A DNA stretch of 64,000 nt. Source: Mimachlamys varia. Taxonomy: Eukaryota > Mollusca > Bivalvia > Pectinida > Pectinidae. Of the stretch, positions 1 to 64,000 are shown piece by piece. Positions within the stretch are counted from its first letter, which is position 1, and each line of letters starts with the position of its first letter. The stretch is taken from positions 58,198,139-58,262,138 of the forward strand of contig OX392531.1 in the NCBI GenBank assembly GCA_947623455.1. The letters are read 5' to 3'. A model generated the notes under the pieces. The model worked only from the letters and a program-made list of their open reading frames with translations. It did not search any database and had not been told where the DNA came from. The position numbers were made by a program, and so were the translations under genes.

Positions 1-3000
1 CTAAACTAACCAACAACAAGCTAGTAGTGTAAGATATAGAGACCCTAAACTAACTGACAACAGACTAGTAGTGTAAGATATAGAGACCCTAAACTAACTG
101 ACAACAGGCTAGTAGTGTAAGATATAGAGAGCCTAAACTAACTGACAACAAGCTAGTAGTGTAAGAGATAGAGACCCTAAACTAACTGACAACAGGCTAG
201 TAGTGTAAGAGATAGAGACCCTAAACTAACCGACAACAGGCTAGTAGTGTAAGATATAGAGACCCTAAACTAACTGACAACAAGCTAGTAGTGTAAGAGA
301 TATAGAGCCTACACTAACCGACAACAGGCTAGTAGTGTAAGAGATAAAGAGCCTAAACTAACTGACAACAGGCTAGTAGTGTAAGATATAGAGACCCTAA
401 ACTAACTGACAACAGGCTAGTAGTGTAAGATATAGAGACCCTAAACTAACCGACAACAGGCTAGTAGTGTAAGATATAGAGAGCCTAAACTAACTGACAA
501 CAAGCTAGTAGTGTAAGAGATAGAGACCCTAAACTAACTGACAACAGATTAGTAGTGTAAGAGATATAGAGAGCCTAAACTAACTGACAACAGACTAGTA
601 GTGTAAGAGATAGAGAGCCTAAACTAACTGACAACAGGCTAGTAGTGTAATAGATAGAGACCCTAAACTAACTGACAACAGATTAGTAGTGTAAGAGATA
701 GAGACCCTAAACTAACTGACAACAAGCTAGTAGTGTAATAGATATAGAGACCCAAAACTAACCGACAACAGGCTAGTAGTGTAAGATATAGAGATCCTAA
801 ACTAACTGACAACAGGCTAGTAGTGTAATAGATATAGAGACCCTAAACTAACTGACAACAGGCTAGTAGTGTAAGAGATAGAGAGCCTAAACTAACTGAC
901 AACAAGCTAGTAGTGTAAGATATAGAGACCCTAAACTAACCGACAACAGACTAGTAGTGTAAGATATAGAGAGCCTAAACTAACTGACAACAGGCTAGTA
1001 GTGTAAGATATAGAGACCCTAAACTTACTGACAACAGGCTAGTAGTGTAAGAGATAGAGACCCTAAACTAACTGACAACAAGCTAGTAGTGTAATATATA
1101 GAGAGCCTAAACTAACTGACAACAGGCTAGTAGTGTAAGATATAGAGAGCCTAAACTAACTTACAACTGGCTAGTAGTGTAATATATAGAGACCCTAAAC
1201 TAACCGACAACAGGCTAGTAGTGTAAGAGATAGAGACCCTAAACTAACTGACAACAAGCTAGTAGTGTAAGATATAGAGACCCTAAACTAACTGACAACA
1301 AGCTAGTAGTGTAATAGATATAGAGACCCTAAACTAACCGACAACAAGCTAGTAGTGTAAGATATAGAGAGCCTAAACTAACTGACAACAGGCTAGTAGT
1401 GTAATATATAGAGAGCCTAAACTAACTGACAACAAGCTAGTAGTGTAAGATATAGAGAGCCTAAACTAACTGACAACAAGCTAGTAGTGTAATAGATATA
1501 AAGACTCTAAACTAACTGACAACTGGCTAGTAGTGTAATAGATATAGAGAGCCTAAACTAACTGACAACAGGCTAGTAGTGTAAGAGATAGAGACCCTAA
1601 ACTAACCCACAACTGGCTAGTAGTGTAATAGATATAAAGACTCTAAACTAACTGACAACTGGCTAGTAGTGTAATAGATATAGAGAGCCTAAACTAACTG
1701 ACAACAGGCTAGTAGTGTAATAGATATAGAGACCCTAAACTAACTGACAACAAGCTAGTAGTGTAAGAGATAGAGACCCTAAACTAACCCACAACAGGCT
1801 AGTAGTGTAATAGATATAGAGAGCCTAAACTAACTGACAACAAGCTAGTAGTGTAAGATATAGAGAGCCTAAACTAACCGACAACAGGCTAGTAGTGTAA
1901 GAGATAGAGACCCTAAACTAACTGACAACAGGCTAGTAGTGTAATAGATAGAGACCCTAAACTAACTGACAACTGGCTAGTAGTGTAAGAGATAGAGAGC
2001 CTAAACTAACTGACAACAAGCTAGTAGTGTAAGATATAGAGACCCTAAACTAACTAACAACAAGCTAGTAGTGTAAGATATAGAGACCCTAAACTAACTG
2101 AAAACAAGCTAGTAGTGTAAGATATAGAGACCCTAAACTAACCCACAACAGGCTAGTAGTGTAAGAGATAGAGAGCCTAAACTAACCGACAACAGGCTAG
2201 TAGTGTAATAGATAGAGACCCTAAACTAACTGACAACAGGCTAGTAGTTTAAGAGATAGAGACCCTAAACTAACTGACAACAGGCTAGTAGTTTAAGAGA
2301 TAGAGACCCTAAACTAACTGACAACAGGCTAGTAGTGTAAGATATAGAGACCCTAAACTAACCCACAACAGGCTAGTAGTGTAAGAGATAGAGAGCCTAA
2401 ACTAACTGACAACAAGGTAGTAGTGTAAGAGATAGAGACCCTAAACTAACTGACAACAGGCTAGTAGTGTAAGATATAGAGACCCTAAACTAACCAACAA
2501 CAGGCTAGTAGTGTAAGAGATAGAGAGCCTAAACTAACCGACAACAGGCTAGTAGTGTAATAGATAGAGACCCTAAACTAACTGACAACAGGCTAGTAGT
2601 TTAAGAGATAGAGACCCTAAACTAACTGACAACAGGCTAGTAGTTTAAGAGATAGAGACCCTAAACTAACTGACAACAGGCTAGTAGTGTAAGAGATAGA
2701 GACCCTAAACTAACTGACAACAGGCTAGTAGTGTAATAGATAGAGCGCCTAAACTAACCCACAACAGGCTAGTAGTGTAAGAGATAGAGACCCTAAACTA
2801 ACCCACAACAGGCTAGTAGTGTAATAGATAGAGACCCTAAACTAACTGACAACAAGCTAGTAGTGTAAGATATAGAGAGCCTAAACTAACCCACAACAGG
2901 CTAGTAGTGTAAGAGATAGAGACCCTAAACTAACTGACAACAGGCTAGTAGTGTAATAGATAGAGACCCTAAACTAACTGACAACAGGCTAGTAGTGTAA

Positions 3001-6000
3001 GAGATAGAGAGCCTAAACTAACTGACAACAAGCTAGTAGTGTAAGAGATAGAGACCCTAAACTAACTGACAACAGGCTAGTAGTGTAAGAGATAGAGACC
3101 CTAAACTAACTGACAACAGGCTAGTAGTAGTGTAAGAGATAGAGACCCTAAACTAACCCACAACAGGCTAGTAGTGTAAGATATAGAGACCCTAAACTAA
3201 CTGACAACAGGCTAGTAGTGTAAGAGATAGAGACCCTAAACTAACTGACAACTGGCTAGTAGTGTAAGATATAGAGACCCTAAACTAACTGACAACAAGC
3301 TAGTAGTGTAAGATATAGAGACCCTAAACTAACTGACAACAAGCTAGTAGTTTAAGAGATAGAGACCCTAAACTAACTGACAACAAGCTAGTAGTGTAAG
3401 AGATAGAGACCCTAAACTAACTGACAACTGGCTAGTAGTGTAATAGATAGAGACCCTAAACTAACTGACAACAAGCTAGTAGTGTAAGATATAGAGAGCC
3501 TAAACTAACTGACAACTGGCTAGTAGTGTAAGAGATAGAGACCCTAAACTAACTGACAACTGGCTAGTAGTGTAATAGATAGAGACCCTAAACTAACTGA
3601 CAACTGGCTAGTAGTGTAATAGATAGAGACCCTAAACTAACTGACAACAGGCTAGTAGTGTAAGAGATAGAGACCCTAAACTAACTGACAACAAGCTAGT
3701 AGTGTAAGAGAGATAGAGACACTAAACTAACTGACAACAGGCTAGTAGTGTAATAGATAGAGACCCTAAACTAACTGACAACAGGCTAGTAGTGTAAGAG
3801 ATAGAGACCCTAAACTAACTGACAACAGGCTAGTAGTGTAATAGATAGAGAGCCTAAACTAACCGACAACAAGCTAGTAGTGTAATAGATATAGAGACCC
3901 TAAACTAACCGACAACAAGCTAGTAGTGTAAGATATAGAGACCCTAAACTAACTGACAACAAGCTAGTAGTGTAATAGATATAGAGACCCTAAACTAACT
4001 AACAACAGGCTAGTAGTGTAAGAGATAGAGACCCTAAACTAACTAACAATAGACTAGTAGTGTAAGATATAGAGACCCTAAACTAACTGACAACTGGCTA
4101 GTAGTGTAAGATATAGAGACCCTAAACTAACTAACAATAGACTAGTAGTGTAATAGATATAGAGACCCTAAACTAACTGACAACAGGCTAGTAGTGTAAG
4201 ATATAGAGACCCTAAACTAACCGACAACAGGCTAGTAGTGTAATAGATATAGAGACCCTAAACTAACTGACAACAGGCTAGTAGTGTAAGAGAGATAGAG
4301 ACACTAAACTAACTGACAACAGGCTAGTAGTGTAATAGATATAGAGACCCTAAACTAACTGACAACTGGCTAGTAGTGTAAGATATAGAGACCCTAAACT
4401 AACTGACAACAAGCTAGTAGTGTAATAGATATAGAGACCCTAAACTAACTGACAACAAGCTAGTAGTGTAAGATATAGAGACCCTAAACTAACTGACAAC
4501 AGGCTAGTAGTGTAAGATATAGAGACCCTAAACTAACTGACAACAGGCTAGTAGTGTAAGAGATAGAGAGCCTAAACTAACCGACAACAGGCTAGTAGTG
4601 TAATAGATATAGAGACCCTAAACTAACTGACAACAGGCTAGTAGTGTAAGATATAGAGACCCTAAACTAACTGACAACAAGCTAGTAGTGTAATAGATAT
4701 AGAGACCCTAAACTAACTGACAACTGGCTAGTAGTGTAAGATATAGAGACCCTAAACTAACTGACAACAAGCTAGTAGTGTAATAGATATAGAGACCCTA
4801 AACTAACTGACAACAGGCTAGTAGTGTAAGAGATAGAGACCCTAAACTAACTGACAACAGGCTAGTAGTGTAAGAGATAGAGACCCTAAACTAACTGACA
4901 ACAGGCTAGTAATGTAAGTTATAGAGAGCCTAAACTAACTGACAACAAGCTAGTAGTGTAATATATAGAGACCCTAAACTAACTGACAACAGGCTAGTAG
5001 TGTAATAGATATAAAGACTCTAAACTAACTGACAACAGGCTAGTAGTGTAAGATATAGAGACCCTAAACTAACTGACAACAGGCTAGTAGTGTAATAGAT
5101 AGAGACCCTAAACTAACTGACAACAGGCTAGTAGTGTAAGATATAGAGACCCTAAACTAACTGACAACAGGCTAGTAATGTAAGAGATAGAGAGCCTAAA
5201 CTAACCGACAACAGGCTAGTAGTGTAAGATATAGAGAGCCTAAACTAACTGACAACAGGCTAGTAGTGTAAGAGATAGAGAGCCTAAACTAACTGACAAT
5301 AGGCTAGTAGTGTAAGAGATAGAGACCCTAAACTAACTGACAACAGGCTAGTAGTGTAAGAGATAGAGAGCCTAAACTAACTGACAACAGGCTAGTAGTG
5401 TAAGAGATAGAGACCCTAAACTAACTGACAACTGGCTAGTAGTGTAATAGATAGAGCGCCTAAACTAACTGACAACAAGCTAGTAGTGTAAGAGAGATAG
5501 AGACACTAAACTAACTGACAACAAGCTAGTAGTGTAAGAGATAGAGACCCTAAACTAACTGATAACAGGCTAGTAGTGTAATATATAGAGACCCTAAACT
5601 AACTGACAACAGGCTAGTAGTGTAAGATATAGAGACCCTAAACTAACTGACAACAAGCTAGTAGTGTAATAGATATATATAGAGACCCTAAACTTACCGA
5701 CAACAGGCTAGTAGTGTAATAGATAGAGAGCCTAAACTAACTGACAACAGGCTAGTAGTGTAAGAGATATAGAGCCTACACTAACTGACAATAGACTAGT
5801 AGCGTAATAGATAGAGCGCCTAAACTAACCAACAACAGACTAGTAGTGTAAGATATAGAGACCCTAAACTAACTGACAACAGGCTAGTAGTGTAAGATAT
5901 AGAGACCCTAAACTAACTGACAACAAGCTAGTAGTGTAAGAGATAGAGACCCTAAACTAACTGACAACAAGCTAGTAGTGTAAGAGATAGAGACCCTAAA

Positions 6001-7120
6001 CTAACTGACAACAGGCTAGTAGTGTAAGATATAGAGACCCTAAACTAACTGACAACTGGCTAGTAGTGTAAGATATAGAGACCCTAAACTAACTGATAAC
6101 AGGCTAGTAGTGTAATAGATATAGACCCTTAACTAACTGACAACAGGCTAGTAGTGTAAGAGATAGAGACCCTAAACTAACTGACAACAGGCTAGTAGTG
6201 TAAGAGATAGAGACCCTTAACTAACTGACAACAGGCTAGTAGTGTAAGAGATAGAGAGCCTAAACTAACCGACAACAAGCTAGTAGTGTAAGAGATAGAG
6301 ACCCTAAACTAACTGACAACAGGCTAGTAGTGTAAGATATAGAGACCCTAAACTAACTGACAACAGGCTAGTAGTGTAAGATATAGAGACCCTAAACTAA
6401 CTGACAACAAGCTAGTAGTGTAAGATATAGAGACCCTAAACTAACTGACAACAGGCTAGTAGTGTAAGAGATAGAGACCCTAAACTAACCAACAACAGGC
6501 TAGTAGTGTAATAGATAGAGACCCTAAACTAACTGACAACAGGCTAGTAGTGTAAGAGATAGAGACCCTAAACTAACTGACAACAGGCTAGTAGTGTAAT
6601 AGATATAGAGACCCTAAACTAACCGACAACAGGCTAGTAGTGTAAGAGATAGAGACCCTAAACTAACTGACAACAGGCTAGTAGTGTAATAGATATAGAG
6701 ACCCTAAACTAACTGACAACAGGCTAGTAGTGTAAGATATAGAGACCCTAAACTAACTGACAACAGACTAGTAGTGTAAGATATAGAGACCCTAAACTAA
6801 CTGACAACAAGCTAGTAGTGTAAGAGATAGAGACCCTAAACTAACTGACAACAGGCTAGTAGTGTAAGAGATAGAGACCCTAAACTAACTGACAACAAGC
6901 TAGTAGTGTAATAGATATATATAGAGAGCCTAAACTAACCGACAACAGGCTAGTAGTGTAATAGATAGAGAGCCTAAACTAACTGACAACAGGCTAGTAG
7001 TGTAAGAGATATAGAGCCTACACTAACTGACAATAGACTAGTAGCGTAATAGATAGAGCGCCTAAACTAACCAACAACAGACTAGTAGCGTAAGAGATGA
7101 AGAGCCTAAACTGGCTGACA
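1..7120. repeat. 44-bp satellite array, about 160 copies, truncated by left edge
   Basis: The whole stretch is a head-to-tail repeat of about 44 bp. Each unit has the core CTAAACTAACTGACAACAGG followed by CTAGTAGTGTAAGATATAGA. Units vary mainly at the purine-rich hinge (agatata, agagata, atagatata), which changes unit length by 1-4 bp, and at the position reading tgac, cgac or ccac. Blocks of several units recur, for example near 5.7 kb and 6.9 kb, which points to larger block duplications. The right end decays after 7080. On the minus strand it lies inside TNPO3 intron 6, downstream of exon 6. No open reading frame of note is present. Confidence 0.97.
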
Positions 7121-7240
7121 GGGAGCAGGGCATGACACTAACTTTTTAAGGCACTTTTCCTGTCGGGCAAATAAGTGAATGGTGTTTTCACTTGCCCGAA
7201 TCCCCCCCCCCCCCCCCAAACAAACAAACAAACTTACACT
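7121..7240. other. Spacer between two arrays with a 16-nt poly-C run
   Basis: This short non-repetitive spacer separates the 44-bp and 74-bp arrays. It holds a run of 16 C (7202-7217) followed by a CAAA microsatellite. No exon of TNPO3 is recognisable here. Confidence 0.8.
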
Positions 7241-8811
7241 GTTTAATATACAGACTTACCTCCTCGGGTAAAACTGTCAACACCTCCATAGAAATCTTAC
7301 ATACAGACTTGTACCACTGGTAACAGACTGACCTCCTCAGGTAAAACAGTCAACACCTCCAACAGAAATCTTACCTACAGACTTATACCACTGGTAACAG
7401 ACTTACCTCCTCAGGTAAAACAGTCAACACCTTCAACAGAAATCTTACCTACAGACTTGTACCACTGGTAACAGACTTACCTCCTCAGGTAAAACAGTCA
7501 ACACCTCCAACAGAAATCTCACACACAGACTTGTACCACTAGTAACAGACTTACCTCCTCAGGTAAAACAGTCAACACCTCCAACAGAAATCTCACACAC
7601 AGACTTGTACCACTAGTAACAGACTGACCTCCTCAGGTAAAACAGTCAACACCTCCAACAGAAATCTTACATACAGACTTGTACCACTAGTAACAGACTT
7701 ACCTCCTCAGGTAAAACAGTCAACACCTCCAACAGAAATCTCACACACAGACTTATACCACTGGTAACAGACTTACCTCCTCAGGTAAAACAGTCAACAC
7801 CTCCAACAGAAATCTCACACACAGACTTGTACCACTGGTAACAGACTTACCTCCTCAGGTAAAACAGTCAACACCTCCAACAGAAATCTCACACACAGAC
7901 TTGTACCACTAGTAACAGACTTACCTCCTCAGGTAAAACAGTCAACACCTCCAACAGAAATCTTACATACAGACTTGTACCACTTGTAACAGACTTACCT
8001 CCTCAGGTAAAACAGTCAACACCTCCAACAGAAATCTTACATACAGACTTGTACCACTGGTAACAGACTTACCTCCTCAGGTAAAACAGTCAACACCTCC
8101 AACAGAAATCTTACATACAGACTTGTACCACTTGTAACAGACTTACCTCCTCAGGTAAAACAGTCAACACCTCCAACAGAAATCTCACACACAGACTTGT
8201 ACCACTAGTAACAGACTTACCTCCTCAGGTAAAACAGTCAACACCTCCATAGAAATCTTACATACAGACTTGTACCACTAGTAACAGACTTACCTCCTCA
8301 GGTAAAACAGTCAACACCTCCAACAGAAATCTTACACACAGACTTGTACCACTGGTAACAGACTGACCTCCTCAGGTAAAACAGTCAACACCTCCAACAG
8401 AAATCTTACACACAGACTTGTACCACTGGTAACAGACTGACCTCCTCAGGTAAAACAGTCAACACCTCCAACAGAAATCTTACATACAGACTTGTACCAC
8501 TGGTAACAGACTTACCTCCTCAGGTAAAACAGTCAACACCTCCAACAGAAATCTTACCTACAGACTTATACCACTAGTAACAGACTTACCTCCTCAGGTA
8601 AAACAGTCAACACCTCCAACAGAAATCTTACATACAGACTTGTACCACTGGTAACAGACTTACCTCCTCAGGTAAAACAGTCAACACCTCCAACAGAAAT
8701 CTTACCTACAGACTTATACCACTAGTAACAGACTTACCTCCTCAGGTAAAACAGTCAACACCTCCAACAGAAATCTTACCTACAGACTTATACCACTAGT
8801 AACAGACTTAC
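7241..8811 (-). repeat. 74-bp array copied from the TNPO3 exon 6 / intron 6 junction
   Basis: Twenty-one 74-bp units lie directly downstream (minus strand) of TNPO3 exon 6. Each unit repeats the last 37 nt or so of exon 6, still encoding [11 protein letters not shown] in the right frame, then the splice donor and about 37 nt of intron. Counting the true exon there are 22 junctions: 18 keep the donor GTAAGT and 4 read GTCAGT (near 7328, 7625, 8365, 8439). All copies have CAACACCTCC where the real exon has CAAAACCTCC, a synonymous Val codon difference. Each unit also holds the hairpin TTACCT-CCTC-AGGTAA. Confidence 0.95.
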
Positions 8812-8875
8812 CTCCTCAGGTAAAACAGTCAAAACCTCCAACAGAAATGGTAGCTGGTGTACATTAGTGCCAAAC
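8812..8875 (-). CDS. TNPO3: TNPO3 exon 6, founder of the 74-bp array
   Basis: One nt completes an Arg codon, then 21 codons run from [10 protein letters not shown] to LTVLPEE. The acceptor is TTCTGTAG and the donor GTAAGT at 8811-8806. The last 37 nt and the donor are the source of the downstream array. Reading into the intron meets a stop within ten codons. Confidence 0.93.
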
Positions 8876-11800
8876 CTACAGAAAATCATAGACACAAATT
8901 AAAACATGCCCACTGTATCCACATGGCATCATCAAGGTTATGCAATAATTATCAAAAGTTGAGAAATTAAATTAATTGAATATCCCAGAGTGATTTTGGT
9001 GCCCACCATCGATGATTTCCATATGTTTTTAAAAAGTTGGATCTTTTCCCTTTTATCTATGTATTCAATCTTATATGAAATTTGAGCATTTCTCTTTAAA
9101 AGTAATGATATTTGAAAGAAGGTCTCCTGTATACTATCGCTATCGGCCAAATTGTTTTTCGTATTAGCTCAAAAACTGGACAATGCACAACACAGAACCA
9201 AGGGGAGTCTGCATATGAAATTTCAGAAAGATTCATCCAGTACTTCTCATGGAATAGTGATCACAAGAAATGTTTAAGGACAGACGGATGATGGATGGAC
9301 CACAGACCCAGGGCAATTTTAAATAGCTCACCATCTGATGTTATTACATAATGCATTTGATTTTCCTTAACTATACGCATAAGCTATATTTTGAACCATT
9401 TACTGGTGAAATGAACTATTGCACAGCTAAAATGACTATTGCACGGTCACGTGCAAACTATTGCACGGTCACGTGCGAACTATTGAACACCGCATGACGT
9501 TTCCTACCCTTTCAAGCGTCAAAGTCAGTCAGATGTCAATGCAACCAGACAACAACAGACTGGTGATTTCTACAGAAAAGTTTAGATTTGGAGTCGCCAA
9601 TGGATACGGATTAATATTTTTGTGGTTATTACTCAGATAATCGAATATTTACTTTTGATTTTATTTACATACAATGTACCAGAGTTCACAGTATAAATTA
9701 TAAAATTGATCTATTATTATTCAAAAACATGTTAATAAAATAAACAATTTCAGTGATTCAAAGTAAGTTTTAGTGATTATGTAATAAGACAAGTATATCA
9801 TGGGTGTCTGTGCAATAGTCCAGAATATTTTACCTTCGGTACTGGCAATCGACCGATGTTCTATTGCACTCGGCCTTCAGCCTCGTGCAATAGAACATCG
9901 GTTGATTACCAGTACCTCGTGTCAAATATTCTGGACTATTGCACAGACACCCATGATATAATTGTATAATAGTGGGCTAAATATTTTAATGCACACATTA
10001 TTTGTTGATGGTAAGTGAGATTCTTACAATGTACATAAACTGTACAAACTTATTCAAATGTGTGTTTTAATCTAGAAGCTGAACATTCTAAATTGTCCCT
10101 TCTCGCCATTATCCAGATATCATTCTTGATACTTCCATCTTCCACACACACAGACACACAAACGTAATGTGTCCACATATAGTGGTCCCTTTAGTCCTAC
10201 CGTTGTACAAGCTCTAGTGTAGCATCCTTCCAGGAAGCCATCTGTAGTGCTAGGTCAGCTAGGGCCAGACTGAGCTATAGAAAACAAACAAATCAACATG
10301 TAATGTACTAGGTCAGCTAGGGCCAGACTGAGCTATAGAAAACAAACAAATCAACATGTAATGTACAATATCAAACTCATGTGGGATAAGGCGGAATCTA
10401 CTTCAAAGATCATCTTCTGACCTGCATGATATGTGGACATATGATAATGATGAGATACAGAACCCATCTGCAGTGAGCTTGAATGTAGGAAACTCATCTG
10501 GGTAGGAAATTTAGTTGTATTAATCATTGTGTACATCTGACCTCAAACCTTTTAAACTTACCTGTGTAACAATGTGTCTATATACATATTTTGTGACCTC
10601 TAACCCGGAGAACTTACCTGTGTGACAATGATTGCCTGTGTTTCCCCAGAAATCTTTCCAGCATGCTCCAGCAGGGAATCTTTCAAATACTATGGTGAAA
10701 CAAAAGAACTGATTAAATAGGGCAATCATTGCAGTATTTCACATACAGAGATCGGTAAATAATCAGCATATTAGAATCATCACCTGAGGGAAAGCCACAA
10801 GCTGGTAATGTATCAGGAAGAGACATTGTAAAATGATAAATTGACATTGAATCAAATCACAGAGGGATGGTACATGGGAATCATATCACAGAGGGATGGT
10901 ACATGGGAATCATATCACAGAGGGATGGTACATGGGAATCATATCACAGAGGGATGGTAAATGGGAATCACATCACAGAGGGATGGTAAATGGGAATCAC
11001 ATCACAGAGGGATGGTAAATGGGAATCATATCACAGAGGGATGGTAAATGGTAATCATATCACAGAGGGATGGTAAATGGGAATAACATCACAGAGGGAT
11101 GGTAAATATGAATAACATCACAGAGGGATGGTACATGGGAATCAAATCACAGAGGGATGGTACATGGGAATCATATCACAGAGGGATGGTAAATATGAAT
11201 AACATCACAGAGGGATGGTACATGGGAATCACATCACAGAGGAGATGGTACATGGGAATCACATCACAGAGGGATGGTACATGGGAATCACATCACAGAG
11301 GAGATGGTACATGGGAATCACATCACAGAGGGATGGTACATTGGAATCACATCACAGAGGAGATGGTACATGGGAATCACATCACAGAGGGTTGTAATAT
11401 GACTTGAGTGTATGCTTTATTCTCATTGGCCCACTTCATGTTTTCCTCTCCAGCACCTGTTTGTGAGTAGACCTGTTCGTGCTAAAAATAACTTGACTGG
11501 GAAATTCCCTTCACATTACCGACCGGTTTGTGCTATTTTTAGCACGAACAGGTCTGCAATCTTTGCTTCCCTGTTGTCCAATCGCGCAACGCGTTAGTTT
11601 TGACAACAGCCAATCAGAATGCTTGATACAAGCGATCGTTTGGAATCACTTTGTTTACAATATGGCAGACGGTCAACCCACAGAACGTTTTGCTACAATA
11701 AACGAAGAAGAACTTAATGATCTATTGAAGAAAAAAGATGCAAAGAACACACGCAAGAACACTGCTGGCGCTGCAAAATTATTTAGGCAATATTTGGGTG

Positions 11801-14800
11801 CCAAAGGTCAGTCAGTTACTGATTATAAATGTTGTTTTTGCAAATGGTTCTATTATTAAACTGTTGAATTGTTAACTTCTTAATTGTTATTCATTTGGTC
11901 ATATTACAAAGCAGTTATTGCATTTTGTTTTCGGTGTACACGAGACTATACGGACCTGGGCAAGAGTTTGTTCACCTCGGCCTTCGGCCTCGATGAACAA
12001 ACTCTTGCACAGGTCCATATAGTCTCGTGTACACCGAAAACAAAATGCAATAATTGTATAATGGTAAATGGGAATCACATCACAGAGGGATGGTACATGG
12101 GAATCACGTCACAGAGGGATGGTACATTGGAATCACATCGCAGAGGGATAGTACATGGGAATCACATCACAGAAGGTTGGTACATTGGAATCACATCGCA
12201 GAGGGATGGTACATTGGAATCTCATTGCAGAGGGATGGTACATGGGGAATCACATCACAGAGGGATGGTACATGGGAATCACATCACAGAGGGGTGGTAC
12301 ATTGGAATCACATCACAGAGGGGTGGTACATTGGAATCACATTGCAGAGGGATGGTACATTGGAATCACATCGCAGAGGGATAGTACATGGGGAATCTTG
12401 CCATCTACTCTGTACTGTGTTGTAATGGCTGATTGGATATTCTCTCAGGCCAATGTAAAACATTACAGAGAAAATGCTGACAGGCAGCTGCTGACAGATA
12501 GTGTATGTTGTACTAAGACAAAAACTCCCACATCTTTGCTTTTTCAAAGTGCAAGCTTGAAGTATACTACTGGAAATTAAAGACTTAAAGGAAACAAAAA
12601 CAAAACTGCAAAATTAATGATGATTTTTTAACTTTTCAAACAGAGGATTGATTTTTGGAAAGTAAACTTCGAGCATAACATAGCCTACTTGGCCATTTGG
12701 AAATGTCATGTATAGAAAACGAGACTAGGGGGTTAATACTAGACCAGGAAGTGGTACTTACAGTATGGGAATCAGCAGGTAGTTCATGGAAAGAATACTG
12801 TATCTGAAAATTAGAAGTGACATTGTAGTACAAATGATAAAGTGACATTTAATACAAATGACTTCATTGATCATCATCAAAGAGGAGGAGCACTACTAAT
12901 AAACTATTCAATCAAATAGAAGTATTTCTGTGAAAAGGAAAACACTGCCCAGCATGCACTATCTACTGTAAGTAAACTATAAGGTCAAAAATAAATATGT
13001 ATGTTTCAGGTAACATGCCTGAACAAAAAATAGGGTAGGTCGGAAGGCAAATTATTATAATTATTAATTTATATTTGGTAATTGATAATATGCTTCATTT
13101 CTTTAATGCATTTCCACACATTTCAGTGGTTATTAGGTTATCAAGAATAAGGTCAGACTCCCAGGACAGGAAGGGGGTACATTTTATTGAGTTGCTGTGA
13201 TAAATTAATCTTAGTTACATGATGGTGATAAAATTGATAGGGTCGGCAGTAAAAACACACATATTTTTGCTTTTCCTTATTGTGATAATGTATTGTAATA
13301 TTCAAATCTGTATACATACTACACTGTACCCAATCTATTGTATGGTTTCAATAATTGTACAGACAAAGTAAAAAGTTAGATAATAACATCAGTAACAACA
13401 CACTAGCAGTTATAAACATTTCCTTACAGTTACTACATGTATTTCCAATTACAAACTAATTATCCATTATGGTTTTACATCAATGGTCCATCACTACTGT
13501 ACAAGTTAAGATTTACCCAGAGTTCTCTTTAAAAACCTGATGCTGGCAAAAGTAGCCTGTTATTCACCAATTTTGAACTGGCTATTTTTTGGAATTTTAT
13601 ATATATCAACATCACCGAATGTGAAAATTAAACCAGCTATTCTTTCGAAGTCAACCAATTATTGCAAAACTAAGTGAGAACACTGTTACCCCCCTAATAA
13701 CATGATGAACAAAGGTGACAGTCTGAGCTTATCCATACCTCAGGGGAGTACTGTCTGAGCTTATCCATACCTCAGGGGAGTACTGTCTGAGCTTATCCAT
13801 ACCTCAGGGGAGTACTGTCTGAGCTTATCCATACCTCAGGGGAGTACTGTCTGAGCTTATCCATACCTCAGGGGAGTACTGTCTGAGCTTATCCATACCT
13901 CAGGGGAGTACTGTCTGAGCTTATCCATACCTCAGGGGAGTACTGTAACTTACTTTGGTTCTCATGGTCTGTGCAGCAAAGTAACAGGACTCGAGTGTAT
14001 GTTGTTGTCGTAGTAACTGGTCTGATATCTGCCAGGCACACACCTGTGAACATATCAAAAATAATATGTACAATACACTTCAGAAAACCAAAACGTGTAT
14101 GCACAGTTCAAGATTGGCTAAGCAGTGAGAGCCATTTAGCAACACATGTGTGGAAAGTATGGGAAAATTGATTCTAAGCTATATGTTACATGACACATGG
14201 ACAGGGCAATCACCATAGGGTGTCCAAAACCTAGTGGCAGGGCCCTACTAATGTGTGCACTTGTATTAATATGTATGTGTTTGCTATTTGATTACTATTG
14301 GCATCAGAATATAATACTGAATGGAGAACAGTGGAAATGTAGTGTTTTGTAAACAGCAAAGTCCATGTATTGATAGGAAGACAGTTATCATAAATACATG
14401 AAGTTTCAAGAGGAAAGTATACCACATGAAAATACACCCTTTCTTTTGTTTGTTTGCTTGTTATACATGTAATCATTAGTGGATATTATTGTCACCAATT
14501 TACATTTGTGATGTCAACTTTTGTATGATCTCATTGAGTTTGTAATTGTGACTTCTCACGCTTTGTAATGTACTCCAACCAGCCTGCAACTGCACAGTGC
14601 TGATGCCTTATTTTTTATTTTTTTTGGTGAAAACATTTTATTGTGTTTTTAAGAAAGAACAAAACAAAACATAGAAATTCATCTTTCAATCAAACTTGTA
14701 TACAGTCAGTAAAACATTCTTCTTTTCACAAATCTTTTCATCACTATAACATTTATCTGTCCCTTTCATTCATGCACTAAAATTAGCTTTCTTACACAAA

Positions 14801-16466
14801 TATTAAAACAAAAACATTCTGTCTTAAACATGTTTTAGTTAATCCTATCTAACACCATATTAAAGAAGTAATCTTCAAGAATATCACCACGCTGATGCCT
14901 TATTGTTTATTACACAATGCAAGGTTGAAACCTCACCATTAACTGATAGTACGGTACCATTTGAAGAATGTAAAAGAAATAATTAATGCTAACAATTATT
15001 CATGATTCTATTAATTTGAAACCTTATTTTGATAATCACAACAAGCAGGCAGATTAGTGAAAATATTTCTGATATGACTATTGGTTGATAGTGTTGATAT
15101 AATAATCTAGATCAATTCAAATTCTGAGATGTCCATCATGCATGACCTCAAGTTCTTGAAATTAAATCACTTTTTGTCAAGCCCATGTAAATAAAGATAC
15201 AAAGTCATATGAGTTTTATAATCCTCTGCAGACTGTACATGCTTCATTGAAATTGTTACTATTGCACAGGATGAACATCATTTTCCCTATTAAACAACTA
15301 CCCGGTAATTTGACTGATATAGCAGAATATGTTAATCAAATAGAATGACCCTTTGGCCCCTTATTACGAGGACATGAATGACTGACTTAAGTAACTCCTT
15401 ATGTAATGTAGTATTCCAGGACATACATTGTACTTACAATTAAACATTAATATTTTTTGTAAATTTTATGATAAGTTCATAAAGTTTTATGCTGATTCCA
15501 ATGGAGGTTGAACTTACAAGATCTCATTTTCTAGAAAAAAATACATAACTTTTCAAGTGCATACATATAGCTATTTGTGCTTCATGAAAGGCATGGAATT
15601 TTAGTTACCATCAATCTTTATTTCCCCCATACGGATACAGAGATAGTTTTACATGAAAATTGATAAAATTGTTCAAATTTAATGACCAGGCTTCGAATTT
15701 AACATTTTATGTCACTTGCTAAAATCAGCAAGTGCCCTAAATTTTTACTTGTTAACTTCTGACTTGCTATTAAATCTCAATATTCAAATAATGTGTTTTT
15801 TATGAAAAAAAAAGATTTATCTTGTGTATTTCTTCGCCTCATGCATTATGAAAATTTTGTATTACGAACAACATTAGTTTGATTAAGTAGTTCTGTAATT
15901 GTAAGTTTACATCTGATGCAGCCACTTGCTGAAAAAGGAAATACATGCATGTTATTTTACTTGCTATTCCAGATATATCTATACTTGCAAATAACAAGCA
16001 GTATGGTGTTAAATTAGAGGCCTGATGATTTAAGAAACTGAATGCACGCTGCGTTTTCACATTCCGAATTAATAGTTCATATGGTACGCGTGGGCTGCTT
16101 GTCTGAGGAAAAGTGCACTTTTCAGGAAAAACTATTGTCTACTGGAGGGACAGTCTAATTGGAATTTGGAGTCGACTGGAACCAGGAATAGTGGTTTAGA
16201 ACACACCTATTTCATATTCCTATCGACGTTGGACAGTAAGACATAGCAATAATCAAAATGACCGGCATTCAAGCTATACGTTGATGAACAATCTACTCCA
16301 GCGTGGAGAAAAGTCTAAGATTTCCTCGTGATCAACGAAACAAACCTACCGATCGTTGAAGTTCCCCCAGCCATACCGATGCCTGTTCCTTTCCAGCTTT
16401 GTCTGGATTGTTGTAAAGAGCTTGCAAAGCTTGTAAGACTGTTTCAATAGGGGGCTCACTTTCCAT
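8812..16466 (-). CDS. TNPO3: Transportin-3 (TNPO3), 5' part, six exons; gene continues past the left edge
   Basis: Transportin-3 is an importin-beta family nuclear import receptor that carries phosphorylated SR splicing factors into the nucleus and releases them on binding RanGTP. Six exons, read on the minus strand, join in frame: 16466-16350, 14043-13954, 12803-12762, 10689-10618, 10274-10201 and 8875-8812. Together they encode about 153 residues of an expected 920 or so. Diagnostic stretches are [11 protein letters not shown] (exon 1), [10 protein letters not shown] (exon 2), [10 protein letters not shown] (exon 3), IIVTQ (exon 4), [12 protein letters not shown] (exon 5) and [14 protein letters not shown] (exon 6). 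They match the N-terminal HEAT repeats of animal TNPO3 in order and spacing. All donors are GTAAGT, GTAGGT or GTAGGA and all acceptors are AG. The ATG has A at -3 and G at +4. The family match is from recall of the animal protein, not a search. Confidence 0.93.
8876..9410. other. TNPO3 intron 5, unique part
   Basis: This is intronic DNA between exons 6 and 5. It holds no coding similarity, no array and no recognisable transposon. A 70-codon ORF at 8938-9150 (minus) shows no family resemblance and is judged random. Confidence 0.6.
9411..9973. mobile_element. Foldback element with long palindrome, same family as the 11.4-12.06 kb insert
   Basis: The right part (9794-9961) is a near-perfect palindrome with arms of about 75 bp and apex CTCGGCCTTCAGCCTCG. 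It ends in ATAATTGTATAAT. The left part has two direct copies of CTATTGCACGGTCACGTGC (9435-9480). The apex motif and the terminal ATAATTGTATAAT are shared with the insert at 11392-12060, which indicates one transposon family. The left boundary is uncertain. Confidence 0.6.
10201..10274 (-). CDS. TNPO3: TNPO3 exon 5
   Basis: Twenty-four codons plus 2 nt run from [12 protein letters not shown] to LELVQ, with donor GTAGGA. The acceptor and first 24 nt of this exon are duplicated perfectly 58 bp upstream on the coding strand. Confidence 0.92.
10251..10366 (-). repeat. Perfect 58-bp tandem duplication across the TNPO3 exon 5 acceptor
   Basis: Copies at 10251-10308 and 10309-10366 are identical. 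Each holds 24 nt of exon 5, the AG acceptor with its upstream tract, and about 30 nt of intron. The copy at 10309-10366 is a decoy acceptor upstream of the true one in transcription. Using it would add 58 nt and shift the frame. Confidence 0.95.
10550..10632 (-). repeat. 56-bp duplication across the TNPO3 exon 4 donor
   Basis: The end of exon 4 and its donor (ACACAG|GTAAGT) recur 56 bp downstream at 10556-10574 with the same donor hexamer. The similarity also covers flanking intron (gacctc to acttac). The two copies have diverged, so this duplication is older than the one at exon 5. Confidence 0.75.
10618..10689 (-). CDS. TNPO3: TNPO3 exon 4
   Basis: Twenty-four codons run from [11 protein letters not shown] to QAIIVTQ, phase 0 at both ends. 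The donor GTAAGT at 10617-10612 has a second copy, with the end of the exon, 56 bp downstream at 10561-10556. Confidence 0.92.
10851..11391. repeat. 29-bp array, left block, in TNPO3 intron 3
   Basis: About 18 units of a 29-bp repeat with core CACAGAGGGATGGTACATGG. Variants include gtaaatggg, gtaaatatg and a two-base-longer gagatgg form. The repeat opens reading frames of up to 102 codons that are only repeat translation. Confidence 0.95.
11392..12060. mobile_element. Crypton-like insert (669 bp) splitting the 29-bp array
   Basis: The insert interrupts one 29-bp unit: cagaggg on the left resumes as atggtaaatggg on the right. It contains a hairpin with perfect 22-bp arms (11469-11490 and 11534-11555), a short coding segment at 11662, and a large palindrome (11915-12053) with arms of about 60 bp and apex CTCGGCCTTCGGCCTCG. 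It ends GCAATAATTGTATA. No terminal inverted repeats or clear target duplication are seen. It looks like an internally deleted element related to the one at 9411-9973. Confidence 0.65.
11662..11859 (+). pseudogene. N-terminal fragment resembling KIAA1958/Crypton-type protein
   Basis: The 65-codon reading frame begins [20 protein letters not shown] and continues with [20 protein letters not shown] and [10 protein letters not shown]. The pattern of an acidic helix, then KNTRK, then LFRQYL resembles the start of the tyrosine-recombinase-derived proteins called KIAA1958-like or Crypton-like in invertebrates. The similarity fades after GAKGQ, where GTCAGT could be a splice donor, so this may be only a first exon. 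No recombinase catalytic residues are present. Recognition is by recall and moderate. Confidence 0.45.
12061..12398. repeat. 29-bp array, right block
   Basis: About 11 units of the same 29-bp repeat continue after the insert, with variants tacattgg, catcgcag and ggggtgg. Overlapping frames of up to 166 codons here are repeat translation. Confidence 0.93.
12399..12761. other. TNPO3 intron 3, unique part
   Basis: This is intronic sequence between the 29-bp array and exon 3. I see no repeat, no RNA gene and no coding similarity. Confidence 0.6.
12762..12803 (-). CDS. TNPO3: TNPO3 exon 3, 42-nt microexon
   Basis: Fourteen codons read [14 protein letters not shown], with acceptor TTTTCAG and donor GTAAGT. 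The residues match the conserved IQTSFYELP.DSH segment of animal TNPO3. Both ends are phase 0, so skipping it would keep the frame. Confidence 0.92.
12804..13720. other. TNPO3 intron 2, unique part
   Basis: AT-rich intronic DNA between exon 3 and the 32-bp array. No family is recognised. Confidence 0.6.
13721..13947. repeat. 32-bp array, seven copies, abutting the TNPO3 exon 2 donor
   Basis: Seven nearly identical units with core CCATACCTCAGGGGAGTACT followed by gtctgagctt. The rightmost unit ends in gtactgta, within a few bases of the exon 2 donor at 13948-13953. The unit contains no exon 2 sequence, so it abuts the donor without copying it. Confidence 0.95.
13954..14043 (-). CDS. TNPO3: TNPO3 exon 2
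   Basis: Thirty codons run from [11 protein letters not shown] to [10 protein letters not shown], in phase 0 at both ends. The acceptor is TTCACAG and the donor GTAAGT. A seven-unit 32-bp array begins within about 7 nt of this donor. Confidence 0.93.
14044..14598. other. TNPO3 intron 1, left part
   Basis: Intronic DNA with no recognisable repeat or coding similarity. ORFs at 13971-14171 and 14231-14476 are shadows. Confidence 0.55.
14599..14904 (-). mobile_element. Retroposed 3'-UTR-like insert with 14-bp target duplication
   Basis: The insert (14613-14890) is flanked by identical 14-bp direct repeats GCTGATGCCTTATT (14599-14612 and 14891-14904). On the minus strand it ends in an AATAAA signal, then about 15 nt, then an A-rich tail (AAAAAAAATAAAAAATAA) at the left boundary. 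These are the marks of LINE-mediated reverse transcription of a polyadenylated RNA. The body has no coding potential that I recognise, so it may be a truncated 3' UTR, a SINE or a LINE end. Confidence 0.75.
14905..16349. other. TNPO3 intron 1, right part
   Basis: About 1.4 kb of AT-rich intron up to exon 1. Repeated short words around 15710-16010 (cttgct, aacaag) may be an old repeat. Nothing codes. Confidence 0.5.
16350..16466 (-). CDS. TNPO3: TNPO3 exon 1 (start codon exon)
   Basis: This exon has 39 codons, beginning [20 protein letters not shown] and ending LGELQRS, with a GTAGGT donor in phase 0. The conserved ALQALY..PD..GKEQAS.WLGELQ pattern is the start of the importin N-terminal region. 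Confidence 0.93.
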
Positions 16467-16570
16467 CTTTTGTTATTTGTAAATAACTCTAATGCGGATC
16501 TCAATCAGTCAGCTTCGCCAGCCGGGTTTTTACCGGAAGTGGTGTCTGAAGGTTCGTCTGTTGTCCGCAG
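16467..16570 (-). promoter_or_regulatory. TNPO3 5' UTR/proximal promoter with ETS-type site
   Basis: The 100 bp upstream of the TNPO3 ATG contain ACCGGAAGTG (16532-16541 on the plus strand), a strong match to the ETS/GABP motif common in housekeeping promoters. It lies about 66 bp from the start codon, so it may fall in the 5' UTR or at the transcription start. No TATA box is obvious. Function is inferred from motif and position only. Confidence 0.5.
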
Positions 16571-16832
16571 TGAATATTTAAGTTTTACTTTAAATTAGTT
16601 AGGCCTAACGTATATTGAGTCATTCAAGTCAGTCTTTCAAATTAATTTAAAAATAACTTCTATTTACTTTTTGTGTGTGTTTTTTTTATATTCCCGTTAG
16701 GAAACACATTTTTGGCGAAACAAAATTTAGTAGGTGCATTCGATTACAACACCTCATCATACAAAAGATATACGCTGTTTGGTGTCTTACCTATAGGCCT
16801 ATAGGGCATCGCAAAGACACTACACATATATA

Positions 16833-16930
16833 GTCCAGTCATTTCATGGCAAACAATAGCGTTAAGGTCAAACTTATTGCAAAAGAATTAATTTATGTTT
16901 TTATACAAAGTTGAATATCTATATTTCTGC
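16833..16930 (+). mobile_element. Solo terminal segment of the TAGTCCAG transposon family
   Basis: TAGTCCAGTCATTTCATGG and then ggtcaaacttattgcaaaagaatt match the left terminus of the 1.86-kb transposon at 36199. The opposite terminus was not found nearby, so this may be a decayed or truncated copy. Confidence 0.5.
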
Positions 16931-17394
16931 ATTCTAAATGTCCCAGAAGATCATTGAGGTGGAACATTGGAATTTGAAAAAAAAAACAGTGTAAAATTTT
17001 TACCCATGCTGGTTGACCTAGATTCTACATTGTAAAGAATGATGGGGGTAAAATGGGGGTAGGGGTATCAAAAACACGACTTAATATAGTAAAAGAAATA
17101 TATGTCAACGAATCATATATATTATGAGAGATGAAATGTCAAACTTTTATTCAAAATCAGTTTCAAAACTTTGTTGACAATGTATGATGTTATTGTGACG
17201 TCATAATTATCTCCCTTGAGAGAAAAATAAGTATTTTTTTCGATTTTTGATTGAACTCTTTATAAAAAAAATAACAAAAAAAAAAAGTTATCAATTTAAG
17301 GATTTCTAAAATTGGCATATAATCCAGACTTAATTTCTATAAATAAAAATTAGCTAAGTCAGATCACGATATCAATTTAAGTCGGATTTATTTC

Positions 17395-18260
17395 ATCTGA
17401 CATACCAACTACACCATTGAAAAGACATCTAAATTAATTTAGCCTAAAAGATCACCCATATATAGAAACAATATGTGTGTGGCAGTCATGCTGTGTATAG
17501 TATGGTTATTAAAGAAAAGAGGGGAATGAGGATTAGAAAGCGTAGAGTAAAAGTTAATGCTACTGTTTTAGTTGGATTTAAAATAATTTGACATTCATCG
17601 ATCAGCCCAAGCAGGGATTCATGAAATATCATCATTTAGTATATCAGAACATCATCATTATCTGCAATAACATATAAAGAAGTATCAACTGCAAACAAAT
17701 AAATATAAGAAGTTACATCAGCTGTTATATCAATAAATGATAGAAATAAAAAGGCCCAAAGAACAGATCCTTGAGGAACTCTTGCAGATATGGATCAGGT
17801 ATTTGATTGGTATCCATCATGTAGTATATCAGAACATCATCACTATCTGCAATAACATATAAAGAAGTATCAACTGCAAAGAAATTAATATAAGAAGTGT
17901 TACATCAGCTGTTATATCAATAAATGATAGAAATAAAAAGGGCCAAAGAACAGATCCTTGAGGAACTCTTGCAGATATGGATCAAGTATTTGATTGGTAT
18001 CCATCATTTAGTATATCAGAACATCATCACTATCTGCAATAACATATAAAGAAGTATCAACTGCAAAGAAATGAATATAAGAAGTGTTACATCAGCTGTT
18101 ATATCAATAAATGATAGAAATAAAAAGGGCCAAAGAACAGATCCTTGAGGAATTCTTGTAGATATGGATCAAGTATTTGATTGGTATCCATCATTTAGTA
18201 TATCAGAACATCATCACTATCTGCAATAACATATAAAGAAGTACCCAACCCTGTCAATAT
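17395..18260 (-). pseudogene. LINE reverse-transcriptase remnant with a 187-bp tandem triplication (copy A)
   Basis: On the minus strand the sequence resembles the RT core (GVPQGSVLG-like, then the segment leading to F-DD). The stretch from tatcagaacatc to ttggtatccatc is present three times plus a partial fourth (anchors at 17641, 17826, 18013, 18200; spacing about 187 bp). It is a diverged copy of the segment at 19300-19689 plus 21599-21740, and is non-functional. Confidence 0.65.
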
Positions 18261-18535
18261 GCTTTATATAATTCGATTAAGGAAATTTTATTTTTCAAGT
18301 AATGAAATTTAATGATTACTTTTCATTTATTGAATCTAAAATATAATATCTAATGATCATTTTCTATTACTTAAAGCTGTAATACATGAGAATATTTTGT
18401 TAATTTCATTTAATACTGGCTAAGTATCATATCTACAAATTAAATGATTTTGACATTCTTAGTCGAAACATACTATAACTTAAACTTCAAAGGATTTACT
18501 ATATAAACACCTTTCTTTCAAGTTACCAGTTTCGA

Positions 18536-18768
18536 CTTAGATTAGTTACCATGAGTTGATTTACCTGTGTAATTAACCTGTACAACATTTCTGCTAAAGA
18601 CTATAACTCAATATCATCACAACGGGGACTTCCCCGAACACCAACTCTGCTTATAAAAACATGTTTATTTAGGTGGTCAGTTGTGATGATAGTGAGTTAT
18701 AGTCTATAGCAGAAATGTTGTACAGGTAAATTACACATGCAGGTAAATCAACCTCTGGTAACTAATCA
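18536..18768. mobile_element. Foldback palindrome with arms of about 85 bp
   Basis: The left arm (from gattagttacc, through acctgtacaacatttctgc) is the reverse complement of the right arm (gcagaaatgttgtacaggt to ggtaactaatc). The loop is about 50 bp and includes ccccgaacaccaactctgc. Related loop sequence occurs at 22230-22325. This is consistent with a MITE, without a coding region. Confidence 0.7.
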
Positions 18769-19299
18769 GATACTCAATAACTAATGATATTTGCAAACAA
18801 ATAACTGATAAATAGGTACTGCATAAAACAGTTGCACATTAAGGAAAATAAGCATATGTTACACCTTCATTTAGCTATTTGTAAATTATCATATATTGAT
18901 TGATATGTATATAAGTTTCAGATTTGTGTAAATTATTGTCATTATATTGATTTATACCTTCTTTCAGATCATATGAATATTGTCATATATTAGTCTAACT
19001 TGTACCTTCTTTCAGGTTTGTGTAAAATGTCATATATTTAATTTCAAAATATTTTATTGTTTATACAAGACATATAAACAAGTACTACAAAGAAATAGTA
19101 TACAAATGTATCAATAAAATGATTAGAAAGCAGGTTTAGGCTGAGCCTATACAAGTCTTTTCAAACAAAGATAACCAGTATTCTTTATATATATATTTAC
19201 ACTGACAAATCAATAGTTTTTAGAACTACCTTTAGTTATTAAAATATGAATTACTTATACATCTTGAATCGTGTAGTGCTTTATTGAATTTCTTTCATT
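18769..19299. other. AT-rich intergenic DNA
   Basis: No gene or structured repeat is recognised. Short phrases such as 'ttctttcag' recur. Confidence 0.5.
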
Positions 19300-19689
19300 T
19301 GACATACCAACTATACCATTCAAAAATATCTAAATAACTTAGCCTAAAAGATTACCATATATAGAAACAATATGGTCATGCTGCGTTATAGAATGGTTAT
19401 TAACGAAAAGAGTAGGATGTGGATTTGAAAGCTTAGAGTAAAAGTAAATGCTACTGTTTTAGTTGGATTTAAAATGATTTGCCATTCATTGATTAGCCCA
19501 ACAGGGATTGATTAAAGATCATCATTTAGTATATCAGCATGTGTATTAAGGGCTTCACCACTATCTACAATAACATATAGAGAAGTATCAACTGCAAACA
19601 AGGTTGCGTCAGCTGTTATATCAATACATGATAGAAATAAAAAGGTCCAAAGAACAGATCCTTGAGGAACTCCTGCAGACATAGATTAA
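19300..19689 (-). pseudogene. LINE reverse-transcriptase remnant (copy B, part 1)
   Basis: Read on the minus strand, 19690 down to 19500 gives AGVPQGSVL and then, after a few changes, FAVDTSLYVIVDSGEALNTH. This is the RT motif GVPQGSVLGP followed by the position of the catalytic FADD, here changed. It is interrupted by the TTAA-flanked transposon at 19690, beyond which the same segment resumes. Confidence 0.7.
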
Positions 19690-21594
19690 AGGGGCATCCC
19701 GCGAAAGTAAGCTTTTTTTCATATTTTTTTTTTTCAAAATATTACATACACATATCCAGTGGGTATTCTTATGGACTACAACGATCAGATTTTGCTGATA
19801 TATATTCATAAAATAAATCATTTCAAAATAACTAGTGGAATTCTAAAACGTCTAGCCAGACATTCTGATTTGGGATTTCCACCTACCAACGCATGCGCAA
19901 CCTAGCGCCGTTTCCATTGTAAACACTCTATATTGTATTACCGCTACACCTCTATAAGGCCTAACTATACTAAGCGAAAAGTTGCCGAATGGTCAAAATA
20001 TGACGCAAGACTGCGTTACGGAATCACATTGAAAGATGGGAAGTATTCAAAGGAGAAACTACCTGCTCTATTGTGTGTATGTTACATATTTCTTCTTAGT
20101 AACGGTAACATGCACAAATAAAGCTTTGATTTGGTTTTGAGACTACCCAAGGGGAAACTGTTTCAGTCTTCTGTTGCATAAAATGCGTGTGTAATATTAC
20201 ACTTAAAAGTGGGTTTTTATAATATTCCCTTTATAAGATCTTATGTTCCAGTAAAACAGTATGAGCTAATTATATTGCTGGATAGAAAGACATTTTCAAA
20301 TACAATATATACCATAGCAGAAAAAGTCGTTTGATTACGTTGTAAAACGGGACGTGCGACCGATGTACATACGGCTTCAATTTGGACAAAAGGAATGAAA
20401 AAAAATATGTTTTCACGCGTAAAATAAAGTGATATTCATACTTAATCTATAAATTAGTGAAGGTACAAATATCATTGGGTTACGACCCCGGTATTGAATT
20501 TGATACGAAAATATATACATAACGCGGATTTAAAAAAAACCCACCAAAACAACAAAGTTATACAACATATACCTATAACTATATTCCATTCCTGCAGGTT
20601 TTTTTTAAAGGCACCGTCCCTTTACAAGACGACAAAAAAGATGTAAAAAGAAAGCGGAATTATCATAACATATTCATAACGGGTAGTTATAATTAAGTAT
20701 TTCCAAAGTTCCAAATCTGATATACACGTAGTCATGCTAAGAGTCAACTTCGCAAGCCAAGGGTGTACAATACGCTTCTCTCCTTTTCACACACAACTTC
20801 GCAAGCCAAGGGTAGCGTATTGTACACCATTGGCTTGCGAAGTTGGCTAAGAGTATGGTGCGTTATATGAGTGTATGGACTTAAATGTTCGCATTCCGTG
20901 ATACGTGTTAACGTGTGAAGACGCTGAACGTTCGATAGATTTTAAATGAATATGAATGTACATTGTATATATATAGTCTGAAAAAAAATCCTCAATACAT
21001 TGAGTTGTAAAAAAAATCGCAAACATTTCATGTCATTTTATTTTCGTACTTTTCAATGCATGCTACATACATTTTATGAAATCATCTGAAAAGTTGGGTT
21101 CGTAAATATTACCTTTTACATAAATTAAGGTTTGTACCATGGCCGTATTCCGTACCCATGTGTACCGGCCTCGGTCAGGTAAATATAATATAGATAATTA
21201 CTGGTGTCGATATATGGTACCGATATGCCGACAATTATTCTTCATTTGAATATCGGTATGTGTGCAATTGATGTCTATTTTTAATGTGAATGTGATTCAA
21301 TAAGTTTATACACGGACTTTGTCTCTGTTTCATCAGCCGTATACATGTACATTACGCGTCCCCTCCCGTATGGCCCCTTCCGTCAAACCGATCAGGGAAA
21401 TTGCGGCACACCTGTCACACTGCGTCATCCCCGCTATTTTTATCTGGGCTTTCCCGAGGAATGCGATTTTGCAAGTGGTCATTATAGACATTTTGAGTGG
21501 ACTTTGAATATGGGAATAACAGGAAAGTATAATTAGTAGTGCAGACGCCATGTATATTCAAGAACAGGCATTTAGGCTTTCGCGGGATGCCCCT
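19690..21594. mobile_element. DNA transposon, 1.9 kb, TTAA target duplication, 18-bp TIRs
   Basis: The ends are AGGGGCATCCCGCGAAAG and its exact reverse complement. The element is flanked by TTAA on both sides (19686-19689, 21595-21598), and the LINE remnant is continuous across the site once it is removed. TTAA duplications are typical of piggyBac and Kolobok superfamilies, so one of these is likely. No transposase is recognisable; ORFs are under 75 codons, so the element appears non-autonomous. An internal palindrome lies at about 20702-20856. Confidence 0.8.
20702..20856. repeat. Palindrome with nested direct repeat inside the TTAA element
   Basis: CAACTTCGCAAGCCAAGGGT occurs twice directly (about 20740 and 20795) and once inverted (about 20825-20850). 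The outer copies form arms of about 35 bp with gtgtacaatacgc / gcgtattgtacac. Confidence 0.75.
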
Positions 21595-21598
21595 TTAA

Positions 21599-21740
21599 GT
21601 ATTTGATTGGTATCCATCAATTATTTCCCTTTGGTTTTCCGGCAGATCACTCGAATAATATTCCTTTTAAAATCATTATTGTAGAGTTGATACAAAAAAC
21701 CTACATGTCAAACCCTGTCAAATGCCTTGTTTATATCACA
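21599..21740 (-). pseudogene. LINE reverse-transcriptase remnant (copy B, part 2)
   Basis: This continues the RT remnant after the TTAA element. It shares taagtatttgattggtatcc with copy A. On the minus strand it reads toward the conserved region upstream of GVPQGS, with stops. Confidence 0.55.
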
Positions 21741-21834
21741 GAATATATATTAGTTAAACTTGTACAGATTTGTGTTTAATTTGTGTGACATCAGTTTAAT
21801 ATTATCTGTTATTAAGTATAGTTGAATTTTTACT

Positions 21835-21887
21835 AAACCATTAAATGAAGATGACATATAAAATATGTCATCTTCATTTAATGGTTT
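21835..21887. repeat. Perfect 24-bp-arm hairpin
   Basis: Arm 21835-21858 (aaaccattaaatgaagatga plus cata) and arm 21864-21887 are perfect reverse complements with a 5-nt loop. No gene context explains it. It could be a tiny MITE core or a cruciform-forming site. Confidence 0.85.
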
Positions 21888-21939
21888 TCAGTTAAAAATC
21901 CTGATGTCTAATAATGTGCTGTATTAAACATGTATTATT

Positions 21940-22330
21940 ATAACATGTATGAATAGAAACTTTATTTTATTACCAATATGCTTTTAAAATTTCGATTTAT
22001 TTTCAAGTAATGTAATTTAATTATTATTTTCCATTTATTAAATTTTTAAATGATAATATTTAATAATCATTTTCTATTACTTAAAGCTGTATTATATGAA
22101 AATATTTTATTAATTTCATTACTGACTGAAGTATTATATCTACAAATTAAATGAGTTGACATTCTTAGTTGAAACAGACTATAACTTAAACTTCAAAGGA
22201 TTTCCTATATAAACACCTTTCTTTCAAGTTACCAGAGTTGGTGTTCGGGGAATGAGCCATCACAACTGACCACCTAAATAAACATGTTTTTATTGCAGGG
22301 TTGGTATTCGGGGAAGTCCCCCGTCTGAAT
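21940..22330. repeat. Diverged duplicate of 18260-18680
   Basis: The run from tattttcaagtaatg through ctacaaattaaatga to ctttctttcaagttaccag parallels 18290-18535. The following cggggaa... segment parallels the foldback loop at 18625-18680. With the LINE remnants this shows that about 1 kb was duplicated locally. Confidence 0.75.
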
Positions 22331-23551
22331 AGTGAGATGATATTTTAGTATTTAGGACTAATAGCGAGGCAGTCTTAATACTGAGGTGGTATTAATAGTG
22401 AAGCTAAAAATACAAAGATATATAGAAGACTTTTTTCGAGACTGAAATGAAGTTGTCTTAATAGCGAGGTGGTCTTAATTCTGAGGTGGTTTTTAAGCGA
22501 GGTTTCACTGAACGTATATTTGTGCTTGGGTAGATAACATGATTTTTTTAATGGCGGTTCATGTAACTTTTTTGTGAGCTAAAATGATATTTTATGCGCA
22601 TTTGAAGTTCCAATATACCAGAGACGTATACGTATATAATGCTAGATATCCCAATCCCACATAACCGGTATACGTCCCTGCTATACTAAAGGAGAAATAG
22701 GCAAACTTGTCATTTAAACTACTTTTTATCGAAATGGTAAAATATTAATCTGTTTAGTGGTTTGTTATCTAGGCCGGTTGCGTGCCTGCAGTTCGTTACC
22801 AAGTTCTATCTTGGACCCAGTCAATGTTGAAACAGTAATGGCGGTATATAATATACACGGTACATAATATACACATTTTCGTAGTACACGATTTGAAAAT
22901 ATACAGAACTAGTTTAATTTTACTTATGAATTCATAAATTAAAGGATTTTTACGCTCCTGACCCTTCTGCTTCTACATTAGTTTAGAAATTTTGGATTCC
23001 TACCTTTTGGCCTCTAGCATCACTGAAGGGTCCTAGGAGGACGAAACAGCTGTATGATGCAGTTCAATTCATTTTTTCGGCATACTGTATCTATTACTTA
23101 ATTTAAGAGGTGCAGCATATGTGTGTGTTACGTCATTTTCATGGGTGGGGCTAATGTTTTGATATTTTTCACGAGTGCGCATCACAAGTGAAACATATCG
23201 AAATATTAGCCACACGAGTGAAATATATCTCGTATTACTGAAGACACTGTTAGATATTCTGTTGATTACATTTTTGTTGCAAAACATCAAATATCAAGTT
23301 GAAAATACTAGGTGTAGATACTTTTGACACTAACACGTCTAGACACTTCGATTGGACAAAATATAGCCCTCTCTGATAATATTTCAATAAAATGTGAAAA
23401 CTCGTCACTAACTTCTTTTGATCACTAATTTATTGAAGAATGTATTTGTCTACATATTTTAAATACGTATGACATATCATTGAAATAATGTAAAATATCT
23501 TGAAAACGTCCCGTCATCAACGCAGATCATTACGCAATGTTGATAACCACT
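22331..23551. other. Intergenic DNA, nothing recognised
   Basis: AT-rich sequence with short 'agcgaggtggtctta' phrases near 22340-22500. No gene, RNA or structured repeat is supported. Confidence 0.5.
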
Positions 23552-23697
23552 AGACGCTATGAAGCATATGCCTTGGTAAACCCTGAAGTCTTGGTAAAAC
23601 CAGTGTCTTGGTATACATGTCACTTTCTATCAATTGTACGTCACCCTGTACTTGATACCCTGTGACTGTACACTTAACCAAGTAATGCAATTTATTT
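23552..23697 (+). repeat. Direct repeat, left copy (partner at 27227-27342)
   Basis: gacgctatgaag, then ccctgaagtcttggtaaa, tctatcaattgtacgtc and gtgactgtacacttaaccaa occur here and again at 27227-27342 in the same orientation, about 3.65 kb apart. They bracket the Gypsy remnant and could be parts of its LTRs, although matching LTR ends were not found. Confidence 0.7.
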
Positions 23698-23978
23698 TGG
23701 CATTGATCAATAAAGAAGTACAGTAGAACCCTAGCTTATGCAGCTAGGCCCAAACTTATGCAGCTTGGTCACTGATTACCTTTATTCTTTAGTTATCCTT
23801 CCTCTTCGACTGACAGAACAAGAGAGAGTTTTCCAGCTGATGAATCCTGTACTTATATACTTTGCCAGCCAATGAGAGGCCTTCTTTTATTAGCTAATCA
23901 GAAACATTCTTACTCCTGATCTATAAATAAATTACTCAAAACAACTACATACCATTTATCATTTATTGAACCATATAA

Positions 23979-26170
23979 TTAACAAAGAATCAACCACTTC
24001 ATTACCCACTGCTCCCGCATTTCACATTCAGTAAAATAACAAAAAATTGTCTGTATTCCTGGTTCACGTACACTACCTGTCTGTATTCCTGGTTCACGTA
24101 CACTACCTGTCTGTATTCCTGGTTCACGTACACTACCTGTCTGTATTCCTGGTTCACGTACACTACCTGTCTGTATTCCTGGTTCACGTACACTTACGGA
24201 TTGTCCGGCAACATTTACAACAGGTGCAAAATCCTGAATAACGTTGGGCCTCTTTGGGGTAAATATATGATTCGGTCGACATGATTTTCTCACAGTAACC
24301 ATTTCTGACACCTTTGAGGTCTTTGCTTGCGGTTCTGGTTCGTCCTCTGATATCTCCCCAAGGATATCTAACACATTCACTGGATCGAGTCTATCTAACG
24401 AGTCTTTTCCTACTGGATACTTCCGCTCCTTGTGTCTCTTTAGGCAAACATTCTTCTCTGTATTACAAAGTTACAATCTTCAGTATTTAATACTGAAAAT
24501 ATGAAATACTCATGCAGTATCAACCTATATAGCAACTGTTTCTAGTTATGGAAAACAGTTAGAAGCATTATATTTGCATTAAAAGTATTATACATTTGCA
24601 TGTAGTACGAAAATACCCGGACGAAAATTCCCAGGTACGAAAATGTGTGCAGTACGAAAATGTTTCAGTACGAAAATTCCCGTGACCGGTTGGAGCTCTA
24701 GCCGGTTCCAATCATTAATGGCTGTATGTTTGCTTTGACACTAATGACACAGTAGCCCCTGTATCTCTCGGGAACTTATCCTGGACTCCATTGATATCCA
24801 AGGGTACACAAAGCCCTGCCTCTGCACCTTTACATCCTTGTATACATTTCAAGTGACAAGCATTTGGTGTTTTATCATTTGTGTTCTTTTCCAAAGTTGC
24901 CAAATTTGGATATTTCCTCTTCATGTGAACCTTTTTCCTTACAGAAGTAGCACTGGATACTGTAACGTCCTTTATGTGCATCAGATGTTTGCTTGTTTTG
25001 GTCCTTTTTACTATTTCCCTGTGTGTATCTCTTCCTTGATTTTAAATCATGCATTTCTTCTACAGGTTTCTTGATAGACTTCTGTAGAGATCCAAACGTT
25101 GATGTAAAATTCTCCATAGCCTCATTCCCTGGAATGTTGACTGCTTAATCCTCACATCGAAATCTGGTAAAGCGTCAATAAAGTGATCCTTTGCCATCAT
25201 CTCTGCAACATCTCTTGTTATAGTTGGATATGCTAGCTATGCCAATCTTTTGATTCCTTCACCTAACTCAGGAATTGTCTCCGACGGCCCCACTCTATTT
25301 TCCTTAAGCATTGAACGATATAACTCTGTTTGATTTGTCGGAGCAAACCGTGCCTCCAGTGCTGATGTCAACAATGCGTATTGACATGGCTTGTCCTTTG
25401 ACATATTCCCTAGCACTGTCTGTGCATGTCCCCCTCAATGACGCATCAATGCAAGATATAACTCTTTTTGTGCCTCAGTCTAACTATTTATATTGTTACA
25501 TGCCTTAAAATGTGCATGATAATCAAGCCAGGATCCAGTGCAATCATATGTTGCTGGTTTCATATAATTTGTAACGGGCTTCTGCACCGAGGTTAACGCT
25601 TCATCCTATATCCCTTGACTCAATTTCTTTCTCCGTACGGTCACACGTTCATCGTTAAATCGTTTCCTTCTTTTAGGGTGAACCTTGTGTTACATTTCAC
25701 GGACTATAGCAAGTTTTATCGTATATCTGATCCCTTTCATGTACACTATCCCTGTCTCCTGCACAACGTCTTTGAGACATTGATCCAATTCTATTACCAG
25801 GACGGATGTGTATAGGAGTATCATCAAATCTTACTGATGGACGCCGGTCTGTAACATCTACCTGAGTATCTTTAGGACTAACACTATCCCCAGAACGCCG
25901 TGTGAAAACCAGAGTCCCTAGGTCTATCACTTTCTACCTGCTCAGCACTATCCGATACAGGAGTTGAAAAAAAGTTGTAAATTGAGCCTGATACTATTTT
26001 CCTTTTAAAATGCTATTTTCTCCTCCAAATCACTTATCTCGTAATCCAACTCATCCATTGTGAACAACTGACCAAATCACTATAATGCCTTTATAATGCC
26101 TTGTTTACAAATAGAAAAATATATGAAACTTACGGTGACTGGATCCCACAACGCTTCCACCAAAAATATA
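23979..26170 (-). pseudogene. Decayed Ty3/Gypsy gag-protease remnant
   Basis: Read on the minus strand from right to left: a candidate primer-binding region starts with TGGTGGAAGCG near 26160. A gag-like stretch follows (around 25250-25120, AKDHFIDALPDFDVRIKQ), then a zinc-knuckle-like CYFCKEKG (near 24940), and then an aspartic protease-like RDTGATVSLVSKQ (near 24745). Stops and frameshifts separate these pieces, and no reverse transcriptase or integrase follows. The left end carries a 30-bp tandem repeat. The element is inactive. Confidence 0.65.
24045..24196 (-). repeat. 30-bp tandem repeat, five copies
   Basis: Five units of gtctgtattcctggttcacg plus tacactacct. On the minus strand they encode the decapeptide SVREPGIQTG five times in frame within the remnant. 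Confidence 0.95.
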
Positions 26171-26382
26171 TGTAACGGTTGCGCCGAAAATATATAGAAA
26201 GTAATGGTCGTCTAACTGACTAGACTTATCATAGCCTAATGATTGAAACAACTATTAACAAACTACACCCGATAGATATTTTACATTTCACAATATCCCT
26301 CTAACACTAATATAAACGCCAAATATAACACTGTATCACAATATATTCGTCACCCTGTATCAACAGTTAATAGCCCCTTACT

Positions 26383-26948
26383 CAATCTGATTAAAATACA
26401 GATCCTCACTATTACTATCGTGTGTAGGATATGACAGCGACCAGTAAAAGGTCATGTGCAGATGACCTTTGTATTCACCAATCAAATCGCTGCTTACCAG
26501 ATTCTGAAAGTGAAAAGCTAACATCGATTTGTTTCTACACTTGCCGTTAAACCAGGAAAAGAAACGAGAAACCCGAACAACCGTAAACAAAAATGGCGGC
26601 GCCCAGTTCAGCGGTCTGTACGCCAAGGCGTGTGTTCTTCTTGGACATTATCTGTTTGATTTGTAGTTTTTCGTTTTTCCAAAAGAAATAACAACTGACG
26701 GTAAAGAAATTATCACAAAATATACTAATCAAATTGTTAAATAACGCCCTGTATGATTTTCTCTTTTTCGCTTCGACCCGCCGCCATTTTTGTCCGTCTA
26801 CCAAACACCGTTTACAATGTGCATTTTGATTGGCTGTTCATTTCCTAGAAATGGAAATAATAAAGGTCATCTGCACATGACCTTCTACTGGTCGCTGTCA
26901 GATCCTACACACGATAGTAATAGTGAGGATCTGTATTTTAATCAGATT
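26383..26948. mobile_element. Mutator-like MITE, 566 bp, long TIRs, 10-bp target duplication
   Basis: Inverted arms of about 87 bp (26383-26469 and 26862-26948), starting CAATCTGATTAAAATACAGA, match at all but a few positions. The element is flanked by the identical direct 10-mer GCCCCTTACT (26373-26382 and 26949-26958). Long TIRs with 9-10 bp target duplications are typical of Mutator-like elements. The 390-bp interior lacks a transposase. Confidence 0.85.
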
Positions 26949-26958
26949 GCCCCTTACT

Positions 26959-27226
26959 GCTACACCCGTGACTGTGTACACCATGACCACGACAAACCTT
27001 GACCAAGTCACCCTTTGCCGCGACAGTGACTGTGTACACCTTTACCGCAACACAACTTGACCAAGTCACCCTTTACTGCGACAGTGACTGTGTACAACTT
27101 TGACCGCAACATAACTTGACCAAGTCAACCTTGACTAAGACAGTGACTATGTACACCCTTGACCGCGACACACTTTGGACACGTCACCCTTTACCGCGAC
27201 TACCTTTTGACCAAGTCACCCTAGAC
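26959..27226. repeat. 58-bp tandem repeat, about four diverged copies
   Basis: Units carry ttgaccaagtcaccctt, then cgcgacagtgactgtgtac and then ttaccgcaacac. The copies differ at many sites. Confidence 0.8.
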
Positions 27227-27342
27227 GCTATGAAGCCAATGCCTTGACAAACCCTGAAGTCTTGGTAAAGCATTCTATCAATTGTACGTCGCCCTGTACT
27301 TGATACCATGTGACTGTACACTTAACCAAGTAATACAAGTAA
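27227..27342 (+). repeat. Direct repeat, right copy (partner at 23552-23697)
   Basis: Same order of words as the left copy, but with an internal deletion of about 30 bp (the gtgtcttggtatacatgt segment is missing). Confidence 0.7.
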
Positions 27343-27388
27343 GTGTCACCAACGAGGCGACCAATATAAAAGTGGACACTAGCAGCAG

Positions 27389-28490
27389 ATGCGTGAAAAC
27401 GTCCCAGATGGTTTCCCCCCGTCATGGCAAGCTAATATCCCAGTCATGTTTAGGTACAGCAGATCTGTTCTCCTGGTACTTAGACCAGTGAGTCATGATA
27501 TCACTAAACCGTGTTTGGTAGATTGTCAGAAATCGAATTTGGGGAAACGCTTGCGTACTAGGCGTGGAACACGGGCAGGAAAGGGTGTTGCAAGGCAAAT
27601 ACCAGTGATTATCGGTGCTACATCACGTGGAACCAGTGTTTGTACCCACTCGTGCATAAACACTGACAATCTCGTCAATGTAATCACATCAAATGGTCTA
27701 TCCGCCTCGCACACTTTCTTGCAGGGATACATTGCACCTACAGAAGTATCGTGCATCGACACTATTGTGCATTCTCGATACGATAATTCCACACGGATTC
27801 CAATACCATCAGTATTGTACGAGAATTTACACGTCATAAAGCCAACAACAACCGGTTACCCAAAGTCGATCAATCCTCTGAATTTAGTATCCTTAAACTG
27901 CCGCTCGGTGAAGACTAAGTCATTGTCCATCAGAGATTTTATAACATCTCAGGACATTGACATTCTTGCCCTGACAGAAACCTGGTTAGGTTCAGATATC
28001 GATGACCAAGTTCTTGTTGAGCTGATACCAACTGGTTATGGATTCATCCACAATGCTAGAGACGGCAGACGTGGTGGTGGTGTGGCTGTTCTGTTTAAGA
28101 AAGGCCTAAGTGTGAAAAATCTCTCTCCTAGCCATGATGAGGTATTCACACACTTTGAGCACATGACTTGCTCTGTCATTGCCGATGATAAACAATTCAG
28201 GTTGTGCATCATTTACAGGCCTCCTCCATCTAAACAGAACGGTCTCAGAAATACTGTTTTTTTACGAGTGGTCTACCTTTTTAGACCACCAGGTTGTTGT
28301 GCCACAAGAGACAATTATCACGGGGGACCTTAATTTTCACTTGGACAATCTTTCTAATGCTGATGCTCGTCAGTTCTCAGGGCTACTTGAGTCCAGAGGT
28401 CTGATTCAGCATGTGACAGAAGCTACACACACCCGCGGCCACACACTTGATGTGGTCATAACAAGGGAAGAAAACTTTGTCATTCATTGA
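27389..28490 (+). pseudogene. LINE endonuclease domain, frameshifted
   Basis: An N-terminal basic stretch (KRLRTRRGTRAGKG) precedes the endonuclease. The domain shows LNCRSVKTKS, then LALTETWLGSD (Glu-Thr-Trp motif), RRGGGVAVLFKKG and, in a second frame from about 28250, TGDLNFHLDN and HTRGHTLDVV. The two frames are separated by a run of seven T. The product would be the nickase that primes target-site reverse transcription. The frame ends at 28488 with TGA. Confidence 0.85.
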
Positions 28491-28541
28491 GCGATTTCAG
28501 TTATTGATCCATGTCTAGGTGATGTAAAGGAAAACCCCTCT

Positions 28542-28727
28542 GGCCCCGGTTTCATCAACGTTCCTTAACTTAAGGAAACTCCTTAACTTAGAAATCTCCA
28601 TAGGAAAGCATTACAGAATTTAAGGAAAGTTCCTTAACTAAGGATTTCCCCCTTAAATTCTGTAATGCTTTCCTATGGAGTTAAGGAGTTTCCTTAAGTT
28701 AAGGAACGTTGATGAAACCAGGGCCAG
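28542..28727. mobile_element. Palindromic MITE inserted in the LINE between endonuclease and RT
   Basis: Arms of about 80 bp start GGCCCCGGTTTCATCAACG on the left and are mirrored on the right (cgttgatgaaaccagggcc). The interior repeats ttccttaacttaaggaa. The LINE frame is recognisable on both sides (DVKENPS, then GDHFAIRAP). No target duplication could be defined with confidence. Confidence 0.8.
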
Positions 28728-30955
28728 GTGATCATTTTGCTATCCGAGCACCACTGAATTGTAGAAGGCAAGCTCGTATCAGGAAAAAGGTAAGCTTCCG
28801 GAAATTCCGCGAAATTTCGAAATACCAGATTTCAACAACGATATCCAGTCTTCGTCTGTCCTTCAATCTACCGAAGGTGGGGTTGATGAAATTGTTGAAG
28901 CATACACGTCTGGTATAGAAGCCCTTATTGAAAAGCATGCACCTCTACAAACAAAGGTGATCACCATGAGACCTAAATCCCCGTGGTACAATGAAAATCT
29001 GCGCGAGGAAAAACAGAATCGCAGAAGAGCAGAAAGACGTTGGCGAAGGACCATATTGGCCGTTCACCATCAGATTTATAGGGACCAATGTCGGTTAGTT
29101 GGTTCACTTCTCGTTCAATCGAAGAAGACTTATTATTCAGAAAAGATCGAAGAATGTGGTAAGGACACCAGACAGCTTTTTAGACTCACAAAAGCGCTAA
29201 TGGGTCAAAAAGATGAAATCATCCTGCCAAGCTGTACATCTGACAAAGACTTGTAAAACAAGTTCAGCGATTTCTTTCTGAATAAGATCAACACGATTAG
29301 GAGAAGCATTGACGAAGCAAATTCGACAACTGACAACGATGTATCTGTCACGAGTGCTGACATTCAATTTGACGGGGAACCATTGTCAGAGCTCACTCCA
29401 ACAACTCCGGATGAACTACGCAGAATCATTCAGACATCGCAATTAAAATCCTGTGAGCTTGACCCCCTTCCAACAGATCTTCTGAAAAAATGTCTTGAAG
29501 CACTGCTTCCTTTGATTACCTCAATCAAGAACAAATCATTGGTTGAGTCGAAGGTTCCATTGTATTTCAAGAAAGCACATGTAAGACCATTGCTGAAGAA
29601 GCCTGGATTGGATAAGGAGGAGTTGAAGAACTACCGTCCAGTGTCAAATTTGCCTTTTCTGTCTAAGATCTTTGAGAAGGTTGTGTCCCGGCGTTTAGAG
29701 GCCCATCTCCATGCAAACAGTCTCCATGACAACCTGCAATCGGCCTATCGCATGGGACACTCAACAGAGACGGCCCTCCTACGTGTGCATAACGACATAG
29801 TTTCTGCATTGGATAACAAGTGCAAAGCGGTGCTCGTCATGCTAGACTTGTCAGCTGCATTCGACGTCATTGACCATAGCATACTCCATAAACGTCTGGA
29901 GTATTCGTATGGAGTGACTGACGACGCCTTATGCTGGATACAGTCCTATCTAAGTGATCGGCGGCAGTGTATTGCAATCGGATCTTCTGTTTCACGTGAC
30001 AGCATGCTGGATTATGGGGTTCCTCAAGGGTCGGTGTTAGGACCCCGTAAATACTGCATGTATTCAAAACCAATCGGTGAGATTTGTCATCGACATAACC
30101 TTTGTTATCACAGTTATGCTGATGACACACAGATCTACATGGTCATCAGACCACAGGACAGCTGGGACACCATATCAGAAAATCTGGAAGGTTGTCTGAC
30201 AGACATCAGAAGCTGGATGGATGCCAACATGCTAAAGCTAAATCAGGAAAAGACGGAACTGATCGTCTTTTCTCCAAAGTGTAAGCAATCAACGGCTCTC
30301 CAGCTCAAGGTCGGAACAAGTAGTGTAGAGGCTGTCCCAACTGTTAAAAATCTAGGGGTGTACTTTGATAGTTCACTGAACATGGAAAAACAAGTGAATG
30401 ATATTGCCAAATCCTGTTACTACCAGATCAGGAACATCGGCTGTATACGGGGCAGTTTATAACCGCCGATGCATGCAAGATTTTGGTTCATTTACTCGTT
30501 ACCTCACGGCTGGACTATGGAAATGCCCTACTCTGTGGTATATCTGACAAATTGACAAGTCGCCTACAGAAGGTCCGGAACACGGCAGCAAGTCTCGTTT
30601 CTCGAGTTAGAAAGAGAGAACACATCACTCCTGTTCTGTATTCATTGCACTGGCTACCTGTGCAATACAAGTCACAATACAAAATCTTGGTATACACATA
30701 CAAGGCACTGGATTGAACAGCTCCCCAGTACGTACGGGAGCTTGTTACCCTGTATCAGCCGTCACGATCACTGAGGTCGAAGACAGAATCATTGTTGTGT
30801 GTCCCAAAATCTCGTACTGTGACCTATGGAAACCGGTGTTTTGGGAAAGTTTCGGCCACGTTGTGGAATAGATTACCTTCCGCTATCCGAAAAACAAATA
30901 CTCTGGCCAAATTCAAGAAACATCTGAAGACGTACCTTTTCACGTCTGCATATTA
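28728..30955 (+). pseudogene. LINE reverse transcriptase and C-terminal region, broken
   Basis: The RT motifs are in order: LKNYRPVSNLPFLSKIFEKV, QSAYRMGHSTETALL, VMLDLSAAFDVIDH (catalytic Asp), DYGVPQGSVLGP and HSYADDTQIY (catalytic YADD). These lie in the 359-codon frame 29383-30462. After the frame break at 30460, VTSRLDYGNALLCG and HITPVLYSLHWLPVQYK continue in another frame to about 30955. A stop at 29254 separates the upstream basic region. The catalytic residues persist but the ORF is not intact. Confidence 0.88.
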
Positions 30956-31800
30956 GGGACAACTTAGACGTCATGTATATACTGACATTTGTTTATCTAC
31001 AGTAGATGTAGTTCGTATTTATATGCATTTTTTATATTATCACATTAGCTTAGATTGTAATAACTTCTTTATTTATGCAGTGTAAGTATCAAATTATTAT
31101 CTACATGTTGTGAAGCGCTTTAGAGTAATTTTTACAAATTATATAGAGCGCTATATAAATGTTGTATATTATTATCATCATTATTAGTTTGTTCCCAGTG
31201 TGGAAAGTAATATTGCAGTCCTTTCTTCCCTTTCTCAACAGAGAAAGAAATTCGTTGCAGTATCAGTTCATTTTTGCCGCTCCGGCACCCGACTTTCGGT
31301 GTAAACAAACCACTTCCAATCCCAAAGCCCCTTGTGTTATCATATACTTAGACTTGCTTCATTTTTGGTTGAACATCATTTTGTACCCTATGGTTGCACT
31401 AGGGGCGAAGAGTCTTGTGTTATGTCATCACCGGTCCAACCAGTCACCTTACACGGTAAGTTAGGTCTTAAATTCTCAAACATGTTGTCGTTGCTCGCCT
31501 TCGTGTTTTTGACATATGCACCATTCGTACCTAGAAATGAATCGTACCATTTCCATCATCATCATTCAGCTTGCTATAGTGAATATCATGAACTCGGGCA
31601 GTGTGAATATCTTAACATTAACCCATTTTCCAATCCCTTGATGTGTCATAATCGTTTAACACCAACGGACATTATGTGTCAGATACGACCTTCTAACATC
31701 ATGTCACTACCTGGTCTCATACAGAATTGTCTTTTTAATGTATTATTTAGGAAACCCAAACACGTCCTAACTAAATTGCCGCCAGGACAAAACAATTTTA

Positions 31801-32271
31801 TTGTACATTGTACTGTTGAATGACGTCGAGATGAACCCAGGCCTATGCAACGATAGTACAAAACTTATGTGTGGCTCTTGTGACAGGACTGTAACTTGGG
31901 ACCATCGAGGCATTGTTTGTGAGTCATGTGACCAGTGGTATCACATTGATTGTCAGAACATAAACACCAGGTCTTACGAAGAGTTAAATGACAGCATGGT
32001 TAGCTGGTATTGTATTCAGTGCAATAAGCCCAACTACAGCTCCATAACATTTGATGTTTTTGGCATCTCTACATCAAATCATTTTGATAGCATACTGCAC
32101 ACTTATATCAAAGAGGACAACCCTCCTATGCCTATCCATTCATCAACTCCGATCTTATTCTCCTGGTCTTATTCTCTTATGCTTTTACGAGAGTCTCCAT
32201 GTAAATCTTTCCTTTGTTCCTATTTTGCCCCTAGTTTAATCGATTTTGAGTTCGGATTATGGTTTTGTTAA
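31801..32271 (+). pseudogene. LINE ORF1-type segment: 2A-like peptide then PHD finger
   Basis: The frame reads VLLNDVEMNPGL at 31810-31845. This resembles the 2A ribosome-skipping motif ending D-V/I-E-x-N-P-G-P, but the last residue is Leu instead of Pro, which should abolish skipping. A PHD-type C4HC3 zinc finger follows: CGSC, VCESCDQWYHIDC and WYCIQC (about 31867-32031). PHD fingers and 2A-like peptides are known from mollusc and echinoderm CR1/L2-type LINEs. The frame upstream is broken. Confidence 0.75.
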
Positions 32272-32310
32272 CGCTTTGGTATTCTCTGATGTTTTTTTCC
32301 GACAAGAAAA
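32146..32310 (+). repeat. Short interspersed block, copy 1, inside the second LINE
   Basis: The run from tcctggtcttattctc through tccatgtaaatctttccttt to cggtattctct-like sequence is repeated at 33474-33615. It interrupts the LINE between the PHD finger and the endonuclease. Confidence 0.75.
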
Positions 32311-32382
32311 AGGAAAAGTCATATAATTAAGAAACCCTAAAAGTAGTGAATATAAACGTCCAGTCTTCAAAAATAAAAAAAA

Positions 32383-33360
32383 CTAACTAACTAACATTAT
32401 TGATAGTACAAAGCCAGACAGCATCATTGGCACCAAAACATGGATAAACCCTAGCATCAAAGAATCTGAATACTTTCCACCTGAATTCAATATATATCGT
32501 AAGGATAGGAATACACATGAAGGTGGTAAGGAAGGAAGAGTTGTCCTCATTGCCATAACGAAGGGGCATTTAAGCGTAAATGTCCTAACGCCTCCCACTG
32601 ACTGTGAAATTATTTGGACAAAGATTGATATTGTAGGTAACAGACCATTATATATTTATTCTTCTTATCACCCAAAAACTTCAGACACTCAAAGCGCTCA
32701 TGGTTTGGACATCTCTATCAGACGAGCATCCCAAATTAAAAATGCAACCCTGATAATCGGCGACGATTTCAATCTTCCTGGTATCGACTGGAAGATAGGT
32801 ACACTTGAAACCTCACACAAATCACCCCATGATATACACAAGCTTGCTAAACCTTCTCAATGATACAGCCCTAACACAGGTGGTCTCAGAACCAACCAGA
32901 GTGACCAATATGCTTGATTTGATGATTACTAACAACCTAAGTCAAATACAGCGTACTGACGTCATACCTGGACTATCTGACCATGACAAAGTCCTAGTTG
33001 AATTCCTCTGTACTCCCAGTAAGATCTTCCAAAAGCCTCGTAACATCATCCTTTATAAGAAAGTTTAAGGAAACGGTACAAAACATTGTAAAAGAACATA
33101 TCCCACATAAAACTGCAAAATCTAGAGACGGCCAGCCATGGATCAAACCCTATAATAAGAGCCAGATAAGAAAGCGTGATCGTCTTTATAGGAAAATGAA
33201 AAAATCTGGCCATATTGAGCTCAAATCTAAATTCAAGTCCCTAAAACATCAGATCCAAAAGGAAATTAGGCAGGCTTACTGGAGATACATAGAGGAAATC
33301 ATCACTCCACAGAACCCCAACACTGGCTTTCCGATGCAAAACATTTTGGACCTATATTAA
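32383..33360 (+). pseudogene. Endonuclease and linker remnant of the second LINE
   Basis: Fragments in several frames read KPDSIIGTKTWINPSI, FNIYRKDRNTHEGG and IGDDFNLPGIDWK, which are the endonuclease motifs. RVTNMLDLMITNN and GLSDHDKVLVEF follow, and then a basic linker (SGHIELKSKFKSLKHQIQ). Stops and shifts near 32860 and 33066 break the frame. Confidence 0.8.
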
Positions 33361-33473
33361 ACACCAAAAGATGGATCATAATGGTGTAGCTCCTTTAAAG
33401 TCGGATGGTAAATTATTCACAGACAGATGGCGGGTGTCGTCGATGAAGCAGAAGACGCTTACTCTTCCGGAAC

Positions 33474-33615
33474 ACCTGGTCTTATTCCCTTGTACTTTTG
33501 CAAGGGTCTCCATGTAAATCTTTCCTTTGTTCAAATTTTGCCCCTGGTTTAATCGATTTTGAGTTTGGATTATGATTATGTTGACGCTTCGGTATTCTCT
33601 TATTTTAATTCACAG
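33474..33615 (+). repeat. Short interspersed block, copy 2, inside the second LINE
   Basis: Same block as at 32146-32310, including gggtctccatgtaaatcttt and gtttaatcgattttgag. It sits between the linker and the RT. Confidence 0.75.
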
Positions 33616-33713
33616 ACAACAAAACAAAAGTAGAAATTCTTAACAATCAGCTTTAATCAGTCTTAGCAAAATCAGATCCAATCACTCCAGCAGACTTCAA
33701 ACAGAAATACAAC

Positions 33714-34980
33714 ATGGCAAATCACCAATATTCTACCTTAAGTAATATAAATGTAACAATTGAAGGGGTTACAAAATTACTTAAAAACTTGAATCCAGCA
33801 AAAGCTGCGGGTCCGGATAACATCAAACCCAATTTCCTGAAAGAAATGGCCATAGAAATATCACCAATTTTAACCCTTCTCTTCAAAAACTCTTTGGAAT
33901 CAGGCATTGTGCCTGCTGATTGGGAGATGTTTCCCTCAAAAAAGTTACCAAGTATAACCCAGAACCCATATAGTTGTCAGTTCCATCATGACTCATGCAG
34001 ACGACAACAATACATTATATCCTCTTCAACACGGTTTTAGACAATCTAGATCATGTGAAACCCAATTAATAGAATTTATTAAAGATGTTTCGAGTAATCT
34101 GAAAAAACAACAAACAAACTGGTGTTCTTATCCTTGATTTTGCTAAAGCTTTTGATAAAGTCTGTCACGACCTGCTACTCCACAAATTCCATCACTATGG
34201 TATCAGGGGGGGGGGGTTAACACTTGGATTCGAAATTTTCTGTCAGATAGAACACGATCAGTTTTACTCGACGGTGAACAATCTAACTATGTACCAGTTG
34301 TATCAGGGGTCCCCCAGGGGTCGGTCCTCGGGCCGAGTTTGTTCCTATATTATATAAACGATATGCCCCTATGTCTCAGAGCGGTCTTGACAAATTAGCA
34401 AGGAGGGAATAACTGTGGAAAATGGAATTTCACCCACAAAAGTGCAATGTCTTATCAGTCACAAAAAACAAAACCCCTCTAGAATTTAATTACTATCTAC
34501 TAGGACATTGCCTAGAAAACACTGACAAATCTAAATATCTGGGTGTTACTATTCAAGAAGATCTCAAATGGAACTCGCACATTACAAATACCACAAACAA
34601 AGCAAACAAAACAGTAGGATTCAGCGCAACTTGAAAGTAAATTGTAAAAGTATACAAGAGCAAGCCTGCAAATCACTAGTGCGTCCATCTTTAGAATACG
34701 CTTGCTCTGTGTGGGAACCACACATTAAATCAGACATCTATAAACGTAGAGCAGCAAGATTTGTCATTAACCGCTTTCGCAACACCTCAAGCGTTAGTGG
34801 CATGTTATCCAATCTAAACTGGCCCAGCCTCGCAGCCAGACGCAAGGACGTCCGTCTTACTTTATGCTTAAGATCACTCACAACACAACTGCAATTAACA
34901 AAGACCTCTATACTTAACACCACAGTCCAGACAGTCCAGACACTCACACACACAATCATACCAGATTCCTCACTGTAAAA
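33714..34980 (+). pseudogene. Reverse transcriptase remnant of the second LINE
   Basis: Fragments read LNPAKAAGPDNIKPNFLKEM, FRQSRSCETQLIEF, DFAKAFDKVCHDLL (catalytic Asp), VVSGVPQGSVLGPSLFLYYI, then FHPQKCNVLSVTKNK, KYLGVTIQEDLKWNSHI and RPSLEYACSVWEPH. The YADD active-site block is missing between about 34370 and 34420. At least five frame changes or stops are present. Confidence 0.82.
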
Positions 34981-35000
34981 CTGACTGCCGCAAATTCTCC

Positions 35001-35974
35001 CCCCCCCCCCTCCCCCCCACCCCCGAAGAACTGTGCCAGAATGGAATAAATTACCACCTGACTTAGTGTAAAGTTGCGTGAAAAGGAAAAGTCGACGCAT
35101 CAATCTCGTTTCATCATTTTATTTCCACAATATGTGGAACATATGTAAAAACCCTAAAAAGAAACAATACAATACATTGCACAATGAAACAAAGCGTTTA
35201 CAATACAATTTCTATCGTGATGTACAATCAATCTAGATCTGTGCATACGTATTTCACAAGTTTGCACACCAGTTATAATATATAATTACCATTATTCAAA
35301 ATAGGAATAAGATTACATTGTAACTTTACAATTACAATGACTGACTTCATCATAATAATATAAATTACTTATATATGTACATATATATTTCATACAATTC
35401 ACATTATCAATTATATTATAAAAGCACGTCTTTACATTACAGGTATATCATATACATTATTTAAAATACCTACCCCAACTATGGGTCAGGGGTTTACACA
35501 CAATTGCCTCTGTATGTTGTATCTGTACTTTATCTGTGACACTGTTTTCTACGGAAAACTAGTACTTCTGTAAAAGATACATGTAAATCACAGTTTACAT
35601 GGTATACAAACATAAATAATCATATAAAAAGAGCTAGCTTTATATTTGTTAGAAACAAATATACGTTAATTCACATTTCTTATAATTCTTATAAAAGTAC
35701 AATTTCACATCAGAAGTTATGTTATTCTGATCATTTATCCAAATTCATGTAAATATAATAATTTAACAGAAACCAAATTATAGAATAATACTTCGTCAAA
35801 ACTAAAGCCTTAATATTCTACATACCAGATCTACGAGCTGCAATATCTTGGATCATACAAGATGACCGATCCACCCTGTAGCTCTGTCTAAGAATGAATG
35901 GTAAAACCGCGTCAAAACGTAACAAAGACACGTAGACTGACCACTGACCAAAACGAGGTAAAATCTATATATAG
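35001..35974. other. AT-rich intergenic DNA with poly-C tract at its left edge
   Basis: A C-rich run ends near 35025. The rest is AT-rich with no coding similarity, RNA gene or array. Confidence 0.5.
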
Positions 35975-35975
35975 A

Positions 35976-36112
35976 ACATATATACCTATAGTACATGGAC
36001 ACGACATATACAGGTGACAGGTGACCAGAGACTCACGTGTACAACATATATACCTATAGTACATGGACACGACATATACAGGTGACAGGTGACAAGAGAC
36101 TCACGTTTACAA
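35976..36112. repeat. 67-bp tandem duplication
   Basis: Two copies of acatatatacctatagtaca followed by tggacacgacatatacaggt and gacaggtgac differ at only a few sites. The second copy runs into a LINE C-terminal fragment. Confidence 0.9.
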
Positions 36113-36198
36113 CATATTACAAACATCACAAACAAAGCAAACAAAACATTAGGATTCGGCGCAACTTGAAAGTAAATTATAAAAGTAAACAAGAGCAA
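36110..36198 (+). pseudogene. LINE C-terminal fragment, left half
   Basis: This matches 34585-34668 of the second LINE (cacaaacaaagcaaacaaaa, then ggcgcaacttgaaagtaaat). The continuation lies at 38058-38238, so the fragment was split by the transposon between them. Confidence 0.85.
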
Positions 36199-38057
36199 TA
36201 GTCCAGTTATTTTATGATTTTACCTCAAACTAATTGCAAAAGAATTTATTTTTGGTTTTTCATACAGGTTTTAGTATACATTATAACAGAAAAAAAGTCT
36301 ACATTAATCAAAATTGGGGAAAATAGTTTTTTCTACCCCTAAAAAATTGGGAAAATATAAAAAATTACTTGATGGACCATTTTTTAACCCAAATATCAAC
36401 ATCAGGTGTAATACAGGATAGCTAAAAAGCATTGTATGACAAGCCTGTTTGTTGTACAACACAAAATCAATAACAAAACAGTTTGAATGGTTTTACGAAA
36501 AAAATTATGACACCTTGAAAATCACTAAAATGTTGTTAATTTATCAATATTTCAGCTTGTGTTGGATTTTTAAGAAAGATTACTCAATCAATCAATGTCA
36601 CTATTGATTCTTGTTTTATGAAAATGTATTCACATATAGTTTGCTTATTTAAATTTCAGAAAATGATATATTTAACTTACACCTTTTAAATTATATGGCT
36701 GCTCAAAGTTTGTCTGTTGGTCTGATTTGGAGTTGATTTTAAATAAAATTGAATGATTCATCGATTTATGTGAACAATATTTCATAAATACCTTCAGCAT
36801 ATGCTGAAATGTGCATTAAATTATTTTCTATGCAAGTTATTCTTAGCAAAAAAAAAACATTTGACAAGATACCTCCATTATATTACTTGACATTAGGTAG
36901 ATGAAAACCACATTTGGTGAAATTTGACAAGACCACTAAAATTGGCTAAGTCCACGTTTTTCAACAACAAAATTGTGAAGATATTTCTTGTTTTTTGCTG
37001 GATTTTGAAATAATTTGGCAGTAATTACCACCATGACGTAGCCTTCTGAACAAAAGTAAATTTAAATTTATGATTGATTTCAACTTTAAATAAATTGATT
37101 TTTCATATTCTGATAATGGAAATGAATGGTGGGATACTTAATTTTTAATGAAAATACAAAAGTAAAGGAATCTTTAACTTCAAATTTATCTCATGAAATC
37201 ATAAGTTTTATGGTGGTTCCATTGGCAAAATTATATTTAAATCGGACAAGACATTTTCGAAAAAATATGATTTATGTTGTTCATATTGATGGACTTTGCC
37301 ATTTTTGTAGTGTTCAGGCAAAAATGCACGAATTGAAGTTTTTACCGTCAGTTATTGAATATACTTTTTGAGAGAACTTGCCAAATTAATTGTTTCTTAA
37401 CAATATAAACAATACACAAAAGGATATGAACTGATTTGAAGCATTTGCTTTTCTTTTTATCAAAATATTTGTTAGAGAAATACGGATATTGTTCATGTAG
37501 GCATGAAATAACATCAAATTGGTTCAACTGGTCAATTAAGAAGTGTCATATTATTTGTTTACATAAAAATATACCAATTCTTATTAATTAAAATTAGTTA
37601 ATATGTTTTGGTTTCAGCAACTAAGTGTAGATTAAGTTTGTTTACAGTCAAATATTTTTATATTTTCCATTCAAAATGAGCAAAAACGTCAATATTGTTA
37701 AATTAAACAAAAAAAATAGCCATTTTGATAGTGATTTAATCGTTGATAGATTGCTTTTGGTGACAAATTTTGGTTATTCTATGCTCTACTCAATTTGGTC
37801 TTCCTATACAATTAATTTCATATGTTAATTATTGTAAAATAGCTAAATATTTCACTTCAAAAACTGTCATACATGTAATTTTTCTTTTTTCTGGACCATA
37901 AAAATGGCTAAAAAATTAATTTCCCTAATTTTGATCGATGTAGACTTTTCCCCTGTTATTGTACAAATAATAACCATTCCAAAAACCAAAAAAAAAAAAA
38001 AATTATTTTGCAATTAGTTTGAGGTAAGGCCTGTTTTTTGCTTAAATGAATGGACTA
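36199..38057. mobile_element. Long-TIR DNA transposon, 1.86 kb, non-autonomous
   Basis: The ends are TAGTCCAG.. and ..TGGACTA. The imperfect inverted symmetry extends about 200 bp inward, including ttacctcaaactaattgcaa at both ends and aaaagtctacat near 36297 and 37935. The LINE fragment it splits defines the site: gagcaa | element | caagcc, giving a 3-bp CAA duplication. The interior is AT-rich and its only ORF (81 codons at 37126) resembles no transposase. The superfamily is unknown. Confidence 0.8.
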
Positions 38058-38238
38058 CAAGCCTACAAGTCACTAGTGCGTCCATCTTTAGAATACGCTT
38101 GCTCTGTGTGGGAACCACCACGGACGTAGGAACCACACATTAAATCAGACATGTATAAACGTAGAGCAGCGAGATTTGTCACTAACCGCTTTCGCAACAC
38201 CTCAAGCGTTAGTGACATGTTATCTAATCTAAACAGAT
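38058..38238 (+). pseudogene. LINE C-terminal fragment, right half
   Basis: This matches 34668-34820 of the second LINE (cactagtgcgtccatcttta, then cgctttcgcaacacctcaag), with an internal insertion of about 16 bp near 38115. It ends about 310 bp before the WASHC3 start codon. Confidence 0.85.
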
Positions 38239-38549
38239 GGTTTTGATTCTTATCATTGCTACTTGATGATAAGCATCAAATTGACACTATCGGAAAACTC
38301 GTCTGTACGTTTGGACCACGGACTTAGACTACGAGTTACGTAACTTGTTTTGTAATTTCCCGCGTCTAAAATGCCCTTAATAATGAGGTCGTAATGTAGG
38401 GATATGAAACTTACTCGAACGCACCCGAGCGATCCTCCCATATGATCCATGATCACGAGAAGATGCTAGCTATATAGGCTAGGCCTAGTTCTTGGATGTT
38501 TGAGACCATATCCTATTGGCCTATTAGACTGACAGCCGATTGATAAGTC
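38239..38549 (+). promoter_or_regulatory. WASHC3 proximal promoter / 5' UTR
   Basis: The segment between a LINE fragment and the WASHC3 ATG contains an E2F-like TTTCCCGCG (about 38357) and an inverted CCAAT box (ATTGG near 38516). Both are plausible for a housekeeping gene but are motif matches only. The transcription start is unknown. Confidence 0.4.
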
Positions 38550-38600
38550 ATGGATGCAGACGGCCTACCACTCGTAGGTCCTGGAGTGGATTACACTAAG
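38550..38600 (+). CDS. WASHC3: WASHC3 exon 1
   Basis: Seventeen codons, MDADGLPLVGPGVDYTK, with donor GTAGAC and phase 0. They match the conserved N-terminus of CCDC53 residue by residue except for a few changes. Confidence 0.93.
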
Positions 38601-41600
38601 GTAGACGTATCAATGGACCGTAGCCTGAAACCTCAGTAAAAGGAAAATCGCAGTGTACAGTAGGGTTGTCAAGCTTGACAGTCGGTGTGACAGTATTAGA
38701 TTTAAAAGTAGAAGAAAGCAATTGATTGATTACACAGGAATCGGACGTTTTATCTTTGAAGTATTAAATATTTCTAGAAATCTTATTAAAAAACAGGGTT
38801 AGACACTAACTTTATTTGGTAGCTTTAGGGAGACCACCGGTCTTCCTAATGATGGAAAGTGAGGGCCCTGACTGAAATCTGGGGGCCCAGTATCATAAAA
38901 TGTGATCAGCATCTTTCAAAAGCTTTGCTTTCATATAATAAAATCTGTGTTATAAAAATCAAGGGTTTCCACTGAATCTGCTGACTGAAAATGTAACTGC
39001 ACTTGACTCAATAACGTTGATGCTCATAAGGCCTAGTGAGCGCGACTAACAAAGTGTGAGTAGAAAGACGGAGAGTGGTTCTCTTGCTTGTTTTTATTTG
39101 TGGTCATATTTGTCTGTATTACATTTTGAAGACTATTGTCGCAAAACATAATTATACATCATTAAAAAAACTCAAATAAATAAAACACAGGTGTGGCCTG
39201 GCGGGCCACCAATATTTAACAATAAGGGGCCCGTAAGGTATAACTGGGGGCCTGGGGCCCCCGGTCTTACATTAGTGTCGAAGCCTGAAAAACAGGAATC
39301 TTATATAAAAAAAAAAAAACAGGTTTCTAGTTTGGCGAGTTAAGATTTAATCCACTCTCCATGAAATGTGAGTTGCTTAAAAGGTTAAATTTTACCCCTT
39401 CTGGATATATAGTACATGGAAAAGGAACGGATAGGTGTGGCTTGTACATAAATACGATCTCTGTCACTCAGCTGACGGGGCATACTTCTTTGGCTCAGTT
39501 GGTAGAGCTGTAGATTATCACGCTGGCCGGGTTCGATTCCTGCATGGTCGGGCACTCGACAGGAATTGTGTTTTTTCCCTGTTCTATTACATTGGTGCCC
39601 AACTTATTCCCACAGTGGTGGCATTGAGAGTCTCGAGTTGAGATTAAGGAAATCCCAAGAAAAACATGGGGAGTAGTATAGTACTAGTGGAAAAGGAGCA
39701 GGTAGGTGTGGCTTAATTGTACATGTACATAGTGTAACTTAAATACGTATACGGTCTCTGTCACTCAGCTAACGGAGCATGCTTCTTTGGCTTAGTTGGT
39801 AGAGCTGTAGATTATCACGCCGGAGATCCGGTTCGAATCCTGGTTGGGGCACTCGACAGGAATGTGTTTTTTCCCTGTTCTATTACAGTACATAAATAAT
39901 GCTTGTGTCCGTTAAGTTAGGCGTTAACATTACTTTTATTATTACCAGGGTAATGTAACTGACAAAGGTTATGTTGGTGACAGTGTTGGCCCTGAGTATT
40001 TTATAAATAGGGTCCTTTCCTAAATAAATGGGGTCCTTCTGTATAGTTTTGTAATGTCCAGCTAGGTATATGAGGGGGAAATACTGCCTAACTGGCAAGC
40101 TAGCTTTTCCAGTCATGCGGTATAACCCGGGGCAACGGTGAGCGTGGTCAGTAGTTGGATGGGTGACCGCCTGCACGTTACATTTGGTGGCAGCGTAGTG
40201 ACTCTGTGTAATCATGTAAGGCCAGTTCTCGGTGGTTTGGGAAGGTGCATTGATACATCATCATCATCATCATCATCCGGTTTAGATTATACAGGCCGTT
40301 GATTAGTTCTCTGGATGAGGGTGGGGCCTGTCCGTCTGTCGAGAGCGAAGTCTTCCTCTCCATGCCAGGCGATCCTGTGGATCGGTGCTGTCCAACCTCA
40401 GGGCTGCACGGTCCCGCGTCACAAGTTCATCCCAGGAGAGCTTTGGTCTGCCTTGACCCCATTGTGATGTACATATATGTATATGTCACTGGATATGTCA
40501 GCAAAAACACCTAGTGCCATACATCTAGCCTTCAGGTTTTGTTTTATAGAGGTATCATACAGATACTTTGTCATCATTAATTGATATCTATTCGATAAAA
40601 TATGCATTCTGCATGAATAGAAGCATCTTATACCCACAAAAAATGTTGTTGATAAAAGGTGTTTCCTATGGTTTTTGTTCAATCACTTAACTTGAATAAA
40701 TGGCGTTGGGTCTTCTATTAAGAAGGTAATTTAACAAAGCTTTTCTCTCAAATGCTAACTACTTGTCCTATACCACCTGGCTAATATCTCCCTATGCGAG
40801 CGTGTGTATGTATTGCGTGTGTGCTGGAAATGAATTGTGTTCTGTTTGTAGTATTGAAAACACTTTCTCTGAATGTTCCATGCGTATGACGATTTCAGGG
40901 ATCGAACCCCGGCCGCCTGCATGGAAGGCCGGAGTGTTAACCACTCGACTAATCTGCCCACCCTGATATGGTACTTTCAAAATGACATAAATCTTGGCTT
41001 GTTTTTCTAAAGTTACAAATTTGATCATTGTGATCTTGAATATAAGTGAGGGACATAGTCATTAGTATAAGTATTAAGAATCAAACACATATTCAAAAAT
41101 ATTTGGTAGTTAAATGCTGACAAATATCTATTTTGTTTATACTGTCAAAGGAAAATGTTCAAATTTTATTTTCCACAACAGTCACATGGGATTAGTGATC
41201 TAACACAAGCGTGACACTAATTAGTTGATTGGTCATTCAGGACGACGAAACACGTATGTGTACCAGAGTCATAAAAACGATACACGTACACAAGGCAACC
41301 AACTTTATATTTATACCAATTGGACGAAAATAACCAGAATTAATGTTAATCTCCAAATTATTTTCGCATTTTACGATAGTATTAAATACGTATGTAATCG
41401 GGGCCTAATTTGAAAATTCCACATACAAGATTCCGAAAATAGGATGAAATGTAATAAATCCAACATTATTTTATTTAGTTTTCTTTAGTGTTCAAATGTA
41501 TCACAGAATTGGATTAGATTTTGCTATCTAGGTCAGTGGTTGTATATATGTGGGTTGTAGAGCAAATAACCGAATAATAACTTGAAAGGAAATTCTGTAT

Positions 41601-44600
41601 TTATATATTTTTTTGTGGGGAGGGGGTTCAATCGGAACGTCCAGGGTATATATCTGAGTTACAACAATAAACTTTTTTACTTTTTTTTTTAATATTATCA
41701 TTAATGTGAGCTTTAGATATTTCATAAATTCTTCAACTTCGTCTTTGCTAGTTACCTAATACAAATAACCCCTGAGGTCATCACAGGTGTGAAATGACTT
41801 ACCTGTGATATCAAAGGGATGCGCGGCGGGTAGAAGTAAAAAGATGATCGGTATATGCAATTATAATCTTATATATTATATGGTCAGTTAACACATTAGT
41901 AAAGGAATACCATAGATTGACACCCTGTCAGATTTATCAGATAATAATTAAATGTACATTGCGATACACATAATTACGCACACTATACATATATTTTGCA
42001 TTCACTGGAAAAAATATGAATTTGTAAAAAAAACGTCAGTAGTGCAATCGTTGCAATGGACAGGTAAAAATTGTCACCCAGATGGAGTTTAATAAATCAG
42101 CGATATTTCTTTCTTCAAATTCCTGAATTATCACACGCAGAGATCGACACGGGAATACTATCGAAGTCCGCCTTTTCTGAGACAAATCTAAGATGGGAAT
42201 GTAAAAATTGTTTGCATTTCTGAGCTGACGTAAAATAAATGAAAATAAGAACATTCGTATTAACATTTATCTACCATGATCCTGGGCAGACCTTGTAATT
42301 TAACTCGTAAAAAGACATGCTTCATATTATTATACATATTATGAATTCCCTGTCATAATTGTACCGTGTTAGTATACCCCGTGTTAATATATACATGATG
42401 TAATATATTATGTATATTTATGGGGTTCTGATTTCGTTTGTTGGTATTTAAACCGAATACATATAGAATTTACAATAACATTTTTAGATAGTTAGATTGT
42501 ATTTCCCGTTTTTTCGAGTCAAAGTAACATATGTGTGTTGACAATGTTTTCTGTGCTGATGTCGCTTTCCCTGGTATGTCTACATGTCCGTCTCTGAAAG
42601 TGACGAATAATTCTGTAGCTCTATAAACATGATTTTTTTATGTGGATAAAATATCAAGGCAAACTCTAATACCAACTACATCACTATATGTATCTGGCAT
42701 GCTGAATGTTGCCAAAATTAAAGTATTTTAGGTTGGTAATGAGCGGACCTAATATAAGAATGTAAGCAGGTAAGGTTAGTCCTTGTACTAAGATGACGTC
42801 ACGTGACCAACGAACTCATTATCTCTAGTTGCGCTTGAGAGGTCCAAGGCGTATGACCCGAATTTCATGTCAATGCAAGAAAACCAGACCCCGCGCAAAC
42901 GTCAGGGCATGTTACACCTGTATAGAACGTTAACGTCTAATTGCTGTAGTCCGAAGGGTTCTGATTATATTGGGATGGCTAGCAGCTCGTTACTCCTGTA
43001 TGTTAAGTTGCTGGTGATTGACCCAGTCCTGCAGTATAGCTACTTTTGTGTAAATAATCTGTCCATTAGTTAGGGGATTTCTACCATTACCCCATCATCG
43101 GAAACCCGCGGTACACTACTCTGACATTTGCATCCCGTGGGCTAAAATGGAAAGAAACTCTCGTTTTCGTACTAAAATAGTAGTCAATCATATCGATAGT
43201 TTGATCCGTGACTATCTACAGCCGGGACATCAAGTCGGGGTATCCCGTTTCATTTGTAGTACCGCCTGTCAACAAAACTTGTCGATTGTGTTATAATTGT
43301 GTCGATTGTGATTAAAATATAAGATCCTACTATACGACGATTGACAGAAATATACTTGTCGTGGTCACGGTAAAATGATCTAACAGATCAGTGTCATGAG
43401 AAATGACCATTCTGATTGGTCGAAATCTCTGAATAAACTTCTATTCTGGGAAACGGAAGGTTTACGCCGATTCTGGCCCATGGGATGCAAATGTCAGAGA
43501 AGTGTACCGTGGGTTTCCGACGATGCCATTACCCCTGGGCTGCCTTAGATTCGGTCATTCTTGCTGATTTCATGATTCATTCATAATTTCTATCTTCTCA
43601 AAACGCATATGGTATACGTTGTAGATCTAGAGGTATCATCTGTTCTTCCTATACATTCACATGTTCCATTTAATATTTGTAGGTAGAGGCGATACATCAG
43701 AAACGAACTCTGGCTTTTATGAACCACTTTGTGAGCCATACTGCAAGCTTCTTGAACCGTTTTTCTTGTGTTTGTGAGGAGAAGCTTGATCACATGTCAA
43801 GTCGACTGCAGCAGCTGGAGATAACAATGAACATTCTAGAAGCTAAGGTAAACCCACTGTGTTAACCATCATATGATGCAAACACATTTATAAGTTAACA
43901 ATTATTTTTTCTAACATTAACATAGAAATGGCACTTTTAACTTGATTTTACTAACTAGTGGTGTACCATGTTCTGATTGATCAAGTTACTCGAACATTTG
44001 TCATTTAAAGCAATTGACCAATTCATCAATTACAATTTTCATGACTGACTTTTCTCGGTTGTATGGAGTTATCTCCCCTAGGTTTGTTAATATTGAAAAA
44101 TATTCAGTAAACAATTTTTAAATGAAAAAATAACAAGTCACATGTTAATTGATTAAAACCATTTATACTGCATTATATAGACACGTTATATATAAATGAA
44201 AAAAGGTAAAATATAAAAACTACGCATCTGTATACTGTACCTATTCAAATGTCCCTGGAGTTACATTTTTTCTTCATTGGGTTAGGGTTAGGGCTAACCC
44301 TAATTTTAACTTGTTATCCCACGACCACAAAGTTGGCGGGGATATACAAATGGGTTCTGTCTGTCTGTCCTTTCGTCTTTCTGTCTTAGACTTCGTAGAC
44401 TTATTACCTGAACCCCTCACTCAAGTTCGATCATCGGCGAATTTTGCGCATATTTAATAAGGCTGCTATGAACTTAATGGCTGATTGCTTTCTGCATGAT
44501 TCTTTTTGAAGGAATGATCGGATTTTGATGAAATGAAACTTGCTTGGTAGACTTATTACCTAAACCTTTCGCTCAAGTTCGATCATCAGCATATTTAATA

Positions 44601-47600
44601 AGGCTGCTGTGACCTGATTGGCTGATTTGAACTTCAGATTGGCTGATTGCTTTCCGCATGTTTGGTAGACTTTTTACCTAAACCTCTCGCTCAGGTTCGA
44701 TCATTGGCATATTTAAGGAGTCTGCTGTGACCTGATTGGCTGATTGCTTTCCTCACGACATCTTTTGAAGGAATGATGGGATTTTGATGAAACTTGCTTG
44801 GTAGACTTATTACCTGAATCCCTCACTCAAGAACGATCATCAGCATATTCCGCACATATTTAATAAGGCTGCTCAACTGATCTCTTTCCGCACGACATCT
44901 TTTGAAGGAATGATGGGATTTGATTAAACTTGCTTGGTATACTTATTACCTAAATTCCTCGCTCAAGTTCGATCATCAGCATATTCCGCACATATTTAAT
45001 AAGGCTGCTCAACTGATCTCTTTCCGCACGACATCTTTTGAAGGAATGATAAGATTTTGATGAAACTTGCTTGGTAAAGTAAGACTTATTCCCTATACCC
45101 CTTGTTAAAGGTCAATCAGAGCATATTTAATGAGGCTGCTGTGACTTGCTTGGCTGATTGCTTTCCGCACAATATCTTTTGAAGGAAAGATAAGATTTTG
45201 ATGAAACTTGCTTGGTAGACTTATTCCCTATAGCTATATCCCTCAACAAGTTCGATCAGAGGCATATTCCGTGCATATTTAATGAAGCTGCTGTGAACTG
45301 ATTGGCTGATTGCTTTCTGCATGATATCGTTTGAAGGAACTGTCAAATTAAAATTCATGAGACTTGCTTGGAAGACTTATTACCTTACACAAGTTTATTA
45401 AGTCAGGTTTAGATGAGACTTGCATGGACCCTCCTTCCATTTCAGTTACCTCCTCTAAATATAGTTTATTGAACAGTCATAGTCTTTGTTTTACTTATCG
45501 TCAATTTATTTCTATTTTTGCAGATCTGATTAATGTAATAAATGGCTTTAATACAAAAGGGCAGAAGGTCATTGTTAAAAATAATATATATATTGAATTA
45601 TTATTCGTTGTGCTGGTTACTGTCATTGGAACTGCCGGGAATGTAGACAACTATTGGTTCTAAATGATATGCCATGTGTCTTGCTTTTATGCATAATGCC
45701 CACTTTAATGTCATGTATTTTTACGATATTTTCATGGGTGGGGGTTCTTGTCGACTTTGTTCTTCTACACATGCTTGCCAACATTTAGAAATTTCTGTCA
45801 GGTTGATATTCTGACGTAATAAAAACATCATGATGATGGTAAAGGAAATGACTCAAGCAAGTCAAATATAAAAAATATAAATAAAAAAGGCTATTTAGTT
45901 AGCTACAATGTTATTTTATTACCTTAATTTTACAAATGCCTGTTCTTTATGAATTTCGAAAAATACAAATTATTTGTATTGAAATTTGGAATATTTTCCT
46001 TCATTTTTGGTCATTGAGGGAAAATACGACACTCTTTAGTTAGGGAAAACTTCCTGTACACCAAAGTAAATCCAAGCTAAAAGATCACTCAGCACAGACT
46101 TATTAAATATTCCAGTTAACATCCATACCTGGGCTAGAGAACGTTACTGCTCCCGCCAGTGGTACTGCACCACCACCAGAAGCCCAGCAAGCTCCTCAGT
46201 CAACTACCCCCGCTGCTCCTCAGTCAACTACCCCCGCTGCTCCTCAGGAAACAGTTAGCCAGCAAGGTGTCCCTTCAGTAAGTATATAGCTGGGCCTGTT
46301 ATATTACCAGGCAGCCAGCAAGGTGTCCCTTCAGTAAGTATATAGCTGGGCCTGTTATATTACCAGATAGCCAGCAAGGTGTCCCTTCAGTAAGTATATA
46401 GCTGGCCCTGTTATATTACCAGACAGCCAGCAAGGTGTCCCTTCAGTAAGTATATAGCTGGGCCTGTTATATTACCAGCAGCCAGCAAGGTGTCCCTTCA
46501 GTAAGTATATAGCTAGGCCTGTTATATAACCAGGCAGCCAGCAAGGTGTCCCTTTAGTAAGTATATATCTAGGCCTGTTATATTACCAGCAGCCAGCAAG
46601 GTGTCCCTTCAGTAAGTATATAACTGGGCCTGTTATATTACCAGACAGCCAGCAAGGTGTCCCTTCAGTAATTATATAGCTGGGCCTGTTATATTACCAG
46701 GCAGCCAGCAAGGTGTCCCTTCAGTAAGTATATACAGTCATGTAGCTGGGCCTGTTATATTACCAGACAGCCAGCAAGGTGTCCCTTCAGTAAGTATATA
46801 GCTGGGCCTGTTATATGACCAGACAACCAACAAGGTGTCCCTTCAGTAAGTATATAGCTAGGCCTGTTAAATGACCAGACAGCCAGCAAGGTGTCCCTTC
46901 AGTAAGTATATTGCTGGGCCTGTTATATGACCAGACAACCAACAAGTGTCCCTTCAGTAAGTATTTAGCTGGGCCTGTTATATTACCAGACAACCAGCAA
47001 GGTGTCCCTTCAGTAAGTATATAGCTGGGCCTGTTATATTACCAGACAGCCAGCAAGGTGTCCCTTCAGTAAGTATATAGCTAGGCCTGTTATATTACCA
47101 GGCAGCCAGCAAGGTGTCCCTTCAGTAAGTATATAGCTGGGCCTGTTATATTACCAGGCAGCCAGCAAGGTGTCCCTTCAGTAAATATATAGCTAGGCCT
47201 GTTATATGACCAGGCTGCCAGGAAGGTGTCACTTCAGTAAGTATATAGCTGGGCCTGTTATATTACCAGACAGCCAGCAAGGTATCCTTACAGTAAGTAT
47301 ATAGCTGGGCCTGTTATATTACCAAACAGCCAGGAAGGTGTCCCTTCAGTAAGTATATAGCTGGGCCTGTTATATTACCAGACAGCCAGCAAGGTGTCCC
47401 TTCAGCAAGTATATAGCTGGGCCTGTTATATTACCAGACAGCCAGCAAGGTGTCCCTTAAGTAAGTGTATAGCTAGGCCCTGTTATATTACCAGACAGCC
47501 AGCAAGGTGTCCCTTCAGTAAGTATATAGCTGGGCCTGTTATATTACCAGACAGCCAGCAAGGTGTCCCTTCAGTAAGTATATAGCTGGGCCTGTTATAT

Positions 47601-50600
47601 GACCAGACAGCCAGCAAGGTGTCCCTTCAGTAAGTATATAGCTGGGCCTGTTATATTACCAGACAGCCAGCAAGGTGTCCCTTCAGTAATTATATAGCTG
47701 GGCCTGTTATATTACAAGACAGCCAGCAAGGTGTCCCTTCAGTAAGTATATAGCTGGGCCTGTTATATGACCAGACAGCCAGCAAGGTGTCCCTTCAGTA
47801 AGTATATAGCTGGGCCTGTTATATTACCAGACAGCCAGCAAGGTGTCCCTTCAGTAAGTATATAGCTGGACCTGTTATATTACCAGACAGCCAGCAAGGT
47901 GTCCCTTCAGTAAGTATATAACTGGGCCTGTTATATTACCAGACAATCAGCAAGGTGTCCCTTCAGTAAGTATATATACATGTAGCTGGGCCTGTTATAT
48001 GACCAGACAGCCAGCAAGGTGTTCCTTCAATAAGGGATATTGATTACGATACACCCTATTTGATAAAAATCAATAAAACCCCATAGTGAATGGATGATGA
48101 TTAAAATACCCTCTGTATGATATATTAGTGAATGGATGTTGATTAAAATACACTCCATGTTATACACTACCGGTGATACACTCCATATGATACACTCCAT
48201 GTGATACACTTCATGTGATACACTCCATATGATACACTCCATGTGATACAAACCATTTGATACACTTTGTGTGATACACTCCATATGATACACTCCATAT
48301 GATACACTCCATGTGATACAAACCATTAGATACACTTTGTGTGATACACTCCATATGATACACTCCATATGATACACTCCATGTGATACACTATGTGTGC
48401 TTCACTTCATATGATACACTCCATGTGGTACACTTTGTGTGATACACTCCATATGATACACCCCATGTGATACACTACGTGTGATACACTTCATATGATA
48501 CACTCCATGTGATACACTTTGTGTGATACACTCCATATGATACACCCCATGTGATACACTACTTGTGATACACTCCATGTGATACACTTTGTGTGATACA
48601 CTCTAGGTGATACACTACATGTGATACACTTCATATGATACACTCCATATGATACACTCCATGTGATACACTCAATGTGAGACACTCCATGTGGTGCACT
48701 ACGTGTGATACACTCCATATGATACACCCCATGTGATACACTTTGTGTGATACACTCCATATGATACACCCCATGTGATACACTACTTGTGATACACTCC
48801 ATATGATACACTCCATGTGATACACTACGTGTGATACACTCCATATGATACACCCCATGTGATACACTACGTGTGATACACTCCATATGATACACCCCAT
48901 GTGATACACTTTGTGTGATACACTCCATATGATACACCCCATGTGATACACTATGTGTGCTTCACTTCATATGATACACTCCATGTGGTACACTTTGTGT
49001 GATACACTCCATATGATACACCCCATGTGATACACTTCATATGATACACTCCATGTGATACACTTTGTGTGATACACTCTATATGATACACCTCATGTGA
49101 TACACTACGTGTGATACACTCCATATGATACACCCCATGTGATACACTACTTGTGATACACTCCATATGATACACTCAATGTGATACACTCCATTTGATA
49201 CACTCCATATGATACACTCCATATGATACACTCCATGTGATACACTCCATGTGATACTGTTGGGAATAAGGATCCGCGGCGCGATTTAGCCTTTTGATCC
49301 AGCTTGCAGTGAGAGGTAATATATCTTACAACGACATTCTTCTCGTAACATTTCTTTATTCAACTTTTTTACAAAAGATTTACACAAGGGAGACAAATGG
49401 AACAGATAAGATGTATGATTATCTCCCTTTCACCGTGGATGGTTTACATATGCATGAACAAAATAATATATATACACACCTGTATATATAACATCCCCCC
49501 CTACAAAACAAAATTGGTCCCCAATTTTGGAAAACATCCACAGAGAAAAAAAAAAAAGTAGGAGATAAGGAAAATTGTAAAATAAATTGAAACACATTTG
49601 GTAAATAGCGGTTGATTATGTGTAAATCAATTGGCACGGTCATCTTAATTAGCCTGAAACTACAGTGACACTTATGACTTTGTACTATGAAAACTATGTA
49701 GTGTATTGGAATATAAGGTATTATTTGACTAACATCAATCCTTAACCAGCGAGATGTGGAACTCTAATATGTATACTGTTCAGTTACAGAAAATATTTCA
49801 TTTTCTTATCGATAAGACATGAAGAACTTATTGTTCAAACTTCATACACACTCACATTCTTACTTGCAAAATCTGGTACCAAGAATCTAAAACTTGCATA
49901 CACCTTAACAACATGTTCAGAACAAAAGTCATAATCTAGTCTCATCAACACCACATTTTTCTGGATAGTAAATCCAACATAGCTATTTGGAATTTCATCA
50001 AGTACAGCAAGATATCACTATTAGCAGTAGTTAAATGTAGGCAATTAATATTTCATGGTATGGGAATAAGAATATAATTCCAGCATAATTCAATTTCGTA
50101 AAGAATTCAATCCATGTAAATGCCATACAATTTATCTGATCAATTAGGATTATTCATTATAATAACACTGAACAATCTCCAAAATGGAATAACTCGAGAA
50201 AACTCATGAACTATGATAACAATAAACTGCAAGCTATATAAACAATGTAATGATTAATGTGTATACAAATAACACATCAAAATTATCAATGAAGGAGAAC
50301 GATTAAATCTGTATAAAGTACCTTATTCATGAAATGACACAAAATTGACCATTAATTGAAAATGAGATCAAGAATTGCAAGGTCAAAGATATAATTTGTT
50401 CATAAAAAATTTGACCATTACTTGAAAATGAGATCAAGAATTGCAAGGTCAAAGATTTGATTTGTTCATGAAATAATGGTTATTAAATTTGATATAATTC
50501 ATTAAGGAATTTTATCTTGCATGTATGAAACAGATTTTAACAGACTTAAAAGTTCATAATATTTGACTTAGAATATCCATCACTGGAAGATCCACAAAAC

Positions 50601-53600
50601 ACATCTTCAAAGGTCCCATTTAGTGGAGGAACTACATTATAAGTTCATTTTACATATTATCATACAAACGGCGGTGGCTTCACTTGGATGGCCTTAAGTG
50701 CCTTCTGGTTAAGTGAGGATGGCCTAACCCAGATAGCATTTTGAGCTGGTTCTCCACACAACTGAACTAAGTACATTGCACCACCATCCTCCCGCTTTTG
50801 AGCAAGAACACGTTTGATTTTGTGATAGCCATCATTATCAGAGGAAAGCGATGAATGTGTATCTGCTACAGGCGTCAAGTGATCACTATCTCGGAAACGT
50901 AGAGGTTTCTGACGAACACGAGATGGACGAATGATCGGGGGTAAAGCCACAGAAGAATTGTCAGTTGAACTCTGTGGGGAATTGTCACTATCCGATACTG
51001 AATGTTTATCAGAGTTCAGTTCTGAAGACTCAGCAGACATCTCTCCCTGAACACCAGAGGTCTGCACACCCACTTCCTCTGTTGCAACGGATCGATTTGA
51101 GGTGGTGACTGCGAAAAAAGAGTCTGGTGTTGGCTGTCGGACATATGCGATATTCAACCGGTCTACATGAATAGGTGTTGGTAGTGTATGTTTGGTAAGG
51201 GGGTCCATTAAAATTACCATGTGCGAAGACTGAATTGTCTGAACGACATAAGGTCCAACATACTGATACTTCAGCTTCTGACCGACACCCGTTGGTGGTT
51301 TGTGTAGAAAGACTTAGTCATATTCTGACAGTACCAATGGCTTTGTATTAGCATTTGCCCTTTCTAACATGTTTGCCTGAGCATGTAAGATATTGGATTT
51401 CATTTCCGTACGAATGACTTCCAGTCGGTTTGCTTGAGTCTTCATAAACGAATGCATATTCGGAGGAAGGGTTTTAAAGTCTGGTGGGGTAATGTGACTT
51501 GAAAGTGGGTATTTTGGCCGCTGACCGTATAACACCTCAAATGCCGAATATCCTGTTGACGCATTGACCGACATATTCATTGCAAAAGTCACTGACGACA
51601 AGACCACCTCCCAATTTGTCCGACCCTTGTTCATGTAAGGTTAAGTTTGGCAGCAATCGTTGCATGAGTTCGCTCACAAGCACCCAAACAATGGTGCACA
51701 AAGCTAGGTGTGAACTCCTGCTTAATATCAAGTAGACGACAGAGCTCCCTAGTGACCTTTCCTGTGAATTCTGTTCCACGGTCAGAGATCAAAGTATTAC
51801 ACACTCCAAATGTTGTGAACATAGTAAACAATGCAGATGCCACAGTTAAAGAATCATCACTTGCCATTGATATGGTATAGATGTAACGACTAAACATGTC
51901 CACAGCAGTGAGCACGTACGATTTTCCTGACGGAGTAAGAGGTAAGGGACCAAAGCTATCGACCTGCCAGACTTGGAATGGCTCACTTGGTGTTGGGTAG
52001 GCAATGATACCATTCTTGGTATGACTCTGAGTAAGTTTCCTTTGTTGACATTCCACACAGGAACGAGTAAAGTCAGATACTATACTGGCCATTTTAGGGA
52101 AGAAATAGCTCTCCTTGATTTTATCCAAAGTGTCGGTGATGCCTCCATGTCCTCCCATAGGACTATCATGATAAATGTGCAACACAGTAGACACGAAGGT
52201 TTGAGGGAGCGCGAGTTGAAATTTACTCATATCCTTGGTTCGAACAGCCTTACTCACCCGAGAATGATATAGCACCAAATCCATCAAGATAAAGTCCGCA
52301 CTTTTGAGTAAGACACTTCGTGCATCTTTTTGCGATTCTGGTAAGGTACCATCCTGTAAATATACGTATATTGAGTGGAATTCTGGGTCTGCCCTTTGTA
52401 GATTACCCATCTCTGTGTTAGTTTTCCCAAACAGTTCAAACGATGACCGGGAATTGGAGCCTTCCCCTATGGAATCACCTGGCTGAACAGTTGCAGTGTC
52501 TGTTTCGCTAAGTTGTACATCCGATTCTGAATGCCATGAATCTAAGTTAGTTGTAGACTTGTCTCTCTCCACTGGATGACGATCATGCACACTACTTCCT
52601 TCATCAAAATTGGAACTGTCTATATCAGTAGTAAACAGGTATTTCATTTCACTAGAGCTGTCTTTATCAGTAGACTGAAGATATTTGTCACACATAACAC
52701 TGTCTATATCAGTAGACTGAAGTTCTGTTTCATCAAGCACATTGTCTACATCAGTGGATAAATTGTATTTGTCACGATTACTGTCTCTGTCAGTAGAGGT
52801 GTACAATGTACCAACAGTAGATGGTGAACCCTCATCAACACTGGGGTTCAAGTTCATTGTAGTACGACAACCCTCATCATCAACACTGGGGTTCAAGTTC
52901 ATTGTAGTACGACAACCCTCATCATCAACACTGGGGTTCAAGTTCATTGTAGTACGACAACCCTCATCATCAACACTGGGGTTCAAGTTCATTGTAGTAC
53001 GACAACCCTCATCAGCAACACTGGGGTTCAAGTTCATTGAAGTACGACAACCCTCAGCAACAACACTAGGGTTTGAGTTCTTTGAAGTATGACATGAAAT
53101 CCGTTTAGAGCGTTTTACACATTTTCGATTTTTAGCACTAACCACATCCTCTTCAGTGTCAGCATCATAGTCATAGAGGGGGTCTGGCAAAAGCACACTA
53201 GGCATGGCTGGCATAACAATGTTGTTTGTTTGTAGTGGCCTATCCCGAAGAAGATTACTAAGGCTATAACCATCAGGTAGAGTAATGGCAGGAACCTTTT
53301 CCACTACCGATGGAAAATGGGGATCAGAATTGTCGGGACTTGAATCCATAACTTCCAATTTGTCTGCAGGGTGACACCTGGAAAGGGCGTCTGGCACAAC
53401 CATCTGTTTGGCAGGTTTATATGTTATTTCCACGTCAAACTGTTGAAGTATGGCGACCCATCGTTCGTAAATTGCACCCTTTAGCCGATTCTGCAGAAGT
53501 GGGCGTAGCGCCTGATGATCACACTCAACAAGAACATGAGTTCCTCTGACATATGACGAACAATCAGTGACCGCTGTGACGACACCTAAAAGTTCAAGTT

Positions 53601-56600
53601 TGGTAGGTCCATATGACTGTTGCCATTTATTGAGGCCTTTCGATCCGAAGCGAACAACGTGTGATGATCCATCATAAACCTGGTATAACATGTAACCTAT
53701 TCCTTTACTAGATGTGTCTACTGCACAATGTTCTGATGTCCATGAAAATTTCACACCCTTCTTTAAAAGCAGATACAATGGTGATGCTATGACACTATAA
53801 TTGGGTATAAATTTCCGAAACCAGTTCAGAAGACCTAGTGCACGTTTCAATTCCTTAGCGTTCTTTGGTGAAGGATAATGTTCAATGCAGGCAACTCTGT
53901 CTGCTGGTGGCCGTATACCGTGTTGTGAAATCTCATGCCCCAAGAACACACACTTATCGACACCAAACTGACACTTTTTAGGCCCAAGTTTCAAGCCTGC
54001 TTGGCGAAATCTGTTCAAAACATTGTTAATATCAATAATATGTTGTTCAAATGTAGGGGAAGTAATTAGAACATCATCAAGATAACATAATACAGACTTA
54101 AATGTAAGACCTTGCAACACTTTGTCCATTAACATTTGAAAACTATTTGGTGCCGTTTTTAAACCCATGGGTAACCTCAAAAACTTGTAGGTACCATAAC
54201 ATGTGTTAAATGCTGTGTACTGTGATGAACGTTCAGATATACCCATCTGGAAAAATCCAGAACTCATGTCAATGGAAGTGATATAGCGAGGAACAGACTT
54301 TGTAAAAGATTCCGTAAGATCTTGTATGTCAGGAATATTATACCTAAAATCCTGAGTTTGTGAATTCAAAAATCTAAAATCACAGCAAAATCTGTAGCTA
54401 CGTAAGTGACTTTCTTTGGTACCCTGCAACACATCTGACCCTGGTTTCTTACGTTTAGCAACTAGTACAATAGGGCTAGTGATGGGAACACTTTCACTCT
54501 CACTGACAGGGGCAATAACTCCCTGTTGTAACAGCTCATCTAACTGTGTACGTAGAACATCCTTTTTATCAGGAGGCAGGCGATAAGGCCTTTGATGTTT
54601 ACTCACAAAGCCTGGTATAAGATGAATCTCATGTTCAACTAATTTGCTATAACCCAAGTTAGGATTCGCATCTGTGACAAAAACATCTTTGTTATCATAT
54701 ATACACTTGTTAATGTCTTTCACCTGAGTTTCTGACAAATTATCACCTATTGAAAAAATTGAACAAAACTTTTCAAAATTTGAACTATTTGGTTCATCAA
54801 CATCAGCAGTACTTTCAGCACTTTGACCTGGTTGTACATTGTTACAGTACGCCTTTTCAACATTTTTCATAGGTAAAATACAGTAGTCCTCATCTACTAA
54901 TACAAAATCTGCAACCACCGTACCTTTGTAAATATGAATAGGAGCATTAGTAGGGTTTATCAACCTCAAAGGTATAGCACGATGACAAGGTATGGTGCTG
55001 ACTGATTTTGCGAGCAGTAGGCCTGACTTCAAAAAACATTTGCTGGCATGTGAGATACCTTGTAGCCCTGCTAACGTGTTCTTAGGTATTTTTCCCTGAA
55101 TGATTAGTTCAGTGTTGGGTGGCACCTCGAAAGACCTTGAACATTTGACCTTGACCTTTTTCTTTGTGTTGCCCAAGGCAGAGTAGGTACCTTTACAAAA
55201 GTCAATAACAATTCCCTTTGTCATCATGTAGCCAGTACCAACAATAAAAGGGTGAGAGGTGTTTTCTAGCAAATGTACATGAAAAGTATGTGTACCATAA
55301 GGTGTGCGACCCTTGACTCTGGCTGTACCAAACACATGTACCAAATTGTTATTGGCAACCAAAACAGATGTATTTGAAACAGTGACAGGACCTTTACAAA
55401 CCTGAGGTAAATTATCAAAAAAAGATTTTGACATGACCGTGATGCTAGAGCCAGAATCCAGGAGAGCAGCTACCTTTACTGATTTAAAATCTACAGGATA
55501 ATACATAAATTTTGCTTTCTGTCCACATGTAACCTCTGGTAATTCACCATCAGAAAATGAAGTAGAATCTGATGTGTTATCAGAAATGTCAGTCTGGATC
55601 GAGTCACAATCATCAGAACTATTCAACCGCTCATGATAAAGTTTCTCACGCCATGGTAACGGGGAGGGACTACGATGTCGCGGAGACGCGCGGTTTATCG
55701 TCCGTCCGAGGGAACGCGCCGGTCTGTCCTCGGAGGATTCCGGTTTCCCGAATGAAACCATGAACAGTCAGTAGCAGGGTGGCCCATCTGACAGCAAAGC
55801 TGACACTGTAATGGTGGCTGTGACGGACCATTGCGCGACCAACAACAATCTCTCTGTATGTGGCCTGCACCACCACAGCTGTAGCAAGGTTTGTCAGATA
55901 GTTGTTGAGGACGGTTTACTGGGAGGGAAGGCGGAGCAGGATGTAGTCTAGCAGTGTCTACCACCAACTGTTCTACAACAGATGACAAATGATTCACTTC
56001 CTCTGCAAGGGACCTAGAGTTCTGGGAGTTCTCCAAGGTGGTTGGCAATTGTCTATAACCCCAGGCCTCCCCAGTCCTTGCCACTTGGAGTGTCTCTTTA
56101 AATGATGTGCAGCGGGACAGTTGTACAAACATCGCCAACTTAGGGGGTAGCCCTTCAATGAATTTATTGATCATATCTCGTTCCGGCTTCAACAGTTTGT
56201 GACCTTTCTCCCAAATTTGTGAATGAAAATCTTCTATCAACTGAGTAGGGCCAAGTCTCAAGGAATCAAAAACTGCTGACTCTCTGATTAAAGATGGGTC
56301 AAGGGCAGAAATATTGATATATTGCGCCCGGAAGTCTGCTTCAATAGATTTCCATGAAAACTTGGAGACGTCAGAAAGCTGATTATACCACACAAGTGCT
56401 GGTCCAACCAAATGTAGATGAAAAGCGGCAATGGTACGTTGAGTGTCAGACACTAGTCCATTAAAGATGACATAAGACTCGAATTCTTTAAGGAATTTCT
56501 CCCCGCATTCATGTGAATAGCCTCCAAATTTTTTCAATGTAACACTGTCAGTTGGAAGAACGACTGAGGGTTGCGAGGAAATCTGTCGCTCCTCCATGCG

Positions 56601-59600
56601 ATGGACAATATCCCGTAATGGTCTATATCCCGCCGGATATGGGGTGGACCCGGGTTGCGTAGAAATATTCCGCTGGGGCTGAATTGGTTTGGAAGTGCTG
56701 AAGTGGTCAACTGCTTCTGTATTCACATTATATAGTGGCCCATAATAGTCTGGAGTAGGCATGGTAGGAGTCTTGGGTGTTGTAAAAAGCTTACGGCCCA
56801 AATTGTAACAGTCACTGAAAGGAGCACTGAGCAGTGGATTAGAATTAGGAGAATTCATTTTGAGGGAAAAAAGTTATTTCTGTTCCTCACGTTGTATTTA
56901 ATCCCATATATGATAACGGTGCAGCAACACTAATAGCAAATACAACACGAAGTCCAAAAAATAGTAGATGACATCACCGTCATAAATTGTTTACAAATAA
57001 TGCATGGAGGCCGCCATCTTGTCGGTCACGTGAACGATTCCCAAAAAAATCACGTGGTCCAGAAAGGTAATGCGCACTTATTAGTTCGGCAAATAGGCCT
57101 ACTAAACACATCTGATATATATATAACGAATGTCACAAAGATCGCTAAGTAGAATGCATCAAATGTCACAAATGTTAAATGAAATGGCAATTCACAATTT
57201 TACTGGAACATATATGATAAAGTCTACGCCAACAAAACCATGTGCCGATGTGCGGCAAATTTGGACCGCCGCCATTTTCCCACTCGAAATCGAGCATCAC
57301 CTCTAAAAGTTCATATATAGAACACGATCGCCAAACAGTTGACCGAACGAAATTGTCGGAACGTCGTTTGTATCTTTGGGATTCTCCACCATGTTGGGAA
57401 TAAGGATCCGCGGCGCGATTTAGCCTTTTGATCCAGCTTGCAGTGAGAGGCAATATATCTTACAACGACATTCTTCTCGTAACATTTCTTTATTCAACTT
57501 TTTTACAAAAGATTTACACAAGGGAGACAAATGGAACAGATAAGATGTATGATTATCTCCCTTTCACCGTGGATGGTTTACATATGCATGAACAAAATAA
57601 TATATATACACACCTGTATATATAACAATACACTCCATGTGATACACTTTGTGTGATACACTCCATATGATACACTCCATATGATACACTCCATGTGATA
57701 CACTCCCATGTGATACACTCCATGTGATACACTTTGTGTGATACACTCCATATGATACACTCCATGTGATACACTGTGTGATACACTCCATATGATACAC
57801 TCCATGTGATACACTTTGTGTGATACACTCGATATGATACACTCCATATGATACACTCCATGTGATACACTATGTGTGATACACTCCATGTGATACACTC
57901 CATATGATACACTCCATGTGATACACTCCCATGTGATACACTCCATGTGGTACACTCCATGTGATACAGTCCATGTGATACACTCCATGTGATACACTCC
58001 ATATCATACACTCCATGTGATACACTATGTGTGATACACTCCATGTGATACACTCCATATGATACACTCCATGTGATACACTCCCATGTGATACACTCCA
58101 TGTGATACACTCCATGTGATACAGTCCATGTGATACACTCCATGTGATACACTCCATATGATACACTCCATATGATACAATCCATGTGATACACTTTGTG
58201 TGATACACTCCATATGATACACTCCATGTGATACACTTTGTGTGATACACTCCATATGATACACTCCATGTGATACACTCCATATGATACACTCCATGTG
58301 GTACAATCCATGTGATACAGTCCATGTGATACAGTCCATGTGATACACTCCATGTGGTACAATCCATGTGATACACTCCATGTGATACACTTTGTGTGAT
58401 ACACTCCATATGATACACTCCATGTGATACACTCCCATGTGATACACTCCATGTGGTACAATCCATGTGATACAGTCCATGTGATACAGTCCATGTGATA
58501 CACTCCATGTGGTACAATCCATGTGATACAGTCCATGTGATACACTCCATGTGATACACTCCATGTGATACACTTTGTGTGATACACTCCATATGATACA
58601 CTCCATGTGATACACTTTGTGTGATACACTCCATATGATACACTCCATGTGATACACTCCATATGATACACTCCATGTGGTACAATCCATGTGATACAGT
58701 CCATGTGATACAGTCCATGTGATACACTCCATGTGGTACAATCCATGTGATACACTCCATGTGATACACTTTGTGTGATACACTCCATATGATACACTCC
58801 ATGTGATACACTCCCATGTGATACACTCCATGTGGTACAATCCATGTGATACAGTCCATGTGATACAGTCCATGTGATACACTCCATGTGGTACAATCCA
58901 TGTGATACAGTCCATGTGATACACTCCATGTGATACACTCCATGTGATACACTTTGTGTGATACACTCCATATGATACACTCCATATGATACACTCCATA
59001 TGATACACTCCATGTGATACACTCCATGTGATACACTCCATGTGATACACTTCATATGATACACTCCATGTGATACACTCCATGTGATACACTTCATATG
59101 ATACACTCCATGTGATACACTCCATATGATACACTCCATGTGATACACTCCATATGATACACTCCATGTGATACACTCCATATGATACACTCCATGTGAT
59201 ACACTCCATGTGATACACTCCATATGATACACTTCATATGATACACTCCATGTGATACACTCCATGTGATACACTCCATGTGATACACTCCATATGATAC
59301 ACTCCATGTGATACACTCCATATGATACACTCCATGTGATACACTCCATGTGATACACTCCATGTGATACACTCCATGTGATACACTACATGTGATACAC
59401 TCCATATGATACACTTCATATGATACACTCCATGTGATACACTCCATGTGATACACTCCATGTGATACACTCCATGTGATACACTCCATGTTATACACGG
59501 GATCACACTCCATGTGATACACTCCATGTGATACACTCCATGTGATACACTACATGTGAAACACTATGTGTGATACACTCCATGTGATACACTCCATGTG

Positions 59601-62600
59601 ATACACTGTGTGATACACTCCATGTGATACACGGGATCACACTCCATGTGATACACTCCATGTGATACACTCCATGTGATACACTACATGTGAAACACTA
59701 TGTGTGATACACTCCATGTGATACACTCCATGTGATACACTCCATGTGATACACTCCATGTGATACACTCCATGTGATACACTATGTGTGATACACTCCA
59801 TGTGATACACTCCATATGATACACTTCATATGATACACTCCATGTGATACACTCCATGTGATACACTCCATGTGATACACTCCATGTGATACACTCCATG
59901 TGATACACTCCATATGATACACTCCATGTGATACACTCCATATGATACACTCCATGTGATACACTCCATGTGATACACTCCATGTGATACACTCCATGTG
60001 ATACACTACATGTGATACACTCCATATGATACACTTCATATGATACACTCCATGTGATACACTCCATGTGATACACTCCATGTGATACACTCCATGTGAT
60101 ACACGGGATCACACTCCATGTGATACACTCCATGTGATACACTCCATGTGATACACTACATGTGAAACACTATGTGTGATACACTCCATGTGATACACTA
60201 CATGTGAAACACTATGTGTGATACACTCCATGTGATACACTCCATGTGATACACTCCATGTGATACACTCCATGTGATACACTCCATGTGATACACTCCA
60301 TGTGATACACTCCATATGATACACTTCATATGATACACTCCATATGATACACTCCATGTGATACACTCCATGTGATACACTTTGTGTGATACAGTCCATG
60401 TGATACACTCCATGTGATACACTCCATGTGATACACGGGATCACACTCCATGTGATACACTCCATGTGATACACTCCATGTGATACACTCCCATGTGATA
60501 CACTCCATGTGATACACGGGATCACACTCCATGTGATACACTCCATGTGATACACTCCATGTGATACACGGGATCACACTCCATGTGATACACTCCATGT
60601 GATACACTCCATGTGATACACTCCCATGTGATACACTCCATGTGATACACTTTGTGTGATACACCTATATGATACACTCCATACACGGGATCACACTCCA
60701 TGTGATACACTCCATGTTATACACTCCATATGATACACTCCATGTGATACACTACGTGTGATACACTCCATGTGATACACTCCATGTGATACACTCCATG
60801 TGATGCACTCCTATATGATACACTAAGTATGCTATTTGTGCTTTGAGTGTTTATATTATTGTTGATGTGTTGACAGCCACCAGAGGACAAGGAAGCGGCC
60901 CCTCCCCCTCCCGAGGAAGAGAAAACGGACAACCCTGTGTCTAAGGACCCTCGCTACGCAAAATATTTCAAGATGCTACAAGTGGTAAGAATGAACTGAA
61001 CAGATAGAACCCAATTTCTTACACATTGTTTTAAATTAAATTTTGGACATGTTGAGTGAAGTGTTGAACAAGTTGAGTGACATGTAAGATGGACATGTTG
61101 AGTGACATGTAAGATGGATATGTTGAGTGAAGTGTTGAACAAGTTGTGTGACATGTAAGATGGATATGTTGAGTGAAGTGTTGAACAAGTTGAGTGACAT
61201 GTAAGATGGACATGTTGAGTGACATGTAAGATGGACATGTTGAGTGACATGTAAGATGGACATGTTGAGTGACATGTAAGATGGACAAGTTGAGTGACAT
61301 GTAAGATGGACATGTTGAGTGACATGTAAGATGGATATGTTGAGTGAAGTGTTGAACTAGTTGAGTGACATGTAAGATGGACATGTTGAGTGACATGTAG
61401 GATGGACATGTTGAGTGACATGTAAGATGGATATGTTGAGTGACATGTAAGATGGACATGTTGAGTGACATGTAAGATGGACATGTTGAGTGACATGTAA
61501 GATGGACATGTTGAGTGACATGTAAGATGGATATGTTGAGTGACATGTAAGATGGACAAGTTGAGTGACATGTAAGATGGATATGTTGAGTGACATGTAC
61601 GATGGACAGGTCGAGTGACATGTAAGATGGACAGGTCGAGTGACATGTAAGATGGATATGTTGAGTGACATGTAGGATGGACATGTTGAGTGACATGTAG
61701 GATGGACATGTTGAGTGACATGTAGGATGGACATGTTGAGTGACATGTAAGATGGACAAGTTGAGTGACATGTAAGATGGACAAGTTGAGTGACATGTAA
61801 GATGGACATGTTGAGTGACATTTAGGATGGACATGTTGAGTGACAAGTTGAGTGACATGTAAGATGGATATGTTGAGTGAAGTGTTGAACAAGTTGAGTG
61901 ACATGTAAGATGGACATGTTGAGTGACATGTAAGATGGACATGTTGAGTGACATGTAAGATGGACATGTTGAGTGACATGTAAGATGGACAAGTTGAGTG
62001 ACATGTAAGATGGACATGTTGAGTGACATGTAAGATGGATATGTTGAGTGAAGTGTTGAACAAGTTGAGTGACATGTAAGATGGACATGTTGAGTGACAT
62101 GTAGGATGGACATGTTGAGTGACATGTAAGATGGATATGTTGAGTGACATGTAAGATGGACATGTTGAGTGACATGTAAGATGGACATGTTGAGTGACAT
62201 GTAAGATGGACATGTTGAGTGACATGTAAGATGGATATGTTGAGTGACATGTAAGATGGACAAGTTGAGTGACATGTAAGATGGATATGTTGAGTGACAT
62301 GTACGATGGACAGGTCGAGTGACATGTAAGATGGACAGGTCGAGTGACATGTAAGATGGATATGTTGAGTGACATGTAGGATGGACATGTTGAGTGACAT
62401 GTAGGATGGACATGTTGAGTGACATGTAGGATGGACATGTTGAGTGACATATAAGATGGACAAGTTGAGTGACATGTAAGATGGACAAGTTGAGTGACAT
62501 GTAAGATGGACATGTTGAGTGACATTTAGGATGGACATGTTGAGTGACAAGTTGAGTGACATGTAGGATGGACATGTTGAGTGACATGTAAGATGGACAA

Positions 62601-63519
62601 GTTGAGTGACATGTAAGATGGACAGGTCGAGTGACATGTAAGATGGACATGTTGAGTGACACGTAAGATGGACAAGTTGAGTGACATGTAAGATGGATAT
62701 GTTGAGTGACAAGTTGAGTGACATGTAGGATGGACATGTTGAGTGACATGTAGGATGGACATGTTGAGTGACATGTAAGATGGACAAGTTGAGTGACATG
62801 TAAGATGGACAAGTTGAGTGACATGTAAGATGGACATGTTGAGTGACATGTAAGATGGACAGGTCGAGTGACATGTAAGATGGACATGTTGAGTGACACG
62901 TAAGATGGACAAGTTCAGTGACATGTAAGATGGATATGTTGAGTGACATGTAAGATGGACATGTTGAGTGACATGTAAGATGAATATTCTTTAAGTGAAG
63001 GGTGAATGTACATTATTGCTCATAACAGTTTTATTCGTAAATCTATGTATCTATGTATAATAGTTTTATTATAATAGTTTTCTGGGAAGGAACTTAACAA
63101 AGTTTACTTTGATATTTGGCTGAAATAAAATGTTAAACAGAACGTCCTGTTTAATTAAATCAGAGTTAATATGAAGCAGAACTCATTGTTCTTGTTAAAT
63201 CAAATCAGAACCAGAGTTAAATGTGAAGCAGAATTCATTGTCCTTGTTAAATTAAACCAAAACCAGAGTTAAACTCATTGTTCTTGTTAAATTAAATCAG
63301 AAACAGAATTAAATGTTAAGCCGATCTCGTAATTCCTGTTTTATTGTACCAGACCTAGAACCAGAGTTAAAAGTGAAGCAGATCTCATTAACTTCCATAA
63401 ACAGTTATATGTAATGTTTGTAACAGTTTAGTAATATCTGTTTTACTTATATAGGGAGTGCCTGAAGCAGCAATCAGACCAAAAATGAAAATGGAGGGGC
63501 TGGACCCAGACTTTCTAAG
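38550..63519 (+). CDS. WASHC3: WASH complex subunit 3 (CCDC53), five exons; last exon past the right edge
   Basis: WASHC3 is a small coiled-coil subunit of the WASH complex, which activates Arp2/3 to build branched actin on endosomes and drives retromer-linked sorting. Exons 38550-38600, 43683-43847, 46116-46277, 60877-60984 and 63455-63519 join in frame with GT/AG introns, encoding about 184 residues; the animal protein has roughly 190-200. Diagnostic stretches are MDADGLPLVGPGVDYTK, then KRTLAFMNHFVSHTASFLNR and ITMNILEAK (trimer-forming helix), SIPGLENV, KDPRYAKYFKMLQV and KMKMEGLDPDFL. The start has G at -3 and +4. The acidic C-terminal tail is expected in the next exon. Introns are very long for so small a protein and are filled with arrays and a retrotransposon. 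The identification rests on recalled family similarity. Confidence 0.94.
38601..39418. other. WASHC3 intron 1, first part
   Basis: No gene or clear repeat. Short G-rich phrases (ggggcccggt) near 38880 and 39240 suggest an old repeat. I see nothing else. Confidence 0.5.
39419..39650 (+). mobile_element. tRNA-derived SINE, copy 1
   Basis: A tRNA-like head has an A box (TGGCTCAGTTGGTAGAG at 39491) and a B box (GGTTCGATTCC at 39530-39540), then ggcactcgacaggaat and a T-rich segment. It lacks a foldable anticodon stem after divergence, so it is a SINE, not a tRNA gene. A second copy follows 290 bp later. Confidence 0.75.
39690..39890 (+). mobile_element. tRNA-derived SINE, copy 2
   Basis: This repeats the layout of copy 1: ctctgtcactcagctaacgg, A box (TGGCTTAGTTGGTAGAG), B box (GGTTCGAATCC at 39830-39840), then ggcactcgacaggaatgtg. 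The leading region aaaaggagcaggtaggtgtg also matches copy 1, so a unit of about 290 bp is tandemly arranged. Confidence 0.75.
40120..40245 (+). mobile_element. 5S rRNA-like fragment, probably a 5S-derived SINE
   Basis: gtggtcagtagttggatggg, followed by tgaccgcctg (40144-40173), matches the 3' half of 5S rRNA (internal promoter C-box region). The 5' half and the true 3' end of 5S are not recognisable, so a functional gene is unlikely. A CATCAT microsatellite follows at 40255-40275. Confidence 0.55.
40870..40970 (-). mobile_element. tRNA-Ser/Leu-like SINE head
   Basis: On the minus strand the A-box-like TTAGTCGAGTGGTTAACAC and the B box GGGTTCGATCCC are 42 bp apart, with a paired CCGGCC..GGCCGG arm between. 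The sequence continues as ordinary DNA without the CCA-end structure, so it is a SINE-like fragment and not a gene. Confidence 0.6.
40971..43079. other. WASHC3 intron 1, middle part
   Basis: About 2.1 kb of AT-rich intron with no coding similarity, RNA gene or array. Confidence 0.55.
43096..43525. mobile_element. MITE with TIRs of about 55 bp
   Basis: catcggaaacccgcggtaca on the left and tgtaccgtgggtttccgacg on the right are inverted copies. The symmetry runs through ctctgacatttgcatccc to the inner edge. The interior is about 300 bp without an ORF. The outer boundaries and target duplication are not certain. Confidence 0.75.
43683..43847 (+). CDS. WASHC3: WASHC3 exon 2 (coiled-coil core)
   Basis: Fifty-five codons from VEAIHQKRTL to MNILEAK, with acceptor ATTTGTAG and donor GTAAAC. 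The exon encodes the long conserved helix (FLNRFSCVCEEKLDHMSSRL) that assembles with other WASH subunits. Confidence 0.95.
43848..44330. other. WASHC3 intron 2, first part
   Basis: AT-rich intron with a short gttagggttagggctaaccc palindrome near 44281. Nothing codes. Confidence 0.55.
44330..45395. repeat. Diverged 100-180-bp tandem repeat in WASHC3 intron 2
   Basis: At least six copies of a unit carry gatgaaacttgcttggtaga, then cttattacct, then aagttcgatcatcagcatat, then ttaataaggctgctgtgacc and gattgctttccgca. Copies differ by internal deletions, so spacing varies from about 110 to 180 bp. Confidence 0.85.
45396..46115. other. WASHC3 intron 2, last part
   Basis: No array or coding similarity. 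The 99-codon ORF at 45364-45663 shows no family features and is judged random. Confidence 0.55.
46116..46277 (+). CDS. WASHC3: WASHC3 exon 3 (proline-rich linker), founder of the 56-bp array
   Basis: Fifty-four codons from LTSIPGLENV to QQGVPS, with acceptor TATTCCAG and donor GTAAGT. A 24-bp in-frame tandem duplication encodes PQSTTPAA twice. The last 21 nt and the donor are repeated about 31 times downstream. Confidence 0.93.
46278..48035 (+). repeat. 56-bp array copied from the WASHC3 exon 3 / intron 3 junction
   Basis: About 31 units follow exon 3. Each contains the last 21 nt of exon 3 (agccagcaaggtgtcccttc plus a), the donor GTAAGT and the first 35 nt or so of intron (atatagctgggcctgttata, ttaccagac). 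Most keep GTAAGT; a few read GTAATT or GTAAAT. The exon-derived part is in the exon's reading frame up to the donor. Intron retention meets TAG four codons past the junction. Confidence 0.95.
48036..48169. other. Transition between the 56-bp and 14-bp arrays
   Basis: A short region holds two copies of gtgaatggatg.tgattaaaatac, about 48 bp apart, before the 14-bp satellite becomes regular. Confidence 0.7.
48170..49257. repeat. 14-bp satellite, left block
   Basis: The unit is GATACACTCCATGT, with variants catatg, ccccatgtg, tacgtgtg and ttgtgtg. Triplets of variants form a 42-bp higher-order unit. Because 14 bp shifts the frame every unit and none of the three minus frames has a stop, long spurious ORFs appear. 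The array is interrupted at 49257 by the Ty3/Gypsy element and resumes at 57628. Confidence 0.97.
49258..49493 (-). repeat. 3' LTR of the Ty3/Gypsy element
   Basis: 236 bp. The plus-strand boundaries are TGTTGGGAATAAGG and TATATAACA, giving TG..CA ends. It abuts the polypurine tract on its right. Confidence 0.95.
49494..50659 (-). other. Non-coding 3' region of the Ty3/Gypsy element
   Basis: About 1.17 kb between the end of pol and the 3' LTR, AT-rich. A direct repeat of gaccattaattgaaaatgag / gaccattacttgaaaatgag with aattgcaaggtcaaagat lies at 50347-50460. No env-like ORF is present. Confidence 0.75.
50660..51313 (-). pseudogene. Integrase C-terminal region with GPY motif, after an in-frame stop
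   Basis: The frame continues past a TAA (51316-51314). KLKYQYVGPYVVQTIQ resembles the GPY/F module of the integrase C-terminal domain. A hydrophilic Ser-rich tail follows, ending LCGEPAQNAIWVRPSSLNQK. The 186-codon open frame starts at 51220. No chromodomain is recognised. Confidence 0.75.
51314..51634 (-). pseudogene. Integrase continuation in a shifted frame
   Basis: The frame MNKGRTNWEVVLSSVTFAMN, with the conserved STGYSAFEVLYGQRPKYPL, is the segment that normally follows the integrase core. It overlaps the end of pol at ATGA, in a different frame, and ends in a premature TAA. The break is a frame shift relative to pol. Confidence 0.85.
51631..55761 (-). CDS. pol: Pol polyprotein (protease, RT, RNase H, integrase core), Ty3/Gypsy
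   Basis: The 1376-codon frame contains, in order: an aspartic protease (LLDSGSSITVM, about residue 102); reverse transcriptase (PYRLPPDKKDV near 390, CCDFRFLNSQ, MPMGLK-like LRLPMGLKTAPNSF and YLDDVLIT near 560); RNase H (from about 670, catalytic Asp in AVDTSSKGIG, Glu in KLELLGVV, Asp in ECDHQAL); a long spacer; and integrase. The integrase has an H-H-C-C finger (HDSPMGGHGG, CVECQQ) and a catalytic triad (QVDSFG, ISDRGTEF, ACERTH) with 35 residues between the last two. It overlaps gag in the -1 frame, so expression by -1 frameshift is likely. Oddities are an apparent deletion of about 30 residues at the RNase H start and a truncated integrase end. Confidence 0.93.
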   Translation of the reverse strand: MVSFGKPESSEDRPARSLGRTINRASPRHRSPSPLPWREKLYHERLNSSDDCDSIQTDISDNTSDSTSFSDGELPEVTCGQKAKFMYYPVDFKSVKVAALLDSGSSITVMSKSFFDNLPQVCKGPVTVSNTSVLVANNNLVHVFGTARVKGRTPYGTHTFHVHLLENTSHPFIVGTGYMMTKGIVIDFCKGTYSALGNTKKKVKVKCSRSFEVPPNTELIIQGKIPKNTLAGLQGISHASKCFLKSGLLLAKSVSTIPCHRAIPLRLINPTNAPIHIYKGTVVADFVLVDEDYCILPMKNVEKAYCNNVQPGQSAESTADVDEPNSSNFEKFCSIFSIGDNLSETQVKDINKCIYDNKDVFVTDANPNLGYSKLVEHEIHLIPGFVSKHQRPYRLPPDKKDVLRTQLDELLQQGVIAPVSESESVPITSPIVLVAKRKKPGSDVLQGTKESHLRSYRFCCDFRFLNSQTQDFRYNIPDIQDLTESFTKSVPRYITSIDMSSGFFQMGISERSSQYTAFNTCYGTYKFLRLPMGLKTAPNSFQMLMDKVLQGLTFKSVLCYLDDVLITSPTFEQHIIDINNVLNRFRQAGLKLGPKKCQFGVDKCVFLGHEISQHGIRPPADRVACIEHYPSPKNAKELKRALGLLNWFRKFIPNYSVIASPLYLLLKKGVKFSWTSEHCAVDTSSKGIGYMLYQVYDGSSHVVRFGSKGLNKWQQSYGPTKLELLGVVTAVTDCSSYVRGTHVLVECDHQALRPLLQNRLKGAIYERWVAILQQFDVEITYKPAKQMVVPDALSRCHPADKLEVMDSSPDNSDPHFPSVVEKVPAITLPDGYSLSNLLRDRPLQTNNIVMPAMPSVLLPDPLYDYDADTEEDVVSAKNRKCVKRSKRISCHTSKNSNPSVVAEGCRTSMNLNPSVADEGCRTTMNLNPSVDDEGCRTTMNLNPSVDDEGCRTTMNLNPSVDDEGCRTTMNLNPSVDEGSPSTVGTLYTSTDRDSNRDKYNLSTDVDNVLDETELQSTDIDSVMCDKYLQSTDKDSSSEMKYLFTTDIDSSNFDEGSSVHDRHPVERDKSTTNLDSWHSESDVQLSETDTATVQPGDSIGEGSNSRSSFELFGKTNTEMGNLQRADPEFHSIYVYLQDGTLPESQKDARSVLLKSADFILMDLVLYHSRVSKAVRTKDMSKFQLALPQTFVSTVLHIYHDSPMGGHGGITDTLDKIKESYFFPKMASIVSDFTRSCVECQQRKLTQSHTKNGIIAYPTPSEPFQVWQVDSFGPLPLTPSGKSYVLTAVDMFSRYIYTISMASDDSLTVASALFTMFTTFGVCNTLISDRGTEFTGKVTRELCRLLDIKQEFTPSFVHHCLGACERTHATIAAKLNLT
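52820..53080 (-). repeat. 45-bp repeats in the pol spacer
   Basis: About six copies of a 45-bp unit encode the 15-residue repeat DDEGCRTTMNLNPSV in frame, between RNase H and integrase. A second, looser series of STD.DS motifs follows (about 52800-52600). Both lie in a spacer of roughly 380 residues, much longer than usual for the family. Confidence 0.9.
55695..56858 (-). CDS. gag: Gag protein of the Ty3/Gypsy element
   Basis: The 387-residue ORF is the structural protein that forms the virus-like particle. Residues 100-280 or so match the retrotransposon gag core (FLKEFESYVIFNGLVSD, LVGPALVWYNQLSD, DFHSQIWEKGHKLL, NKFIEGLPPKLAMFVQ). Two zinc knuckles follow: CYSCGGAGHIQRDC (about 325) and CQLCCQMGHPATDC (about 353), both C-X2-C-X4-H-X4-C. 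The ORF is intact and ends inside the pol overlap. Confidence 0.92.
   Translation of the reverse strand: MNSPNSNPLLSAPFSDCYNLGRKLFTTPKTPTMPTPDYYGPLYNVNTEAVDHFSTSKPIQPQRNISTQPGSTPYPAGYRPLRDIVHRMEERQISSQPSVVLPTDSVTLKKFGGYSHECGEKFLKEFESYVIFNGLVSDTQRTIAAFHLHLVGPALVWYNQLSDVSKFSWKSIEADFRAQYINISALDPSLIRESAVFDSLRLGPTQLIEDFHSQIWEKGHKLLKPERDMINKFIEGLPPKLAMFVQLSRCTSFKETLQVARTGEAWGYRQLPTTLENSQNSRSLAEEVNHLSSVVEQLVVDTARLHPAPPSLPVNRPQQLSDKPCYSCGGAGHIQRDCCWSRNGPSQPPLQCQLCCQMGHPATDCSWFHSGNRNPPRTDRRVPSDGR
56859..57391 (-). other. 5' leader of the Ty3/Gypsy element with primer-binding site
   Basis: About 530 bp between the 5' LTR and gag. The primer-binding site TGGTGGAGAATCCCAAAG starts at 57391 (minus strand). 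The matching tRNA could not be assigned with confidence. Confidence 0.75.
57392..57627 (-). repeat. 5' LTR of the Ty3/Gypsy element
   Basis: 236 bp, identical to the 3' LTR except for one base. It is followed (minus strand) with no gap by the TGG that starts the primer-binding site. Confidence 0.95.
57628..60835. repeat. 14-bp satellite, right block, with higher-order structure
   Basis: About 225 units of GATACACTCCATGT. Higher-order blocks recur: a unit of about 360 bp with the order tttgtgtg, catatg, cccatgtg, gtacaatcc, gatacagtcc repeats around 58190-58960. A gatacacgggatcacactcc variant recurs seven times or so between 59490 and 60700. Minus-strand frames of up to 601 codons are repeat translation. 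Confidence 0.97.
60877..60984 (+). CDS. WASHC3: WASHC3 exon 4
   Basis: Thirty-six codons from PPEDKEAAPPPP to KDPRYAKYFKMLQV, with acceptor TTGACAG and donor GTAAGA, phase 0. KDPRYAKYFKM is the most conserved motif of the C-terminal half. Confidence 0.95.
61045..62985. repeat. 25-bp satellite in WASHC3 intron 4, about 77 copies
   Basis: Unit: gacatgttgagtgacatgta plus agatg. Variants are gacaagttg, gatatgttg and gacaggtcg, and a compound agtgttgaacaagttgagtg unit marks the left end. A block of about 700 bp is duplicated (compare 61340-61850 with 62045-62550). Minus-strand ORFs of 523 and 622 codons are repeat translation. It starts about 60 bp after the exon 4 donor. Confidence 0.97.
63140..63400. 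repeat. Four diverged copies of a 60-65-bp repeat before WASHC3 exon 5
   Basis: The words aaccagagttaaa, gtgaagcagaa, tcattgttcttgttaaat and aaatcagaa recur in order about four times with substitutions and small deletions. Confidence 0.8.
63455..63519 (+). CDS. WASHC3: WASHC3 exon 5
   Basis: Twenty-one codons plus 2 nt run from GVPEAAIRPKM to GLDPDFL, with acceptor TTATATAG and donor GTGATT. This matches the conserved GVP..AI..KM..EGLDPDLL stretch. The split codon continues in an exon outside the window. Confidence 0.93.
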
Positions 63520-63582
63520 GTGATTTTATATACTGTTGTCATTTAACTCTTTCATACTATCATACAAAAGATGAAAATATGT

Positions 63583-64000
63583 GCCTCTGGTGCTTGTTGT
63601 CTAGGTGCCTCTGGTGCCTCTGGTGCTTGTTGTCTAGGTGCCTCTGGTGCTTGTTGTCTAGGTGCTTCTGGTGCTTGTTGTCTATGTGCCTCTGGTGCTT
63701 GTGGTCTATGTGCCTCTGGTGCTTGTTGTCTAGGTGCCTCTGGTGCTTGTTGTCTAGGTGCTTCTGGTGCTTGTTGTCTAGGTGCCTCTGGTGCTTGTGG
63801 TCTATGTGCCTCTGGTGCTTGTTGTCTAGGTGCCTCTGGTCCTTGTGGTCTAGGTGCCTCTGGTGCTTGTTATCTAGGTGCCTCTGGTGCTTGTTGTCTA
63901 TGTGCCTCTGGTCCTTGTGGTCAAGGTGCCTCTGGTGCTTGTTGTCTATGTGCCTCTGGTCCTTGTTGTCTAGGTACCTCTGGTGCTTGTTGTCTAGGTG
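63583..64000. repeat. 24-bp array in WASHC3 intron 5, truncated by the right edge
   Basis: Unit: ggtgcctctggtgcttgttg plus tcta, with variants gcttctgg, gtccttg and tctatgtg. About 17 copies are visible. It begins about 63 bp after the exon 5 donor. Confidence 0.95.

Follow-up and report, generated by a model that had tools for sequence, protein, structure and literature searches.

Why should a minisatellite whose units carry splice donors lie across an exon-intron junction, and how could a gene tolerate it? The question arises at exon 3 of WASHC3 in the scallop Mimachlamys varia, within a 64,000-nucleotide stretch of DNA that we refer to as the window. About 31 donor copies are found there, and like arrays occur at other exon ends, so the cell probably has to choose the correct splice site among dozens of near-identical ones. 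Our preferred reading, which we put at a probability of roughly 0.7, is that this is a mirage-type minisatellite founded by the exon and one of many of its kind, that duplications preferentially arise, or are retained, at or just 3' of 5' splice sites, and that such arrays are tolerated and then subject to ordinary turnover.

The array at WASHC3 exon 3

Exon 3 alone has no Pfam match and was assigned through alignment to scallop WASHC3; it joins exons 1, 2, 4, 5 and 6 in frame, and the resulting six-exon reading frame has no internal stop. The original prediction of the gene's identity is supported. A coding minisatellite within the exon (Table 1) shows no duplication in Mizuhopecten P0001, as judged by eye from the alignment.

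Table 1 Positions of exons and arrays in the window
Feature	Position	Strand	Remarks
TNPO3 74-bp x 21.6 array over exon 6 donor	7250..8848	-	exon 8812-8875
TNPO3 32-bp x 7.1 array	13721..13946	-	begins 7 nt past exon 2 end (13954-14043); junction not spanned
WASHC3 exon 1	38550..38600	+	in-frame joining of exons
WASHC3 exon 2	43683..43847	+	Pfam CCDC53 (WASH subunit), E 1.5e-18
WASHC3 exon 3	46116..46277	+	162 nt, phase 0 at both ends; scallop orthologues
Coding 24-bp minisatellite, exon 3	46191..46247	+	STTPAAPQ, 2.4 copies; distinct from donor array
56-bp minisatellite across exon 3 / intron 3 donor junction	46257..48034	+	Tandem Repeats Finder
Authentic exon 3 donor GTAAGT	46278..46283	+	
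14-bp minisatellite, intron 3	48148..49257	+	shortly 3' of donor array
14-bp minisatellite, intron 3, same unit	57628..60824	+	unit as in 48148..49257; ends 52 nt before exon 4
WASHC3 exon 4	60877..60984	+	25-bp array 61044-62982 starts 59 nt past its donor
WASHC3 exon 5	63455..63519	+	Pfam CCDC53, E 4e-06
24-bp array	from 63613, past window edge		starts 93 nt after WASHC3 exon 5 donor

Tandem Repeats Finder reports a period of 56, 31.5 copies, 92% matches and a score of 2986, with limits that agree to 3 nt with those predicted from the sequence (46254-48035). Each unit comprises 21 nt of exon, AGCCAGCAAGGTGTCCCTTCA, encoding Ser-Gln-Gln-Gly-Val-Pro-Ser, and 35 nt of intron. A unit-by-unit alignment resolved 31 full units followed by a degraded 32nd, with the extra copies all downstream of exon 3 and inside the 14.6-kb intron 3, as had been proposed. 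The copies differ among themselves; an exact GTAAGT is present in 27 of the 31 units, the others having GTAATT (twice), GTAAAT and GCAAGT. By a donor scoring matrix, 26 downstream donors in the array score at least as high as the authentic one, and splicing from a site further down would introduce a stop codon. The array is known from one haplotype.

Arrays are in excess at donors

The original prediction counted two such cases, at WASHC3 and TNPO3, about 38 kb apart, and suggested a local mechanism or tolerance. The number was too small, and the effect extends beyond that 38-kb stretch. Arrays span 9/34 donors and 0/33 acceptors in five genes (Fisher 0.0021), in a sample in which two adjacent genes, chosen for study on account of the array itself, supply 26 of the 34 donors and in which two of the nine spanned cases had already been recognised. 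Eight further donors have an array beginning within 100 nt, and four acceptors have one within that distance, for a total of 17/34 donors and 4/33 acceptors spanned or approached (Fisher 0.0013). The spanned junctions include TNPO3 exon 12, with 275 copies of a GTGAGT-type unit; TNPO3 exon 17, where an 80-bp unit has about 2.3 copies and does not form a long array; TNPO3 exon 21; and two neighbouring DENN-domain exons 4.3 Mb away (C5:53.92 Mb). The three added spanning cases all came to light when arrays were screened for donor sites, although exon 21 had been mapped earlier, and the added exons alone do not reach significance (5/9 donors versus 1/8 acceptors, P 0.13).

We then compared the 25 introns of TNPO3 and WASHC3 with random placement of their 24 intron arrays, a simulation that presumes uniform and independent placement. 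Six of the 25 donors are spanned where 1.02 would be expected (P 1.5e-4), and 12 are spanned or within 100 nt of an array where 3.55 would be expected, a count reached in 0 of 20,000 trials. Acceptors match chance (0/25 spanned versus 1.03 expected; 3 near versus 3.53) and show no clear depletion, which leaves an excess at donors as the main source of the asymmetry. The donor side is the closer to the array in 13 of the 15 array-bearing introns. When the two previously known introns are omitted, 4 donors are spanned versus 0.87 expected (P 0.0076) and 10 are near versus 3.44. Under the strictest definition (period of at least 20, at least 5 copies), 4 are spanned versus 0.73 (P 0.003); with the two known introns also removed, the spanning excess is no longer significant (2 versus 0.72, P 0.15) and the excess of near donors persists (8 versus 2.83, P 3e-4). 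A looser cut-off of at least 2 copies yields one spanned acceptor in 25. Within the sampled genes there is thus an excess of arrays on the donor side, and the suggestion that arrays favour exon 3' ends holds there.

One may postulate an alternative scenario of pure tolerance, in which arrays arise anywhere in a region that is about half minisatellite and the donor cases are simply those that selection permits. Arrays do make up 45.7% of a 253-kb stretch, the 25 introns are 55% array, and 3-kb samples on C5, C2 and C9 are 43%, 0% and 100% array; moreover, the donor's position within the unit is scattered (exonic fraction 0.19-0.77), which indicates no fixed break site. Under uniform placement, however, an array should lie within 100 nt of only about 3.5 donors, against the 12 seen, and acceptors fit chance instead of being clearly depleted. 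We therefore regard tolerance without a birth bias as unlikely, if still worth serious consideration.

The chromosomal setting bears on the same issue. The window lies 159-223 kb from the C5 end and is rich in minisatellites; eight 10-kb samples taken 0.3-4.5 Mb from that end are 23-98% array, the two furthest being the lowest (38% and 23%), and of the three 3-kb samples from the interior, two are array-rich. A minisatellite-rich chromosome end recalls the human subtelomeric VNTRs (PMC7608644), although our tests concern an association with donors and not with the chromosome end. A purely subtelomeric explanation is conceivable but not clearly supported.

Copied donors show no specific constraint

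The array might instead be adaptive, kept by selection for U1 recruitment, for protection of a long intron against premature polyadenylation, or for regulated alternative splicing. The retention of GTAAGT in 27 of 31 copies, the 275 GTGAGT-type copies at TNPO3 exon 12 and the length of intron 3 could each be read in this way. Donor columns of the WASHC3 array nevertheless show no stronger conservation than the other columns (8/287 changed versus 49/1475), and 24 of 56 equally wide windows are less changed than the donor window. Pooled over eight arrays, donor columns are changed in 5.2% of cases versus 3.7% elsewhere; excluding TNPO3 exon 12, where donor position +4 departs from the consensus in 104 of 275 copies, the values are 3.4% (43/1277) and 4.0% (230/5785). 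Nothing therefore indicates selection for the extra donors, and we consider an adaptive array improbable. The original description of the donors as largely conserved stands as a count, but it reflects only a young array. No gradient that would point to polar growth was seen along the five arrays examined.

The exon founded the array

The end of exon 3, QQGVPS, has counterparts in Mizuhopecten, Pecten and Ylistrum, three other genera of scallops, where it matches QQDVPS, QQGVPP and QQGVPQ. A genome-wide search with the unit core, run as a check for units dispersed away from WASHC3, returned 30 matches, all 30 inside the WASHC3 array, and none for the read-backwards control; outside the array, the 342 kb examined contained no match. 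Because other scallops share the exon end, and because the unit core is unique to the array, the sequence evidence demonstrates an exon-first origin, as originally proposed. The unit is also unrelated to that of TNPO3, as predicted (the best word common to both has 7 nt, E 0.70). The converse, capture of exon 3 by a pre-existing satellite, found nothing in its favour; it is contradicted by the confinement of the unit core to the WASHC3 array, both genome-wide and in the 342 kb, and by the sharing of the exon end at the protein level among scallop genera, and we reject it.

Two further readings are very improbable. The units could be in-frame 15-nt micro-exons (CAG before CAAGGTGTCCCTTCA, GTAAGT after) that add Gln-Gly-Val-Pro-Ser blocks, and the phases fit, with the whole CCAG-CAAGGTGTCCCTTCA-GTAAGT block kept in 19 copies; this would imply 41-nt introns between neighbours, which is very short for animal splicing, and repeated QGVPS was seen by eye in 0 of 11 other aligned WASHC3 proteins. 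An assembly artefact is scarcely credible: tandem arrays can be mis-sized, but 1.8 kb is well inside HiFi read length and the copies are not identical to one another. The assembly is HiFi-based, with a reported QV of 64.4 (PMC11252643).

Under the exon-founded reading, a short tandem duplication would have taken in 21 exonic nt, the 5' splice site and 35 intronic nt, and would then have expanded to about 31 copies, all within intron 3. Short duplications in this genome may originate, or persist, preferentially at and just past 5' splice sites, and we infer a duplication-prone property of this region, for which co-transcriptional U1 binding, polymerase pausing or R-loops are candidates. The first, upstream-most donor is presumably the one used; it stays beside the intact exon, so that the coding frame would be unchanged and the copies would be spliced out, and arrays would be tolerated because the donor in use precedes the added copies. 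Subsequent growth and homogenisation would be the usual turnover of repeats, and the copied donors bear no sign of selection. A bolder extension, which we hold tentatively and at slightly under even odds, is that 5' splice sites are genome-wide hot spots of minisatellite birth in scallops, with birth tied to co-transcriptional events at the donor, a strict first-donor rule, perhaps a quarter of exon ends bearing arrays of competing donors and as many again abutting one.

Relation to known systems

Arrays of this kind are already known as mirages, repeats over exon-intron boundaries in amphioxus, where they occur in Adh3 (units of 10-72 bp) and in the globin genes BflGb6 and BflGb9 (about 150-160 bp); AG/GT splice signals are present in many copies, the coding exon is intact, and RT-PCR suggests normal splicing (PMC3087553). 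The WASHC3 array is similar in that its unit spans the boundary, the splice signals are copied and the authentic exon is kept. In amphioxus, however, mirages affect both boundaries, whereas the scallop sample has 9/34 donors and 0/33 acceptors at the standard cut-off (1/25 acceptors at two or more copies), and BflGb6 has 3 and 6 units compared with 31 copies in WASHC3 and 275 in TNPO3. A further difference is that the host here is a bivalve, in which roughly one in four of the donors sampled has an array across it. The Rogers model of intron gain by tandem duplication of an AGGT segment likewise involves a duplicated segment with splice signals (PMC3087553, PMC4974935), and arrays such as these are the starting material that it calls for. 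Its outcome is a new intron bounded by duplicated splice sites; the scallop copies sit inside an existing intron, and no new one was identified. Among the literature matches listed, for which titles and abstract openings gave incomplete coverage, there was no report of exon-junction arrays in molluscs.

What was a curiosity of a few amphioxus genes now seems, in a mollusc, to be frequent and biased towards donors. If this is true genome-wide, it would offer many natural experiments on how the spliceosome chooses among dozens of near-identical donors. It would also give a concrete hypothesis on the birthplaces of minisatellites, and the arrays would be an ample source of material from which tandem duplication could produce introns.

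Repeats beyond the spanned junctions

Arrays lying just past donors without spanning them might be decayed mirages. Eight were tested, seven within 100 nt of a donor and one 185 nt away, and we reject the idea since seven of the eight do not stand out. The array after TNPO3 exon 11 does resemble its own junction, with a score that none of 300 shuffles attains, but 14 of 134 units from other arrays attain that score too. Inspection by eye of the exon-side edges of nine arrays, with TNPO3 exon 17 taken at a wrong period, revealed no obvious microhomology.

In 342 kb, GTAAGT triples number 135 versus 3 for TGAATG; the permutation GAATGT gives 57, so such counts can be driven by few arrays. The pattern CAGGTAAGT occurs 30,635 times genome-wide versus 5,463 for its backwards form, and among the first 100 sites listed, all on C1, 68 sit in the 6 loci, out of 38, that contain three or more sites. 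As these CAGGTAAGT sites are not tied to exons, we do not count them as proof. Inside the two genes, donor-bearing units number 0/25 antisense (0.7 expected) and 3/25 sense (0.8 expected); outside them, units with a donor score of at least 8 number 6/70 and 5/70 on the two strands, compared with 2.3 and 2.4 after shuffling.

The WASHC3 array and its origin

The tandem array at the WASHC3 exon 3 donor (5′ splice site) is real and has the form described in the original prediction, its unit joining the last 21 nt of exon 3 to the GTAAGT donor and intron 3 sequence. WASHC3 exons 1–6, when joined, give a reading frame without an internal stop; exon 3 searched singly against Pfam gave no match. TNPO3 lies head to head with WASHC3 on the opposite strand, and 21 of its exons, mapped with an Argopecten protein as guide (the last exons lie beyond the sequence covered), likewise join without internal stops. 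The window is C5:58198139-58262138, and its proteins find their best matches in scallops. TNPO3 (window 16466) and WASHC3 (window 38550) are neighbours, and in Batillaria and Potamilus too their locus tags follow directly on each other, which suggests that the linkage is old.

Exons, arrays at spanned donors and other elements (spanned, array unit crosses the exon-intron junction)
Feature	Location	Strand	Remarks
WASHC3 exon 1	window 38550-38600	+	
WASHC3 exon 2	window 43683-43847	+	Pfam CCDC53 match
WASHC3 exon 3	window 46116-46277	+	alignment to scallop orthologues
WASHC3 exon 4	window 60877-60984	+	
WASHC3 exon 5	window 63455-63519	+	Pfam CCDC53 match
WASHC3 exon 6	65614-65713, just beyond window	+	
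WASHC3 exon 3 donor, spanned	window 46257-48034	+	56 bp x 31.5
TNPO3 exon 6 donor, spanned			74 bp x 21.6
TNPO3 exon 12 donor, spanned	C5:58180733-58188020 (window -17405 to -10118; stretch L012)		27 bp x 275, 7.3 kb; about 275 copies of the unit, with the donor, at the start of intron 12
TNPO3 exon 13 donor, spanned			51 bp x 3.8
TNPO3 exon 17 donor, spanned			counted via a 30-bp row; true unit 80 bp, about 2.3 copies, therefore a duplication more than an array
TNPO3 exon 18 donor, spanned			38 bp x 56
Coding minisatellite in WASHC3 exon 3	window 46191-46247		24 bp, STTPAAPQ; not duplicated in Mizuhopecten
14-bp arrays in WASHC3 intron 3	window 48148-49257 and 57628-60824		one unit, ATACACTCCATGTG
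Retroelement-type open frame	window 51634-55767	-	RT, RNase H, integrase; between the two 14-bp arrays
Non-LTR type open frames between TNPO3 and WASHC3	window 27383-30459	+	Pfam matches to endonuclease and reverse transcriptase domains
Non-LTR type open frames between TNPO3 and WASHC3	window 31305-34975	+	assigned from translations alone

In the protein alignment, exon 3 ends in QQGVPS here, QQDVPS in Mizuhopecten, QQGVPP in Pecten and QQGVPQ in Ylistrum. This likeness across four scallop genera indicates that the exon end was coding before they split; judged from the alignment, it predates the array, which is secondary. We also searched the genome (975,302,275 bases in 71 contigs, with 58,421,273 bases in C5, chromosome 5) for the 30-base unit core, allowing 3 mismatches at most. 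All 30 matches fall in the array itself (C5:58244398-58246115), and the core read backwards has none. The dispersal of the unit away from WASHC3 that would have spoken against exon 3 as the founder is therefore not seen, and that part of the prediction holds.

Arrays are concentrated at donors in the sampled genes

Arrays with a period of at least 10 and at least 3 copies were placed relative to the 25 donors and 25 acceptors (3′ splice sites) of TNPO3 and WASHC3. They span 6/25 donors and 0/25 acceptors, and span or start within 100 nt of 12 donors versus 3 acceptors; the two cases first recognized were thus too low a count, with more lying beyond these genes. One acceptor is spanned if the cut-off is loosened to at least 2 copies.

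When the 24 intron arrays were put at random inside their own introns, up to 40 nt into exons, in 20,000 trials, 1.02 spanned donors were expected against the 6 observed (P = 1.5e-4), and 3.55 spanned or near donors (within 100 nt) against 12, a number that no trial reached. Acceptors fit chance, both spanned (0 vs 1.03 expected) and spanned or near (3 vs 3.53), and the donor side is the closer to the array in 13 of 15 array-bearing introns. The spanned-donor excess recurs under two other array definitions (6 vs 1.19, P = 6.5e-4; 4 vs 0.73, P = 0.003) and with the two previously known introns left out (4 vs 0.87, P = 0.0076). With those introns left out under the strictest definition (period at least 20, at least 5 copies), the spanning excess is not significant (2 vs 0.72, P = 0.15), while donor proximity still is (8 vs 2.83, P = 3e-4).

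Elsewhere, 11 candidate arrays with a strong donor in the unit were inspected for coding exon ends. Three span one: at TNPO3 exon 21, where the array runs to the edge of the sequence covered, and at two consecutive DENN-domain exons (C5:53.92 Mb; Pfam DENN profile positions 2-74 and 77-115), the first examined with 292 nt of upstream sequence; the other eight showed no recognisable exon on inspection. The third exon of the DENN gene (dDENN) has no array within 100 nt. Two galactosyltransferase genes (Pfam Glyco_transf_7N), with exons chosen by open-frame size and motif, added five donors, none spanned; arrays begin 2 nt and 98 nt downstream of two of these and farther off at the other three, and for the last exon, both ends of which were read by hand, the donor-to-array gap is 121 nt. 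Pooled, 9/34 donors and 0/33 acceptors are spanned (Fisher P = 0.0021), the three added spanning cases having been found via their arrays and not independently of them; 17/34 versus 4/33 are spanned or within 100 nt (Fisher P = 0.0013). The added exons alone give no significant difference (donors 5/9 vs acceptors 1/8, P = 0.13).

Genome-wide, the optimal donor 9-mer occurs 30,635 times and its backwards pattern 5,463 times. Of the first 100 matches listed, all in C1, 68 fall in the 6 of 38 loci having at least 3 sites. The count takes no account of exons, and we treat the excess and clustering only as a lead.

Turnover, splicing and possible mechanism

The arrays compared show a pattern that looks like neutral minisatellite turnover. 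The WASHC3 donor 9-mer carries 7 changes over 31 copies, and fewer changes are found in 24 of the 56 equally wide windows. Pooling eight arrays, in a count where the edge of DENN exon B was one base short, 5.2% of cells are changed in donor columns versus 3.7% in the rest; TNPO3 exon 12, with 104/275 copies off consensus at position +4, accounts for the excess, and without that array the figures are 3.4% and 4.0%. Divergence from the first copy showed no change along the array in five arrays.

Use of the first WASHC3 donor would leave mRNA and protein unaltered, and use of any later one would be predicted to truncate the protein through a TAG starting 10 nt into the intron. Scored with a consensus matrix, 26 donors farther downstream equal or exceed the authentic one, so the choice must depend on position and not on strength. 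Donors are scattered within the units (exonic fraction 0.19-0.77), which argues against a fixed cut site. The attraction of arrays to donors would fit a proneness to breakage or template switching around the 5′ splice site during transcription.

In amphioxus, tandem repeats that cross exon-intron boundaries have been described under the name "mirages" (PMC3087553). That report states that either boundary can be affected, that the data suggest regular splicing is not disturbed, and that mirages may supply intron gain. The WASHC3 array has those defining features that were checked and is classed here as a mirage; the frequency, donor bias and copy numbers are what the present evidence adds.

Other repeats

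The two 14-bp arrays of WASHC3 intron 3 are possibly one array split by insertion. The stretches L008 (C5:58272139-58282138), L030 and L026 are 94-100% tandem array over their entire 10 kb, and across the distal 4.5 Mb of chromosome 5, sampled in 33 pieces of about 10 kb, minisatellite makes up roughly half of the DNA.
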